A stretch of DNA of 64,000 nt from assembly GCA_963924555.1 (NCBI GenBank), contig OZ004582.1, positions 9,519,927-9,583,926 of the forward strand, read 5' to 3'. How positions within the stretch are numbered: the first letter of the stretch is position 1; each line of letters begins with the position of its first letter. The translations under genes were made by a program, and so were the position numbers. Below are positions 1 to 64,000 of this stretch, piece by piece. The DNA is from Crambe crambe. Lineage: Eukaryota; Porifera; Demospongiae; Poecilosclerida; Crambeidae. The notes under the pieces were generated by a model. The model did not search any database and was not told the DNA's origin. It was given only the letters and a program-made list of their open reading frames with translations.

Positions 1-485
1 TTCCAAATTCATTTTTGATCGACTACATCTATCAGTATTTTTGGCGGATTCCGCGTTCCATACTACATGGCTGAGCAGGAATATGATTACAGACTGGAGG
101 CGGCTATTCAAGAGAGTGGGAGGAGGCTTGGAAACAGCTTTCTGGTCAGAAAGTGTCGGAAATTTTTCCAGTGCAACTCCTGCAAGTACCTGGAGCAGTT
201 CTTTGGCTGATGCACACCCTGGACCATGCAGCCTTTTCTTTTTCCTATGATCACCAATGAGATCTCTGCATACAAGCAAGCAGCTCATTAACATGACCAT
301 AGATATATCTATGACATGACTAAACTCTACGACTACTCTGTAAGTGCACGCGCGAAAAAATCTGTTTGAGAGCCGTGACGTATCGTGACGTTTTGCGCAT
401 GCCCCCCACCAAATCTTTGGGCAATTGAAACAGGATCATGTATTGGATTTGACCAGACTCTTTCCTTCCCTCGCGGTTGGTAAAG
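1..485. other. Upstream stretch, probably CKAP5 intron or an unplaced exon
   Basis: This stretch precedes the first CKAP5 exon that I can place. An open frame runs from about 41 to 250 on the plus strand, but I cannot align its translation with CKAP5 or any other family. It is therefore left uncalled. A short palindrome around 297-314 reads CATAGATATATCTATG. The upstream part of CKAP5 must lie mostly outside the window. Confidence 0.4.
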
Positions 486-3400
486 GGTCGGGCCCGCGAG
501 ACTACTCAACACCATGGTCGTCGTTTATGGCAATATGGGAGACGGGATCTACAAATTCACATCCCAGGTATAATGTGTACTTATATAGGTAGCGATCCTG
601 TACCAAATTTAAAAGAGCTGCTTTGTATAGCTGGTGACCCTTTACCGAATCACTATTGGCGATACTTTACCAAAATCACTATGTTGGTGGTGACCCTTTA
701 CCATAATGTGAAGTCACATTGTTACTCAAAAATTATTTTGTGGTATATGTTATGACCCTTTTACTATCTATATAACATGTAGCTATCAGATAAAGATGTC
801 AGTCTACTGGAGGAGAGGATAAAATGCTCGGGGATCAAGCCTCCATCATCTGTGACTCCACCCCCTGGCTCCTCCTCTGCTGCAAAACCCCAGGATCAGC
901 AGCCGACTGACAAAAAATCTCATGGCAAGTAAGTATGGGGAGAAATCAGGAGAAAATAATGATCTCTCTCCCTCCCTCTCTGACCGTAATTATACAAATG
1001 GCTTTTCATTATTTATTATTATTATTTTTTTGAATTTATTTATTGAAGAGAGTGAGAAAGTAATTTAAACTTGAATTTGTAGATCCAAGCTTGCTTCGGA
1101 TCAAACTTCAACTGCTGAATCAACAGCTTCAAGTAGCGAACGAAAACTCGTCACACCAGATCAACCAGCTATTGAAGAAGCACAACTAGAGCCCCCTCCT
1201 CCCGTGGTTCCTGCCCCTGAGCCCCGGAGACCTGGAACCGTTCCAGGACCTTTCAAACTCAACTTCAACTATAAGAAGATGATGGAGACCATGAGCACTC
1301 GCACTGACAAAACTGTAGGACTGAAGACAGAACTGAGCAAAGAACAAGCAGCTCTCTTGGAGGAACCACCTGTCGATATGCCACAGCTTGTTTCAAAGTA
1401 AACAATATTATTTTACAATGACCTTTGCTTGTAGTGTTAGTGTTTATGATCGTTGTAGACACAAAGATTTACAAAATATAGCAAAATTCTGAAACTGAAG
1501 AGTGGAAAGGAAAATGATAAAAAACAGCTGATCCCGAGTGATAGAGGTTCCACTGTATTGTCATACAATGGCCAATTATTTTTTAATAATACAGGTGGTC
1601 GGGTTTTCCCTTGATGTTTACTAAGTACAGTATAGATTAGAGATTTTAAATAACATGACAATTGTTCAGGTTTTCCCTATGTACAGAGATTTGAATTTGG
1701 CGAATAGCAAAATTCTAAAAATATAAATGACCTGCCTACCACATGTTAGGTACATGAATCCATCCTATCCTGTGAACCTCTCCCCCACGAGAATGGCCAG
1801 CACCTCCGCTGCCATCAACTACATCATCTCCCAAATCACCAGCAGTGACCACACCACCAGTTCTAAGGCCATCAGGCAGGTATGTCAGGAGGGAGGGAAG
1901 AACAAGAGAGCCTTGGGAAAATAGTTAAACTACGTTTTACCATACTACCATATTAATTGCAATCCTATTGATTAAGTATAGTTGTATAGCTAAATTTTAT
2001 AAAGGTGAGGTGTGTGGTGGATGAGAATGATGGATACAAATTATGTAATGTGGTAGTCCTAGCAGCTTTGGTAAACCACTCCTTTGGACCAGGCCATTCA
2101 TTAAAACCATGAGATAAGATCACCAATAAACCAGGATCCAGTCATTCATGATACAGCAGATTGCAGTGATCTTGCAACATGAAATCCAGAACAGCAAAAC
2201 CAAAATTTACATAGTCTCCTTTCAAATGGCTTTGGAGTTGGGCTACTTGAAAGGAGGCTATGTAAATTTTTGGTTTTGGCTGTTCTGGATTTGTATTGCA
2301 AGATCACTGCAATCTGCTGTAACAAGGAAATCAATTAACCTTTTGTATTCCCACCGAAACTGCATCTGTCATTCGATCTCAAAATGACCAGAAATCACAT
2401 TCTAAAACTCTAGATGGAGGCTACCATGGTGAACCCATCACAGAGGGCAGCTGTCAACTCTCATGTAGATCAGCTGATCCGCACTGTACTGATGCAAATG
2501 AAGATGAACTTTTCCACACCACTTGACACTGCAGAGGACAAGGATGCCTTGCAGCAGGTGAGTGGGGCTCACCAACATAGTTCTTGATGGGATTGGTATG
2601 CAATTGTGTACTGGAATGAGTGGAATTCCACCCCCCCCCCCCCCTTTTTGAAGCTTCATTTTCTGAGCTCACCTCAAAAGGACACTTAGTTATTGTTGTT
2701 ATTTTAAGTGGAAAGCAGTGATGAACATAGCCAATAATGGGATTGGTATAGTTGCTGTAATCATTAAATGAGGTGTGGTTGTTTGTGGAATTTGGGCATG
2801 AATCAGTAGTGATTTATATGATTACCATGGTGAACCCATACTATACTATATAGTTGAGTGAGCTAGGGCGACTGCTGACCTCATGCCTAGTGACCTTATT
2901 CAGCGAACCCTCATTGGCAGTGGAGACCAGCAGGGACACACTGGTGGAACTGGAGCACGACATCATGAACTACTTGGTGGACGAAAAACTCCTCAAGTTG
3001 GAAGAGGCTGCACAGCTCAATCGATCCTTCAATTGGCTCGTGCTCAGAGTGTGTGAAAACTGCGAAAAGACTGCTGTCTTTGGGTAAGATTGCTTTATCA
3101 AGGGGCCTAAATTTATACCTTTTGGGGGCTATGAAGAAGCACCTGTACTTTATAGGATGATTGATGTATGAATCATATAGATTTTTAATCCACTACATTA
3201 CTGTAGGTCACTGATTCATGTTTTGCTAAAGTCAATCAACACAGATGGCACCCCCACTGTCACCACTGAACTGGCCATGAAGGTATGCTGAGTCGCCCCT
3301 AGCTGTACTTTCAACAACATGAAGTTCATAACACCAAACCAATAACCTCCTTTCAAAGGACTTAACTGTGGCTTTGGAGGGGAGGGATATGCACACTCCT

Positions 3401-6247
3401 TAATGTACATGAACAAGCCATGAATACTGCACATAACTAGTGGTGAAGGTATGTACACACTCCTGTATACCTGCTGGTTTTGCCCACAAAATCCCCACAA
3501 AATTTTTAGTGATTTTAATTCCTTACTTCCACTACATAAATTGACTGCTTATCTTTTAATGAAATTGACATGTAATGTTTAGTTAGCTAAGCATGGCTGA
3601 GTGTCCCAAAGCTAAGAGCCATTTTGACAAAGAATGGACCTGGGAATAGGTATATACCAGCTCTAAAGGTAACTTTTATAGGCATAGATAGATCCACTTT
3701 TATTGGTTCCAAATTTCATGGTCTAAAAAGTTGATATCTTTGATTTCATGAAGCGTGATTAGAATGTTGCCTTGTAGTCTATCACAAAATTTGGACCATA
3801 AATTTATGATATTCAGTGTTTGTGGAAGCTGACTCGGCAGATTCCCCAGCTGGTGACGTCCATCAACTTGGATCAGCTGCTCCTGGAGATCCACCAATTC
3901 ATGATCAGCTACCTCAAACTAGTCCCCTCCCCTTCATCGGAGGATATCCCTTACCGAACCATCAAGACTATTCTCTTCCATGTGACCAATACTGTTGGTC
4001 CTGAGGTACATAAAAAATACATAATGAAAAACCCCATACATGGTGGAGTTCTGCTCTATGGTCAGTAATTTAGTCGTTCTACTGCACTATGATTACTCTG
4101 AACTGTTTTTTCTCGTGTCATTTATGTGTTCAGATTTTGATTGGTTTAATATCATTTCTGTATGTATTGATTACCCTTGTTCCTCGATATGACTATTTTT
4201 CTTGTGTCGTTTATGTGTTCAGTTACTGATTGGTTTATGTTATTTCTGTATGTATTGATTCCTCAATATGAATAGAACTTTGTTCAAATGCTATTTCAGA
4301 TACTGATTGGTTTATGTTATGTATTGATTCCTTGATATGACTAGAACTTTGTTTAAGTGCTATTTTTCTTGTGCTGTTTGTTTGTGTTCAGATACTGATT
4401 GGTTTATGTTATGTACTGATCTTTGTTTAAGTGCTATTTTTCTTGTGCTGTTTGTTTGTGTTCAGATACTGATTGGTTTATGTTATGTACTGATCTTTGT
4501 TTAAGTGCTATTTTTCTTGGTTTATGTTGTTTCTGTAGTTGCTGAATCACTTGTCATTGATAAAGGATACCAGTGGTTCCAGTATGACTGTGTATATCCG
4601 CAAAACCCTTGCCAAGAACAACAGGCCTGCCAATGAGAATGAGAAGGGGTCAAAGTCCACCTTGGTCTCTACTAGTACCAGCAGTGGCAGTGATGGAGAG
4701 AGGCGGCGTGGGAAAACTCCCAAGGTCAGAGGGTCAGGCTAGGAGCCTATTATGTCATCTTCCCTCTCGCCCCCCTCTTATAAATAACTTGATATTCTCT
4801 GCAGTTCACTAAAATGCTGAATTCTCTGCCCCCTGGCTCCAGTTCTCATCTATCAGAAATCTTTCTCAAGATTGGAGAATCCAGCAGGACAAAGGAGGCA
4901 AGTGACTGTGTATATACTGCATATGATTATAATTATAATTGTAATTACAGGGGCTCTATGAATTGGAGGAGTTTCATCGGACTCACCCGTCCTTTGACCT
5001 GGATGCTGTGCTCTCTAATCAGACTAAGTTTTATAGGGAGTACATTTTGAATGGTCTACGTGCCATCAAAGAGGAGCGGGAGGGAACAGGACCCAGTGAG
5101 ACGGGAGGCAAGTCCAAAAGTAAGTACAACAGCATACTTGATTGTTGATATATTGATGTCTAAAAGTAAGCTGCACATCTGACAGTGTTACCAAATTTTA
5201 TTCCACTCAAGCTGAATATGAAGAGCAGGTGATAGTGTTGGAAGAGATGAAGAATAAACTAGCACAGACGTTTGGTATTAGTGCAGAGGTAAGTGCGTGT
5301 CTTCCTTTAGACGAAACTAACTTTGTCTCTATGATGTAATAAGTGACTGGTTCCCTCCTTTGATTATCACATGATTATCACATGACTATCACATGATTAC
5401 TTGCATCTTTAGGAGATGAGATCTCGGAGTCCAAGTCCTGGGAGTAGTGGTACAAATAGGAGGGAAATTCAATCCACAAAATCAGATGAAAATATGGTAA
5501 GCATGAAGGTATGTGTGTATAGCACAGGATTCTATGAATAATATTAATATAACTATTAATATTTTGTTATGGTTGTCACTTGACGAAAATTTTCCCACAA
5601 AAATTAATAATGTACTATACCAACCACATTTTTTTCTTGTTGACTCTTGAACCAAAAAAAAAATTTTTTTTTAAATGTGAGCATGTACTTAGGACTATGT
5701 AAGTAGGATATTTGCCTAACAGAGGAATTATGGCCTATAGCTTTCAATGAATTTTGGCAGTTAAAACATTTTGATAATGGTTGTTTTGTGCATTGGTCAG
5801 GCAAATAGTCTCACTAATCTGGCTCTCCCCTGTAACCTGTAGTACGAAGAATGTGGTCCCCAAAGTGGATATAAAATATGTGTTGGCTTGTATTGATCAG
5901 GAAATGCCTGACCTATGCATTATCATCAACCCAGACAAATAGTTTTCTCAATGTGGATACAGAAGAAGCCGGATTAGAGAGTCCACATTAACTAGACCGA
6001 TGCAATGATGCATTGTTGAGCTGAATGTGATACATGTGAAACAGTGAGAATTGATTGTGTGCATATGTTTCTGTATATAATTTTGTAGCCCTTGAACAGA
6101 CCTCCACAGCAAGCTGTTGCCACTAAAGTTCGTAGTCTCAGACCCCCCACCAGTGGTTCAGGAGGAAAGAAAACTGGAGGCCCCTCCTCATCAGTCGACC
6201 TGGCTGATCTCCGTAGAAGATTAGACAAATTAAAGGGCACAACTTAA
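486..6247 (+). CDS. CKAP5: CKAP5 / XMAP215 / chTOG microtubule polymerase, C-terminal part (5' end outside window)
   Basis: CKAP5 binds tubulin through TOG domains and speeds plus-end microtubule growth at centrosomes, spindles and kinetochores. Fourteen exons fit: 486-567, 786-930, 1082-1400, 1751-1879, 2414-2558, 2855-3084, 3208-3282, 3819-4002, 4540-4724, 4804-4898, 4952-5120, 5212-5289, 5413-5495 and 6089-6247. Landmarks that match the vertebrate protein in order are LSDKDVSLLEERIK after TOG5, the linker INYIISQITSSD, the C-terminal TOG6-like helices around SINLDQLLLEIHQFM, the block GLYELEEFHRTHP...FYREYILNGLRAIK, and the extreme C-terminus VDLADLRRRLDKLK before the stop at 6245-6247. 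The N-terminal TOG domains are not in the window. The last exon has a decayed copy at 8850-9075. Introns are 50-600 bp; two carry repeats (2151-2322 and 4081-4530). Family assignment is firm; individual exon ends are good to a few bases. Confidence 0.9.
2151..2322. repeat. Long inverted repeat (MITE-like) in a CKAP5 intron
   Basis: The left arm begins ATACAGCAGATTGCAGTGAT at 2151. The right arm ends with its near-perfect complement, ATCACTGCAATCTGCTGT, at 2320. Arms are about 75-80 bp with a short loop near 2230-2245, so the whole element can fold into one hairpin. Size and symmetry fit a non-autonomous foldback or MITE element. No target-site duplication is clear. Confidence 0.75.
4081..4535 (+). 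repeat. Degenerate tandem repeat of about 75-80 bp in a CKAP5 intron
   Basis: The intron between 4002 and 4540 consists largely of repeated units containing CAGATACTGATTGGTTTATG, AAGTGCTATTTTTCTTGTG and TGTTTGTTTGTGTTC. At least five partial copies can be followed. The last two (about 4365-4440 and 4440-4515) are nearly identical. It is a minisatellite with no coding content. Confidence 0.7.
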
Positions 6248-7010
6248 TTATGACTTGACAATAATGAAGCATGTGATTGCAATGTTTGTAGAGGGTGCAA
6301 ACTCACTTATATTTATGTACAATAAGACTCACCCTGTAATCTGATAGTCATGAAGTGTTACCATTAAATTTTATCAAGATTAGCAAGATGCAAGATGAAC
6401 AAGTAGTGTCTGATGAACCTTGCACTTTCCTTGTTCAGCACTAGATCATTTTAATGCATGGTGCACTCTATAATGCTCTTGGTGATGTATACATGCACTT
6501 GCTGAACACCTCAGGCACATTAAAACTAGATCATGCTAGCTATAATTATGTAATAGGTTGTTTTCATGATGCCATTCTACTATAACATGGTAGTGGGCAT
6601 CAATCAGTCTAGTAATAGTTTGTGCAAGTCATTCTGTGGTAATGTCATCCTGTGGCTCGTTTTCTTATCCTGTTTTGTGCTATGTAGTTGTGAGTTTTTG
6701 TAATAATGTCTATACAAGGCATTTAGTGAGGTAGAGAGCTTGTTACACTATAATGGTGACAGAAGGAAAAGAAGAAATAGTAAACGAGTCTGACTATAGT
6801 GAAGATATTTTTTAAGCACCAATGCTGAGACTGAATGTTACAATATAATTCTCATTCAAGGGTCAGCTAATTTAGCAAAAACCAAATTAATTTGAGAATA
6901 GCGTAATCCATCGAGGCCTAATTAAAACACTGTAGAACTACTAATGAGCTAGTTAGTTACCTTGTGACCACACTGACCATACTTATGATGCCAATGGGAC
7001 CAAGTCATGT
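6248..7010. other. CKAP5 3' flank / intergenic
   Basis: Non-coding AT-rich DNA between the CKAP5 stop and the first GT14 gene. The first 120 bases (to about 6365) and the last 60 bases (from about 6950) recur next to the GT14 copy at 9133. They therefore belong to a duplicated unit. The middle part, roughly 6370-6940, is absent from the second copy. I see no gene in it. Confidence 0.6.
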
Positions 7011-8324
7011 CTACATACATTCTTCCTCATATTCCAACTTGTTTTTGGCCACTATTCTCTCCTCCATACATGTCATAACTGTGTGATCCACCTCCATGAA
7101 GTACTTGTGAAAGAAATGGTTTGAGATCTTGTGATGTACCATCACCTTTGACAGATCAATAGCTGTGATGATACAAACTGAATGTACAGCAAATCCTGCA
7201 CAATTACGATGTGGTTCAGTCTTCTGTATCCAGAAGGGTACTTCGATGCTAAAGTAGCGGTTTGAAGGAATGCTTGCATTATACCCACCAGGTACTCCAG
7301 GTAACATATACATGGTTGCATAGAAATGTTCTTCTGAGTTGTAACATTGATTGAAAAATTTACGGAATTTTTTTGCTGTTTCATTAAATGTAAGGAATTT
7401 TGCAAATTTGAGAGAGATGGCATTATATGATAAACTCTTGTAGAATCCACTTTCATTGAATGAAGATCCTAACAGAGAAGAGACAGCATTAGTGTAATTC
7501 TGCACTTGTTTCTTAATTCGATTATGAAGATTAAGAGCTGGAATATTAAATGCTATTACAGATGATATTCCATTTAGCCTCGTAAGTTGCAACACCATCT
7601 CTTTATTGGTCTTTAGGGGAAGTTCCTTCCCACACAAGTTAATCACATACCTCCATTTGTGTTTCTGTCTGGTCCTGAGTACAAGGAGATCAGTCATACA
7701 GTTCATCTGAGCTTCCATTATGGTGCTTTTTCCCCATACCACATTCTCCATCTTTGAGGGAGTAATCACATTCTCAAAACAGTTGGCGATCTTTTTGAAG
7801 AAAGCTGTGTGTGGAGATTTGGCATCACAGTGGATGCAGTAGGAGTTTTGAGGTCTGTAGAGGAGACGTAGTAATCTGAGCACCTGCTGGGGACTATTAT
7901 GCACCACAAAAGTGAATGCTATAGGAAAAGACTTCTCCAACTTAGAATTGTACAAGTTGTCGCTGAAGTAGTCTCTAAGCCATGAGCAATCTTCCATCTT
8001 CTTCATCAATTCTTCATCTGAAAGTGAGTTTTTCCATCCCAACAGAGCTGATCTGGATCTGTTAATCTCCTTTTCGTCACCAGATATCACTCTGCTACAG
8101 TTCACCTTAACTTCAGGTTTGAGTAAGGTCACTACCCCTTCACTCCAAGCCTTGAACCCTCCAGGGGGGACTTGACATCTATTAAGCATTGGTATAGTGT
8201 CGTACCTAGTAGTCCCTTGTACAGTATACTTGATACATGTCCAATTGGAGTAAGATACTAAGAGCACCACAATAAATACTATACTGCACACAAATGAAGT
8301 CTGCACTGCCTTGCCTGGACTCAT
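7011..8324 (-). CDS. GT14 beta-1,6-N-acetylglucosaminyltransferase-like protein, copy 1
   Basis: A single-exon gene for 437 residues, type II Golgi topology. I take the ATG at 8324 (MSPGKAVQ), because the paralogue at 9133-10507 has the same N-terminus; the open frame extends further upstream. A signal anchor (about residues 10-28) and a short stem with the paralogue-shared CQVPPGGF motif come first. The GT14 catalytic domain follows, with VNCSRVISGDE, FPIAFTFVVH, YCIHCDAKS, INLCGKELPLKTN and EEHFYATMYMLPGVPGG. In mouse C2GnT-L (GCNT1) the equivalent of the second Glu in EEHF is the catalytic base. GT14 enzymes transfer GlcNAc from UDP-GlcNAc in beta-1,6 linkage to branch O-glycans; xylosyltransferases are distant relatives. 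The acceptor here is unknown. Near the C-terminus it reads FFHKYF where paralogues have FHNKYF, a one-residue deletion beside the UDP-contacting Lys. Confidence 0.88.
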   Translation of the reverse strand: MSPGKAVQTSFVCSIVFIVVLLVSYSNWTCIKYTVQGTTRYDTIPMLNRCQVPPGGFKAWSEGVVTLLKPEVKVNCSRVISGDEKEINRSRSALLGWKNSLSDEELMKKMEDCSWLRDYFSDNLYNSKLEKSFPIAFTFVVHNSPQQVLRLLRLLYRPQNSYCIHCDAKSPHTAFFKKIANCFENVITPSKMENVVWGKSTIMEAQMNCMTDLLVLRTRQKHKWRYVINLCGKELPLKTNKEMVLQLTRLNGISSVIAFNIPALNLHNRIKKQVQNYTNAVSSLLGSSFNESGFYKSLSYNAISLKFAKFLTFNETAKKFRKFFNQCYNSEEHFYATMYMLPGVPGGYNASIPSNRYFSIEVPFWIQKTEPHRNCAGFAVHSVCIITAIDLSKVMVHHKISNHFFHKYFMEVDHTVMTCMEERIVAKNKLEYEEECM

Positions 8325-8849
8325 ATTCCACTTTGGGGCAGTATTACTAAGTTGTGCTTCTACTACCTGATGTGGCACACATATAATTATGATATTATGA
8401 TATGAATGGATAATATCATGTTTTGACAATTAAACATCAAGTTTAGTTAGCTAGCTATGTTTGATAGCTAAAACACCAAATGTCATGTCCCAAATTCGGA
8501 AATGTACTTTACCTTCAATATTGAAGAACCTGTTGTTTGACAAACATCGATTTTGGAAATGGAAATTGCATGTTTGAATGTCCACTGTAAGATGTTTTTT
8601 GCATGTTTGAATGTCCACTGTAAGATAGTACACTCACCATGCTGAAAGGAAACTTGGGTTTATCATTTGGAATTCAGCTAAAGAGATTTTCTTGCATAGT
8701 CACTTGCTATTTTTGCTTGCTAATAGCTATAAAATTATTGAATAGGACTCGATTTTTATTTGCTCTGTGTATAAAATTGTATAGCCTCGTACCCAGGCGC
8801 CTTATTAAATTTAAAATAAGGCCTGGGTACGAGGCTAAAAATTGTATAG
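8325..8849. other. Intergenic between GT14 copies 1 and 2
   Basis: AT-rich with no supported gene. Around 8541-8630 the phrase GCATGTTTGAATGTCCACTGTAAGAT occurs twice in a row. At 8781-8837 lies a small palindromic element, listed separately. Confidence 0.5.
8781..8837. mobile_element. Short palindromic MITE-like element
   Basis: The ends AGCCTCGTACCCAGGC and GCCTGGGTACGAGGCT are exact complements flanking an AT-rich core, giving a hairpin of about 57 bp. Similar palindromes at 47704-47761 (AGTCTCGTCTACCCAGACCC and its complement) and a lone end near 49584-49606 suggest a dispersed family. No coding capacity. Confidence 0.6.
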
Positions 8850-9075
8850 CCCTTGAACATCTCCACAGCAAGCTGTTGCCACTAGAGTTTGTAGTCTCAG
8901 ACCCCCCACCAAGGGGGAAATAAAACTGGAGTCCCTCCTCCCCTTAGTTGACCTCAGGGGTGAGAAGATTTAGATAAAGGGCATGACTTAATTCTGACTT
9001 GACAATAATGAAGCATGTGATTGCAATGTTTGTAGAGGGTGCAAACTCATTATATTTATGTACAATAACTGTAAT
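8850..9075 (+). pseudogene. Duplicated, decayed copy of the CKAP5 last exon and 3' UTR
   Basis: From GCCCTTGAACATCTCCACAG onward the sequence follows CKAP5 6090-6330 closely. This includes the words CAGCAAGCTGTTGCCACTA and CTTGACAATAATGAAGCATG. Small deletions remove part of the coding segment that ends VDLADLRRRLDKLK, and the frame is broken. It has no other CKAP5 exons next to it, so it cannot encode a protein. It marks the left part of a segmental duplication whose right part is the GT14 copy at 9133-10507. Confidence 0.85.
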
Positions 9076-9132
9076 GTGAAGTGTTATCATCATGCTAGTT
9101 AGCTACCCTGTGACCACACTGACCATACATAA

Positions 9133-10507
9133 TTATGATGCCCACGGGACCATGTTATTAGAGTCATGTCTGCATTCTTCCTCATACTCTAACTTGTTTT
9201 TGGCCACTATTCTCTCCTCCATACATGTCATAACTGTGTGATCCACCTCCATGAAGTACTTGTTGTGAAAGAAATGGTTTGATTTATTGTGATATAGCAT
9301 CACCTTGGACAGATCAATTGCTGTGATGATACATACTGAATGTTTAACTAATCCTGCACAATTACGATGTGGTTTCCTGTATATCCAGAAGGTTGCTTCA
9401 AGGTTAAAGTAGTGATCTGGAGGAATGTTTGCATTATACCCACCAGGTACTCCAGGTAACATATACATGGTTGCATAGAAGTGTTCTTCTGAGTGTTGAC
9501 ATTGTTTGAAAAATTCATGGAATTTTTTCGCTGTTGTATTAAATGCAAGAAATTTTGCAAATTTGAGAGAGATGGCATTATATGATACACTCTTGTAGAA
9601 TCCACTTTCATTGAATGAAGATCCTAACAGTGAGGAGACAACATTAGTGTAATTCTTCACTCGTCTGATTCGATGAAGATTACCAGCTGGAATCTTAAAT
9701 GGAATTACAGACGATGTTCCATTTAGCCTCATAAGTTGCAACACCATCTCTTTATTGGTCTTCAGGGGAAGTTCTTTCCCACACAAGTTAATCACATACC
9801 TCCATTTGTGTTTCTGTCTGGTCCTGAGTGCAAGGAGATCAGTCATACAGTTCATCTGAGCTTCCATTATGGTGTTTCGTCCCCATACCACATTCTCCAC
9901 CTTTGAGGGAGTAATCACATTCTCAAAACAATTAGCAATCTTCTGGAAGAAAGCTTTGTGTGGAGATTTGACATCACAGTGGATGCAGTAGGAGTTTTGA
10001 GGTCTGTAGAGGAGACGTAGTAATCTGAGCACCTGCTGGGGGTTATTATGCACCACAAAAGTGAACGCTATAGGAAAAGACTTCTCCAACTTAGAATTGT
10101 ACAAGTTGTCGCTGAAGTTGTCTCTAAACCATGAGCAGTTTTCCATCTTCCTCATCAACACTTTACCTGAAAGTGAGTTTTTCCATCCCAACAGAGCTAA
10201 TTTGGATCTGTTAATCTCCTTTTTGTCACCAGATATCACTCTGCTACAGTTCACTCTAACTTCAGGTTTGAGTGAGGTCACTACCCCTTCACTCCAAGCC
10301 CTGAACCCTCCAGGGGGGACTTGACATCTATTAATAAATTTATGAATAATAGTGTCTTAAGTCTTGCATACCATACCTAATAGTAGTCCCTTGTTTTATA
10401 GTATACTTGATATTGATACGTATACAATTGAAGTAAGACACTGAGACCACGACAATAAACACCATACTGCACACGAATGAAGCCTGCACTGCCTTGCCTG
10501 GACTCAT
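9133..10507 (-). CDS. GT14 glycosyltransferase-like protein, copy 2 (needs a 49-bp mini-intron)
   Basis: The catalytic part is open from 10327 down to the stop at 9133. Its motifs are VNCSRVISGDK, FPIAFTFVVH, YCIHCDVKS, INLCGKELPLKTN, EEHFYATMYMLPGVPGG and FHNKYFMEVD. The signal-anchor part (MSPGKAVQASF...) lies at 10377-10507 in another frame. A GT-AG intron of 49 bp (10376 to 10328, GTATGG...TTAATAG) joins AG to A and restores Arg-Cys-Gln-Val exactly. The result is 441 residues, close to copy 1 (437). Copy 1 has no such intron. Either a mini-intron arose here, or an indel broke the gene and the splice is fortuitous. If not spliced, translation would have to start at an internal codon and the protein would lack its membrane anchor. 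The nearest paralogue is copy 1. Confidence 0.8.
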
Positions 10508-10782
10508 ACTCCCAACTCACTAAAGCAGCGGCGCCACGCTGTGCATGCTCTAGCGATCGATCGCACGGTGTCGTGCGCATGCGTGTATGTTCAATCAAAT
10601 GGGCGTGGTTTCTAAATCATTTGGTTTTGGTATTCAAACATATGGCAGTAATAACTAAACTGGTGATCTCCCTCCCTCCCTCATGAATGATAAACAGCAG
10701 ATTTAGTTCGTGTCAGACATCGCAACCATAGAAGCCATGTAGTCTACAACAGAATCCTGTCCACAGTGTCCAGTTGGTATAA
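10508..10782. other. Upstream region of GT14 copy 2
   Basis: Presumed promoter side of copy 2. It is locally richer in CpG (GCGGCGCCACGC, GCGATCGATCGC near 10525-10562) than the surrounding DNA. No gene is supported. Confidence 0.4.
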
Positions 10783-11165
10783 TATTTCAAAATATTGTGG
10801 GAAGGAACTTTCCCTGAAGACTACATGTATTATAGTTGGAGAACGATTAATTTTATTTAAGCTTTGCATACAAGGCACTGCAAGAAGGTTCAGCAACAGG
10901 ATTAGACACAAAGTACATAGGACTGGGTGGTATATGTTGCATCACAGTGGCATAAAAGTGGTGCTCTTCTGAGCCCTTGCAATTTTGAAGGATTTTCAAG
11001 ATAGTTTGCAGTTCTAATGAGATGGCATTATAGCTATATACGATGAGTTTTTGTAGAGTTGAGTGTCATTGAATGGAGGTCGATAGCTATGACCCACTTA
11101 GCTATCCCTAGAAACCTAGGAGCATTCTGGATACGTAAACAAAAGTACCATTGCCGCGAGTAGGT
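10783..11165 (+). pseudogene. GT14 relic with an inverted internal segment
   Basis: Three pieces of a GT14 gene remain. Plus sense 10795-10925 reads CGKELSLKT and, further on, RRFSNRIRHKV, matching CGKELPLRT and GRFSDRIRHKV of the gene at 13051-14565. About 10930-11085 matches the same gene in the opposite sense, for example AGTTGAGTGTCATTGAATGG and CAGTGGCATAAAAGTG. At 11108-11165 the sense is plus again and reads AFWIRKQKYHCR, like AFWTRKRKYHCRG. The pieces are in the expected order for a plus-strand gene with its middle inverted. The frame is broken throughout. Confidence 0.75.
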
Positions 11166-11242
11166 GAAGTGGTGATATCTCAGTATATTGATCGACATTT
11201 CTGAGCATGCGCAAGAAATGGTGTATCGCCGCCGCGGCTTAA

Positions 11243-11298
11243 CCATAGATATACTAGACCATAGATATACTAGACTACGTAGTCTAGTATATCTATGG
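11243..11298. repeat. 40-bp perfect palindrome plus half-copy, 40 bp upstream of a GT14 start
   Basis: Positions 11259-11298 form a perfect palindrome centred on TAC|GTA at 11278/11279, with arms starting CCATAGATATACTAGACTAC. A further direct copy of CCATAGATATACTAGA precedes it at 11243-11258, and GGCTTAACC or its near copy occurs on both sides. It ends 40 bp before the ATG of the plus-strand GT14 gene. It could be a foldback insertion or a promoter cruciform. Confidence 0.8.
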
Positions 11299-11338
11299 CT
11301 TAACCAATAAATGGGTGTGGATTGTGATTTAAGCTGAA

Positions 11339-12694
11339 ATGGGCCACGATGTTATGAAGACTGTTTTCATCCTATTCAATACAGCATCGGTGGTAGTTGT
11401 GGTCCTTCTCATCCAGGTTTTGTACAGAGAGGAGGGCGATCTTCATGGAAGGGACAATACAGGAGAACGTGATGTTTACAGCAGTAGGAGAGGGCTAGGC
11501 AGTTACAGTAGTAGGTGTAAGATTCCTCAAGGAGGTTTCAGGGGATGGGAAACAGGAGTCATAACGACTCTCGAACCTCATGTTCCAGTGAATTGTTCCA
11601 GAGTGATATCAGGAGATGAACTGGAAGTACAGAATGTCACAAAAGCAGTATCAAAATGGAAGAACTCCTTATCGGATCAAGTGTTTCTGATGAAGGCAGA
11701 AAGCTGCTCTTGGCTCAGAGAAATCTTTAGCGATAATTTGTACATTACTGAGATGGAAATATCTTTTCCTTTAGCATTCACTTTTGTGGTGTACAATAGT
11801 CCCCAGCAAGTACTTAGATTGATACGTCTTCTCTACAGACCTCATAACTCTTACTGTCTCCACTATGATGTAAAGTCCAAATACAAGGATTTCTTTCGTA
11901 ACATTGCTAACTGCTTTGAGAATATCATTACTCCCTCAAAGGTGGAGGACGTGGTGTGGGGAAAAAATACTGTAATGGAGGCTCAGTTGAACTGTATGAC
12001 TGATCTCCTCAAGCTCAGGGCTAAACAGAAACACAAATGGAAGTATGTGATCAACTTGTGCGGGAAAGAACTTCCTTTGGCCACTAACAAAGAAATGGTG
12101 GCACAGTTGATGCTACTTAATGGATCATCGTCCATAGTGATTAAGAAATCAGCGGCATGGGAGTTAAAGAGACGTGTGACAAAACGAGTGAAATTCCTTG
12201 CAGATAAACTCTCTGAACTTGGAGTCAATCAAAGCAGCTTTTACAAGAGTTCCTCGTACAGTGCTATCTCAATCAAATTTGCAAACTTTCTTATTTTTGA
12301 TTCAAGAGCGAGAAAATTTCATGAGTTTTTCAAACTGTGTAGAAGCCCCGAGGAACATTTTTATGCTACTTTATTTATGCTTCCTGGTGTGCCTGGAGGA
12401 TTCAACAGGAATATTTCCAAAGAACATTATTTTCAAGTTTCAAGATCATTTTGGATCTTCAACCGAAAGAAAAATTTTTGCCGTGGAAAATTGATACATA
12501 GTGTATGCATTGTTGCAGCAGCTGATTTATCGCGTGTGGTTGACTTCAAGAAAGGATCAAATCATCTTTTTCACAACAAGTACTTTATGGGGATGGATCA
12601 CACAGTTATGACATGTATGGAGGAGAGAATAGTGGCCCAGAATATATTAGATTACCAGGAAGAGTGTCGAGATCATCCTGATTCAAATATTTAA
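11339..12694 (+). CDS. GT14 glycosyltransferase-like protein, copy 3 (inverted member)
   Basis: Single exon, 451 residues, starting at the ATG at 11339. A signal anchor occupies about residues 5-27 (VFILFNTASVVVVVLLIQVL). A stem and the paralogue-shared CKIPQGGFRGW and VNCSRVISGDE follow. The catalytic domain has FPLAFTFVVY, YCLHYDVKS, INLCGKELPLATN, EEHFYATLFMLPGVPGG and FHNKYFMGMDHTVM. It is the most diverged of the six and the only one on plus. YCLHYDVKS has Tyr in place of the Cys found in the other copies. It diverges from the minus-strand genes throughout, including the core that they share almost unchanged, so it seems to sit outside their homogenisation. Convergent with the gene ending at 13051. 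Confidence 0.88.
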   Translation: MGHDVMKTVFILFNTASVVVVVLLIQVLYREEGDLHGRDNTGERDVYSSRRGLGSYSSRCKIPQGGFRGWETGVITTLEPHVPVNCSRVISGDELEVQNVTKAVSKWKNSLSDQVFLMKAESCSWLREIFSDNLYITEMEISFPLAFTFVVYNSPQQVLRLIRLLYRPHNSYCLHYDVKSKYKDFFRNIANCFENIITPSKVEDVVWGKNTVMEAQLNCMTDLLKLRAKQKHKWKYVINLCGKELPLATNKEMVAQLMLLNGSSSIVIKKSAAWELKRRVTKRVKFLADKLSELGVNQSSFYKSSSYSAISIKFANFLIFDSRARKFHEFFKLCRSPEEHFYATLFMLPGVPGGFNRNISKEHYFQVSRSFWIFNRKKNFCRGKLIHSVCIVAAADLSRVVDFKKGSNHLFHNKYFMGMDHTVMTCMEERIVAQNILDYQEECRDHPDSNI

Positions 12695-13050
12695 TGACAT
12701 TATTAATGTGGGTCAAAGGTTGGGGCTGGGAGATTTAGCTACAACTTAGAAAATTTTTCAGACTCTATACTGCATAGCAAGGTCTCATACAGTTTATACG
12801 CCATGGCAGTCTCTTTTGCTTTGTTATAGTCTCTCTATTAAGAATCTGTTGGTTGCTGGACTGTATTACTGTCCATATTGCACACAGGCCCTGGCTCACA
12901 AGACTGGCTGTTGAAAAGGTAGCCATCTCCTGCTTATACAGACAACTTTTCAAGCAAGGGACAAGTGTGTCTTGAACAAATACAGGGCTCATGATGATTT
13001 AGCTACATAGTGGTATTTTACACTTCATCCTCAACAAATCAGCATGAAAA
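12695..13050. other. Intergenic between convergent GT14 genes
   Basis: About 350 bp without a supported gene. An open frame on minus at 12765-12992 shows no family features and is probably chance. Confidence 0.4.
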
Positions 13051-14565
13051 TTATTTAGCTACACAATCTTTTCTATACTCTAACTTGTTTCTGGCCACTA
13101 TTCTCTCCTCCATACACTTCATAACCGTGTGATCCACCTTCATGAAGTACTTGTTGTGAAAAAGATAGGTTCCTCCTTTCACCACATTTGACAGATCACC
13201 TGCTGCAACTATACATACAGTGTGACGTACCATACCACGGCAATGGTACTTCCGTTTACGTGTCCAGAATGCTCCTGAAACTGAAAAATATCTGTTTCTA
13301 GGGATGCGTGGGTTGTATCCACCTGGTACTCCAGGCATCATATACACAGTGGCATAAAAGTGCTCCTCTGAACTCTTGCAATTTTTGAAGAAATTGTGTA
13401 TCTTTGAAGCATTTTCATTGAATATGAGATAGTTTGCCAGTTCCAATGAGATGGCATTATACGATGAACTCTTGTAGAGTTGAGTGTCATTGAATGGAGG
13501 GTTACCCAAATTTACATGACGGCTAATTGCTATTTTATTACCCTTTTTGTTCAGTCCTACTTTGTGTCTAATCCTGTCACTAAACCTTCCTGCCTTGTAT
13601 GCAAAGATTGATGAAGATCCATTTAGCTTCATAAGTCGTGTCACTATTTCTCTGTTGGTCCTCAGGGGAAGTTCCTTCCCACATAAGTTAATCACATACT
13701 TCCATTTGTGTTCCTGTTTGGCTCTCAGCTTGAGCAGATCGGTCATGCAGTCCATCTGAGCTTCCATTATGGTATAATACCCCCATACCACGTTCTCCAC
13801 CTTTGAGGGATTAATTACATTCTCAAAACAATTAGCAATCTTCTGGAAGAAAGCTTTGTGTGGAGATTTGACATCACAGTGGATGCAGTAGGAGTTTTGA
13901 GGTCTGTAGAGGAGACGTAGTAATCTGAGCACCTGCTGGGGACTATCATACACCACAAAAGTGAATGCTATAGGAAAAGACTTCTCCAACTTAGAATTGT
14001 ACAAGTTGTCGCTGAAGTAGTCTCTAAGCCATGAGCAGTTTTCCATCTTCCTCATCAATTCTTTATCCGATAAGGCATTTTTCCATCCTGACATGGCAGA
14101 CTTGACCCTATTTATTTCTTTTTTATCTCTAGATATCACTCTGCTGCAGTTGACAGGAATTTCAGGTTCAAGAGAGGTCACTACCCCTTTATCCCACGCT
14201 CTGAACCCTCCAGAGGGGACTTGACATTTCTCTTTATTACTATACTGTTTTACCCTGTGGTTGTAATACGAGTACAGAGTGCTGCCTGTCCAGTTGCTAA
14301 GTGAGTTTTGCACTCTTCCACTCTGTAAGGTATGAGTTAAGTCAGTTTTCCTGCTGGCAGAATCAACTCTCATTTCCTTGTATTGAGTATAGAATGTCCC
14401 TTCTCCTCTATCAGTGTAGTTATCTCCAACTGACCTTTGGTAATATGTATAAATGCCTTCATAGTTCATTGTCCTTCTATAAAAGTAAGGTACCAAAACT
14501 GTGACAACCAGCACCATAATGATTGTGACTATGTATGAAGTCTGCACTCTCTTAGTCCAACTCAT
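13051..14565 (-). CDS. GT14 glycosyltransferase-like protein, copy 4
   Basis: Single exon, 504 residues, ATG at 14565 (MSWTKRVQTSY). The signal anchor is at about residues 10-29 (IVTIIMVLVVTVLVPYFY). The stem is longer than in copies 1-3 (about 90 residues) and rich in Tyr, Ser, Arg and Thr. The catalytic domain carries VNCSRVISRDK, FPIAFTFVVY, YCIHCDVKS, INLCGKELPLRTN, EEHFYATVYMMPGVPGG and FHNKYFMKVDHTVM. It is closest to copy 5 over the catalytic domain. Stem and anchor are unrelated in sequence to copy 5, so only the enzyme part is shared. A probable relic of a gene like this one lies at 10783-11165. Acceptor specificity cannot be read from sequence. Confidence 0.88.
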   Translation of the reverse strand: MSWTKRVQTSYIVTIIMVLVVTVLVPYFYRRTMNYEGIYTYYQRSVGDNYTDRGEGTFYTQYKEMRVDSASRKTDLTHTLQSGRVQNSLSNWTGSTLYSYYNHRVKQYSNKEKCQVPSGGFRAWDKGVVTSLEPEIPVNCSRVISRDKKEINRVKSAMSGWKNALSDKELMRKMENCSWLRDYFSDNLYNSKLEKSFPIAFTFVVYDSPQQVLRLLRLLYRPQNSYCIHCDVKSPHKAFFQKIANCFENVINPSKVENVVWGYYTIMEAQMDCMTDLLKLRAKQEHKWKYVINLCGKELPLRTNREIVTRLMKLNGSSSIFAYKAGRFSDRIRHKVGLNKKGNKIAISRHVNLGNPPFNDTQLYKSSSYNAISLELANYLIFNENASKIHNFFKNCKSSEEHFYATVYMMPGVPGGYNPRIPRNRYFSVSGAFWTRKRKYHCRGMVRHTVCIVAAGDLSNVVKGGTYLFHNKYFMKVDHTVMKCMEERIVARNKLEYRKDCVAK

Positions 14566-15717
14566 ATCTCAGCCAATTTAATTCAATAGCTATAGTACAT
14601 AGTGATGAGCTGAGAAACAGATTTGTGACTGAGGAATGAACCATTTCCTGTTTCCAAAGCCTTCCGAAAACACTGTGGGACTAAAAGTTTGAATAAATGA
14701 CCACAAAAAGTTATCTTAATTTATCATGTACATTGTGTAAAAACATTGTGTAAACACATTGTGTAAACACATTGTGTAAACACTGGAGCTATGCCCTGGC
14801 GATTCAAAGTGGCCACTTAAACCCTAGAGAAGAGCAACAACAGCCATGATCCATGGCTATACCATCCAGTATGGTATGAAGCTACAGTTTATGCATGGTT
14901 ATACTATAGCTGCTGTGTCACAATAAACGATGGTAGACTATAAATTTTATAAGCATTTTTGTTGAGCATAATAGGATAGGGGCTCTTGCATTAGAGCATA
15001 GCATAATAGGAAGTGGGGGAAAAACTAATTTGCATGTGATGCATGACCAGGCCCGTACGCAGAATAATGAAAAGGGGGGTTACTAGGTTAATACACATGG
15101 AAAACCACACCCATGACCACACTTTAGAACAAAAATTAATTAGAAATCAAATGATAAACTCACATTTTCCATTCTATGTGGACGTTTCTTAAGGAAAAGT
15201 TTGCACACTTCATCTATATTAATTTTATGTATGTACATCATGTGCATACATGGGTACATGGACAGTCAGAGTGAAGTGACATGCATTTGTGTAGACATGG
15301 AACTGACTGAGTGTAATCAAGGGCACATTGAGCTAGCCAAGAAGCAGCATGCAACTAACTTCTTCATCTTTTTGAAAAATATGACTGAATTGTAGTATTT
15401 GTTCCCTTCATTTTTTTAAACTAAAATGCTCAATCATGTAGCTAAACTAGTTAGATGGCAGCAGCAGCATGAGATAAAGTCATGTGATTGTCACTGTTAT
15501 GAATATCGTTACTTTCATGAATATATAGCCAGTCAGTCATGCACCATCACATAATAGTTATAGCTACATGCATGGCTCCAAACCTAGCTAGCTATAATAT
15601 TCAGGTTTTGTCACATGAAGCTGTAGCTACTCTGCACATAAAGGATCTAGGAATAGGACCTGTTTACATAATATTTAGTAGCTAGGTGATAGTCTTAGAG
15701 GTAGCTACCTGTAATGA
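14566..15717. other. Intergenic between GT14 copies 4 and 5
   Basis: About 1.15 kb of AT-rich DNA. It contains a four-unit 15-bp tandem repeat (14728-14784, unit ACATTGTGTAAACAC) and many CTAGCTA words around 15580. The open frame 15201-15395 has no recognisable features. No gene is supported. Confidence 0.5.
14728..14784 (+). repeat. 15-bp tandem repeat
   Basis: The unit ACATTGTGTAAACAC is repeated about four times in a row, the first copy slightly altered. Confidence 0.8.
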
Positions 15718-17277
15718 TTATATTATACACTCTTTCCTGTACTCTAACTTGTTTCTGGCCACTATTCTCTCCTCCATACACTTCATAACTGTGTGATCCA
15801 CATCCATAAAGTACTTATTGTGAAAAAGATAATTTCTTTCTTTTGCCACATTCAACAGATCACTTGCTGTTATAATGCAAATATCATGACGTACCATGCC
15901 ATGGCAGCGATACTTTCGCTTCTGAAATAATGCAGTAGATTTCGTCCAGAATGCCTCTTCCACTGCAAAATACTCATCTCTAGGGATGCGTGGGTTGTAT
16001 CCACCTGGTACTCCAGGCATCATGTACACAGTGGCATAAAAGTGCTCCTCTGAATTCTTGCACATTTTGAAAAAATTGTGAATCCTTGAAGCACTTTCAT
16101 CAAATATGAGATAGTAAGCCAGTTCCAATGAGATGGCATTATATGATGAGCTTTTATAAAATTGACGGGCATTGAATGGAGGGCTAGTCAATCTTTTATC
16201 ATGTTGTACTTTTATTCTATTACTTCCTTCAATCAATTGCACTTTATATTTGATTCTCTTCATAGCTCCTCTTGAGCCTGCAATTCTCTTTGTAATGATT
16301 GATGAGGATCCATTTAGCCTCATAAGTCGCATCACTATTTCTCTATTGGTCCTCAGGGGAAGTTCCTTCCCACATAAATTAATCACATACCTCCATTTGT
16401 GTTCCTGTTTGGCTCTCAGCTTGAGCAGATCGGTCATGCAGTCCATCTGAGCTTCCATTATGGTATAATACCCCCATACCACATTCTCCACCTTTGAGGG
16501 AGTAATCACATTCTCAAAACAATTAGCAATCTTCTGGAAGAAAGCTTTGTGTGGAGATTTGACATCACAGTGGATGCAGTAGGAGTTTTGAGGTCTGTAG
16601 AGGAGACGTAGTAATCTGAGCACCTGCTGGGGACTATCATGCACCACAAAAGTGAATGCTATAGGAAAAGACTTCTCCAACTTAGAATTGTACAAGTTGT
16701 CGCTGAAGTAGTCTCTAAGCCATGAGCAGTTTTCCATCTTCCTCATCAATTCTTTATCCGATAAGGCATTTTTCCATCCTGACATGGCAGACTTGACTCT
16801 ATTTATTTCTTTTTTATCTCTAGATATCACTCTGCTGCAGTTCACTTTAACTTCAGGTTCAAGAGAGGTCACTACCCCTTCACTCCAAGCCCTGAACCCT
16901 CCAGGGGGGACTTGACATCTATTAAGTGTCAATATCTCATTCACCTCTTTCTTCCAGTTGTCTGAAGTGCCACTTCTCCAACTTGTGTGGAGGCTTTGCA
17001 GGGGTCTCTTTCCCCCACTATATGAGGTAATATTCATGTTTGTTCTCTTGATTGGTGAGGTTGAATTAATTGACTTTTCTTCTGTATGATAATATGGTTC
17101 ATATATGAGTCCTTTTCTTCCATCAGGTGAGATTGCAGTGATAGGATCAGAATTATTTCCCTTTTCATCATACGCTTCATAATTGCTTGGCACCCAATAA
17201 GAATAAGTTGCCACAATTATTAGAGCCAGTATCATACTGAAGATATAAGAAACCAGCACTGCCTTGACCCTTTTCAT
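15718..17277 (-). CDS. GT14 glycosyltransferase-like protein, copy 5
   Basis: Single exon, 519 residues, the longest of the array; ATG at 17277 (MKRVKAVLVSY). The signal anchor is at about residues 6-28. A stem of about 100 residues leads to CQVPPGGFRAWSEGVVTSLEPEV. The catalytic domain has VNCSRVISRDK, FPIAFTFVVH, YCIHCDVKS, INLCGKELPLRTN, EEHFYATVYMMPGVPGG and FHNKYFMDVDHTVM. A variable, basic insert (about residues 330-365: RIAGSRGAMKRIKYK...) sits after INLCGKELPL, where the paralogues differ most. In GT14 structures the region after this motif helps to shape the acceptor site, so these copies may differ in acceptor use. That is inference. Confidence 0.88.
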   Translation of the reverse strand: MKRVKAVLVSYIFSMILALIIVATYSYWVPSNYEAYDEKGNNSDPITAISPDGRKGLIYEPYYHTEEKSINSTSPIKRTNMNITSYSGGKRPLQSLHTSWRSGTSDNWKKEVNEILTLNRCQVPPGGFRAWSEGVVTSLEPEVKVNCSRVISRDKKEINRVKSAMSGWKNALSDKELMRKMENCSWLRDYFSDNLYNSKLEKSFPIAFTFVVHDSPQQVLRLLRLLYRPQNSYCIHCDVKSPHKAFFQKIANCFENVITPSKVENVVWGYYTIMEAQMDCMTDLLKLRAKQEHKWRYVINLCGKELPLRTNREIVMRLMRLNGSSSIITKRIAGSRGAMKRIKYKVQLIEGSNRIKVQHDKRLTSPPFNARQFYKSSSYNAISLELAYYLIFDESASRIHNFFKMCKNSEEHFYATVYMMPGVPGGYNPRIPRDEYFAVEEAFWTKSTALFQKRKYRCHGMVRHDICIITASDLLNVAKERNYLFHNKYFMDVDHTVMKCMEERIVARNKLEYRKECII

Positions 17278-18319
17278 ACTTTCACTATGTAGTGATACTG
17301 TGAGTTATATCAATAGCTAGCTTAAGTAGTTCTAGCTATGACTTAGCTGGTTGCATGATTATAGACTTAATGAATTTATTCTACATTCCTCTCCACACAT
17401 GTGGTTGCCACTTTTGTATATAGCTGGCTATGTGGTGGAATTTCACAAGTTGCTAAATGTAACTAACTAAATACCTGTCCACCTCCTCAAATTGGATGAG
17501 GAAGGGAGGCTATTTTTTATTATTTATTATACTAGGCAATGTGCAAGCAGTTCAGCTGGTAGCTACTTGTTCGTGGTAAGGATCATTAATTTTATAAATT
17601 TAACGCATAATTAATATTAATCAGGACCGGTTATCAGCATTATATGGCTTCAAGTAAGTATGAAATATGCGTATTTTACTAGCTATATTATAGCTCAGAT
17701 CAGACATTAACCCCTTGCTGCGCATGCGCATCGAGGCAATGAAAGTGCAGGTACTAGGTTGGCACACCTGTGTGTGTATAGGTGTACTTTGCACACCTGG
17801 TGTGTCTGGGATCACAATTCAGTGTGCAGTGAAACCTCTCTTAGCGGACCCTCCAGTCCCAGAACTAGAAGCAGATGACCTCAAGCACCGATTGAACTTA
17901 CCATAGAACTAAAACCTCCGAGAAACGGACTACCTCCGAAGCCGGCCATAGCTAAGCTGTCAGTCCAGTAGCAGATCTTCTTGGAAGCAGATGAACATTT
18001 GAATATAGAAACTGAAGCACATCACCTCCTTCACTGAGTTTTAAGGAAAGAACTCATTCAGGACTACTTTTCTAAACAATTCATCAGACACTCAATTTTT
18101 TTTGCATGGAAACAATACACAATAAAGTATAACCTCCAAGATAAGGACAACCTCTGAGATAAGGACAAAGGTCTTTTCCCCCATGTGTCCTCTATTTACA
18201 CTGTAAAAAGAAATGTGTAAAAACAACCCATAATTGAAACTCAGATAAAAATAGGTTGTTTTTATTACCTCCTTTTGAATGCCACCCCAGTAGCTAGCAA
18301 TTTAGAAAATAAGCTCTAG
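17278..18319. other. Intergenic between GT14 copies 5 and 6, with degenerate pogo/Tigger-like repeat
   Basis: About 1 kb without a gene. From 17827 (GCAGTGAAACCTCTCTTAGC) to about 18205 it holds phrases typical of the CAGTGGAACCTC repeat family of this window: ACCTCCGAGAAACGGAC, ACCTCCAAGATAAGGACAAC and TGTGTCCTCTATTT. It looks like one large, decayed, non-autonomous copy. No transposase frame is visible. Confidence 0.5.
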
Positions 18320-19711
18320 CTAGCTACTACAATCTTCCCTAAACTCTAACTTGTTTCTAGTTACTATTCTCTCCTCCATACATGTCATAACTGTGTGATC
18401 CACCTCCATGAAATACTTGTTGTGAAATAGAGATTTACTTCTTCTCACATTTGACAGATCAGATGCTGTAATGATGCATACATTGTGATATGTTACATTA
18501 CCAAGACAATTATACTTCTTCTCTTGAAAAGAGTTAGATTTTGTCCAGAATGCTTCCTCTACAGAAAAATATCGATCTCTTGGAATATGTGAGTTGTACC
18601 CACCTGGCACTCTAGGCAACATGTAGATGTTTGCATAGAATCCTTCCTCTGCGTTTTTGCATCTTTTATAGAACTCATGAAAATCTGATACACTGAAGAC
18701 AAGATAATTTGACATTGCTGCTGAAATGGCATTATATGAGGAGCTCTTATAAATTGAACGCCGGCGGTAAGACTTTGAATACCAATTCCTAAATTGTGCT
18801 GTGGTTTTTCCAGGTGGTAATCTGCGCTTGCATCTAGTCAGGCCTTCTCTATCTTTACGAGGAATCTTGAAAGCTATGATAGATGAGGCTCCATTCAGCC
18901 TCTTAAGTTGTGTCACTATTTCTCTGTTGGTCCTCAGGGGAAGTTCCTTCCCACATAAGTTAATCACATACTTCCATTTGTGTTCCTGTTTGGCTCTCAG
19001 CTTGAGCAGATCAGACATACAGTCCATCTGAGCCTCCATGATAGTGATATAACCCCAAACCACATTCTCTACCTTTGTGGGATTAATCACGTTCTCAAAA
19101 CAATTAGCAATCTTCTGGAAGAAAGCTTTGTGTGGAGATTTGACATCACAGTGGATGCAGTAGGAGTTTTGAGGTCTGTAGAGGAGACGTAGTAATCTGA
19201 GCACCTGCTGGGGATTATTATGCACCACAAAAGTGAATGCTATAGGAAAAGACTTCTCCAACTTAGAATTGTACAAGTTGTCGCTGAAGTTGTCTCTAAG
19301 CCATGAGCAGTTTTCCATCTTCTTCATCAACACTTCATCTGATAAGGCATTTTTCCATCTTGATATGGCAGGCTTGACTCTATTTATTTCTGTTTTATCT
19401 CCAGATATCACTTTGTTGCAGTTAAGAGGGATTTCAGGTTCAAGAGAGGTCACCACACCTTTATCCCACGCCCTGAACCCTCCAGGGGGGGTTTGACAGT
19501 CAATATCTGTTGTTGTAATATTGTAATCTTCTTTAGTGGCTTCTTCATCGATAATTTGTGAACCAACATCAGCGTTATCAGCTTGCAGACCACTATCTTT
19601 CCCTGACACTCTGCTTGCGCTTGAATAAGATATCCAGTAGGAAGCCGCTGTTGATACCATGACAACGATAACGAATATCGCAGAAAGTATCTTCAGTGCT
19701 TTAATAATCAT
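18320..19711 (-). CDS. GT14 glycosyltransferase-like protein, copy 6
   Basis: Single exon, 463 residues from the ATG at 19711 (MIIKALKILSA); the open frame has a GTG three codons earlier that I do not use. The signal anchor is at about residues 7-26. A stem of about 50 residues, rich in Asp, Ser and Thr, precedes CQTPPGGFRAWDKG. The core has LNCNKVISGDK, FPIAFTFVVH, YCIHCDVKS and INLCGKELPLRTN. The active-site block reads AEEGFYANIYMLPRVPGG, where the other copies have EEHFYAT and PGVPGG. The likely catalytic Glu is kept, but His, Thr and Gly beside it are changed. Activity or specificity may therefore differ. Confidence 0.87.
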   Translation of the reverse strand: MIIKALKILSAIFVIVVMVSTAASYWISYSSASRVSGKDSGLQADNADVGSQIIDEEATKEDYNITTTDIDCQTPPGGFRAWDKGVVTSLEPEIPLNCNKVISGDKTEINRVKPAISRWKNALSDEVLMKKMENCSWLRDNFSDNLYNSKLEKSFPIAFTFVVHNNPQQVLRLLRLLYRPQNSYCIHCDVKSPHKAFFQKIANCFENVINPTKVENVVWGYITIMEAQMDCMSDLLKLRAKQEHKWKYVINLCGKELPLRTNREIVTQLKRLNGASSIIAFKIPRKDREGLTRCKRRLPPGKTTAQFRNWYSKSYRRRSIYKSSSYNAISAAMSNYLVFSVSDFHEFYKRCKNAEEGFYANIYMLPRVPGGYNSHIPRDRYFSVEEAFWTKSNSFQEKKYNCLGNVTYHNVCIITASDLSNVRRSKSLFHNKYFMEVDHTVMTCMEERIVTRNKLEFREDCSS

Positions 19712-20630
19712 ACTCAGCACAATGACTATTCAATGCAGCGCTGGTGGCTGGAATCCTTCGCTTCATTGAACACAACCCCGCCCCCCTCACGTAGCTACGT
19801 ACCGCCCACTTTCAGATTCTTTGTCCTCACATGCGCATGCGCAATTGGTCATCAATAATCACTTGAATTTCTGGCTCCTCCCACACACTGTAATTTGCCT
19901 TCTATCATGTTATCATTCACCAGTTGACTCCATTTCACAGTATGAATAAGATGCTTTCATCTCGCTATGAAGACAACCATCAGACACTCAGCATAAACAA
20001 ACTTTTCCTCCTCCCAATGAGTAGCTAGCTACATCCTATTTCTTCAGTGACTGGTAGAAGCAATCTACTGATTAACTTAAATTTGATAGAGCTAGCTATA
20101 ATTATAGGGATATGTCAGCCAAATGAGCCAAACCACCATACCACCATACTCTTCTAATCAGCTTAGCTATATGGCTATATCAACCTCACCTGTATCTCAT
20201 TCTGAGCTTGGTGCACTAGGGAACAAGAGTGACAAGGGATCGTCCAGGTCTCCATTACAGAATTAGCTACTGCCTCTGAGTAACTAGCTAGGTGATTCTT
20301 AGGTGATTCTTGTCAGTATGGGAAACATGGGTATGGTGAGCTGTAGTGCCCCGTGCTTGACTGCCTATAGCTATGCCAGGAGAGTCATGTCCATTAGCTC
20401 ATTCTTATAGAGATAGTTATCCAGTCTAGCTAGCTATTAATACAAGGCACTCCCCACAATTATTGTAGCTATGATCCGAATAGACTCAGGTAAACACATA
20501 GAGTTGGTATACCTATTGCATGTACAGGTATTAGGTAAAGGGTCTTTTCTATCAACATGATGGTGATCGTGAATGAAGTAAGGTTTTCAGTTTGTGCAGA
20601 AAGACTAGACATTTTTATCCAATGATTTAG
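19712..20630. other. Intergenic between the GT14 array and LIPT1
   Basis: About 900 bp. The part next to the GT14 start (19735-19850) is richer in G+C and CpG and probably promoter. The remainder is AT-rich with CTAGCTAGC words. An early LIPT1 exon may lie near 20560-20577 (ATGATGGTGATCGTGAATGAA followed by GTAAGG), which is in the right phase to splice to 20631. This is not proven. Confidence 0.45.
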
Positions 20631-22906
20631 GTGATAGTTTACAGATCCATGGTCACCAACATCTGGGCTAACCTGGCTTTGGAAGACTGGTCAGTCTTGG
20701 AATTTCATGGTAGCTAGCCATTTTTTGATCTCTGACTGCAGGATCATGCAGAATGTTGATTTAACTGCAAAGCGGATTCTCTTTCTTTGGAGGAATTCCA
20801 TATCTGTAGGTTTCTCATTACAATATATACAATCTTGTAATTAATTTGATCCCCTTATATGAGATACCAGCTGGGTCGGTCCTCTATAGTTTCTTACACA
20901 GTAGAACCCTCTATAACCATAGACTTATTGTGATGTCCCAGTACTGAGGGCACCTCTCTCTGTAATTTCCAATCTTCAAATAGGGGTGTAGCTAGTTGAG
21001 GACTACATACACTTGGATCTTTGTAGGTGGTGATGGGAAGACATCAGGTGAGTGGAGAAATGTATGTGGGTACTTGAATGTCATCTAGCTATCATAAAAG
21101 AGATGTCCTTCAAGATAGCCATTGCTTCACAGAATCCTTGGCTTGAGACAAATGTACCTCTATTAAGAAAAAGAGGCGTGGCATTGGCTAGACGGAGATC
21201 TGGGGGTGGAACTGTGTACCATGTGAGTACAGAGTCCTAGTTTCATGCTGTAGCATCAATCTAACCCTTTAGGATCAAGGTAATCTCAATATGACAGTGT
21301 TTACTCATCGCCTTGACTACAACAGACCTCGTAATCTCAAGTGGGTTTGTGATGCCCTTAATGAAGAGTGGGGCTCTAATCTCCATGTCAACAAGAGGGA
21401 TGATATATTAAGCCATACTAAATGGAAGGTAAAACAATTTACTTATTTTATTTAGTCCTTTCTTTGTAATCATCTTTAGGTATCGGGAAGTTCAGCTAGA
21501 TTAGTAAAAGACTCTGCCTTCCATCACTTCACCTTGCTTTTGAACGTCAACCAATCTAACCTTCAATCCTTCCTCCAATCAGATCCTAGACTCCACCCAC
21601 ATAACTCTATCGCCACAGCTAGCAAGAGGGCAGAGGTCATCAACCTTTGCTCACTCTACCCCGAGATGTCACATGATAGGACGGTGGCCAGTATCGCTAA
21701 CAAGTTCTACCAGTTTCACGGTGTCAGGGAAAATAGAAAAGTGTGCACTACTTTGACAATTTAAGATAATGGGAGCTGTTGATGTGTAAAGTTATTTTAG
21801 GTAGTGGAGGTGGATCCAACCTCAGAGACACACTTTCCAGGCATTGGGAAGATGCAAATAGAATTAGAGGTGAGATGTCAGTTGTTGTTTTTTTGTTCCA
21901 TGACCAATCTAGACATCATGCTGAATGCTTAGACAATCAAATGTTTAAAAAAATTGGGAGATCTCCCATGTCTATTATATAGCCTTGGTAAGACATGACC
22001 AATTTAGATATAATACCCAAAAGTGAATCTGCTGCAGAGACAGATCAGATACATGTGTGATGCCTATATTATACAACCATTGTAAAAACATTTTCCCTGT
22101 GAACAGCACAACAGTACACAGAGAGCATTCCTTAGGTAGTAAACACTTTCACTTTCAGAGTTTATCTTATAAGTGCATAATTGTGTATTGGAATTTACAA
22201 CATTCTTGCAGCAATAAAGTGAAGGCCACATGTAGGCAACGATTCTCATATTAATATTGTTTTGTTTTATGGGCCACCCAACTTTGGATCACGATGGCAA
22301 ACGGAATGGTCACATGACCAGCTGCTATTTAAACTCTGTGCATATCAGTATTTTAGCTAGGGGGGATAAAGTATTTCATCCCAAATGCTGACTGGGCCCT
22401 ATGATATCGATACAAGTGACATTCTGAATTCAGGATGTAACAAACAATCCTTCAATAGCCACAAAACATACACTTGAATAACTGTAAAACTAGGAATGGA
22501 AATGGGTTTATGGCAAGACTCCGAAATTCTTACTGAAATCTCGAGCCTCGTTAAGTTTTGGTGACGTGGTAAGTAATGAGATGGTAACATTTAATATCAG
22601 ATCCTTTTTTAAGTGATCATAATTGTAGGAATTCTCAGCAGATATAGTGAGCGGTATCATAAAGTCTTGCTCCCTGCAATTGTCTCAAGGAACTCCCTCC
22701 CTCTCCCTTAAACAAAACATGAAAAAAATCTCCTTTCTCCTGAAAGGTAATTTACTAAATACACTGTCTTTTTTCCAAACCCCCATTTTTCCTCAGGCAA
22801 GAAGTTCTGGAGGCATGATATTGTTGCTGCTTTACAGCCTATTCTTGTATCCAATGGTGTCCAAGAAGTCACAGATATTAGCAACTGGATAATTCAGCTT
22901 TCATAA
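20631..22906 (+). CDS. LIPT1: Lipoyltransferase 1 (LIPT1), mitochondrial
   Basis: LIPT1 moves lipoyl groups onto the E2 subunits of mitochondrial 2-oxoacid dehydrogenases. Exons 20631-20689, 20742-20805, 21027-21047, 21133-21222, 21273-21428, 21480-21740, 21801-21869, 22494-22568, 22629-22746 and 22797-22906 join in phase for 341 codons. They match the family in order: [39 protein letters not shown], the KVSGSSARL lysine motif, [12 protein letters not shown], and [11 protein letters not shown]. The biotin/lipoate ligase fold and the small C-terminal domain are both present. The N-terminal targeting peptide is missing from this model, so at least one 5' exon is unplaced. One exon is only 21 bp (seven residues). 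The gene ends 101 bp before the UMPS start on the same strand. Confidence 0.9.
20896..20970 (+). repeat. Partial pogo/Tigger-like MITE end inside a LIPT1 intron
   Basis: ACACAGTAGAACCCTCTATAACC followed by CCAGTACTGAGGGCACC resembles the CAGTGGAACCTC terminal repeat family. The other end is not recognisable. Confidence 0.35.
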
Positions 22907-23007
22907 AAATCAATGAGGAAATGGTCGTCACTATCGCGAAATTAATACCCGCGCCGCGAAATTAAAGTAAAAATATACGTCACCCACCCACGTGTTGTGG
23001 TGTCAAG

Positions 23008-25262
23008 ATGCAGTGTGGGAAAGAGGAGCAACTGCAAGCCCTGGCTGTTCGACTCTTTGAAGTGGGGGGCATCAAATTTGGCTCCTTCACATTGAAGAGT
23101 GGAGTTATTTCCCCAGTGTACTTTGACCTCCGGGTCATTGTATCCTACCCTGAACTCCTTGTAAGTTTGGATGCAGTAGCACACTGCACCCACACCACAC
23201 TCCTCCTAGAGAAAGCTTATCCACATCCCCTGTGCCATACTGTTTGAATCCCTGAATTTAGTGACATAAATGATTAATGCAGGCGGAAGTGAGTGAAATG
23301 CTGTGGTGTGCAGTAAAACATGACAGGGAAAGCTTTCAGGCCATCTGTGGTGTCCCGTACACTGCTCTCCCCATGGCAACGGTAAGCAATTTGTGTCCAC
23401 TGGCATTGAAGAATGGATCATATCGGTGTGTTATGGACAGTTTTATTTTTCAGTTGATGTCTATTCAGCAAGGTATTCCAATGTTGCTACGGAGAAAGGA
23501 GGCCAAGGACTATGGCACCAAGGTGGGTGTGGCATATTGAGATTGATCATCTATGTAACGTATTGTGTCCATTATTTTGAGTGTTGTAATATCTTCAGAG
23601 AATGATAGAGGGGAAGATAGTGGCTGGCTGCAAGTGTTTGATAGTGGAAGATGTGATCACCACTGGATCCAGTGTCATGGAAACCCATCACGTGCTTGGG
23701 GAGGTGGGAGTGGAAGCATCACATGCCGTGGTGCTACTGGACCGAGAGCAGGGTGGACGTGGTAACATTGAAAAGAGAGGTGTGACCATAGTGAGTGTCA
23801 TGACCCTCTCACAGCTCATCACCTTCCTGCTGAAAGCCAATAAGATCACCATGGAGACTGTTTCTATGGTGAAGACATTTATTGCTAATAACAACTGTAT
23901 TGCTATTCCAGATCATATTCCACAAACTTCAAATGTGAGTTGTTTAGCTGTTGTTTTTGTTGTTGTTGATTTATTTATTTATTTATTTATTAGATGTCAT
24001 ATAAGAGTCGTTCAGAGGTGTGTTCTCATCCCTTGGGGGTAAAGCTACTGTCTCTCATGCAAGAAAAGGAGACTAACCTTGCCCTCTCTGCTGATGTTAC
24101 CACTTCTCACCAGCTAATACAGGTATGATTCATTAAATCTGCACCCCATTTTGAATACAGTGGAACCTCTGACAAAAGACGCTCTGAACCTTTAACAACT
24201 GAGTACCTTTGCATATACAAATAACCTCCAAAAGAGGACAACCTCTCTACAAAGGACAAAAGGTTAGGTCCCAAGTGTGTCCATTATTTGGAGGTTCCAC
24301 TGTATTACTAACATTGACTATTGAAATCTATGTGCCCATGAAATTGGTTAGGCATGGTTATCATAGAGGATGCTTTGTTTTTATCTGCAGCTTGCCGACA
24401 GTGTTGGGCCTTACATCTGCATGCTGAAGACGCATGCAGACATTGTCAGTGACTTCTCCTTGGAAACATCCAAGCAGCTGAAATCCCTTGCAAGAAAGCA
24501 CAACTTTATCATAATGGAGGACAGGTAAGCTTCAAAGTTACTTAGGACTGGTCTGCATAATATTAATTATAGAAAGTTTGGTGACATTGGGAACACAGTA
24601 CGTCTCCAATACCAACAGGAGAGATACCACCTCGCTTCCGGATGGGCAGAACTGGTCACATGCCATGCCCTCCCTGGGCCTGGACTGATCGAGGGTTTAA
24701 AAGTTGTGGCACCTGAGGGAAGTGGGTGTGTCCTGGTGGCTGAGATGAGTTCAAAGGGATCATTAACCACAACAGAATACATTCAAAGTAGGTTATTAAT
24801 AGGGGGACTTTAAAAATGTCCCCCTAATATAATCATCAACTTATTGTATTGTATAATACAGGTTCATTAGCAATGGCCATAAATCATTCTGATTTTGTTG
24901 TGGGTGTGGTTTGCAGAGGTCACCTCTCTTCTGCTCCACCTGGTCTTATTCACATGACACCAGGTATACTCCACTGTAGACCCCTTTGATCTCAGTCTCT
25001 CTATAGCTCTCTGTGTAGGTGTGAGGTTGGATGCAAAAGAAGATGACCTGGGGCAGCAATACTTGAGCCCTAAGGTTGCCATTAAAGAGAAGAGAAGTGA
25101 TATCATTATTGTAGGACGTGGAATCATAAAGGTGAGGGGTGAGGTTGTAACTTGCAACCTGTTATAATAACTCTGTGATAGGCTGCAGATCCAGTAGCCA
25201 TGGCCAAGGCATATAGAGAAGCAGCTTATTCTGCTTATCAAGAGAGAACTAATTCATTATAG
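23008..25262 (+). CDS. UMPS: Uridine 5'-monophosphate synthase (OPRT-OMP decarboxylase)
   Basis: This bifunctional enzyme does the last two steps of de novo pyrimidine synthesis, orotate to OMP to UMP. Exons 23008-23160, 23283-23381, 23454-23522, 23599-23934, 23994-24122, 24391-24524, 24573-24787, 24862-24963, 25019-25131 and 25182-25262 join in phase to 476 residues, close to the usual 480. The OPRT half shows FKSG-like [36 protein letters not shown] and the PRPP loop [14 protein letters not shown]. The decarboxylase half shows [10 protein letters not shown], the catalytic [12 protein letters not shown], and HMTPG...GQQYLSP and DIIIVGRGI phosphate-binding motifs. It starts 101 bp after the LIPT1 stop. 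The domain order is the animal one. No lesions are seen. Confidence 0.97.
24158..24302 (+). mobile_element. Pogo/Tigger-like MITE in a UMPS intron
   Basis: A 145-bp element with terminal inverted repeats CAGTGGAACCTC and GAGGTTCCACTG, flanked by TA on both sides. This fits TA-target insertion by a Tc1/mariner-pogo transposase. The interior carries the family words AAGAGGACAACCTC and GTGTCCATTATTTGGAGG. It is the cleanest copy in the window and encodes nothing. Confidence 0.8.
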
Positions 25263-25263
25263 C

Positions 25264-25338
<75 letters not shown>
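25264..25338 (+). repeat. (ATT)n microsatellite
   Basis: About 25 ATT/TTA units directly after the UMPS stop, so probably within its 3' UTR. Confidence 0.95.
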
Positions 25339-25340
<2 letters not shown>

Positions 25341-25392
25341 TAAAAATCATGAAGGATAGTGTAGCAATAAGATTCATTCATAGGGGAGGGGC

Positions 25393-27289
25393 ATGGTCAA
25401 TCAACAATTTAATTTTCTTGGTGTAGAAAAAATAGCTCTTTTGTTCATCTGCATTTTTTCACAACTGTTCATCATAGCCAGTCCTGTGAGGGAAGGAAGT
25501 GAGTTTACCAGTTACTTTGCACTGCTAGCTATAGCTATTTATGTTGCACCATGTCAGTGAGTTAGTGAGATACTGGCATTGCAGTTGAGTTAGGCATGCA
25601 TACTATATCACAGGAGTGACCTCTTTCAACAATACCATCAGTGGTCCAGTGACTGCTGGCACACATCTCGTTTTCAACTGCCAAGCAATAGCAGAAGATG
25701 CTCACTGGATTATTAATGGAACGACAAGACTCCGCTCCTTCTCAGGCTTTACTATCACTGCAAATTTCATTGGTGGGAATTTTGATCATTGGAATCTCAC
25801 TCTGTCCACCACAACAACTCTCCAATACAACAACACTGTAATAGAGTGCACTGCTAGAGGGACCATGAGTAACCAACATGACACCAGAACTGCATACATC
25901 AGGGTTGCTGGTGAGCTCTAGAATACAGTGTTACTGAGCTAGCTAGCCAGATATTTGCCTAGATAAAAAGCAGGCTATAGACTATAGTCTCAGACTAAGT
26001 GGATGATGGAGTTCACAGTAGCCTCGCGCCAGGCTTGAGTTCACAGTTACTCGAGTCCTCCATAATGTTCTTGGACTGATACATGCAGGTCCACCCCTCT
26101 CCCCTCACCCAATTCTGGGGATTGTGTCAAATGGCCGCATCCTTGTCATCATGTGGGAAGAGCCATTCTCAGTGTGTATAACCACACCTCTGGCAGTTCA
26201 TACTCACACTTAATACCACCACAACTGGAATACAACATCTCCAACCCACTAGTCTCCAGCACAAATTGCCACACCCTCACATTCTCAATGAGGGCCATCA
26301 ACAGTGTTGGAAGCAGTGAAGAGGCAACTGCATCAGGAGGATTCCCCATACGTCAGTATAGCTAAACTGCTATAGCTAACTCTGCATGTATTTCATTTCT
26401 CTTATTTCTGTTCTCATAACAATGAACGATTGTTTAGTCCTCCAGGTCAGAGGTATTTCTTTGGAAACTGAAGTGGTTTTTCTGCAAAATGGCTCTCCCA
26501 GAATAGAGATACAATTCCAGGTGAATGCTAGGTACCTGGCTGTTCCAATCCACTAGCCTGCATTGCAGGTAGTTCTATGAGGGGGGTAAGTGCTCCCCTC
26601 AGCTCAGATATACATAAGAAGAGGCGCTCATAAGTCATGGATGGTTAGTTTGTTGCATGTCAAAAGCTATAATGGTTGGTCACAAACTAACCTCCTTATT
26701 AGTCTAGAACTTGTAAAATTAAAATTGCTTTGCTAGTCTAGAGTGCACACTAAAAAAATAACTTCTTCATGCCTGAATTAGCTATCTAGCTACGTGCACT
26801 GTATTTATAATAGGTACCAATGGTGTGTCCCTTCCAACCACCTGCTGACTACATCTTGGAGATTATGGATGAAAATAGTGATGTAGTGAACTCCAGTGGA
26901 CTTTTACCTTCTAACGCCACTTGTGGAGTGATTTCCGAGGTACATGTATTTAGTGCAGGTTTGGAGAGAGACAGGGTTTACAGAGCCATACTCACCATAA
27001 GCCATAGTCAACTCTAAGGAATAACATCAGTGAGTACAGTGAGCCAGAAGGTGCTTGCTTTACAGCTCTACCTCTTACAGATACTACCTTTATCACTGAC
27101 CCAATGTCAATGATGACCACCAGCACTGATATTGGTACTACAAGTCAAGTGGAATGTGTATGTTCAAGTGACACTTCTATAGACCTGATTCAGACTACTG
27201 CCCCAATGAGTCAGCTACAGACAGATTCATCTGCTTTCAGTGGGAGTCATTATCACATTGTGCTGTTATTTTTGCTAGCTTCATGCTAG
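25393..27289 (+). pseudogene. Ig/FNIII surface protein with GPI-like tail, apparently broken
   Basis: The first exon, 25393-25498, encodes a signal peptide (IALLFICIFSQLFIIAS). Exon 25614-25910 is a phase 1-1 Ig-like domain with Cys...Trp...Cys (FNCQAIAEDAHW, IECTARG). Exon 26089-26351 is FNIII-like (WEEP at the start, NSVGSSEEA at the end), but its two halves lie in different frames. Exons 26438-26520 and from 26814 form a second FNIII-like unit. That unit has an in-frame TAA at 27014-27016, just before a GTGAGT donor at 27030. The last exon (from about 27076) is Thr/Ser-rich and ends in a short hydrophobic run with no cytoplasmic residues, like a GPI-anchor signal. Two lesions suggest a decayed gene or assembly errors. 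A similar intact gene is at 30845-32102. Ligand unknown. Confidence 0.6.
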
Positions 27290-27456
27290 TCGCTATAATT
27301 ATTCATCTTGAAGAGACCATAGTTGTAAGTACTAAGCTATAGGCTATATTGAATCTTTAGTTAGCTATATCAAGTTGCTTTTCATTTTTTTAACCAAAAT
27401 TATTATCTTAGAAAAAATGATGTATAAAAAGTGATAGTATTATTTTTATCTGTTCG

Positions 27457-28872
27457 CTATACTTGTTGTGTTTGTGTTTTTGGGTTTGTTTTGTAGCTTA
27501 CTACAACCAATCTACATGCTCGGGCACAATGTATACACCATGTCATTACAGCACCAAAGAGTTCCAATAGAGGACCAAAAATAAGTACGACTCCCTTGCT
27601 CAGTTGCACAAATAGTGTGATGAAAGGCCAGGCACAACCATTGAAACAGAGTGTCAGGAAGGGCTTAAGGATAGAGTCAGCGAGAATGTGAGCCAGTCCA
27701 CAGAGGAGCTTACGGAGAATGTGATTGAGCAGAAATTGAGCGGTGGCCAATAAGACGGCTATTAGGAAATCAGTCAACATGCGTAAGGTGGAGAAAACCT
27801 CCTCCACACAACGCTGAGAATATTTCTCACACCTTGGAAGAAATACAAGGAGTCAAGCATTAGGGTAGATAAGGGTATTATGAAATGGTGGTCACTTTCA
27901 TTTTCCTACATAGCCCTAAATAATGAGTGTTCAATACCCCACTGATGTTGGACTTACTCTGATGCGACTTGTGTCATGTAGGCATGTGGTCTCTGATGAG
28001 TAGGGACCAGGTAGTCGGCAGTTACTCCAGATACTGTTGTGTACTCCATTTCCTCTCTGAAAGGATTGAAGAATTGACCACCTAGCTATCAGTGCCTAAA
28101 CTATGATTAATTTTCATTAAATGGATTTAAGTACCATTTTATAGAATTTCAGTATTTTCAGTCAAATTATTGAATCAGTATGAGCTATTTTACGGTGTGA
28201 TAACAGGACACTTGGAGAAAAAGAGGTAACATTCTCCAAAAAGAAGAAACTTCTCATCCTAAAGTGTCTGTGAATCTGGCTAGCTAGCTGGTACCTGTAT
28301 CCCTCTTCCATACTCATGAACTTCTTCTCCTCGTTTCCCGGAGGATCTTCATTAAAAACCATCCTCTCTTCCTCATTTTTCTGTACACCTTCATCCATTC
28401 TGTCTGTTCCCCCTGAAACTCCTGGACTCATCTCCTTCAATATTTGCCTAGTACCCTCCTCACTGTTCAAGAGGTAAACTGGCTTGGCATTGGGTGGTGT
28501 CTTGATAGGAGGGGGCTGGGGTGTCTTCACACCAGCTATGGAGGTCAATGGGGCATTGCATACTAGTGTGTCAGCCTTTCTGAGAACCATTCGCTTTGGA
28601 ATCGCAGATTCATGAGAATCTGCTTCTTTTTGAACCAGCAATGTTGATGGTGGATGAGTGATGGTAGGACTTGGAGAAGGACCTCTGGAGTGAGGAGACC
28701 CTGTTGATCTATTCCCAGCACCAGTTCTCAAATGGGGGGAGGATTTGGGGGTAAGATCATCCCAATCACTCGCTGACTCTTCATCCTCTTCTTTGCCTCG
28801 GAACTTGCGTATGCATGCACGTTTGAGTAATTTCATTAGAGTTACAACGGAGATCAAAACGCTTACCATCAT
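27457..28872 (-). CDS. Unrecognised membrane protein, three coding exons
   Basis: Exons 28295-28872, 27958-28056 and 27457-27832 join in phase to 350 residues. The N-terminus (MMVSVLISVVTLMKLLKRAC) is a short hydrophobic anchor followed by basic residues, so the middle is probably cytosolic. Residues 25-200 are polar and rich in Pro, Ser and Glu (SASDWDDLTPKSSP, PPPIKTPP). The last exon contains Cys-rich, hydrophobic or amphipathic helices of about 20 residues each (FLIAVLLATAQFLLNHIL, ITLFVQLSKGVVLIFGPLL) and ends TNPKTQTQQV. I recognise no family. The ATG at 28870-28872 is followed directly by GTAAGC, so a donor there is an alternative reading. It starts 157 bp from the divergent gene at 29030, which suggests a shared promoter. 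Confidence 0.7.
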
Positions 28873-29029
28873 CTTGGAGCTAGCCTGATCAGTGCACGCT
28901 TCTGCTCAATTCCCTCCAGCTACTTCTCTCTTGATTAGCGTGGTTTATCAGTTCTCATGGTAACACGCCGAACATATTATTTTGGTCCCTCCTCCCTGGT
29001 GCGCTCCTATTAGAATTATTTCACAGAGA
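28873..29029. promoter_or_regulatory. Probable bidirectional promoter
   Basis: Only 157 bp separate the ATGs of two divergent genes. The interval includes CATGGTAACACGCC and CCTCCCTGGTGCGCTCC. No TATA box is obvious. Call rests on spacing alone. Confidence 0.45.
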
Positions 29030-30556
29030 ATGGATCCGTTACAGTATCAAGAGATTTTAGATTATTCCCAACAGAATTCGAAGCTTCAGGTGTCGGTGAA
29101 TTCAAGTGGTAACGTGGTGATGGTGCCAGTAAGACAGTTAGAGGATGATTCCCCAACAGAATCTCTTTCTCAACATGTCACCACACATATAATCACTCCA
29201 GAACAGGTAGACATTTCAGTAGCTGGTTAGTAGCGGGCTATCTGTCACATTTTATATGTTCATCTGTAGCTGCAGCAAGTATCTGTCACAGACGCACCCT
29301 CTCATTATCGACCTGTAGGTAGTGACTATTGCTCATTGTTAAAGGAGGGGATCTAATCTCCCACTATCTTGCTCCCCTTCCAGAATCAGACGAGTGGAGC
29401 CAGTGGAGATCCTCTGTATGACACCTTGGGACTTTGTGGAGTGGATGAAAACTTGGCAGACCTCCAGCCCGAAGACTCTGATGACGAAGAGGAGGAGGGA
29501 AGACCAGATCTCTCACCTGATCAACGGGTCAGTGAGTATTCTTGGGTAGCCCAGTATTTCCCCTGAGTCTATGACATTATAAAAGTACAGTTCAGCCACA
29601 CAATAAAGGTTCAAAAGAATGTCCATTAATGTTCCACTTCTATTGGTGTGATCTTTTACACTTTTCAGAAACTGGAGTTCATGGCAGCTGTTAACCTGGT
29701 GCCCCCTGCTGTATTGGAAGGTAGAGTCATCTATATATCTCTCTTTCTCATATTCTAACTCCCTTCTTGTCACCACTAGAGATTCAGAGGAGGCAGAAGC
29801 TCTGTCGTGCTGAGTATGGAAACTGGTGGGACAGACAACACTCCACGGTTGGTGATTAATGGGAGTAATTAATGATCGGTTGAGGGAAAGGAACCAAAAG
29901 ATCCACTGGCATTTTCCCCAGATGGCATTTTGACCATTAAATGAACAACTTCCTGACAGTAGGAACTTATTTTTACACTGCAGGATTTTTGTTTGGTTCC
30001 CAAGACCAGCAGTGCCCTAAGCAACATCCACACTGTCAACGAAGGTACTGTCACAATTAATATTGCTTGCTAATATAATACAGTGGAACCTCCAAATAAT
30101 GGACACATGTGGGAACCAGCCTTTTGCTTTGTTGAGAGGTTTATCCTCTTTCGGAATATATTGCCTCTCACCTGTAATGTATGGTACTGGATTCCTGCTG
30201 GTTGCTACTCTCCTGTATTGAATTATCATTGTATGTGCATAGATCAGCCAGTTGACGAGGGGTTCCAGGAGAATTACCCCCTAATAGTGGGGAGTGAGGA
30301 TGTGACTCAAGTGGCCGGAGGACCAGATGCAGAGTCCACAGTGGAGCAGATCACTTACCTCACCTCATGGCCGGCCACTTCCTCCCCCGCCCAATCAAAC
30401 ACTGTCGAGGTGGTCACCACGCCCACTACTGCAGGCTTGCTCACTGGAAGTGGCCACGCCCATCAACTGCAGCATGTAGGGAGCTCGGTAGGAGAGGATG
30501 GAAGTTACCAAATCACATTCCAGTCATTGAACGAGTATTCAAGTCAGCAACACTAA
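29030..30556 (+). CDS. Unrecognised acidic, Gln/Ser/Thr-rich protein, possibly a transcription co-factor
   Basis: Seven exons (29030-29206, 29270-29314, 29384-29527, 29669-29720, 29780-29847, 29984-30044, 30243-30556) join in phase to 286 residues. I chose the ATG at 29030 (MDPLQYQEIL); the open frame extends further but without support. Features are a Gln/Ser/Val-rich N-terminus, an acidic run (PEDSDDEEEEG, about residue 110), a short conserved-looking block (AVNLVPPAVLEEIQRRQKL then CRAEYGNWWDRQH) and a Thr/Ser/Gln-rich C-terminus. No signal peptide or TM is present. The composition is like activation domains of NRF1- or Sp-type factors, but I find no DNA-binding domain. Function is unknown. 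Confidence 0.7.
30081..30115 (+). repeat. Solo end of the CAGTGGAACCTC repeat family
   Basis: TACAGTGGAACCTCCAAATAATGGACACA lies in an intron; no matching right end is found within the next 150 bp. Confidence 0.5.
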
Positions 30557-30844
30557 TGATAAACCATGCAGTGACTCAAGTTTCTCATAATCAATTATTT
30601 CTGACTGCTTTTTTAAGTTCTCAGTCTTCTTAGTTCTGATTTTATTTATAGTTGATGAAAGTGATAATTTATTCTTATTCATATCATTGAAGTGATGCTC
30701 TGAATATGAATAATATTAACTAGTTATTTCAATTTTGTTGCATCTGCTTGGCCTTCATGGTTTAATGTAAGTTATGATTAGTAATCTAGCTAGCTAGGTG
30801 TGGAATTTAATGTGGTATGGCTGTTGGCAGCTAATTGATTGAAG

Positions 30845-32102
30845 ATGCTATATTTGCTCAAGCACCCAATTGTTCTTGGTTTCATAATACTGCTATGTGT
30901 CATGCTATGGACTGTGGGCCAAGAAGGTAAGCTAGTTGACTGCTGAAAGCTATAGTAACCAGACCAATTAAGTCCTTGGTCATGATAGTGATATATTTAG
31001 TTCCATTATTTTCTATGTAGAATCTTTTCAGGTTTCACCATCAGAAGCCTTCTGTGGTATTAATAACACTACAATTTTTGAGTGCATTTCACAGAGTACT
31101 CTTATAATCTGGTCAAGGAATGGAACCAAACTATTTGCTACTGCAAGCAGTGAAGACTACAACATCAACAATGTCACTTCTTTACATCATTCGTGCAAAG
31201 AGCAGTACAATAACTCAATCATACAGTGCAGTGATGGAGACCGAAGCAGAAGTAACAATGCTACACTTTATGTGTTAGGTATAAAGTTTAATAGTGTAAT
31301 CCATGGCTGATATCTAGCTAGCTGTTATTTTATAGATGTACTAGAGGCTGTTACCAATATACATATTGCAGAAGGCAATGATTTAACTTGGGAGGCACCA
31401 TTTCAGCCTCTCCAGCAGATTCATTCACAGCAGATTTCATACTATGTGGAATTTGAGGATTTGATAAATGCAAGCAAAATTAAGGAGACTGTTGAATCCA
31501 ATAGAATACCACTGCCTGAGTTGGATGCATACCGAGCAACCATTTGGCCTATAAATATTGCTGGACTAGGGGAACCAAATGATTATACCTTTAATGCTAG
31601 TAAGTTATGAATTATAGCTATAGTTGCTCATTATCCTGAACGCTTTGTTTCATCATAATCAGCTGCTCCCACCAGTGGAGGACTAGCTGATGGTGCCATT
31701 GGTAGTGTCATCACTGGTGTGACTGGTCTCGTCATTGTAACTTGCATTTGTGGGATCATCATGGGTCTACTATGCAGATATCATAAGGTAACACTAGTGA
31801 GATATCAACACTAATGCTACAAATAATATGATATAGAAACAAAAGAATTATAAGATGCAGTGTAGGAACTGCTCAACAGGTGATCAGGAGCAAGGTAATA
31901 CTAATGACGATGTTGAGAAAGGTAAGTAGTAAAAATCTACTGCTGCTTCACTGTTACTTTTACTCATTTCCACAGATGGCATAAAGCAGCACACTAAACA
32001 AGGTATGTTTAATAGTTGAATTTCTAGTCGCTATCATCATGTATTGGAGTTCCAGGGGTTACACAAAGGAGACGAAAGTTGCTGCCTAGTATAAAAAAAT
32101 GA
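30845..32102 (+). CDS. Ig-FNIII single-pass receptor
   Basis: Exons 30845-30926, 31021-31278, 31336-31599, 31663-31787, 31837-31921, 31976-32002 and 32056-32102 join in phase to 295 residues. The order is signal peptide (IVLGFIILLCVMLWTVGQ), then an Ig-like domain with Cys pairs and central Trp (FECISQSTLIIWSRNG, IIQCSDG). An FNIII-like domain (LTWEAPFQPL ... NIAGLGEP) follows, then a TM helix (about residues 213-238, GVTGLVIVTCICGIIMGLLC) and a basic tail of about 50 residues ending RRRKLLPSIKK. The Ig and FNIII domains are each one phase 1-1 exon, as is usual. Several N-glycosylation sequons occur. It is the intact relative of the gene at 25393-27289. The tail has no ITIM, ITAM or kinase domain. 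Confidence 0.78.
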
Positions 32103-32364
32103 GGCTAGACAATGTTTAGGTTCTAGAGCTAGCTACAGTGATACTTATGCATGCACTTGTGGTTTTGTGTTACTACAATATTACACCTTACCTTATGTAC
32201 ATAACTGTGTAGCTACTATAGGTATGGCGTCAAGGCTGTCTCTATAATAATGTATAGCCATGGTGAACATGAACAAGTGATTTGATTGGTCACTATCTAT
32301 TATCAATCTCCCATATAATATACAGAATAGTAACAAGTATATATCAATAGAACATGCATGCATA

Positions 32365-34171
32365 TCAGCTCTTATCGGTATGTTCTTTGATAACTTTGAG
32401 CAACTGTTCTGCCAATTCAGCAGTTTTCACTCGCAGGAGGTACGTCACTGGCCCCTCCCCCACACTCAGTGGGGGGTTGGGGGTGGGGCATACAAGGAGA
32501 ACACTCTTCTTATTGGTCCACATGGGCATGTTGGCGACCACCTTGATGTTCAGCAGAATACTCCCCAAAGACGTATCATTCCTCATCAACAGATGAACAC
32601 TCCCCCCAGATGCACTTTGAACTTTCAGAGTTCCAACCCCCAGGTCTATGTACTCCGACCCCTTCTTGTAGAAAAGTTTAGTCCTGACAGTGAAGAGGGC
32701 ACCATCGTCATTTGAATCTGATGGACTGCTGAGATTTAGCACGGGAGGGGAGGAGGTACCATCATTTACAGACCCAGTACCATTCATATTGGTTGATGAT
32801 TCCTTATCAGTCTTTGGTTCCACTTCCTCCACCTCAGCAACTGATCCTACCTCACTCTGACTGTCTGCTAATACATTGTCAAAGAAGACTGATTGATTGA
32901 TTTGGATATCAAAGCACTTTATTTTCTAACCGTTTCTTGTTTCAGAGTCCTCTCCTTCACTCGTGCTACTCTGCCTCATGGAAGAGGAGGTGTCACATGA
33001 CTCCTCTGACTTGTCCGTGTCTGTCTCTATTGTGATGTTGTACTGCACAGAAAAGTGTGAGAAATAAGGTATCATCATTTCAGCCTTTATAGTTGTCCAC
33101 AGCTGTTGTCCACTTATAGCACGGCTAGAAATGGTCACTGATCATTTTCCAACCATTTGTTTGACCAAATTCAACTTGAATTGGCTCTCCTATTTTCAAA
33201 ACTGTGCCAAATGAGAGCATAAAATATCCTATCCAGACTTCTGACTGCACACAATAATGGTAAATAAAGAGCACCAACCTTTTTGTCAATGTTTGAGAGA
33301 TGAGTCTCGTAGTCTTTGAATATGGGAGTGAGGTCCACATAGGGGTTCTTATCTACATGTTCACTGATCCATTGAGTGACACTCGTATTTAGACTACACA
33401 GTTGCTTCAGGTACTCGTCATTGGGTGGGGCTGACCGAGTGGGAGGGGTTGAGGTTGCTACTGAAGTAAGGGGAGCAGAGAGGGAAGAACTAGTTGCCGA
33501 TTTACTGGAAATGGGCTGGAAAGGTGCTGCATAAGATGCAGTGAATTGAAAAAATAAATTTTCCTCCACCAGTGGATATACCCCCTTCCCTCACATTATA
33601 ATTATTACAGTCCTTAATTTGTATCCCAGACTAATTTCTTAGCCACCTCACCTTGTAGTCTTGTGCAGTCTGGCCCATGCAAGACTACTCACCTTGTGTG
33701 CTGGAAGAGGAAAAATTTATTTTCGTTTCCACTGATCCACTGGAGGAGGAACTTAGTGACTGCTTGAGTTTAGCAAAGATTCCCCCTATCCCAATCCCAG
33801 GAGATGATGATGATGACGCCTGATCCAAGCCACGTCCCCTCTTTGCCTTCTTGATACTGTAGAGGAAAGAAAGAAAGAGGTCAGCAGGGGCCATAACACA
33901 ACTAAATTCATCATCCAGTTCTGACTAGATCACTGACTTCACTTACATTCTTTGTTGTATCTGTTCTTGACTGGCTATTTCGAATTCCCCTGCCTGAAAA
34001 AGGAGAAGGAAAAAATTCCAAATAAAGCGCACTATTCACACCGGAAGAGAAAGTCTCTACATGTATATCAGATGGGGCCTTGGAATTTTTATGACAGACC
34101 TCTTCCTGCAGTGTGTCTTGTTCCTCAGCATTGTCAGAAGTTAACTGAACGGCCGCCCCTCTCTTAGACAT
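32365..34171 (-). CDS. NUP50: Nucleoporin NUP50
   Basis: NUP50 sits on the nuclear basket, binds importin-alpha and Ran and helps cargo release. Exons 34100-34171, 33947-33993, 33693-33856, 33279-33526, 32931-33042 and 32365-32867 join in phase to 381 residues. The N-terminus (MSKRGAAVQLTSDN, then IIKKAKRGRG) matches the importin-alpha-binding segment. The middle block CSLNTSVTQWISEHV...NPYVDLTPIFKDYE is the NUP50 signature. The C-terminal Ran-binding domain runs from about residue 245 (VRTKLFYKKG ... LGSILLNIKV ... YLLRVKTAELAEQL). The linker regions contain no FG dipeptide, unlike vertebrate NUP50 with its few FG repeats, and the protein is about 85 residues shorter than the human one. Tail-to-tail with the receptor at 30845. 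Confidence 0.95.
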
Positions 34172-34749
34172 CTTGTTAACAACGTTTCAACAGCTGAACG
34201 TTGAATACCAGCCCCGCCCACTAATTGATTTGGCGGGAAAATCAAAATCCTATGAATGCACTATGTGAAGATTCTTTGCATACTTGACAATTGCACTAAT
34301 GAATCCACTTGGTGTTGCCATGGGTAGCCAAACATCACATGCCCCACACAATAGCTTGCACTGGGAGTGACAAGTGGCCACCAGACATCAGCTATCCTAG
34401 TCAGTATTAACATAGTTCTATCTAGCTAGGCTGACTATACTGCAGCAGATCTTTACAGTAGCAGAGAGTTGGAGATGTGAATTCTACTTACTACAAGGTA
34501 TAATTATATAATATGTTGTGTAGATAATAGCTAACTATAAGCTTACAGTGAATCTTACTAGCTTAAGATTGTAAGTAGCTGATATAGCTAAAAGTGACAA
34601 AAATTAAGTGTAAAAAAAGTACATCACCTTAGAGGATTATACTGGGAAATATCACAAGTCTGTTGGTCAGTAACTATTCACACGAGTGCCGCAAGATTTA
34701 AATCTATACATGTGTTAGCTATGCTAATAATCACTTCTCTGTAGAATCA
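34172..34749. promoter_or_regulatory. Divergent intergenic region between NUP50 and the Ser/Thr-rich receptor
   Basis: This 578-bp interval holds the start regions of both genes. The NUP50-proximal part (34190-34245) is GC-richer and includes CCCCGCCCACTAATTGATTTGG, an Sp1-like and CCAAT-poor stretch. The rest is AT-rich. No coding segment is seen, though a 5' UTR exon of the receptor may end with TCTGTAG just before the ATG. Confidence 0.4.
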
Positions 34750-37700
34750 ATGGCTGCATTTCACTCTCAAGTGCTATGGATGACTGTGGTAGCTATGGTT
34801 CTCGGGTGGCCTGTTAATGCGGCTGAAGGTTTCAGCGGTGCAACAGAAGACATCTCCACTCCATCACTGGAAATAATGGAGTCAAGTACAGTTGCTATGT
34901 TACTCTCACCAAGTGTAACTCCAGAACCGCTTGAAGACAATCCCTTTCTCATGACTGCAACCCCTGAGGTGGAAAATTCTTCCACTACTGTGATAAATGT
35001 TTTCTTTGCACTAGAATCAACCGAAATCTTCCCTGAGCCGACATCTTCAAGTTCAATTGCTAACCCTAGCTCAGTTTTACCCATTTTCTCCAGCGCCCCT
35101 GTCATTATAACAGCTACTGAAACCTTTCCCGTCTCATCAACATCAAGTGACATGTTCTTTCAACCATTAGAACCTACTGTTGAACTTCAGCCTTTCTCCA
35201 TTGCCACTCCAACTTTAGCCAGCAGTGAAGAATTTGATATCTTGATGCCATTCTCCAGTGCATTTTCATCTCTGTCCACTAGTGAACTGAACCCAAGTTC
35301 ATCCTTCAATGAATTTCTTCAACCGTTTGCCACAAGTGAGATGAATGATCTTCCATTGAGTACCCTCTTCCACTCTATCCCAGCCCCCAGCCCTCAACCC
35401 TCATCACTACCCCCAGGTGACATCACACCTCATCCAACTGATGAGTCTTCAGATCTCCAAACAGATTTCTCAATTCTTCCGAGCTTTGAAGTAACGGATC
35501 TTAGTGATGTCCCAACCTTCACATCACCACTTTTCCTGGAACCTACTTCCACTCAATTGAATGCAATTCCCTCAGATTCTCTAGCTGAAATGTTACCTTC
35601 AATTTATAGTGTTTCCACCTTACCACAATTCACTTCTCCCTCATTAATATCCTTTCCTTCTCCAGTGAGTTCTCCATCACCACATCCCCCTCCATCACTG
35701 CCTCTCTCATCTTCACTTTTGATGGCAACACCTTCTAGAACACGGAGCACACTTGTGGACGAGTTACTCCTCACTCCTAGCAGTGGTTTGAGCACATCAG
35801 ATGACGTTGATATCGTATTTGTTACTCCCACTGAAAGTTTGAACTTAGTCCCTGAATCTTCAGCTCAATTCTTGACTGTTCAATCCACAATTTCATCAAC
35901 AAGCATTAATCCTGAGAGTATGATTCCTACATCATCCTCAATGGAGGATCTGCTGATACTACCAACACCTGAAGCCAATTTCAGCATTGCTGTGTCACCG
36001 ACATTATCGATAGCTCCTTCTGAAGTAATGTTATCTTCAGCTTCACCATCCACACACCCCACATCTCAACTTGTTGACTTCATGCCGTTATCAACACAAG
36101 CTATTCTACAACCTTCTCCTGTAACATCATCCCCAGAAGCTCCCAGTCTCATGTCCATTCTAACTCTCCTTCCAACCAGTGAAATTCAACTAAAAGTGAC
36201 TTCCCAGGCATCCATTCCTCTCTTGACCTCAACTCTATCAGACAACATAGCTGGAGCTTTGACTACAACCATTCCACAACCTTCTTTTTCAGTAGAACTT
36301 ACTTCAGATTTGCCACTCACTACTTCTTCAACAGGCAGACACTTGTCCAGTTCAGTTCCTCAAAGTTTTGAAGTTTCAATGAATGTCATTCCAACATCTC
36401 TTGATACTACATCAACACCAATCGCCCCAACCCCAACCACCACCGCAAATACAATTCTCATACCTTCGTCTCCTTCACTCAGTCAGGGAGATCTCATCTC
36501 CATGTCATCTGTAGCTAGAAATCTCACCAGCAGTCTCACAGACCTGCCCCCATCAGCCCTAGTTACAGACGTGGCTTCTCCACTCAGTGTAACTGGAGAC
36601 ATAACTCCCACACGAATGATAACAAATGTCATCAGAATTACCCTTGACACTTCACCAGATGTTGTCGTACCCACTACCACTGTGCTTAGTATGACCACTT
36701 CCCCTGTCATCTCTCTCCAGGAGTCTCTTCCTTCCTCCTCCTCCCCCCTTGTCGCTTCACCTCCCTCCTCGTCCTTTGTATCCCTCCCTCTATCTCTCCC
36801 TATAACAAATCAGCCATCATCCAGCAGACAAACACCCCTATCTTCATCTTCTTCTCCTGTAATCCAGTTTTCATCTATTGGAGAGATATTTTCAACATCT
36901 CTCCCTCAGATTAGCCAATCTTTGGTGACTCCCTTGCTAACTACTATCCAACCACCTCTTCTAACTACTTCATCTAGTGTTCTTGCCACACCCATTGCTA
37001 CTCCCACCCCCTCCCTCTCCCCCTCTCCATTCATTTGCCCCTCCTTCCATACTCCAAGCATCCCCATAGGCCAGACGCAATTTGTGGACATCGGGTTAGC
37101 ACTGATTTCCTCCGAACACTCTGCCTTAGTTGTACCCAACCATCCAAGAAGATGCAGCCTTGAGGCAGCCATGGTTGATGTCTTCCTACAGGGACTTGAA
37201 GCCGACCAGGGGATTGGTAGAGGACGGAAAAGGAGACAAGTCAGGAATCCCAACTATGATGCCGATGTGAGTTGTTGTGGATTGGTTTTATTGTAGATTA
37301 ATGGTGGATATGTCAACTTTATCCTTTTATTGGGCCGACACCTTGCAGTGGTTGAAGGTATCAGGTTCCCGATGGGGTCATAATAGTGTACGTTTGTTCA
37401 CTGAAGTATGATAGCCTCCCATATAATATTGTGTAGTTAATATTATTTCTTTGGTCATTGTGTGATCCATTTTCAAGTAATGATTGATTTATGATTTCAA
37501 GTTCTTGGGCATATAATGATATGGAGGAAGTGATGGGATGCTTTGTTAAGCACGATAATATCAGAACAAATTACATAATATGTCGTAACAATGCCTAGCT
37601 GCTTTGGCATGTAGAGGAGCTAGTGATGATGAATCTTTGCTATTTAGCTACCTGAGTCGGTTCATCTTTATTATTGTCTCTTTCTTGTATCCACAGATTT

Positions 37701-40700
37701 CAGTGGTGGGTGCCATTTCTGGTGGCACAAGCATCATCACCTTCTTCATTCTCAATGCCACAGATACTACCTCTGACCCAATCCCGGTCCCAGCAGTGGT
37801 TGTTGCCATGGCATTCACTGCTGCTAATGTCCAGGAGATTGATTCATATCCAGTCAGCAAAATTAGCTACTAATTTATTTATTTACAGTTGCTGTTGATG
37901 CTTATTTGTTTGTTTTCCACAGATAATCACTGCAGCTGCTCCTCGTGAATTAATGGTGACGTTTGCTACAAACTCCACCCCTGTTGCTACTAGTTCCATC
38001 CTGGTCCCACTGGTGGCTGGAGTGGGTGGGGCAGTGATCTTCCTGCTGGTGATCATCACTCTCTTCTGCCTGGTCTTCCTCTGCTACCAGAAGAAGAAAG
38101 GACACTACACCCCACAGGTCAAGAATTCATGTTGTGCTTGGTCATTAGGTAGTAAATTGAGGATTACCATTCAATCTTTGCTTCAAGTGGTCCCCTTTTC
38201 TAGATCTTATTTTTTTGTTTTTTTTGCAGGTTATGGAGACTGGACAAACTTTCTCACAAACTAGAGACTTTGGGACCTTTTTCCAGAATAATGTGGCAAT
38301 TCAGCATGGGACACCTGTTGTAGGGAGGGCAGAGCCGGATAGCAAGGGCCCGGGGAAGGCCGTGTCCCTCTCACGACTAGCAAATGGTTGGGTAGAGGGG
38401 ATGTCACAGGACAGACCTCCATCAAAGGACCTTCAGGTACAATTACCATAATCACTGCTAGCTAAAATGGTTTTTAACAAAACACTCATATATATGAATC
38501 TAAGCATTCAGCATGATGTCTAGATTTGCTTTTGTGTTAAAACCCAAATCAGTCACAAAAAATTTTCAGCTATTTTTATATAGACTTGGGGGAAAATACC
38601 GAAAAATGGTCAAATTTTTTATGAGGCCAATAACACTCAAATATGAATCTAACCATTAGGTTCACTCTTGACTGTTAAAATCTGAATCATTCACAAAAAA
38701 TCTTATCACAATTGAATCACATATCACATGTCAGGTTCCAGCTGCTCTATTTGAGCGTGTGGCTCACTATGACACACCCCCTCCCACCGGTCCCTCTCCT
38801 CCAATCAGAGGCCTGCGTGCACGCTTCCGCAACTCTGTGGCTCCTTCTCCCTCCACCTCCAACAAGAGTCAGAGTTCCGAGGGCACAGTGCCAGCTGCTT
38901 TACGTCCCAGTCGCCCCTCAGCAAGGAGTGAGGTGGCAAAGAAGCTACGAGAGGAAGCACTTAGACTTCAAGAGGAGCAAGAAGAAAAAGAACTGAAACT
39001 CCGTCGCAAGGTAATCAACAGTGGGATAATTATAAGTAGCTACTTATGATTTATGATTCTTCCCTTCAGGCAACTCTTGAGCGGCTGATGTTGCAGTCTC
39101 GAGAAAGAGACTTACAGTCTCAAGGGGCCCCTCGCAGTCGTCGCAGGAAACGAGGCACCATTGTCCCCATGGATGGGGAGCTGGAGGAACTGCCACTCCC
39201 TCCAAGGCATGTGCGAGCTAATAGGAGCCGAGGACAAGGAGGGATTGAATTAGAGGTAGAGTTAATAATATCTTTGATGATATGCAAGATAACTTAATTA
39301 ATGGTTGAATATTTCATTCTTTAGCTGGATGCTGCTCTAGGTGACATTGAGACCTCATCTCCTCTGGCCACACCCTTTACAGAACTGCCAGCAGCAACAT
39401 CACCACGCCCCTCAACCAGACCATCCACAAAGTAATTATTATAATGCCACTCCTCAATAATGTAGCTAATTCCCTCTAGAGAAATGCTCTAGCAGGTCAG
39501 TGGATGTTTCAATTAGTCTACTCCACAAAATGTTCCAGTGAATGTTTCAATGCACTCCATGGGATTAGACACTTTCTTTCATCTATTACTACTAAATGTT
39601 TCACTGTTGCAGGCGGCGAGTACGCAAGAAGACCAATCGAGTTGGGCCTACCCAAAATACCGATGGTTACGACTCCACTGACCACAGACAGAGACCACCC
39701 CTCTCACGTCAATCCAAGAGGTTTAAAGGTGGGAGGAACCAACGTGGGAGACCGTTTACCCAACAGAGTCTCGTGGGACCGGGAGGGGGACGGATTTCAC
39801 GGGGGATAGCTTATGATACTCAGCAAGAACTTGCATGGTTGGACACTGGAGGAGGAGGTGTCCAACTCATGCGCTACCAACCCATTCTCCCCCCACCCCC
39901 TCCCTCATACTCCCTCCCTCCACTCCCTGCACAACACTCCATCGTCCAAGTGCAGCCACACCCACAAACACACCCCCACATGCAACACCCAGCCCCTGCA
40001 CCTGTTCAGGAGAAGCTGCCAACTCTGGCCCCTCTTCAGAGTCAAAGCTACACACAGAGACAGCTGGAAACTTACTTCAGGGTAAGATATCAGGCTATGC
40101 ATTAATATGATGGTGAAAGGGCGGGGCTCCATGAGATCATAATTCATTATCTAGAAACAATGACATGAGTTTTTTATTTGCAGATCCATCAAGAGATGGA
40201 GAAATTGCAGCTCCATCGCTCAACACCAGCACCCAATAAAGCAGAGGCCACACCTCCCGCAAAGGCCACTCCTCCTTTGAAGAAGAAGACAGGGGAACAC
40301 AAAGAACAGGGACAATCAGGAAGAAAGGAGGAAAAGAGGACAGAGAAAGAGGACTTGCACATTGAAGCAACTGACATCGGTTGGTCCAAATTAGTAGATC
40401 ACAATCATCAACTCTCCTTCTAACACAGTTCACCTTTTAGTGAAGGATCCCTTAATGAGGAACATCGTAATGTGTTACCCTGCTTAATGTGGGACCCCTC
40501 AACCCATCCCTTAACTTCTTTATCTATCACCTATCGGGCTACATTCTTCCACTGTTAATGACGCTGGTCTATTTATTCTTCATTGATTCTATAGGAGCTG
40601 AAGCAGAGAAAGCTGAGACTACTGATAATGACGATGATGATGGAGCTTCGTCCAAACTGCACCCGTCCCCTGCCCCTCCTTCTGACCCCACCCAAGTCCC

Positions 40701-41349
40701 CCCTGACACCACTCTAGATGACTCCTTCTCTTCCACCTTACACGACCTCATGCAACAGATCTTCAATGCTTCAGGGGGTGGGACTAGGGGACCAGTGGGC
40801 GGGGCTAGAGTCCCCCCTACTCTCCCTCGGGAAAACTCAGTGGAACAAAGTACTTTACATCATCCACACAGTGAGTCAGTTTCAAGAGGCTGGCTGTTTA
40901 TACAGTGGAACCTCCGAATAATAGAATTATAGTGCAATAACCTCAGAAGAATCACTCTTGTCATTTTCTTTCAGTGGCATGGCATCCAGTTTCATCTCAA
41001 TTGAGTGGTCCTTACCAACTCTATGCACCTCCTCCTGCTTCTCACTACACCACCTCCTTCAGGCCTGCATACACACCCACTCCAGGACAGATCTTGTGGG
41101 CACCAACAGAACCACACCCCATGGCCCCACCCACTGCATCCAACCATGTGAACACACAAGTAAGAATAGCTACCAATAAAATCAACTGTTCAAAAAATTT
41201 TCTCGGTATAGATACTCTCTCCTGTTCAGCTGGCACAGCTGCGTCGTAACCAGGACTACGGTTACCCTGACCAGGAACATTACAACCAATCTCCACAGCA
41301 CTTACCATCACATTCCCAAGTCAGGAGCCAAACAGACCCATTCCAATGA
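34750..41349 (+). CDS. Large Ser/Thr-rich (mucin-like) single-pass receptor with furin-type site
   Basis: Twelve exons join in phase to 1,629 residues: 34750-37266, 37697-37852, 37923-38117, 38230-38436, 38735-39010, 39070-39255, 39325-39431, 39613-40081, 40184-40379, 40595-40870, 40975-41159 and 41230-41349. A signal peptide (about 1-25, VLWMTVVAMVLGWPVNAAEG) comes first. About 740 residues follow that are over half Ser, Thr and Pro, fit for dense O-glycosylation. A conserved-looking block (FVDIGLALISSEH) ends in RGRKRRQVR, a furin-type site at about 828. After a small domain a TM helix lies near 917-940 (LVAGVGGAVIFLLVIITLFCLV). The cytoplasmic part (about 690 residues) has a charged helix (VAKKLREEALRLQEEQEEKE), basic RSRRRKRG, and Pro-rich segments. 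The layout recalls KIAA1549-type proteins, but I cannot show homology. Ligand unknown. Confidence 0.8.
38480..38715 (+). repeat. Degenerate two-copy repeat in an intron
   Basis: Two copies about 145 bp apart share ATATGAATCTAA.CATT and, further on, GTTAAAA followed by AATCA.TCACAAAAAAT. They are diverged. No coding content. Confidence 0.4.
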
Positions 41350-41496
41350 TAGACACACACCATGAGTACACTATTGTCAACTTGCGTTCCCCATCATATC
41401 ACATTTCAGATAATAAGTGTGAAATACAATCATAAAAAGGCGCATATGCTTATGAACTTTGACCTTTACATGTTACTAGTTCTTTTAAAGTGAGTT

Positions 41497-43416
41497 CTAA
41501 AATGCCACGTACATATCTTCAGTGTAGCCGAGCTTCTGCAGGTTGGGCAGGCATGCATACTTTATCATGGGAGGAGGACCACACATCAAGATCTGCGTAT
41601 CAGGTCCAGGAGGAGGAAGGTGCTCCTTGATCATCTCATCACTCACAAAACCAGAACTGTACTTCCAACCTTTACACCAAGAAGATGAAAAGAAAGATTT
41701 AGATCAGAAATTCTTCTGCTCACCTTCATTTGGTCGGTCAAGGGTGTACCAAAGTGAGAACTTGTCATTTTCGTCCATCTTCTCCAGCTCTTCTCGCAGT
41801 AAAATATCATCCTCTGTCTGAAGAATGGTAGAGAAATTGGATCATATTAAAACTAGAGACGACAGGGGTGAAGATCAGGGTATACAGTGGACCTCATACT
41901 CTGAAAGAGGACAAATCTCGCAACAAAGGACAACTAGCTATACAAAATAACCTCAAAAGAGGACAACCTCTCAAAAGGTTGGGTTCAAAGAGGTTCCACT
42001 GTGTATGTCAGCAAGGATTTTACCTGGTTGGCAAAGAGGAGAGATACTTGAGTGTTGTCAAGGTCATCCTTGAGGATGGCCTGGATGATCTGGAACATGG
42101 GGGTGATCCCCGTCCCCCCAGATATCAATCCTATATTCCCTGCTTTCCTCATCTGCTCTGGCTTGCCGGGAAGCTTCACCCTGTGAAGGGGAGAGGAGGG
42201 AAGGTTAGGTGCTGTAAAATATTTATTCAAAAACAAACCTGATGTATCCATTGCCGAGGTAGATAACTTTCCCTGAGGGTCCACGTATATCTATAGTGTC
42301 TCCTATGGCAAGGGAGTCCAAGTGTTGACTCATCTTTCCACCCTCAGGGAACTTGGGATGAATATTTGGACCATAGACCTGTAATAGGATTCATAGACAG
42401 CTCCAACTACACATCAATTTGTCCCCGGGCCATTCAATTTGATATATCAGCTTATGAATTGTATTTGAACACACATAGACTATAATGTCTGCCCTGGTGT
42501 GTTATATACCTTGATCACTAATTCAAAGAAGCCTACTTCATCGTTGGAAGTGATTGGTGTGTAAGGACGACTCACTGTCTCGCCTTTTATGCTGGCACTG
42601 ATGTACATGTGATTGCCTGAGGGAGGGGAGGGGAGAAGTGACAAGATAATGAAATGTTGTGGATTTTTCATATTATAATTGCACTAATAGTCAAGTAGAC
42701 ATTGAGTTACCACCATAATCACATACGAGCTTAGAGAAGAGGCAATGACCATGAGCTTAGAGAAGAGGTAACCAAGGATGACCACCATTATTGATCACTA
42801 TAATATACCATGAGCAAGCTTAGAGATGTGAGAACCAGAAGGTACATGACATGGAGTAACTAACAATGAACCACGTTAATTTGGCACACCATAAGTTAGC
42901 AAACTTCCTACACTTTCACCTTTGGTAATGGTACTGAAAGTAGTATGCAGCCAAGCTGAAGGTTGTCTCTACTATTCAGCTCAGCTGCATGCAAGCCAGC
43001 TCACTCCATAATGGAGAACACTCACCCACGGGCAATCCAAGAACATGCTTTGGAGTCTGGAGGGCAAAGGTGAACTTCCTGGTGTCATGACTGACATTTT
43101 TCTTCTTGATGAGCTTGAAGGGAATTTTATCGATGGGATTCAAAGCCACCGGTCCCTTGAGGGGCAGTGGACTAGGGGGGCCAGGACTCTTCTGCCTCTG
43201 TTTTTTTGATTGGGTGTCTCTTCTGGTTATGTAGGCAAGAGCAAGTGCTGCTCCACAGGCTGCTATGGCAAGCAGTATGACTCCACCATACCCACCCAAT
43301 GCCTGCAGCCAAGAATATCATCATCATCACTCTGTAAGCTAATATTGCACCCCACCTCCCACTGCCAGGTAATCAACGTGCACCCAAGCAGTCATGAGTC
43401 TCACCTCTATTTGCAT
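41497..43416 (-). CDS. CYB5R3: NADH-cytochrome b5 reductase (CYB5R2/3-type)
   Basis: The flavoenzyme passes electrons from NADH through FAD to cytochrome b5 at the ER and outer mitochondrial membranes. Exons 43405-43416, 43026-43302, 42510-42616, 42239-42378, 42024-42180, 41724-41817 and 41497-41669 join in phase to 319 residues. The first coding exon is only 12 bp (Met-Gln-Ile-Glu). A membrane anchor follows ([18 protein letters not shown]). FAD-binding motifs are [10 protein letters not shown] and [16 protein letters not shown] with RGPSGK. NADH-binding motifs are [11 protein letters not shown] and MCGPPPMI. The C-terminus ends EDMYVAF, like the family's VF end. Paralogue choice (CYB5R2, 3 or 1) is not certain. 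Head-to-head with TMEM86 across 255 bp, and tail-to-tail with the mucin-like receptor (147 bp between stops). Confidence 0.95.
41885..42001 (+). mobile_element. Pogo/Tigger-like MITE in a CYB5R intron
   Basis: About 117 bp with ends CAGTGGACCTC (one base short of the family end) and GAGGTTCCACTG. Internal words AAGAGGACAA and CAACAAAGGACAAC match the copy at 24158-24302. The left flank is TA. Confidence 0.7.
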
Positions 43417-43671
43417 GGCTCCTTTTATCACACACCTTTTCTCGCGCGAACAAAGAGAAATTGGCAAAAGGTCGTCATTGTAAAAAAAAAAGCGTGCGTG
43501 AGCGCATGCGCATGGCAATGCAATTAATATAATCTCCGGCAGGCTCCACCATACCATGCATCCTTTGTAAACATTGAGCAGAAGTCTCCCTCGCTCGGCC
43601 TGGCTTAATCTAGCCTGCTGCAGTGCTGTGTTACTATTCAAACCTACTTGAAGCCAGTGTTCCTCATCGCC
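43417..43671. promoter_or_regulatory. Divergent promoter region of CYB5R and TMEM86
   Basis: The start codons of the two genes are 255 bp apart. The interval has CpG-rich words (CTCGCGCGAAC, GCGTGCGTGAGCGCATGCGCATG) near 43441-43513, including a GCATGCGCATG motif like an NRF1 site (consensus GCGCATGCGC). Divergent spacing and CpG content support a shared promoter. Confidence 0.55.
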
Positions 43672-44613
43672 ATGAAGACTAGACTCAAGGCAGGACTCAA
43701 GTTTGTCGCTAACATTCTCAGACTGGACTTAGACCAGGTAAGGGTAAAATACCCTGTGTCAGTGAGACTATTCATTGCCTAGCTAGTTCCATAAACTAGT
43801 AGATATCGATTCCATTAGGTTTTATCTATCTATTTAGCTCCCCTAGCTAGATTCCAGGTTCAAATAGAACAGTGAGATGTTTCAATATGGTTTTGTGGTA
43901 GGTAGCTTTTCGATGGTTTGGAAAAAGCCAGTGAATAGAATGGATTGTCACTACACGTTCAAATTATTGAAGGATCTTGTATGATATCTGTTTGAGAATC
44001 TATTGCTTTTAATGCATCATCTTAATATAAACTCTTTGAATATAATGCTTTGGGAATTAATTTTTTTTTGGTTTGATTCATCATGAGATACAGAATGTAA
44101 GATGGACATATCAACACTATGTTCACAAAAATGTAGCACCTGAGGACTCAGTGGAGAGTTGATTTTAGTGGGTCATGGTAATATTTCTGTCGTACTGTGC
44201 TATGACATGGATGTGCTGACATGGAAAGATCAACTACTTAAAAATGTATTACTTGTCATTTTCCAGTCTGTACTAGCCAGCACTGAACCCACCTAACTTT
44301 GAACTGAGAAACCTGGTATATGTATGTAACGGTTGGTGGAAGTTACTGACCCTTTCCAGTATTGTATCCTGTGTGTGTGTGTGTGTGTGCAGATTCCAAA
44401 GGAACACTAACAAACTATTTGCATGAAAACAGTCGGAACTTGATACTAGGTCATAGGGTAATATATCCTGCCAAAATGATTTGGACCAGTCTTAGTTAAT
44501 TTTGCTTCAAATGGAGACCTCCTTGTTTGGAGTCACGTCTGATAGAAAATGGAGTCAACTATAATAAGATGACTCTAAATCATGTGATGTGCATATTATT
44601 ATGCCATGTCTGG

Positions 44614-44701
<88 letters not shown>

Positions 44702-46117
44702 GGGAAGCTAGCTATTATTCCCAAAATATTAGTAATAGTTAGTCCGTCATGTAGTGTGTGTGTGTGTGCATATAAGTCCAGACACAATTTAAAAGGGGAA
44801 TTTTTTGTGCATATAAGTCCAGACACAATTTAAAAGGGGAATTTTTTACCTTCTTGGAATCACCAAAGTTTAGTTAATGCAACTGTGATCTAGTTGCATA
44901 CCATAGACACTAAAGAATAACACCCCATATGAAAGTAGTATAGCACCCTATTATATTTATGTCACCAGTAAATGAAAGTAATACCAGTTTCTTGTCTGAG
45001 TCAGTTACAAACCATTTGTTGGAACCATTGCCTTCGTGTATGCTCAATTCCACTTCTCAAATAATTATACCAAACAAACACATGTACAAGTAAAGCAATC
45101 CACCCATCCACAACAAACATCGATAGGATCATGCCTCTAGTATAACAAAGTAACACCCTAGGCATTAATAACATCCCATTATCAAAAATAGCACCCGGTG
45201 TTGTATACGGTATTATATAACTCTTTTCTCTCTCGCAGCTGACAAAGGAAGTGGGTAGTGTTGCTCCTTTCCTGATTCCGTTCATGAAGATGTCCTGCAT
45301 ATATTTTGTGTTGGATCTCCCTGAGGACCAACCCAGTTTCACAGCTGCCTTCGTCAAAGCCCTCCCAGTGTTATCCTTAGCATGGCTAGTGTGTCTCCAG
45401 GGCATTGGACTAGGGACTGGAGATCTTCGGAACGATTACATCACGTACAACCGGCGCATCCTTTGTGGTCTGTTATTTTCAGCCGTTGGTGACATCCTCT
45501 TGATTTGGCAGAGCCAGGAAATATATTTCATGCTTGGGATGATGTTTTTCGGTTTTGCTCAAGGTTGCTATATCTGTGCGTTTGGGTTTTCACCATTCGG
45601 ACTGAAGGAATTTGTGTCGTGTGCAGTTATGTTCCTTGCCTTTCTGATTGGTCTCCTCCCTTGCCTGCCTACAGGAGTACTCACCTATATGGTGCCCATA
45701 TATGGAGCCCTCGTCAGCATAATGGGCTGGAGATCACTTGCTCGCTTCAATCTCAAGGGAGACATCCCATGGAGGAAGATCTTCTCAGCTGTTGGGGCAG
45801 TCCTCTTTGCTCTCTCGGATACAACGATAGCCATCAATAAGTTCTGCACTTTTGTCCCGTTTGAGCGTACTGTTGTCATGACAACATACTATGCAGCTCA
45901 ACTATGCATGGCTCTTTCCGTGATCAATTCTCACCTCCATACGGACTCTCCGTATCCCACCCACAGAGACCACATGTCATGCCCAAATATGAACAATGGG
46001 TACGCCAATGGACACCTCCCCCATCAAACTCCGTCCACTCATTCATGTGAGAGTCTGTGCAGAAGCCGAAATGGAGCAAATCAAAATAAAGAAACGCTGC
46101 ATCATCGTAGCAGATGA
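43672..46117 (+). CDS. TMEM86A: TMEM86 / YhhN-family lysoplasmalogenase
   Basis: TMEM86 proteins hydrolyse the vinyl-ether bond of lysoplasmalogens in ER-type membranes. Exons 43672-43737 (22 codons) and 45239-46117 join in phase to 314 residues. About eight TM helices can be drawn. The YhhN signature is visible as FSAVGDILLIW, FMLGMMFFGFAQGCYI, and, near the end, AVLFALSDTTIAINKF. The acidic residues in these blocks (Asp in GDILL and SDTTIA) are those thought to be catalytic in the family. A polar, His/Asn-rich tail of about 60 residues follows the last helix and is longer than usual. A polyadenylation hexamer AATAAA is at 46211-46216. Intron 1 is 1.5 kb and carries two microsatellites. A or B paralogue cannot be told apart. 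Confidence 0.93.
44375..44391 (+). repeat. Short (GT)n run
   Basis: CTGTGTGTGTGTGTGTGTGTG in the TMEM86 intron. Confidence 0.7.
44614..44699 (+). repeat. (CT)n microsatellite, 43 units
   Basis: An uninterrupted polypyrimidine tract of about 86 bp in the TMEM86 intron. Pure mirror-symmetric pyrimidine tracts of this length can form triplex (H-) DNA. Confidence 0.97.
44766..44849 (+). repeat. Direct tandem duplication of 42 bp
   Basis: Two exact copies of the unit GTGCATATAAGTCCAGACAC... ending AAGGGGAATTTTTT lie side by side. The perfect identity suggests a recent slippage or repair event. Confidence 0.9.
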
Positions 46118-46210
46118 CTTGTACTGTTTTTCTTGTTATGAAGTTGCCCACCCATTGTATGTAGTCAAGAGCACATCACATGACTGTGTTCACCCTGTCG
46201 TCAACTGACT

Positions 46211-46216
46211 AATAAA
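46211..46216 (+). terminator. Polyadenylation signal AATAAA for TMEM86
   Basis: Canonical hexamer 94 bp after the TMEM86 stop. Confidence 0.6.
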
Positions 46217-46645
46217 CTCTCATTGACTCAACTTTTTTTTTTATCATGAAACCATCAAACTGGTCCTTTGAGTCATTGTGTGTATTTGTGTCTGTGATAT
46301 CAACCGGCAACAACTGTTGCATGGTGGTATTGTGATCTGTGTAATTTATTTTGAAGCAAGCCTTTATGTACCTTCTACACATGCATTATTTACTCAGCTG
46401 ATTTAACATCTGGACGATGTATCATCATCATCATCATCATCTCATCATTGTTGACATCTCAACACAAAATGCTTTAACTATTGACTGGTATTGTTGTGCA
46501 ATGTACCTTTTGACCTTTGTCTATTGGGTCATTGATTGAAATGAATCCAGTTATAGCAATAAAATTAATGATGAAGGGTTAACTCCTAGCCTTATACTAC
46601 TAATTAGCTGTATGTGGTACCAATGCTGAGTCATTTACCACTGAA

Positions 46646-46676
<31 letters not shown>

Positions 46677-46809
46677 GCACCAGGGATTGTACCCTTTGAT
46701 TGGGTGATTTGTCAGCTATACTATAATGGGGGGGCTAATCCAGGGGCCTTTTTTATAATCTCCCCACTATAAAAGGTTCTTTCTTTGCTATAGTAATCAT
46801 AGTTAGACC
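46217..46809. other. Intergenic with (ATC)n and a 30-base G tract
   Basis: Downstream flank of TMEM86 and upstream flank of the small gene at 46810. It includes ATCATCATCATCATCATC near 46421-46446 and an uninterrupted run of 30 G at 46646-46675, about 135 bp before the next ATG. No coding segment is seen. Confidence 0.6.
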
Positions 46810-47298
46810 ATGGGGAACAAAAGTTCAGCAAGGTATGCCAAGTGGGAATGGGGTAGTGAGTGCTGTCACCCTCGCAGCTGCTACAAAGTGACCGAAGTCC
46901 GATGGATCAGAGTCCCAATGGCTAATGGTTTTGTGACAGGTGCAGCTGAAACGGGAAGGTGGGTAGTAGGCTTTGCTACCTTGGGTCTGTCCACAGTTGT
47001 CAATGGTGGCATCAAGGATCTCTCTCACGAATGCATAGAGATCATTTATACGTGTGAGCGTTGTGTTCCTGGGAATTGGCAGAGGTTCACAGCTGAGATT
47101 GAAAATGCAGAAGACGGGAAAAGTCTAGAGTGTGGATATTACTCTAGAGAAAAAGATGCACGCCATACCTACAAGCCTTCATCTCTGACTGTGGCAGAAG
47201 TTGAGAGGAAGTTTAATGAAATGGATTCGGACTATGATCTGGTCAACAATAATTGCTCACACTGGTGTTCACGCCTGTGGAATAAACTACCTTGGTGA
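46810..47298 (+). CDS. Small, probably N-myristoylated protein with an NlpC/LRAT-like NCxH motif
   Basis: An intronless gene for 162 residues. The start MGNKSSA fits N-myristoylation (Gly2, small residues at 5-6). Cys18 and Cys19, together with Cys24, could be palmitoylated. The middle (RWVVGFATLGLSTVVNGG, about 55-72) is mildly hydrophobic. The C-terminus YDLVNNNCSHWCSRLW resembles the N-C-x-H-[FW] motif that carries the catalytic Cys in LRAT/NlpC-P60 and related papain-like folds. No clear partner His motif is seen upstream in the usual spacing. It may be a membrane-tethered cysteine hydrolase or acyltransferase relative, but I cannot name the family. The lack of introns stands out in this window, where only the GT14 genes share it. 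Confidence 0.75.
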   Translation: MGNKSSARYAKWEWGSECCHPRSCYKVTEVRWIRVPMANGFVTGAAETGRWVVGFATLGLSTVVNGGIKDLSHECIEIIYTCERCVPGNWQRFTAEIENAEDGKSLECGYYSREKDARHTYKPSSLTVAEVERKFNEMDSDYDLVNNNCSHWCSRLWNKLPW

Positions 47299-47462
47299 AT
47301 TTTTATAATCCCAATTATTTGTATAATGTACATAAACATGTGTACCAATAATTAATATTGCGCGCGCTACTATTGAGATGACGTAATCCATAACAATAAC
47401 TTGCTGCTGACTCAGCGAAATTAGGTGTGGTTTGAGGAGGATTGTTGTCAGAGTTCAATTCA

Positions 47463-49794
<2,332 letters not shown>

Positions 49795-50321
49795 CATTAT
49801 TGTTGCTCCATCATCATTCAGAAGCTAGCTTATCAGTATGTAGTTAAGTAGCTCTTATTATCAGCAGCCATTGTATGAATACTTTTTTTACCAAAGCAGG
49901 ATAGAACCTAGCTATGTAGAATAGTGCAATGTGATTGGTCAGTTCCAGGGGGACCCTACTCCTAGCTCATGCCCACATCTGTACTGTAAGAATTTAGCAC
50001 ACTGGCCAGTGCATATTCTAATGTAATAATACTTGCACAAAATTAAAACTACGTCACAAAAATCACCTAATTGTTCAACAAGCTGATTAGCTAGTGGGAA
50101 TGATAATATATAGGCTGATGTAATAAATGAAGCATTTAAATAATACAATATAGATGATTTTAAAATAACATGTTCAGTATATATTCTGTTGCGAGATCAG
50201 AGAGAAAAAAAGTACAAGAAAATGGTAAAACATGCACAACTTAAAAAAACGACAACAAAAAACAAAAACTGAATGATGAATGCTAGAAAGAGTTTTCATT
50301 GGAGTATCAGTCACTGAATGA
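49795..50321. other. Intergenic between convergent genes
   Basis: About 525 bp, AT-rich, the 3' flanks of NDR kinase and of the RasGEF gene. No gene is seen. Confidence 0.5.
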
Positions 50322-53300
50322 TCATGTCAAAGATGTCCTATTAAGAACTGAAGAACTGCTAGATGCACTCCTGGTAAGGCCTCTGAAGATAGAGCGTCCC
50401 TGAACGCTGGAGAGATTCTTGGTGCTGGAGGAGGAGTGAGACCTTCGGATGCTATTGCGTGGCTCCACCAGGTGGGAAGTAGCATGCAGGTCGTCCTCTG
50501 TGATGAGTTTGTGTCCAAGCAGGTGGGACTGGAACTCAATTACTGTGTGAAGTTTGTATCGATCTTTCTGGTAGTGATGAATTTCCTCTAATAACTTGTA
50601 TACCTAAAAAAAAAAAAAGGGCTTACATTAATGACTTGCCATGATTATTCAAACCTGTCTTCGCTTGTGTATGTTGATGAGACCCCCTCGTAAGTAGTCA
50701 GGGTTACCATCGCATATAAAAGTGAGATCTTTGAGGAACACGCCCACATAAGGGACAGCTGGAACCTCTGTAGCTGCAAGTCGGTCACGATAGTGCTTGT
50801 AGTTGCCCTGGAGGTGGGGAGGAGGAAAGTAACCCTCTTTCCACGTTAATGGGAGGGTTCTACTCACTTTGGAGTCCAACATGCTGTCCATTTCTTTGAA
50901 GAGTTCCATGTCTGCCTTGGGGACGTCCCTCCAAGTGAGTTGTAGCCTGCGTATAGGGGCTGAGCCCAATCCTGCTACCACGATGGCCATCATTGAGCTG
51001 AAGTTACCTAACTCATAGCAATACTAAAGGAGGGGGAGGGGAGGGAAAGATTAATTGATATTTGATTTTCTTTCAAACGTTCATGAGTGTTGTTACCTTG
51101 GCAATGCTTATGAACCTTTGTATGGCTGCAACTCTCTCATCCAAAAACTCAAACTGTAAAATGGAGTCAGCCACCCAGTTCCCGACCTACAGATTATAAG
51201 CAAAACAGTCATGTGAAAGTCATGTGATAAAGTAGTGGTGTTAATTGTCACCTGATTGAATCTGAAGGCGAGTTTCTCTACAGCTGTCTCCATCTCAGCA
51301 TCAACCATGGAGGCTCGGAGAGTACTTGTGGAAGTGATGGAGTCTCTCTGTTGCTGGGAGGATGTCTTAGGGATCAGATGCACTTTCTGTAACAACTCTG
51401 TAGCAGTCAGCTCACAAAAACGCTCTAAAGATAAAAAATAATGTGCTGAAATTTTTAATATCCCATACATACAAGAATCTTACGCACGTTGTGCAATGAT
51501 GCTCATTTGTCGTGCAACTTCCAATGGACAGCTCAAAATGTCTTCCAACCTGCATAGGACAATACACATCATTGATTGCCTTAGGGCTGATACAGCAATG
51601 CAAACTCACGTTAGAGATTTGAGGTTGATCTCGGGAGGAATTTCAGGATCTGGAGGGCAATCACAAAAGAGTAGCTTCTCACTGCCCAATATAGTCATGT
51701 GATCAGCGAGATCTGTTACAAGAGAGTCGTCACGGGAAAATGCCTTGAGGGTGTCTGATTTATGCGAGAGTAACATTTCCACGTGCCCATTGGGAGGCGT
51801 TGCCATCATCCCTTCTGCTGGAGATGAATTTTTAAGCATATCGTAGGACAATAGCTGTCCGGGGGGCGTGGTTTCCCTCTCAGTGGGGGTATGTTCAGCA
51901 GTGGAGATGGAGGAGTCAGTATCAACCATTCCTGGCTCCACAGACATTGTAAAGAGGGAAGGGACAGAATCACTCCAGCGAAGTGGAGTCTCATCAAGCT
52001 GAAATGGATCATCATTATTAATTGGAATATTATAAAGAGAGTAATTACCATTCCCTCTCCTTCACGGAGATCCTCTATGATGTTTGCCACTTCCTTAGCA
52101 ACACCTGCAGAATCAACTTGAATTTTGAACCCGGCTGCATCACCACGGAGATTGATGACAAGGATGCAGGGGTCACTCTCACGAGTGACATTCAACACTG
52201 ACTGCAAACTATGACTTGTTATCAAATCCTGCAAGTGCACAAAACACAAGAAATCAGCATTCAATTCTTACATGATGAAGTCCATAGCTAGAAAACGAAT
52301 ACTAGAGTAATACATTAAAAATTGGTCATTTCTTGACATCAAAGTGCTGACCTTTGTCTTTTCATCCAAAAACACAATCCTCTTATTATTTATCCCCATC
52401 AGTTGCTTAGCAACAGGTGCCCTCTTGAACCTGCCCGAGGATGGTACTTTGACATTAAAGAAAGAACAGTCGTAACCCGGGTTGGCTTGGCAACGCTCAA
52501 TGTATAAATGTTTGGCATTGCGTTCAGAGAGTTTCTCAAACTCAGCTACTTGCGTCTTCACACGTTTGATGATATTCTTTGACTTTGAGAAGCCAGGAGG
52601 GAAGGCTGATTTGAATCTGGACGTTCTTCGCCTGCTATGGCTAGGAGTACTTGGGGAGCCACCAACTGGACCTCCAGAAATATCCTGAATTGATAAAGTA
52701 TTAAATCTTCCATGTAAAATAATGTTGGTGAGCAAGGCTTACCTCAATGTGCAGCTGTAGGGAAGCCATGAAGATTGCTTGGTGGACTGTCACTGGCAAA
52801 TGACCCCCTGTGACCATTTGCTGACACTAAAATGAAAATGATGACAAGATACATTCAAACAGTCTTTTTCATGTAACAGACATGCATACTCACCAGTCTG
52901 TATAAGTTGTCATGGTGAGGAGGTCGGTTCTCATTCTTTTCCAGTAAGTCTACTTTCTCTGTCCTGGGACGATCTGTATCCTGAAGCAGTGACCTGCAAG
53001 TCATTATCACAATGATAAAAATATCACAGGACAGATGCATGAGCTTAATGTCACCTCAAGCGATGAGTGTGTGGAATGTAAGGCCCTCGAGCTAATTTCA
53101 GACGACCTATGACCTTTTCTAGTTCTTCCTTTAGTGATGGATAGTTAGTAAAATCATCAGGGAACATCTCCAACCATTGACCAATCAGATTCAAGATATT
53201 GATCTGTGTGGGTGGCACTGACACTAGGTGAGTAGTGGTTGGGGTGGAGTCAGCTTTATTGGACCAGTCGAACAGGTTTAACGAGTCGTTATACGAAAGG

Positions 53301-54586
53301 CGATGAAGAAGAAGTCGCATAAAGATGAGAGGATGGACAAAGGACTTGTATGTGGTGAGGAAGAACTGGAGGATCTGGTCCTTGGAGGCATGGAGGGTGG
53401 GCAAGGACTCGCTGTCCTGTGGCTGTGGTCCTACCATCAGAGAAAAGCCACCCCAGAGGCTGGAGCAATCGCTTGTCAGTAATTCCACACACTTCTCTAT
53501 GGTAGCACCTCTGAAAAGAACAGAAAAAAAAAATCAAAAAAGAATCAAAAATCATTTTTTCTGTAGCACATAAATTGCTGACCTTGCATAGGTGTGGCCA
53601 TCACTATTGGTACTCTGTATCACAGTGTCTGTCTCATATCCCATGGCAACAGGGTCAAAGAGACTGCACCCAGAAAGGAAGTCAAGGTGGCCGAGGTAGA
53701 CCAGTGTTCTGGTAGCATGGTATCGGGGGCGTGGTCCATGGAACAGTAAGGACTGCAACTTCTTCACCAAATTTAACTGCCGGAACTATAAAAACATGCA
53801 AATACCTCTAATAACAAGGCATTAACACTTCATGTTACTAAATGGTGAGGTATGCTGGAATAAGTCCTGTTCTCATAAATTTTCTATTCAACTTACCAGA
53901 GAGTGACTCATTGTATTCTGTGCAATATTGGCAAGGGTTATGAGGGTGTTGGTCAAGTTTTCTTGGGAGGGGTCTGAGATGCAGTTGGCTAGGAGAGACA
54001 CTGCCCTCTCGGAGGACAGAGAGAGCTGCATCTTGGAGTGGGAGCTGGACACTGCCAGCATCTTTAGCACGATCCTCCGAGGGTCCAGGTCAGGGGTCCT
54101 GTGGGCATGTATGGGGGGACTGGAGGGGAATACATAAAGATACCATGCTTCCTTTCCCTCCCTCTAATTCTCTTCTCACCTGAAGACACTTTGTGCACTG
54201 CTGCTCTCGCTCGTCTCACTGTTAAAACTAGAACTCCTTGGGCCGGAGGGCCTACGGGGAAGCCCCAGGTAATTAGAGCTACCCATGCCCACACCCTCAT
54301 CAGTGGCAGTGCTCATAGCATCTGAGCTGTATCTTGTTTCCATGGAGATATTTGTATCCCTGCGAACCTGATGATTTGTGTTACTGTTTTCGTAGCCACT
54401 ATCGGACTCCCCAGGGTCGTATCCCTCCAGGTACTGAAGGAGGGGAGCCGTGGGAATTCGAATAATGGTACGCAGGTAGTCATTATCATCATCGCTCACA
54501 AGAAGGTTGTTCAAGAGAGAGAGACAAGTCTCCTAAAAAGAATAAGAATATGTATGTATGTGTATGTATGTATGTATGTATGTATG

Positions 54587-54617
<31 letters not shown>

Positions 54618-57600
54618 GTATGTGTTTCTTACAGGAATTGGGTCCCTGGTCTGTAGGAGTTTGATGGTGAGGTCAAGGACTCCTGAGCCAAGGGCAGTCT
54701 TCTTACCCTCTGCTCCCCCGGACTGGTAGATGTTGTAGATGAGAGTGGAAATCAGCCTGAGAACTTTGGGTGTAGTAATCGGGCTCTGTGCTATTTCCAG
54801 CATCCTGTGTGATGAAAAAGAGGTTGGGCAATTGAATGCGTTGGTTCTAGTGGATGCTTACTGCAGGACTTACTTAGAGACACATTTCGGTAGACATATG
54901 TGGGAGATGAGACTGTTTAGACATTCCTTATTGGAAGACAGAGTTGTCATCACAATGAGGGCATTCAGACACTCGTCCTTGGGCTTACTGCCACGCCTCA
55001 TTCCTAACGTGCCTCTCCTTGCCACTCCTCCTGATCCTCTCCGGGTGCTGTCCTCCTTGATTGCACCAGTCCTATCATCCACCAGATCCTCCAAACTGGA
55101 TGGACTCATTTTAGCTTTTCCTTGTCCATGGGAAGGGGTGTTATTTTCCGGCAGGGATAGTTTTCTTCGCACACCCTCTTCTTGTATAACAGGAGGTGTG
55201 GCATTGCTGGAGGTGTGGGCAATGGAAGGGGTGGGGTTTGAGGGTGGATTGCCTGCAGTGAATGATTTACGACGTGATTTGAAGAGAGGAGATCCGATCC
55301 TCTTTATCACTGCCAACTTTGACCTCTTCTTCTTCAAAGGGAGTGTCCCAAACACCAATTCTGCTTCCATTGAGCCCGCCCGAAGACTGGTCCCATCCTT
55401 TTGCTCCTCCCCCTTGTTCAGACTGGCTGATGACGATGGTCGAATGAGATCTCGCCTCTTTGGGAGGTCACTGGACTTCACCCTTCTCTTTGTAAGGCTC
55501 AAACGAATGCGATTTTTCTTGTCACGTGCAGATTCTGATTCTTTTCTCTTTCCTTTTATTTTGGTTCCATTTCCAATCTTATCGTCTTGACTGGAAGCTT
55601 CTTTTTTGGACTGGGGAAGAGGGGATTGATCTCGAGAATGAGAAGATAATTCATCCCGAGACGCAATCCCATTCTGAGGACTTGTAGATCCAATTTGCGC
55701 TAGAATCTCATTGAAGATGGCAACAGTTTCTTCCTTGGAGCGTTGCTCCATGAGCGGGGAGGAATCTGCTGAGAGGTGATGGGGCAGGCGGAGCTGTTGG
55801 GCCAAGTGATCCGACAGAACTGCTGACTCAGCCACTTCCAACTCATCGTCATCACTCTGCAGAGGTTAATAGTGTTTTGCATTTGTAGCTAGCAAGCACT
55901 AAATGTACATTACTTTTACTACCTTTTGGAAACTATCTCTCTTTATCTCTTCCTGTAGAATATCGAATGCTTTGCTGAGTCGTTGGATACTCACATCATC
56001 CGTTTCCTCATCCTCCCTCAATGTACCTGAAATATTTATCATGGTGATGAGCATGGCAATGGTATTGTCATGGCAATGACAATGTCATGGTGGGCATGTT
56101 ACTGTGGTTGTTTTTTAATTCACCATGGAGGAATCTGAACAAGACTGGCCCTTCCCCCCAGGATTACATCCTGAATGCAGTGTCAGCTCAATTGAGGGGT
56201 GGAGCTGAGAGGATCCTGCTTGGTGGGAGTGGACTTGTTCCTAACTAGCAAAGCTCTGCCAGGTGGAGAACAAACAGCAGCTGGGGGATCTTAAGTATTG
56301 TTATGCCACTGACACAATATCATGGTAACAGTAACACAATACACTACATACCAGAGGAACTTCCAGAGTCCATCCTGAACTTTTTCACACCATCACCCAG
56401 CAGTGCTTTGACCCGATGACTTTGCATGATGGCAGCAGATGAGAAAGGTCGAGGAAAGTCACTCTCAGCAAATTCCTCTAAATAGGTCATTATAGTCAAT
56501 ACAGTACAAAACCTCTAGCCCCAGTATCAAGTACCCACACACCTCGGTGGAGATCTGGTTCACTAAGAGAAAGCTCTAGATCATTCTTGACATCCTCCTC
56601 CCCTTCCCTGGTCCCATGTCCCTTCTCAACTGCTTTGCCAGCTCGTATCAACTCCCTTAGTCCCCTCAATGTCTTCTCCTTGTTGTGCAGGATCTCGTAG
56701 TAGGTGGAGTCAATCGAGAAGTCTGAAGGATATCTTAGTCGCTCCTTGCGAATCAATTCATCCTCCTCTGCCTCTTCCAAAAGCTCCATCAGGTTGCCAT
56801 GGCTACGAGAATGTCCCTGGGTCATTGATTTTCTGAATTTCTTTCTAGCATGTGCTCGACTAGCAATCACTTTGGCCCGCAATGTCACCATGTCCACGAT
56901 TTGAGCGAGGTCATCATCACCGCCAAGGGGACTGTCCCACGAGTCCTGTGATCCTCCCATGCCTAAGCTGGAGTCGGGTCGGGATGAAGACGGGCTGATC
57001 GAGTTTGGAGTACCACCTTGAGGGGAGGGGTCCTTACCCCCGTCTTTAAGAGGGGCAGAGACAAATGTCTCACATGCTGATGTTACTAGACGATTCAACG
57101 TTTCTTTCAGCTCCTAGAACAATATTAACAAAGGCATTGACTATAGAGCTTACATTCTGTTCCCTAAAAATTGCTAACATAATCCTATTGGAGTCTTGCA
57201 AGAGAATAACTCACTGGATTGAGGTCAAAAGGTCGGAGTCCTAGCACATCAGAGGACATGATATGAGCACCAAACTCAAGGAGAGAAATGGAACATTCCA
57301 TCAACTCCATCTGCGCTGATGAAAAATGAAGAGGGGTACGTCTGCCGAGGGAAGGGAAATGATAAATGTTTTCTGGTTTTCTGCACAAGAACTCTGACCT
57401 CATTAAGTCTAGACTGTTTACATCAGCTCCGTGCCTCAGGAGGGTCTGGAGGATGGCGGTGTTGCCCTCAGCAACAGCTCTGTGGATGGGCTTGCAGTCA
57501 TTCCAGCCAGCAGCTTCCAGTGATGCATTGCTAGAGGAAGACGGGCAAGTCACATGATAAAGTCACATGATAAGGGAGGGGTCACATGATTAAGTCACAT

Positions 57601-60600
57601 GCAGTGATTGGAACTGACTTGGCACAGAGTATCTTGACACTTTGTAGTTGGCCTAAGGCGACTGCGTAGTGGAGCAAGGTATTGCCTCTATTGTCATGGG
57701 CATTGGCCAAGCTGCCAAGGTTCATGTAGCTACTAAGGAGGGAAGAGTCACCATTTCTCATGGCCGACAAAGAGTCTTCAAAGATGTTGGAAGGTGTTAG
57801 AATCCGTCTAATAAGGTAAGGAGGGGTGGTGAGGATGAGGCTGAGGTATGTATGAAGGGAGAGGTACTCACCTAGCCTTATCTTGGAGGTCGGCATTATC
57901 TTCCTGTATCTTCTTAATGGCTGCCTGTAGATGTTCCACCTTGTTTTGCTGAGTGAACTCTCCTTGAGTCACCCCGAGCTTCCGCTTTGCCTTGTGTTGT
58001 GGGGGGAGGGCGGAAGAGGAAGATGAAGAGGAGTGGTCCGCTGGCAGGTTGGAGCCAGTGAGGGATGTGTTGCTGGAACTCACTTCTCCTGATGTACGCT
58101 GCATTAATTAAGACAGGAGAACAGTCACCTGGCCATCTGCTACCCCTTTATGTGTTTAGTAGAGGTGACCTTATACACGCTCAGATCCATTTTATGCTAT
58201 AATAGCTATTGTGTGTACAAATCTCCTTTAGTTGCAAGTGTCAGCCACAAGTATTGTCCAGAGGAGTGAGTCAACCATGGGGTCACTGACGTCACCGCTC
58301 TAAACTCTTTTCATGTGGCCAATTAGAGGAAGTTTGTGTTCAGCAGGGAAGGAAGTTGGCTGGATTCAGGAAGGCTAAGTCAGCTGGTAACATGGCCTAG
58401 TCAGGAGGAAGTTCAGACATTGATTTGGTGCTGCTACAAATTGTTCCTTCCTTGAGAGTTCATAGTCCATAAAGGTGGCCAGCTTTCATGGGCATATGCA
58501 GTACATCACATGACACCCAGCCCCTCCAGTACAGTATGTCACATGACGTCTAGCCACTACAGCCTCATACAGGTACAACACGTCAGATGATGCACTACAT
58601 TGCACACTCAAAGGTGACGCAAGAGGGTAGCCAATAGGTGCACCCCATCAAGACTTACTCCCTCAGGATGTAACGGAACCACTTGTAGGTATACACTCAT
58701 TCTATCCTGAGGTTGTCATGAACTACATAGCCTCAGGCACTAGCTGCCTACAACAGTCTCAAGGTCAATACTGGAACCTACTTAGCCCTTCCCCCATCCC
58801 CTCCTACTCACTCACCACTATGGCTGGAATAGCTCGCTTGCTGTCTCGCCTGAGGCCATGGTGCACGATGGATTTATGTTCAATCACTTCATCCTCGTCC
58901 TCCATAAACTGGAGGGGACGTCGGACCATTGCAACCTCCGAGGAAGTGGGTTTGGTCATACTGGCTCCAGAATCTGTCTTGCGAAATTTCTTGCCATCTT
59001 TGTTGGCAGTGCGGAATGCCTTCTGCAGCATTTGAACAATATCTGCAGCCTAAAAGAGGGAGCAAGGGGTTATAGCCTACAGAAGGAGCAAGGCCAGGGT
59101 TATAGAGGCAGGACATTACTGAAGAAAGATCTGAAATTAGGTCTAGACAACTATAGGCTTTCATATAGTTGATGTGGTCTTGAGTGGTCTTTGATGTGGA
59201 GGTCACAAGACCTAATGCACTGTGTCTCCATTTTGTATGCACGCATGCATAGAAACACTGCTTCTAAATATGGTCACAGCAATCTCCGAGAATGACATAC
59301 CCACAGAGAATTATCCAACAGCTGACACATGATGTTGTCAAGACAACACTTTGCAGAATCCTATGCAATTATTATGCTCTAAATGAAGATCAGGTGGTTT
59401 CTTAAGAAGGAAGACACCTGTTTACTCTCACAGGCAATTAGTGCTGCTGGAGTTATGATAGGAGAGAGTGGGACAGTTAATCAATCTAGCAATTTTGGGA
59501 AGCAGAGCAAGGACAATACCACATTCAGAAATTGATAAGGAAAAGATATTTTTTATTTACTTTACTTGAGTGGAGTTTTTTATACAGATTGGATTGCATG
59601 GGAATCACAGCTATTGAATGTGTATGTTATTACTAATCACTGTAGCCTGTGCCATGAAGGTCATTTCATGGGAATGTTCCTGGGCCTGGGCCACACCTGA
59701 CCATAATAGGACATGCATGTACTGAAATATGCACCAGCAGCCAATACCTCATGCACTATGCATTCCTGTGCAATTACCAGGAAAAAAAAAAATTCTTTTA
59801 CTCTTTAGCTAAGGAGGAGTCATGTGATCTATTCACAATGTGTAGTAACCTAATAATTATTATGATCTCACCTCTCGACTTGATTTGGCTTGGAAGGTGT
59901 GGCACTGCTTAGCATAGTGTCCAATGCTAAAGGAAATGGCAAGACAGTCACTGTAGCCTCCCTTAGTCACATCATGAACAGCCTAGCAGCGCAGATAAAC
60001 AGTATAAAAAGTGCAACAGTAACCGGGACATGCCCACATGACCACATGCATTATGTACTTGTACGATATTCACATGACCACATGTATGGTATACTTGCAC
60101 TGGCATGTACAGGAGGGAGATGTGGTCACTTCACTTGGACACTAATTTTCCTCCTATTCATAAACTTTATTATAAACCACAAATGAATTATCCTTGTGTA
60201 CAAAATATGGTCCCTGGTACAGTGGCAGTCCTGATAGTATCACAAGAAACCTCTTGATTAGACAGGTGGGGTCCATGAACAGAAAATGAAGAAAATAACT
60301 ATTCACATATGACCACAATGACGAGTGCATCACATTAACTGAAATTTAGTTTAGCATATACATGAGCAATTAGTGGCTAGGTGTGTTTTCTGCACTTATG
60401 TTGGAGAGACTTAACAACAGTTATTAATGTCTCACCTTAAGGCAAATGTGTTGAGTACATTTTGGCAGCTTACAGAATACCTCAGACTTAAGGTAATGCC
60501 AGCGTACATATAGCCCCTTATACTAGGAAAGAAACCTTTTAATGGTACTAAATTTAACCCTTATAGTGCTGTTAATAACTCTATTATGGTGTATTCTTGT

Positions 60601-62402
60601 GGTCTTGCTAATAGTATCAGGCAAACACTAGCTGTGAGATGTATAGATTATTAGACATAATGCTGAAATGAAGAGAGGATAATTGTGAAAGTTGTTGCAG
60701 TTATTACACTATGTAGGTTTTAAACTTCCATCACATACTGTGAGTGTCTCATTATTCTGTGAGATGCTGTTACAAACAAAATTCATGAGTAAATTACTCA
60801 GGGAGCTATAGCAACAGTGTTTCAACCATTAGAGTCATTATAGACCATTACAAGATAACATGATGTAGGACTTAACATACAACTACCCACTACTGGCTTG
60901 ATCAGTAAGGCTCCGAAAATAATTTCACTTTGAGGACTTTTGTAAATGGCTTTCAATATAATATCCATTAGGATGTTTCACTGACTAGGAGATTACTTAG
61001 TGGAATTGTTTGTCGTTTATTTTTCCAGGATGCCAGACAATTGGGCGAACGTTAAGTGATCAAAGCAGACGTCCATTCCACAGAGTCCACTTACAAATCA
61101 GTAACACGACACACTAGACCCAACAATGAGTGCATTATAAAACATTACTGAAAATCAAAAGGATAGGCAACTTGGAATACTATTCCCCTTCTCTTTAGTG
61201 CATATACAAAATTCATTATTTCATTGTTTTTCTTCTGAGGAGATAGCAAGCAGGTTATAGGTCAAAGGTCATGAAGATTTTCTACTTATAGAGACATAGT
61301 TCTGATTGAATTAGGAGTGAGATTTTGGCTTGGTGGATGTGATAATAATGGTGCAGGAACTCTAAATATAGCCATGTTTATTCGTCCTCCACAAAACACT
61401 GTTTTAGCCCAGGAATGGAACACCAGTGCCACTCCCCTGCAAGGTGATGTCCAAAATTGCAAGAGGGAGGGGGTTTACTAGAGAGGGAGGGGTCTACTGT
61501 AGGAAATTGTTAACTAAGAGGTGGTGCCACCGTCTATGCTTCATCAACCATGCTTGATGCAACCCCCTACCCTATTCCTTCAGCTTTGGTGCTAACACAT
61601 AGTTATTACTACTACTCATCACACTCCATTTAACTTTTGCTTTGTAGTTTCCAGGGTAACGGGGAGGACCCTGTTGATCCATTGGTAAGAGGTGATAAAC
61701 ACTTGCAGTGATAACGAGAATTTAGAAATAATGCAAAGTTTTAATAAATAAACAGTTCTTAGTTTGTAAATCAAATCTGGTCCTTGACTTACGTACTTAC
61801 CATTGCCATGGATTGGATGAGACACTCAAGGATGCCTGCTCCCGAACCCTCTGATACCCGCAGTGTCCCATTGTAAAGGGAAATGTTAACGGGTTTATTA
61901 TTAGTTAGGGCCCCATCCCTGATTGCCCTGAGGGCCCCTAGCACTTCCTTGCTTGAGCGAGGGTCCTCCACACACATGTATCCATGGTAGATCAACGAAT
62001 GGGGAAATGTGGGTGTGGTATGCTCAGAATCCAACATCTCTGAGTAGCTTTGTGATCGATTCTTGACTGCCGACGATGACGTCACTGAAGAGTTGCTGTA
62101 GGTCCTGTTGATCTTGCCAAGTTTAGAGAAACGGTTCTTCATTTTGTCCATCTTTTCTCCACGTATGTAACCTCTGGCCACGCTATCACTGTGGAAACCA
62201 GTTTGGTGGGTGGGTGTGGAGGGTGAGGGGTCAATGTCTATGGAGTCGAATCCTTCTTGCCATTTGGAGGAAAGAAAATGAACTTAGTGTAGATCTGATC
62301 CCTATAGACATGAACATAGTGAAACCTTTGGAAGTGTAGATTAGGTGTAAAATAATGTGCCTCTAGGTGGCGGGTATACTGACCCTCAATAGACCGTTCC
62401 AT
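50322..62402 (-). CDS. Giant PTB - ankyrin - ARM-like - RasGEF_N - FERM-like - RasGEF protein
   Basis: Twenty-eight exons in phase give 2,221 residues. Boundaries: 62402-62384, 62255-61801, 59982-59872, 59049-58816, 58098-57872, 57807-57619, 57530-57399, 57341-57215, 57113-56543, 56477-56352, 56026-55923, 55856-54874, 54804-54633, 54532-54180, 54098-53897, 53785-53583, 53510-53055, 52993-52894, 52826-52743, 52684-52352, 52228-52049, 51998-51610, 51549-51488, 51424-51252, 51186-51097, 51023-50868, 50807-50655, 50603-50322. Domains: PTB about 91-215 (SLIYHGYMCVEDP, CHTFQAKSSRE); coiled coil 320-348; ankyrin 365-498 (NTLLHYAVALG, PIHRAVAEGNT, TPLHFSSAQ); disordered basic linker 500-1090; ARM-like helices 1095-1335; RasGEF_N about 1403-1550 (RGATIEKCVELL); FERM-like F2/F3 about 1590-1787 (SFFNVKVPSSG, FLDEKTK); CDC25 RasGEF about 1915-2190 (LEVARQMSIIAQ, VPYVGVFLKDLTF). 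Likely activates a Ras or Rap GTPase near receptor tails or membrane. Confidence 0.82.
54548..54616 (+). repeat. (TATG)n microsatellite in a RasGEF-gene intron
   Basis: About 16 units of TATG/GTAT, with two interruptions, next to the acceptor side of exon 14. Confidence 0.95.
59983..61800. other. Long intron 2 of the RasGEF gene
   Basis: At 1.8 kb this is the longest intron in the window. It contains two CACATGACCACATG words near 60036-60090 and an AT-rich remainder. I see no exon, RNA gene or element within it. Confidence 0.5.
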
Positions 62403-63280
62403 TACATGATAAGAATGTGCTCAAAAGACAATGAAGTTAAATAGTATTAGGTCATTCCTTAAAATGACAGAGACTTATTCAATCTGCTACTTTTAAGGGA
62501 ATCGATTTATCTGCATTGACTTCTCCAAGAAAAACAACTTAGTGAAAACCTCAAGGTGGATACTTGTGGTTGTCAGATGTGGAAAGGGGCAGGGCTATGT
62601 GGTCTCAATATCAGCTCCAGCCTGGCAAGGACCATTGATCAAGACACTATTCAAATGAAGAAATCATCATGTAGCCAGACCCGAAAAAGGGAATCTATAT
62701 CTCACTAGCTCAAGGACATTTAACTCAAGTCAAAACTGCTAATGACCACACAATACCCTGCTAACTATGATAACCATAGGATGGTTGGAACACTACCTGG
62801 GAAAATATCAACTGTGACACGAATCTACTCACTGCCCGTATTGAGTAACTTACAGCTAGAGAGTACGGATGGATGGCAGCTCCACATTAAAGAGTTTTAT
62901 AAAATAGCAAAACAATAGTCTACAGCTGTTCATTTGTTAAACAAGGCATAACATCCATCATAACATCCATGGCCCAATACTTACTACTACGAGCATAAAG
63001 TTGCATCTATTTATTATTTATCATGATCAGATATCTTAGCAGGTTAAACTTACCACGACAAGACAGGTAGACAATTTGCTTCTCGATCACTGGTTGGGAT
63101 GGAAGTTATCAATAGATGTTGAACTATGTAACGGTTGATGTTTCGTTAAAACTGCCTGCACACTTATTAGCAAGCCTTGTGTGTTGACATTGCATTGTTG
63201 TTTTGGCAGGAAGTGATGAGTCGACAGCTACAGGTATTATTAATGCATGGTGGGCGTGCCTTGTAAGGACTCACGTGAGC
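62403..63280. other. Divergent upstream region of the RasGEF gene
   Basis: About 800 bp between the RasGEF start and the next plus-strand exon. A motif CTTACCACGACAAGACAGG at 63049-63067 looks like the complement of a splice donor and could end a 5' UTR exon of the RasGEF gene. ATGAGTCGACAGCTACAG followed by GTATTA (63212-63235) could be a first exon of the plus-strand gene but does not join it in frame. Confidence 0.4.
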
Positions 63281-63404
63281 TCATTTATGGGTGAGCTTTG
63301 CGCTGGCAGCTGTGAATTTCATCTTTCTTCGGGAGAAGATAAAGAAGCGGCAAGACCGGGAGCTTCTTTCCTGTTGTATTTGCAACAAGGAGACATTCTA
63401 CCAG
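63281..63404 (+). CDS. Exon of an unrecognised small membrane protein (partial)
   Basis: In one frame the exon reads LWVSFALAAVNFIFLREKIK, then KRQDRELLSCCICNKETFYQ, and ends at a GTGAGT donor (63405). It is a hydrophobic helix followed by a basic stretch and a CCICNKE motif, which could be one half of a zinc site. A signal-anchored protein with a cytosolic tail is the simplest reading. The start and the following exons are not placed; they may lie beyond the window. No family recognised. Confidence 0.5.
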
Positions 63405-64000
63405 GTGAGTGTTTTCTACGCGCCTTAGTCACATGGGAGGGAGCTGGCTGCTTATCATGCATGCTGACTATCTAATTGATTATCTAGTTGATGATATCCG
63501 TTCCATGTAGTTAGCTAAACTGTTAAACTGTAGGGTAGCTGCTTTGCACTATTTTGCTATAGCATGCAGAGCTTCCCTGAAGCAATAGGAAGTACCTATT
63601 CCCAATAGCTAGCCAACCAACCAACCACCTGGCTACCAACAAAATCAGCAGTTGTAGTTGTGCTGGTCTTGGTCCTTGGGTTATTTTATAGGCAAATTGC
63701 AATATTAACAGTTTACTGATATGGGAGCAAAATATACAACACCTTTCTATTAACTATGAGCTTCATTGAAGAACACATGTTTGCTATGTTTTTGCTTATG
63801 TACCATCATTCATCACTTTGCTTCTACACTAAATTTAAATGCTAAGCAGGCAATCTGTGCCATCCCTACTTATTTTACTCGGGCATGACCGCTAGAGAAG
63901 TGATTCTGCTAGTAGGTATAATGCAATCTGGTAATTAGTTGTAGAGACAATAATCACTCCTAGAAGAGCAGTGGGTATAACCTCTCCAATGCTCCACTGT
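63405..64000. other. Intron or intergenic tail
   Basis: AT-rich with CTAGC words; nothing coding recognised up to the window end. Confidence 0.4.

What the first reader, a model, noticed from the sequence alone, without database searches (positions are those of the whole stretch)
50322..62402. Single gene combining PTB, ankyrin, ARM-like, RasGEF_N, FERM-like and CDC25 RasGEF domains
Twenty-eight hand-placed exons total 6,666 nt with every phase consistent, which would be unlikely if two genes had been merged. The N-terminal half looks like an adaptor (PTB, ankyrin). The C-terminal half splits the RasGEF_N and CDC25 modules around a FERM-like F2/F3 unit that resembles talin/KRIT1 FERM. From memory, no vertebrate RasGEF has this order. 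A PTB plus FERM protein could link NPxY-bearing receptors or integrins straight to Ras/Rap activation.
Basis: partly seen in the sequence, partly recalled or inferred. Interest (0 to 1): 0.85.

Follow-up and report, generated by a model that had tools for sequence, protein, structure and literature searches.

The report
Ancient Ras activator with talin-like module
This sponge-like gene is one long, real gene for an unstudied protein of the Ras-activator family that carries adaptor domains and a talin-like module inserted into its Ras-activating half; relatives with the same design occur in jellyfish and corals, and looser ones in comb jellies and a single-celled relative of animals.

Summary
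A minus-strand gene (62151-50322) rebuilds as 28 GT-AG exons, 6,561 nt, 2,186 aa: PTB - ankyrin - armadillo-like - REM - talin-type FERM F2/F3 - CDC25. It is not merged genes: 23 relatives were found, and 19 of 27 exon junctions align ungapped with at least one. Of 14 relatives scanned with Pfam, 9 show Ank-REM-FERM_M-CDC25 in order and 5 of these also PTB. The window's PTB is weak alone but scores 51 bits against relatives' profile, best of 1000 shuffles 10. F2/F3 is nearest talin (profile E 3e-25), then kindlin, far from KRIT1. CDC25 is nearest yeast Cdc25 and RasGRF1. No named bilaterian member was among the hits. Talin's R358-W359 pair is absent in the window and the four other sequences of its sponge branch, while 17 of 24 rows keep the W, so talin-style integrin binding is doubtful here. 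Best reading: an early-holozoan, receptor-tail-coupled Ras-type exchange factor, not described in the papers searched. Activity, substrate and ligands are inferred.

The parts
50322..62151 (-). Whole gene, 28 exons, 2186-aa protein PTB-Ank-ARM-REM-F2/F3-CDC25
   Evidence: (final model)
58816..62151 (-). Exons 1-4: N-terminal PTB (aa about 51-169) and start of linker; exons 62151-61793, 60480-60436 (uncertain), 59926-59872, 59049-58816
   Evidence: profile of 7 relatives (window left out): 51.1 bits vs 10.1 for the best of 1000 shuffles; the two best of 2659 six-frame ORFs are those of exons 1 and 3 (E 0.0004 and 0.001, third 0.55)
57872..58098 (-). Exon 5: linker; junctions 4-5 and 5-6 not supported by alignment
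57215..57807 (-). Exons 6-8: ankyrin repeats (Ank_2 best stretch aa 322-410, 2 stretches)
   Evidence: Pfam Ank_2 9.1e-14; tblastn with relatives
54981..57113 (-). Exons 9-11 and most of exon 12: Ser-rich middle region; block EDELIRKERLRYPSDFSI resembles P0002 and P0003
53583..54980 (-). End of exon 12 to exon 16: armadillo-like repeats (aa about 1016-1367), known through relatives
53055..53510 (-). Exon 17: REM / RasGEF_N (aa 1408-1500)
   Evidence: Pfam PF00618 3.4e-10
52460..52993 (-). Exons 18-20: end of REM region and FERM F2 (aa 1550-1657); no F1 lobe between REM and F2
   Evidence: Pfam PF00373 7.6e-10; talin
52049..52459 (-). Exons 20-21: FERM F3, PTB/PH-like; talin-like DEKTK motif kept, talin K-R358-W359 position is L-N-V
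51521..51998 (-). Exon 22 and start of exon 23: linker with a CDCPPDPE motif, similar in relatives, before CDC25
50456..51520 (-). Exons 23-28: CDC25 RasGEF catalytic domain (Pfam aa 1892-2092, similarity to about 2143); hairpin LKDLTFICDGNPDYL present
   Evidence: Pfam PF00617 5.4e-52

Best explanation
One gene encodes an uncharacterised Ras-family exchange factor from a family that predates animals. The C-terminal CDC25 domain, supported by REM, most likely loads GTP on a Ras-type GTPase. A talin/kindlin-type F2/F3 module without F1 sits between REM and CDC25, where Epac carries its RA domain (recalled), and probably gates the catalytic half or holds it at the membrane. The N-terminal ARH/Numb-type PTB with ankyrin repeats probably docks on NPxY-type receptor tails, and the armadillo-like repeats on a further partner. 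So one polypeptide would do what an adaptor plus a separate exchange factor do elsewhere. Shown by computation: the gene, domain order, relatives and domain kinships. Inferred: exchange activity, substrate, gating, PTB ligand.
Against: No RNA, protein or biochemical data. Junctions 4-5 and 5-6, joining the PTB part to the rest, are not supported by alignment. The window PTB is below Pfam's cut-off; Pfam finds no PTB in 9 of the 14 scanned relatives (two broken models, two that look N-terminally cut, four where it shows only by alignment, and Capsaspora, where none shows); the structure model of P0003 gave no confident PTB. Ctenophore F2/F3 is not recognised by Pfam and is 13-21% identical to the window's. 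The P0002 model is weak overall (mean pLDDT 55.8), with REM and CDC25 at low confidence. In the CDC25 tree 18 members group at 79, 20 only at 46; Capsaspora and P0007 stand apart, and all 22 group only with PLC-epsilon included (93). With the window alone, RGL2 and Epac2 rank just above SOS1, so Ras versus Rap or Ral is open.
Confidence: 0.68

Rival explanations
1. The PTB exons (62.2-58.8 kb) belong to a separate upstream gene; the GEF gene starts near the ankyrin exons.
For: Linker junctions 4-5 and 5-6 have no alignment support; introns 1-4 are long (1312, 509, 822, 717 nt) while the other 23 are 50-123 nt except one of 325.
Against: PTB at the N-terminus of relatives P0004, P0005, P0007, P0019, P0021 by Pfam and visible by alignment in others; window PTB matches their profile at 51 bits; phases fit.
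Confidence: 0.05
2. The F3 lobe binds integrin beta tails or other NPxY peptides as talin does, in this species too.
For: Closest fold and sequence is talin F2-F3, also in its integrin complex; R-W kept in 10 of 13 cnidarian-clade members and in P0005.
Against: Talin K-R358-W359 reads L-N-V here; none of 5 sequences of the sponge branch has the W, and only P0002 keeps the R. Talin R358A and W359A strongly reduce F2F3 binding to the beta3 tail (PMC2958305, passages read); the same passages say that W359 is mainly structural, that the W359A fragment kept some binding, and that R358A largely rescued cells.
Confidence: 0.15
3. The exchange factor acts on Rap rather than Ras, giving an adhesion loop like C3G or Epac.
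For: A module between REM and CDC25 is a RapGEF habit (recalled: Epac, PDZ-GEF); C3G is among non-family hits; Epac2 ranks just above SOS1 for the window alone.
Against: Yeast Cdc25 and RasGRF1 rank first both for the window alone and for the family profile, and SOS1 above Epac2 for the profile; the tree does not put the family with C3G or the RAPGEF2-like sequence, but holds few named classes.
Confidence: 0.3
4. It is a relative of the KRIT1/CCM scaffold (ankyrin plus FERM plus PTB partner) with a GEF added.
For: KRIT1 also joins ankyrin and FERM (entry 5d68); weak KRIT1_FRMD8_FERM_C and Ank_KRIT1 hints.
Against: KRIT1 FERM is 20 orders of magnitude weaker than talin; no F1 lobe between REM and F2.
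Confidence: 0.04
5. A catalytically dead scaffold that keeps the CDC25 fold.
For: No activity data.
Against: CDC25 profile matched over positions 1-181 of 181; hairpin motif LKDLTFICDGNPDYL intact.
Confidence: 0.07

Closest known systems
CDC25-type Ras exchange factors (yeast Cdc25, RasGRF1, SOS1)
   Same: REM plus CDC25 catalytic pair; best sequence matches of the CDC25 domain
   Different: F2/F3 between REM and CDC25; PTB, ankyrin and armadillo-like parts N-terminal, which those proteins lack (recalled)
Epac / PDZ-GEF RapGEFs
   Same: an interaction module sits between REM and CDC25 (recalled)
   Different: there RA or PDZ-RA, here talin-type F2/F3; no cyclic-nucleotide domain found by Pfam
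Talin and kindlin head (FERM F2-F3)
   Same: sequence and, on a relative's model, fold of F2/F3; DEKTK motif
   Different: no F1 next to F2 and no rod; talin R358-W359 absent in the window
ARH/LDLRAP1, Numb, GULP PTB adaptors
   Same: best solved relatives of the family PTB profile
   Different: adaptors without a GEF (recalled)
Uncharacterised relatives: Rhopilema LOC135695275, Hydra LOC100197014, Capsaspora CAOG_03360, Nematostella LOC5521422
   Same: Ank-REM-F2/F3-CDC25 order by Pfam in the first three; Nematostella by its precomputed Pfam list and alignment; PTB by Pfam in Rhopilema and by alignment in Hydra and Nematostella
   Different: first three 19-43% identical to the window per domain, Capsaspora's unrecognised PTB region (12%) apart; Nematostella not measured there

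Membership tests
RasGEF (CDC25) family | CDC25 catalytic domain over its whole length | tested here: met
   PF00617 5.4e-52, positions 1-181 of 181
RasGEF (CDC25) family | REM / RasGEF_N domain | tested here: met
   PF00618 3.4e-10, above cut-off
RasGEF (CDC25) family | Exchange activity on a Ras-family GTPase | not testable with these tools
   biochemistry needed
FERM proteins of talin/kindlin type | F2 and F3 lobes with talin-like sequence | tested here: met
   FERM_M 7.6e-10; window alone to talin-2 1.2e-5; family profile 3.4e-25
FERM proteins of talin/kindlin type | F1 lobe directly before F2 | tested here: not met
   Pfam REM ends aa 1500 and F2 match starts aa 1550; no F1-type match at E <= 0.1
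FERM proteins of talin/kindlin type | R358-W359 integrin-tail pocket | tested here: not met
   N-V in the window; W in 17 of 24 rows overall
NPxY-binding PTB adaptors | PTB domain by sequence profile | tested here: met
   51.1 bits to profile of relatives, best of 1000 shuffles 10.1; family profile to ARH 1.7e-9; Pfam PID 0.0069, below cut-off, on the window alone
NPxY-binding PTB adaptors | PTB fold in a structure model | tested here: inconclusive
   only relative P0003 was modelled; its PTB region came out mostly below pLDDT 50
NPxY-binding PTB adaptors | binding of NPxY peptides | not testable with these tools
   needs peptide assay
KRIT1/CCM1 | KRIT1-type FERM | tested here: not met
   talin better by about 20 orders of magnitude
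SOS, RasGRF, Epac subfamilies | their accessory domains (recalled: DH-PH, IQ, cyclic-nucleotide binding, DEP, PDZ, RA) | tested here: not met
   none of these in the Pfam scan of the final model at E <= 0.1; of 14 scanned relatives DEP in P0007 only

The most novel reading that the evidence does not exclude
A pre-metazoan, single-molecule link from adhesion or NPxY-bearing receptors to Ras/Rap: binding of a receptor tail or phosphoinositide to talin-related F2/F3 lobes lodged between REM and CDC25 directly switches exchange. The family arose before Capsaspora and animals split, was dropped in bilaterians in favour of separate adaptors plus SOS/C3G, and in the sponge branch of the window the talin-type pocket was reshaped for another ligand.
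Probability: 0.25. Interest if true: 0.85.

Novelty: new variant of a known kind. Interest (0 to 1): 0.62.

Why it matters
It is a conserved RasGEF architecture, found from a unicellular holozoan to corals and sponges, with talin-type FERM lobes inserted into the catalytic unit. If the lobes gate exchange, Ras control by adhesion or receptor tails may once have been built into one protein, and Nematostella or Capsaspora offer ways to test that. It would also be a gene-family loss that human-centred surveys of RasGEFs cannot see.

Tried and rejected
Self-trained gene prediction over-spliced (703 and 709 exons); stricter versions gave 20 to 34 exons for this gene and served only as a guide; the final model is hand-corrected against relatives. 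The 42-nt stretch 55994-55953 looks like a mini-intron, but its translation VSIQRLSKAFDILQ resembles P0002 and P0003 by eye, so it is kept as coding. Donor 61801 was rejected: with exon 2 ending at 60436 no acceptor tried continues in frame.

KRIT1 kinship considered and rejected. A CDC25 tree to settle substrate class was inconclusive. Supports printed for re-rooted trees were misplaced by re-rooting; one search recounts them as splits, and those are used here. P0004 and P0005 join the sponge branch at 47 only, so their kinship is open. The structure model of the N-terminal part of P0003 gave confident ankyrin repeats but no PTB. VIA-align rows did not cover the CDC25 part (rows span residues 1-772).

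Literature: ten searches; I saw titles and starts of abstracts of all papers found, except that one search listed 20 of 452 and one search listed 15 of 42. For CAOG_03360, LOC5521422, LOC100197014 and EMCRGX_G009216 no paper was found. None of the listings seen described this architecture. Passages only were read of PMC2958305, PMC7260276 and PMC4704004. The library lacks most subscription papers; a phylogeny of the CDC25 domain that I recall (van Dam and others) did not appear in it.
Full report
What was checked. The window lies in a 143-Mb, 119-contig genome without a name. The nearest named relative of the protein is from the sponge Ephydatia muelleri (44% identity; grouped with the window at 84), so I call it demosponge-like; that label rests on this protein only.

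The gene. On the minus strand 28 exons with GT-AG ends give 6,561 nt and 2,186 aa with one stop at the end. Introns are 50-123 nt except introns 1-4 (1312, 509, 822, 717 nt) and intron 10 (325 nt). Exon 2 is uncertain among five in-frame acceptors, and skipping it also keeps the frame. A 60-nt intron hidden in frame inside the CDC25 part was found because relatives lack those residues; removing it raised the RasGEF score from 159.4 to 176.7 bits.

One gene or several. Frame consistency is weak evidence alone. Stronger: 23 relatives from three database searches (7, 7 more, 9 more). Two, both from Ephydatia, look like broken gene models (P0001, P0006); P0002 and P0020 seem cut at the N-terminus. 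Fourteen were scanned with Pfam: 9 have Ank, REM, FERM_M and CDC25 in that order at E <= 0.001 (REM often below Pfam's cut-off), 5 of these also an N-terminal PTB; of the rest, P0020 has REM-FERM_M-CDC25, the two ctenophores Ank-REM-CDC25, the two Ephydatia models FERM_M-CDC25. Uninterrupted ORFs on contigs of 5.7-7.4 kb (P0002, P0005, P0019, P0020) look like transcripts (inference). Tblastn of P0002 hits the window in order from 57791 to 50460. Of 27 junctions 19 are supported by an ungapped window to at least one relative; the other 8 fall in linkers, the Ser-rich middle, or the uncertain exon 2.

The N-terminal PTB. In the window alone Pfam gives 0.0069, below cut-off; it is above cut-off in P0004, P0005, P0007, P0019 and P0021, and 7 of the 8 PTB segments aligned match PID at E <= 0.1. 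A profile of seven relatives without the window scores 51.1 bits on window residues 1-170; the best of 1000 shuffles scores 10.1; of 2,659 six-frame ORFs of the window the two best are those of exons 1 and 3 (E 0.0004 and 0.001; third 0.55). The exon 2 acceptor had been chosen with PTB relatives in view. Best solved relatives of the family profile are ARH/LDLRAP1 and Numb. The joining linker (junctions 4-5, 5-6) has no alignment support.

The catalytic part. With the window alone (before the hidden intron was removed) RasGRF1 ranks first (1.4e-26), then yeast Cdc25, RGL2, Epac2 and SOS1. The family profile ranks yeast Cdc25, RasGRF1, SOS1, RalGPS1, SOS2, Epac2, RasGRP1, RasGRP2 and RGL2. The helical hairpin motif is intact. 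This favours a Ras-type exchanger but does not settle Ras against Rap.

Distribution. Splits of the family tree (P0006 left out): the 13 cnidarian-clade members 100; window, Ephydatia, Dysidea and P0002 100; window with Ephydatia 84; P0004 with P0005 100, but their tie to the sponge branch 47; other deep splits 44 and 73. In the CDC25 tree of 41 sequences 18 of 22 family members group at 79, 20 at 46, and all 22 only with PLC-epsilon included (93). No named bilaterian or placozoan family member was among the hits, although the searches reached RASGRF2, C3G, PLC-epsilon and talin of bilaterians. Limits: candidates must share exact words and be 0.55-1.75 times the query's length, and one search scored only the candidates sharing most words. 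So loss in bilaterians is likely, not proven.

Mechanism. Shown: architecture and kinships. Inferred: the PTB docks on receptor tails; F2/F3 between REM and CDC25 gates or localises exchange; the CDC25 domain loads Ras.

Verdict. A real single gene, of a kind that the databases searched list only as hypothetical or uncharacterised, or without a name, with a domain order that none of the paper listings seen describes. New variant of a known kind (RasGEF).

Noticed in passing
window 7011-19711: Cluster of long open frames of Core-2/I-branching glycosyltransferase look: five on the minus strand and one on the plus strand (11354-12694); two of the six were scanned and both match PF02485.
   Followed up: partly
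window about 47454-49794, plus strand: Exons of a protein kinase (Pkinase 6.8e-41) that look NDR/LATS-like (label recalled), convergent with the RasGEF gene with about 530 bp between.
   Followed up: partly
window about 45.35-45.95 kb, plus strand: YhhN/TMEM86-type membrane protein exon (PF07947 8.9e-37).
   Followed up: partly
window 34750-37266, plus strand: 839-codon open frame very rich in Ser, Thr and Pro, mucin-like, without Pfam match at E <= 0.001.
   Followed up: partly
P0001 and P0006 (Ephydatia muelleri EMCRGX_G009216, EMCRGX_G032175): The Ephydatia gene models of this family look broken: one is fused to C2H2 zinc fingers, the other carries a dynein AAA piece.
   Followed up: no
P0007 (EukProt, organism not given): A divergent relative with an extra DEP domain between PTB and ankyrin repeats.
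   Followed up: no
P0024, P0025 (Mnemiopsis, Bolinopsis): Ctenophore relatives align over the whole length, but their F2/F3 is not seen by Pfam and has an insertion at the talin R-W position.
   Followed up: no
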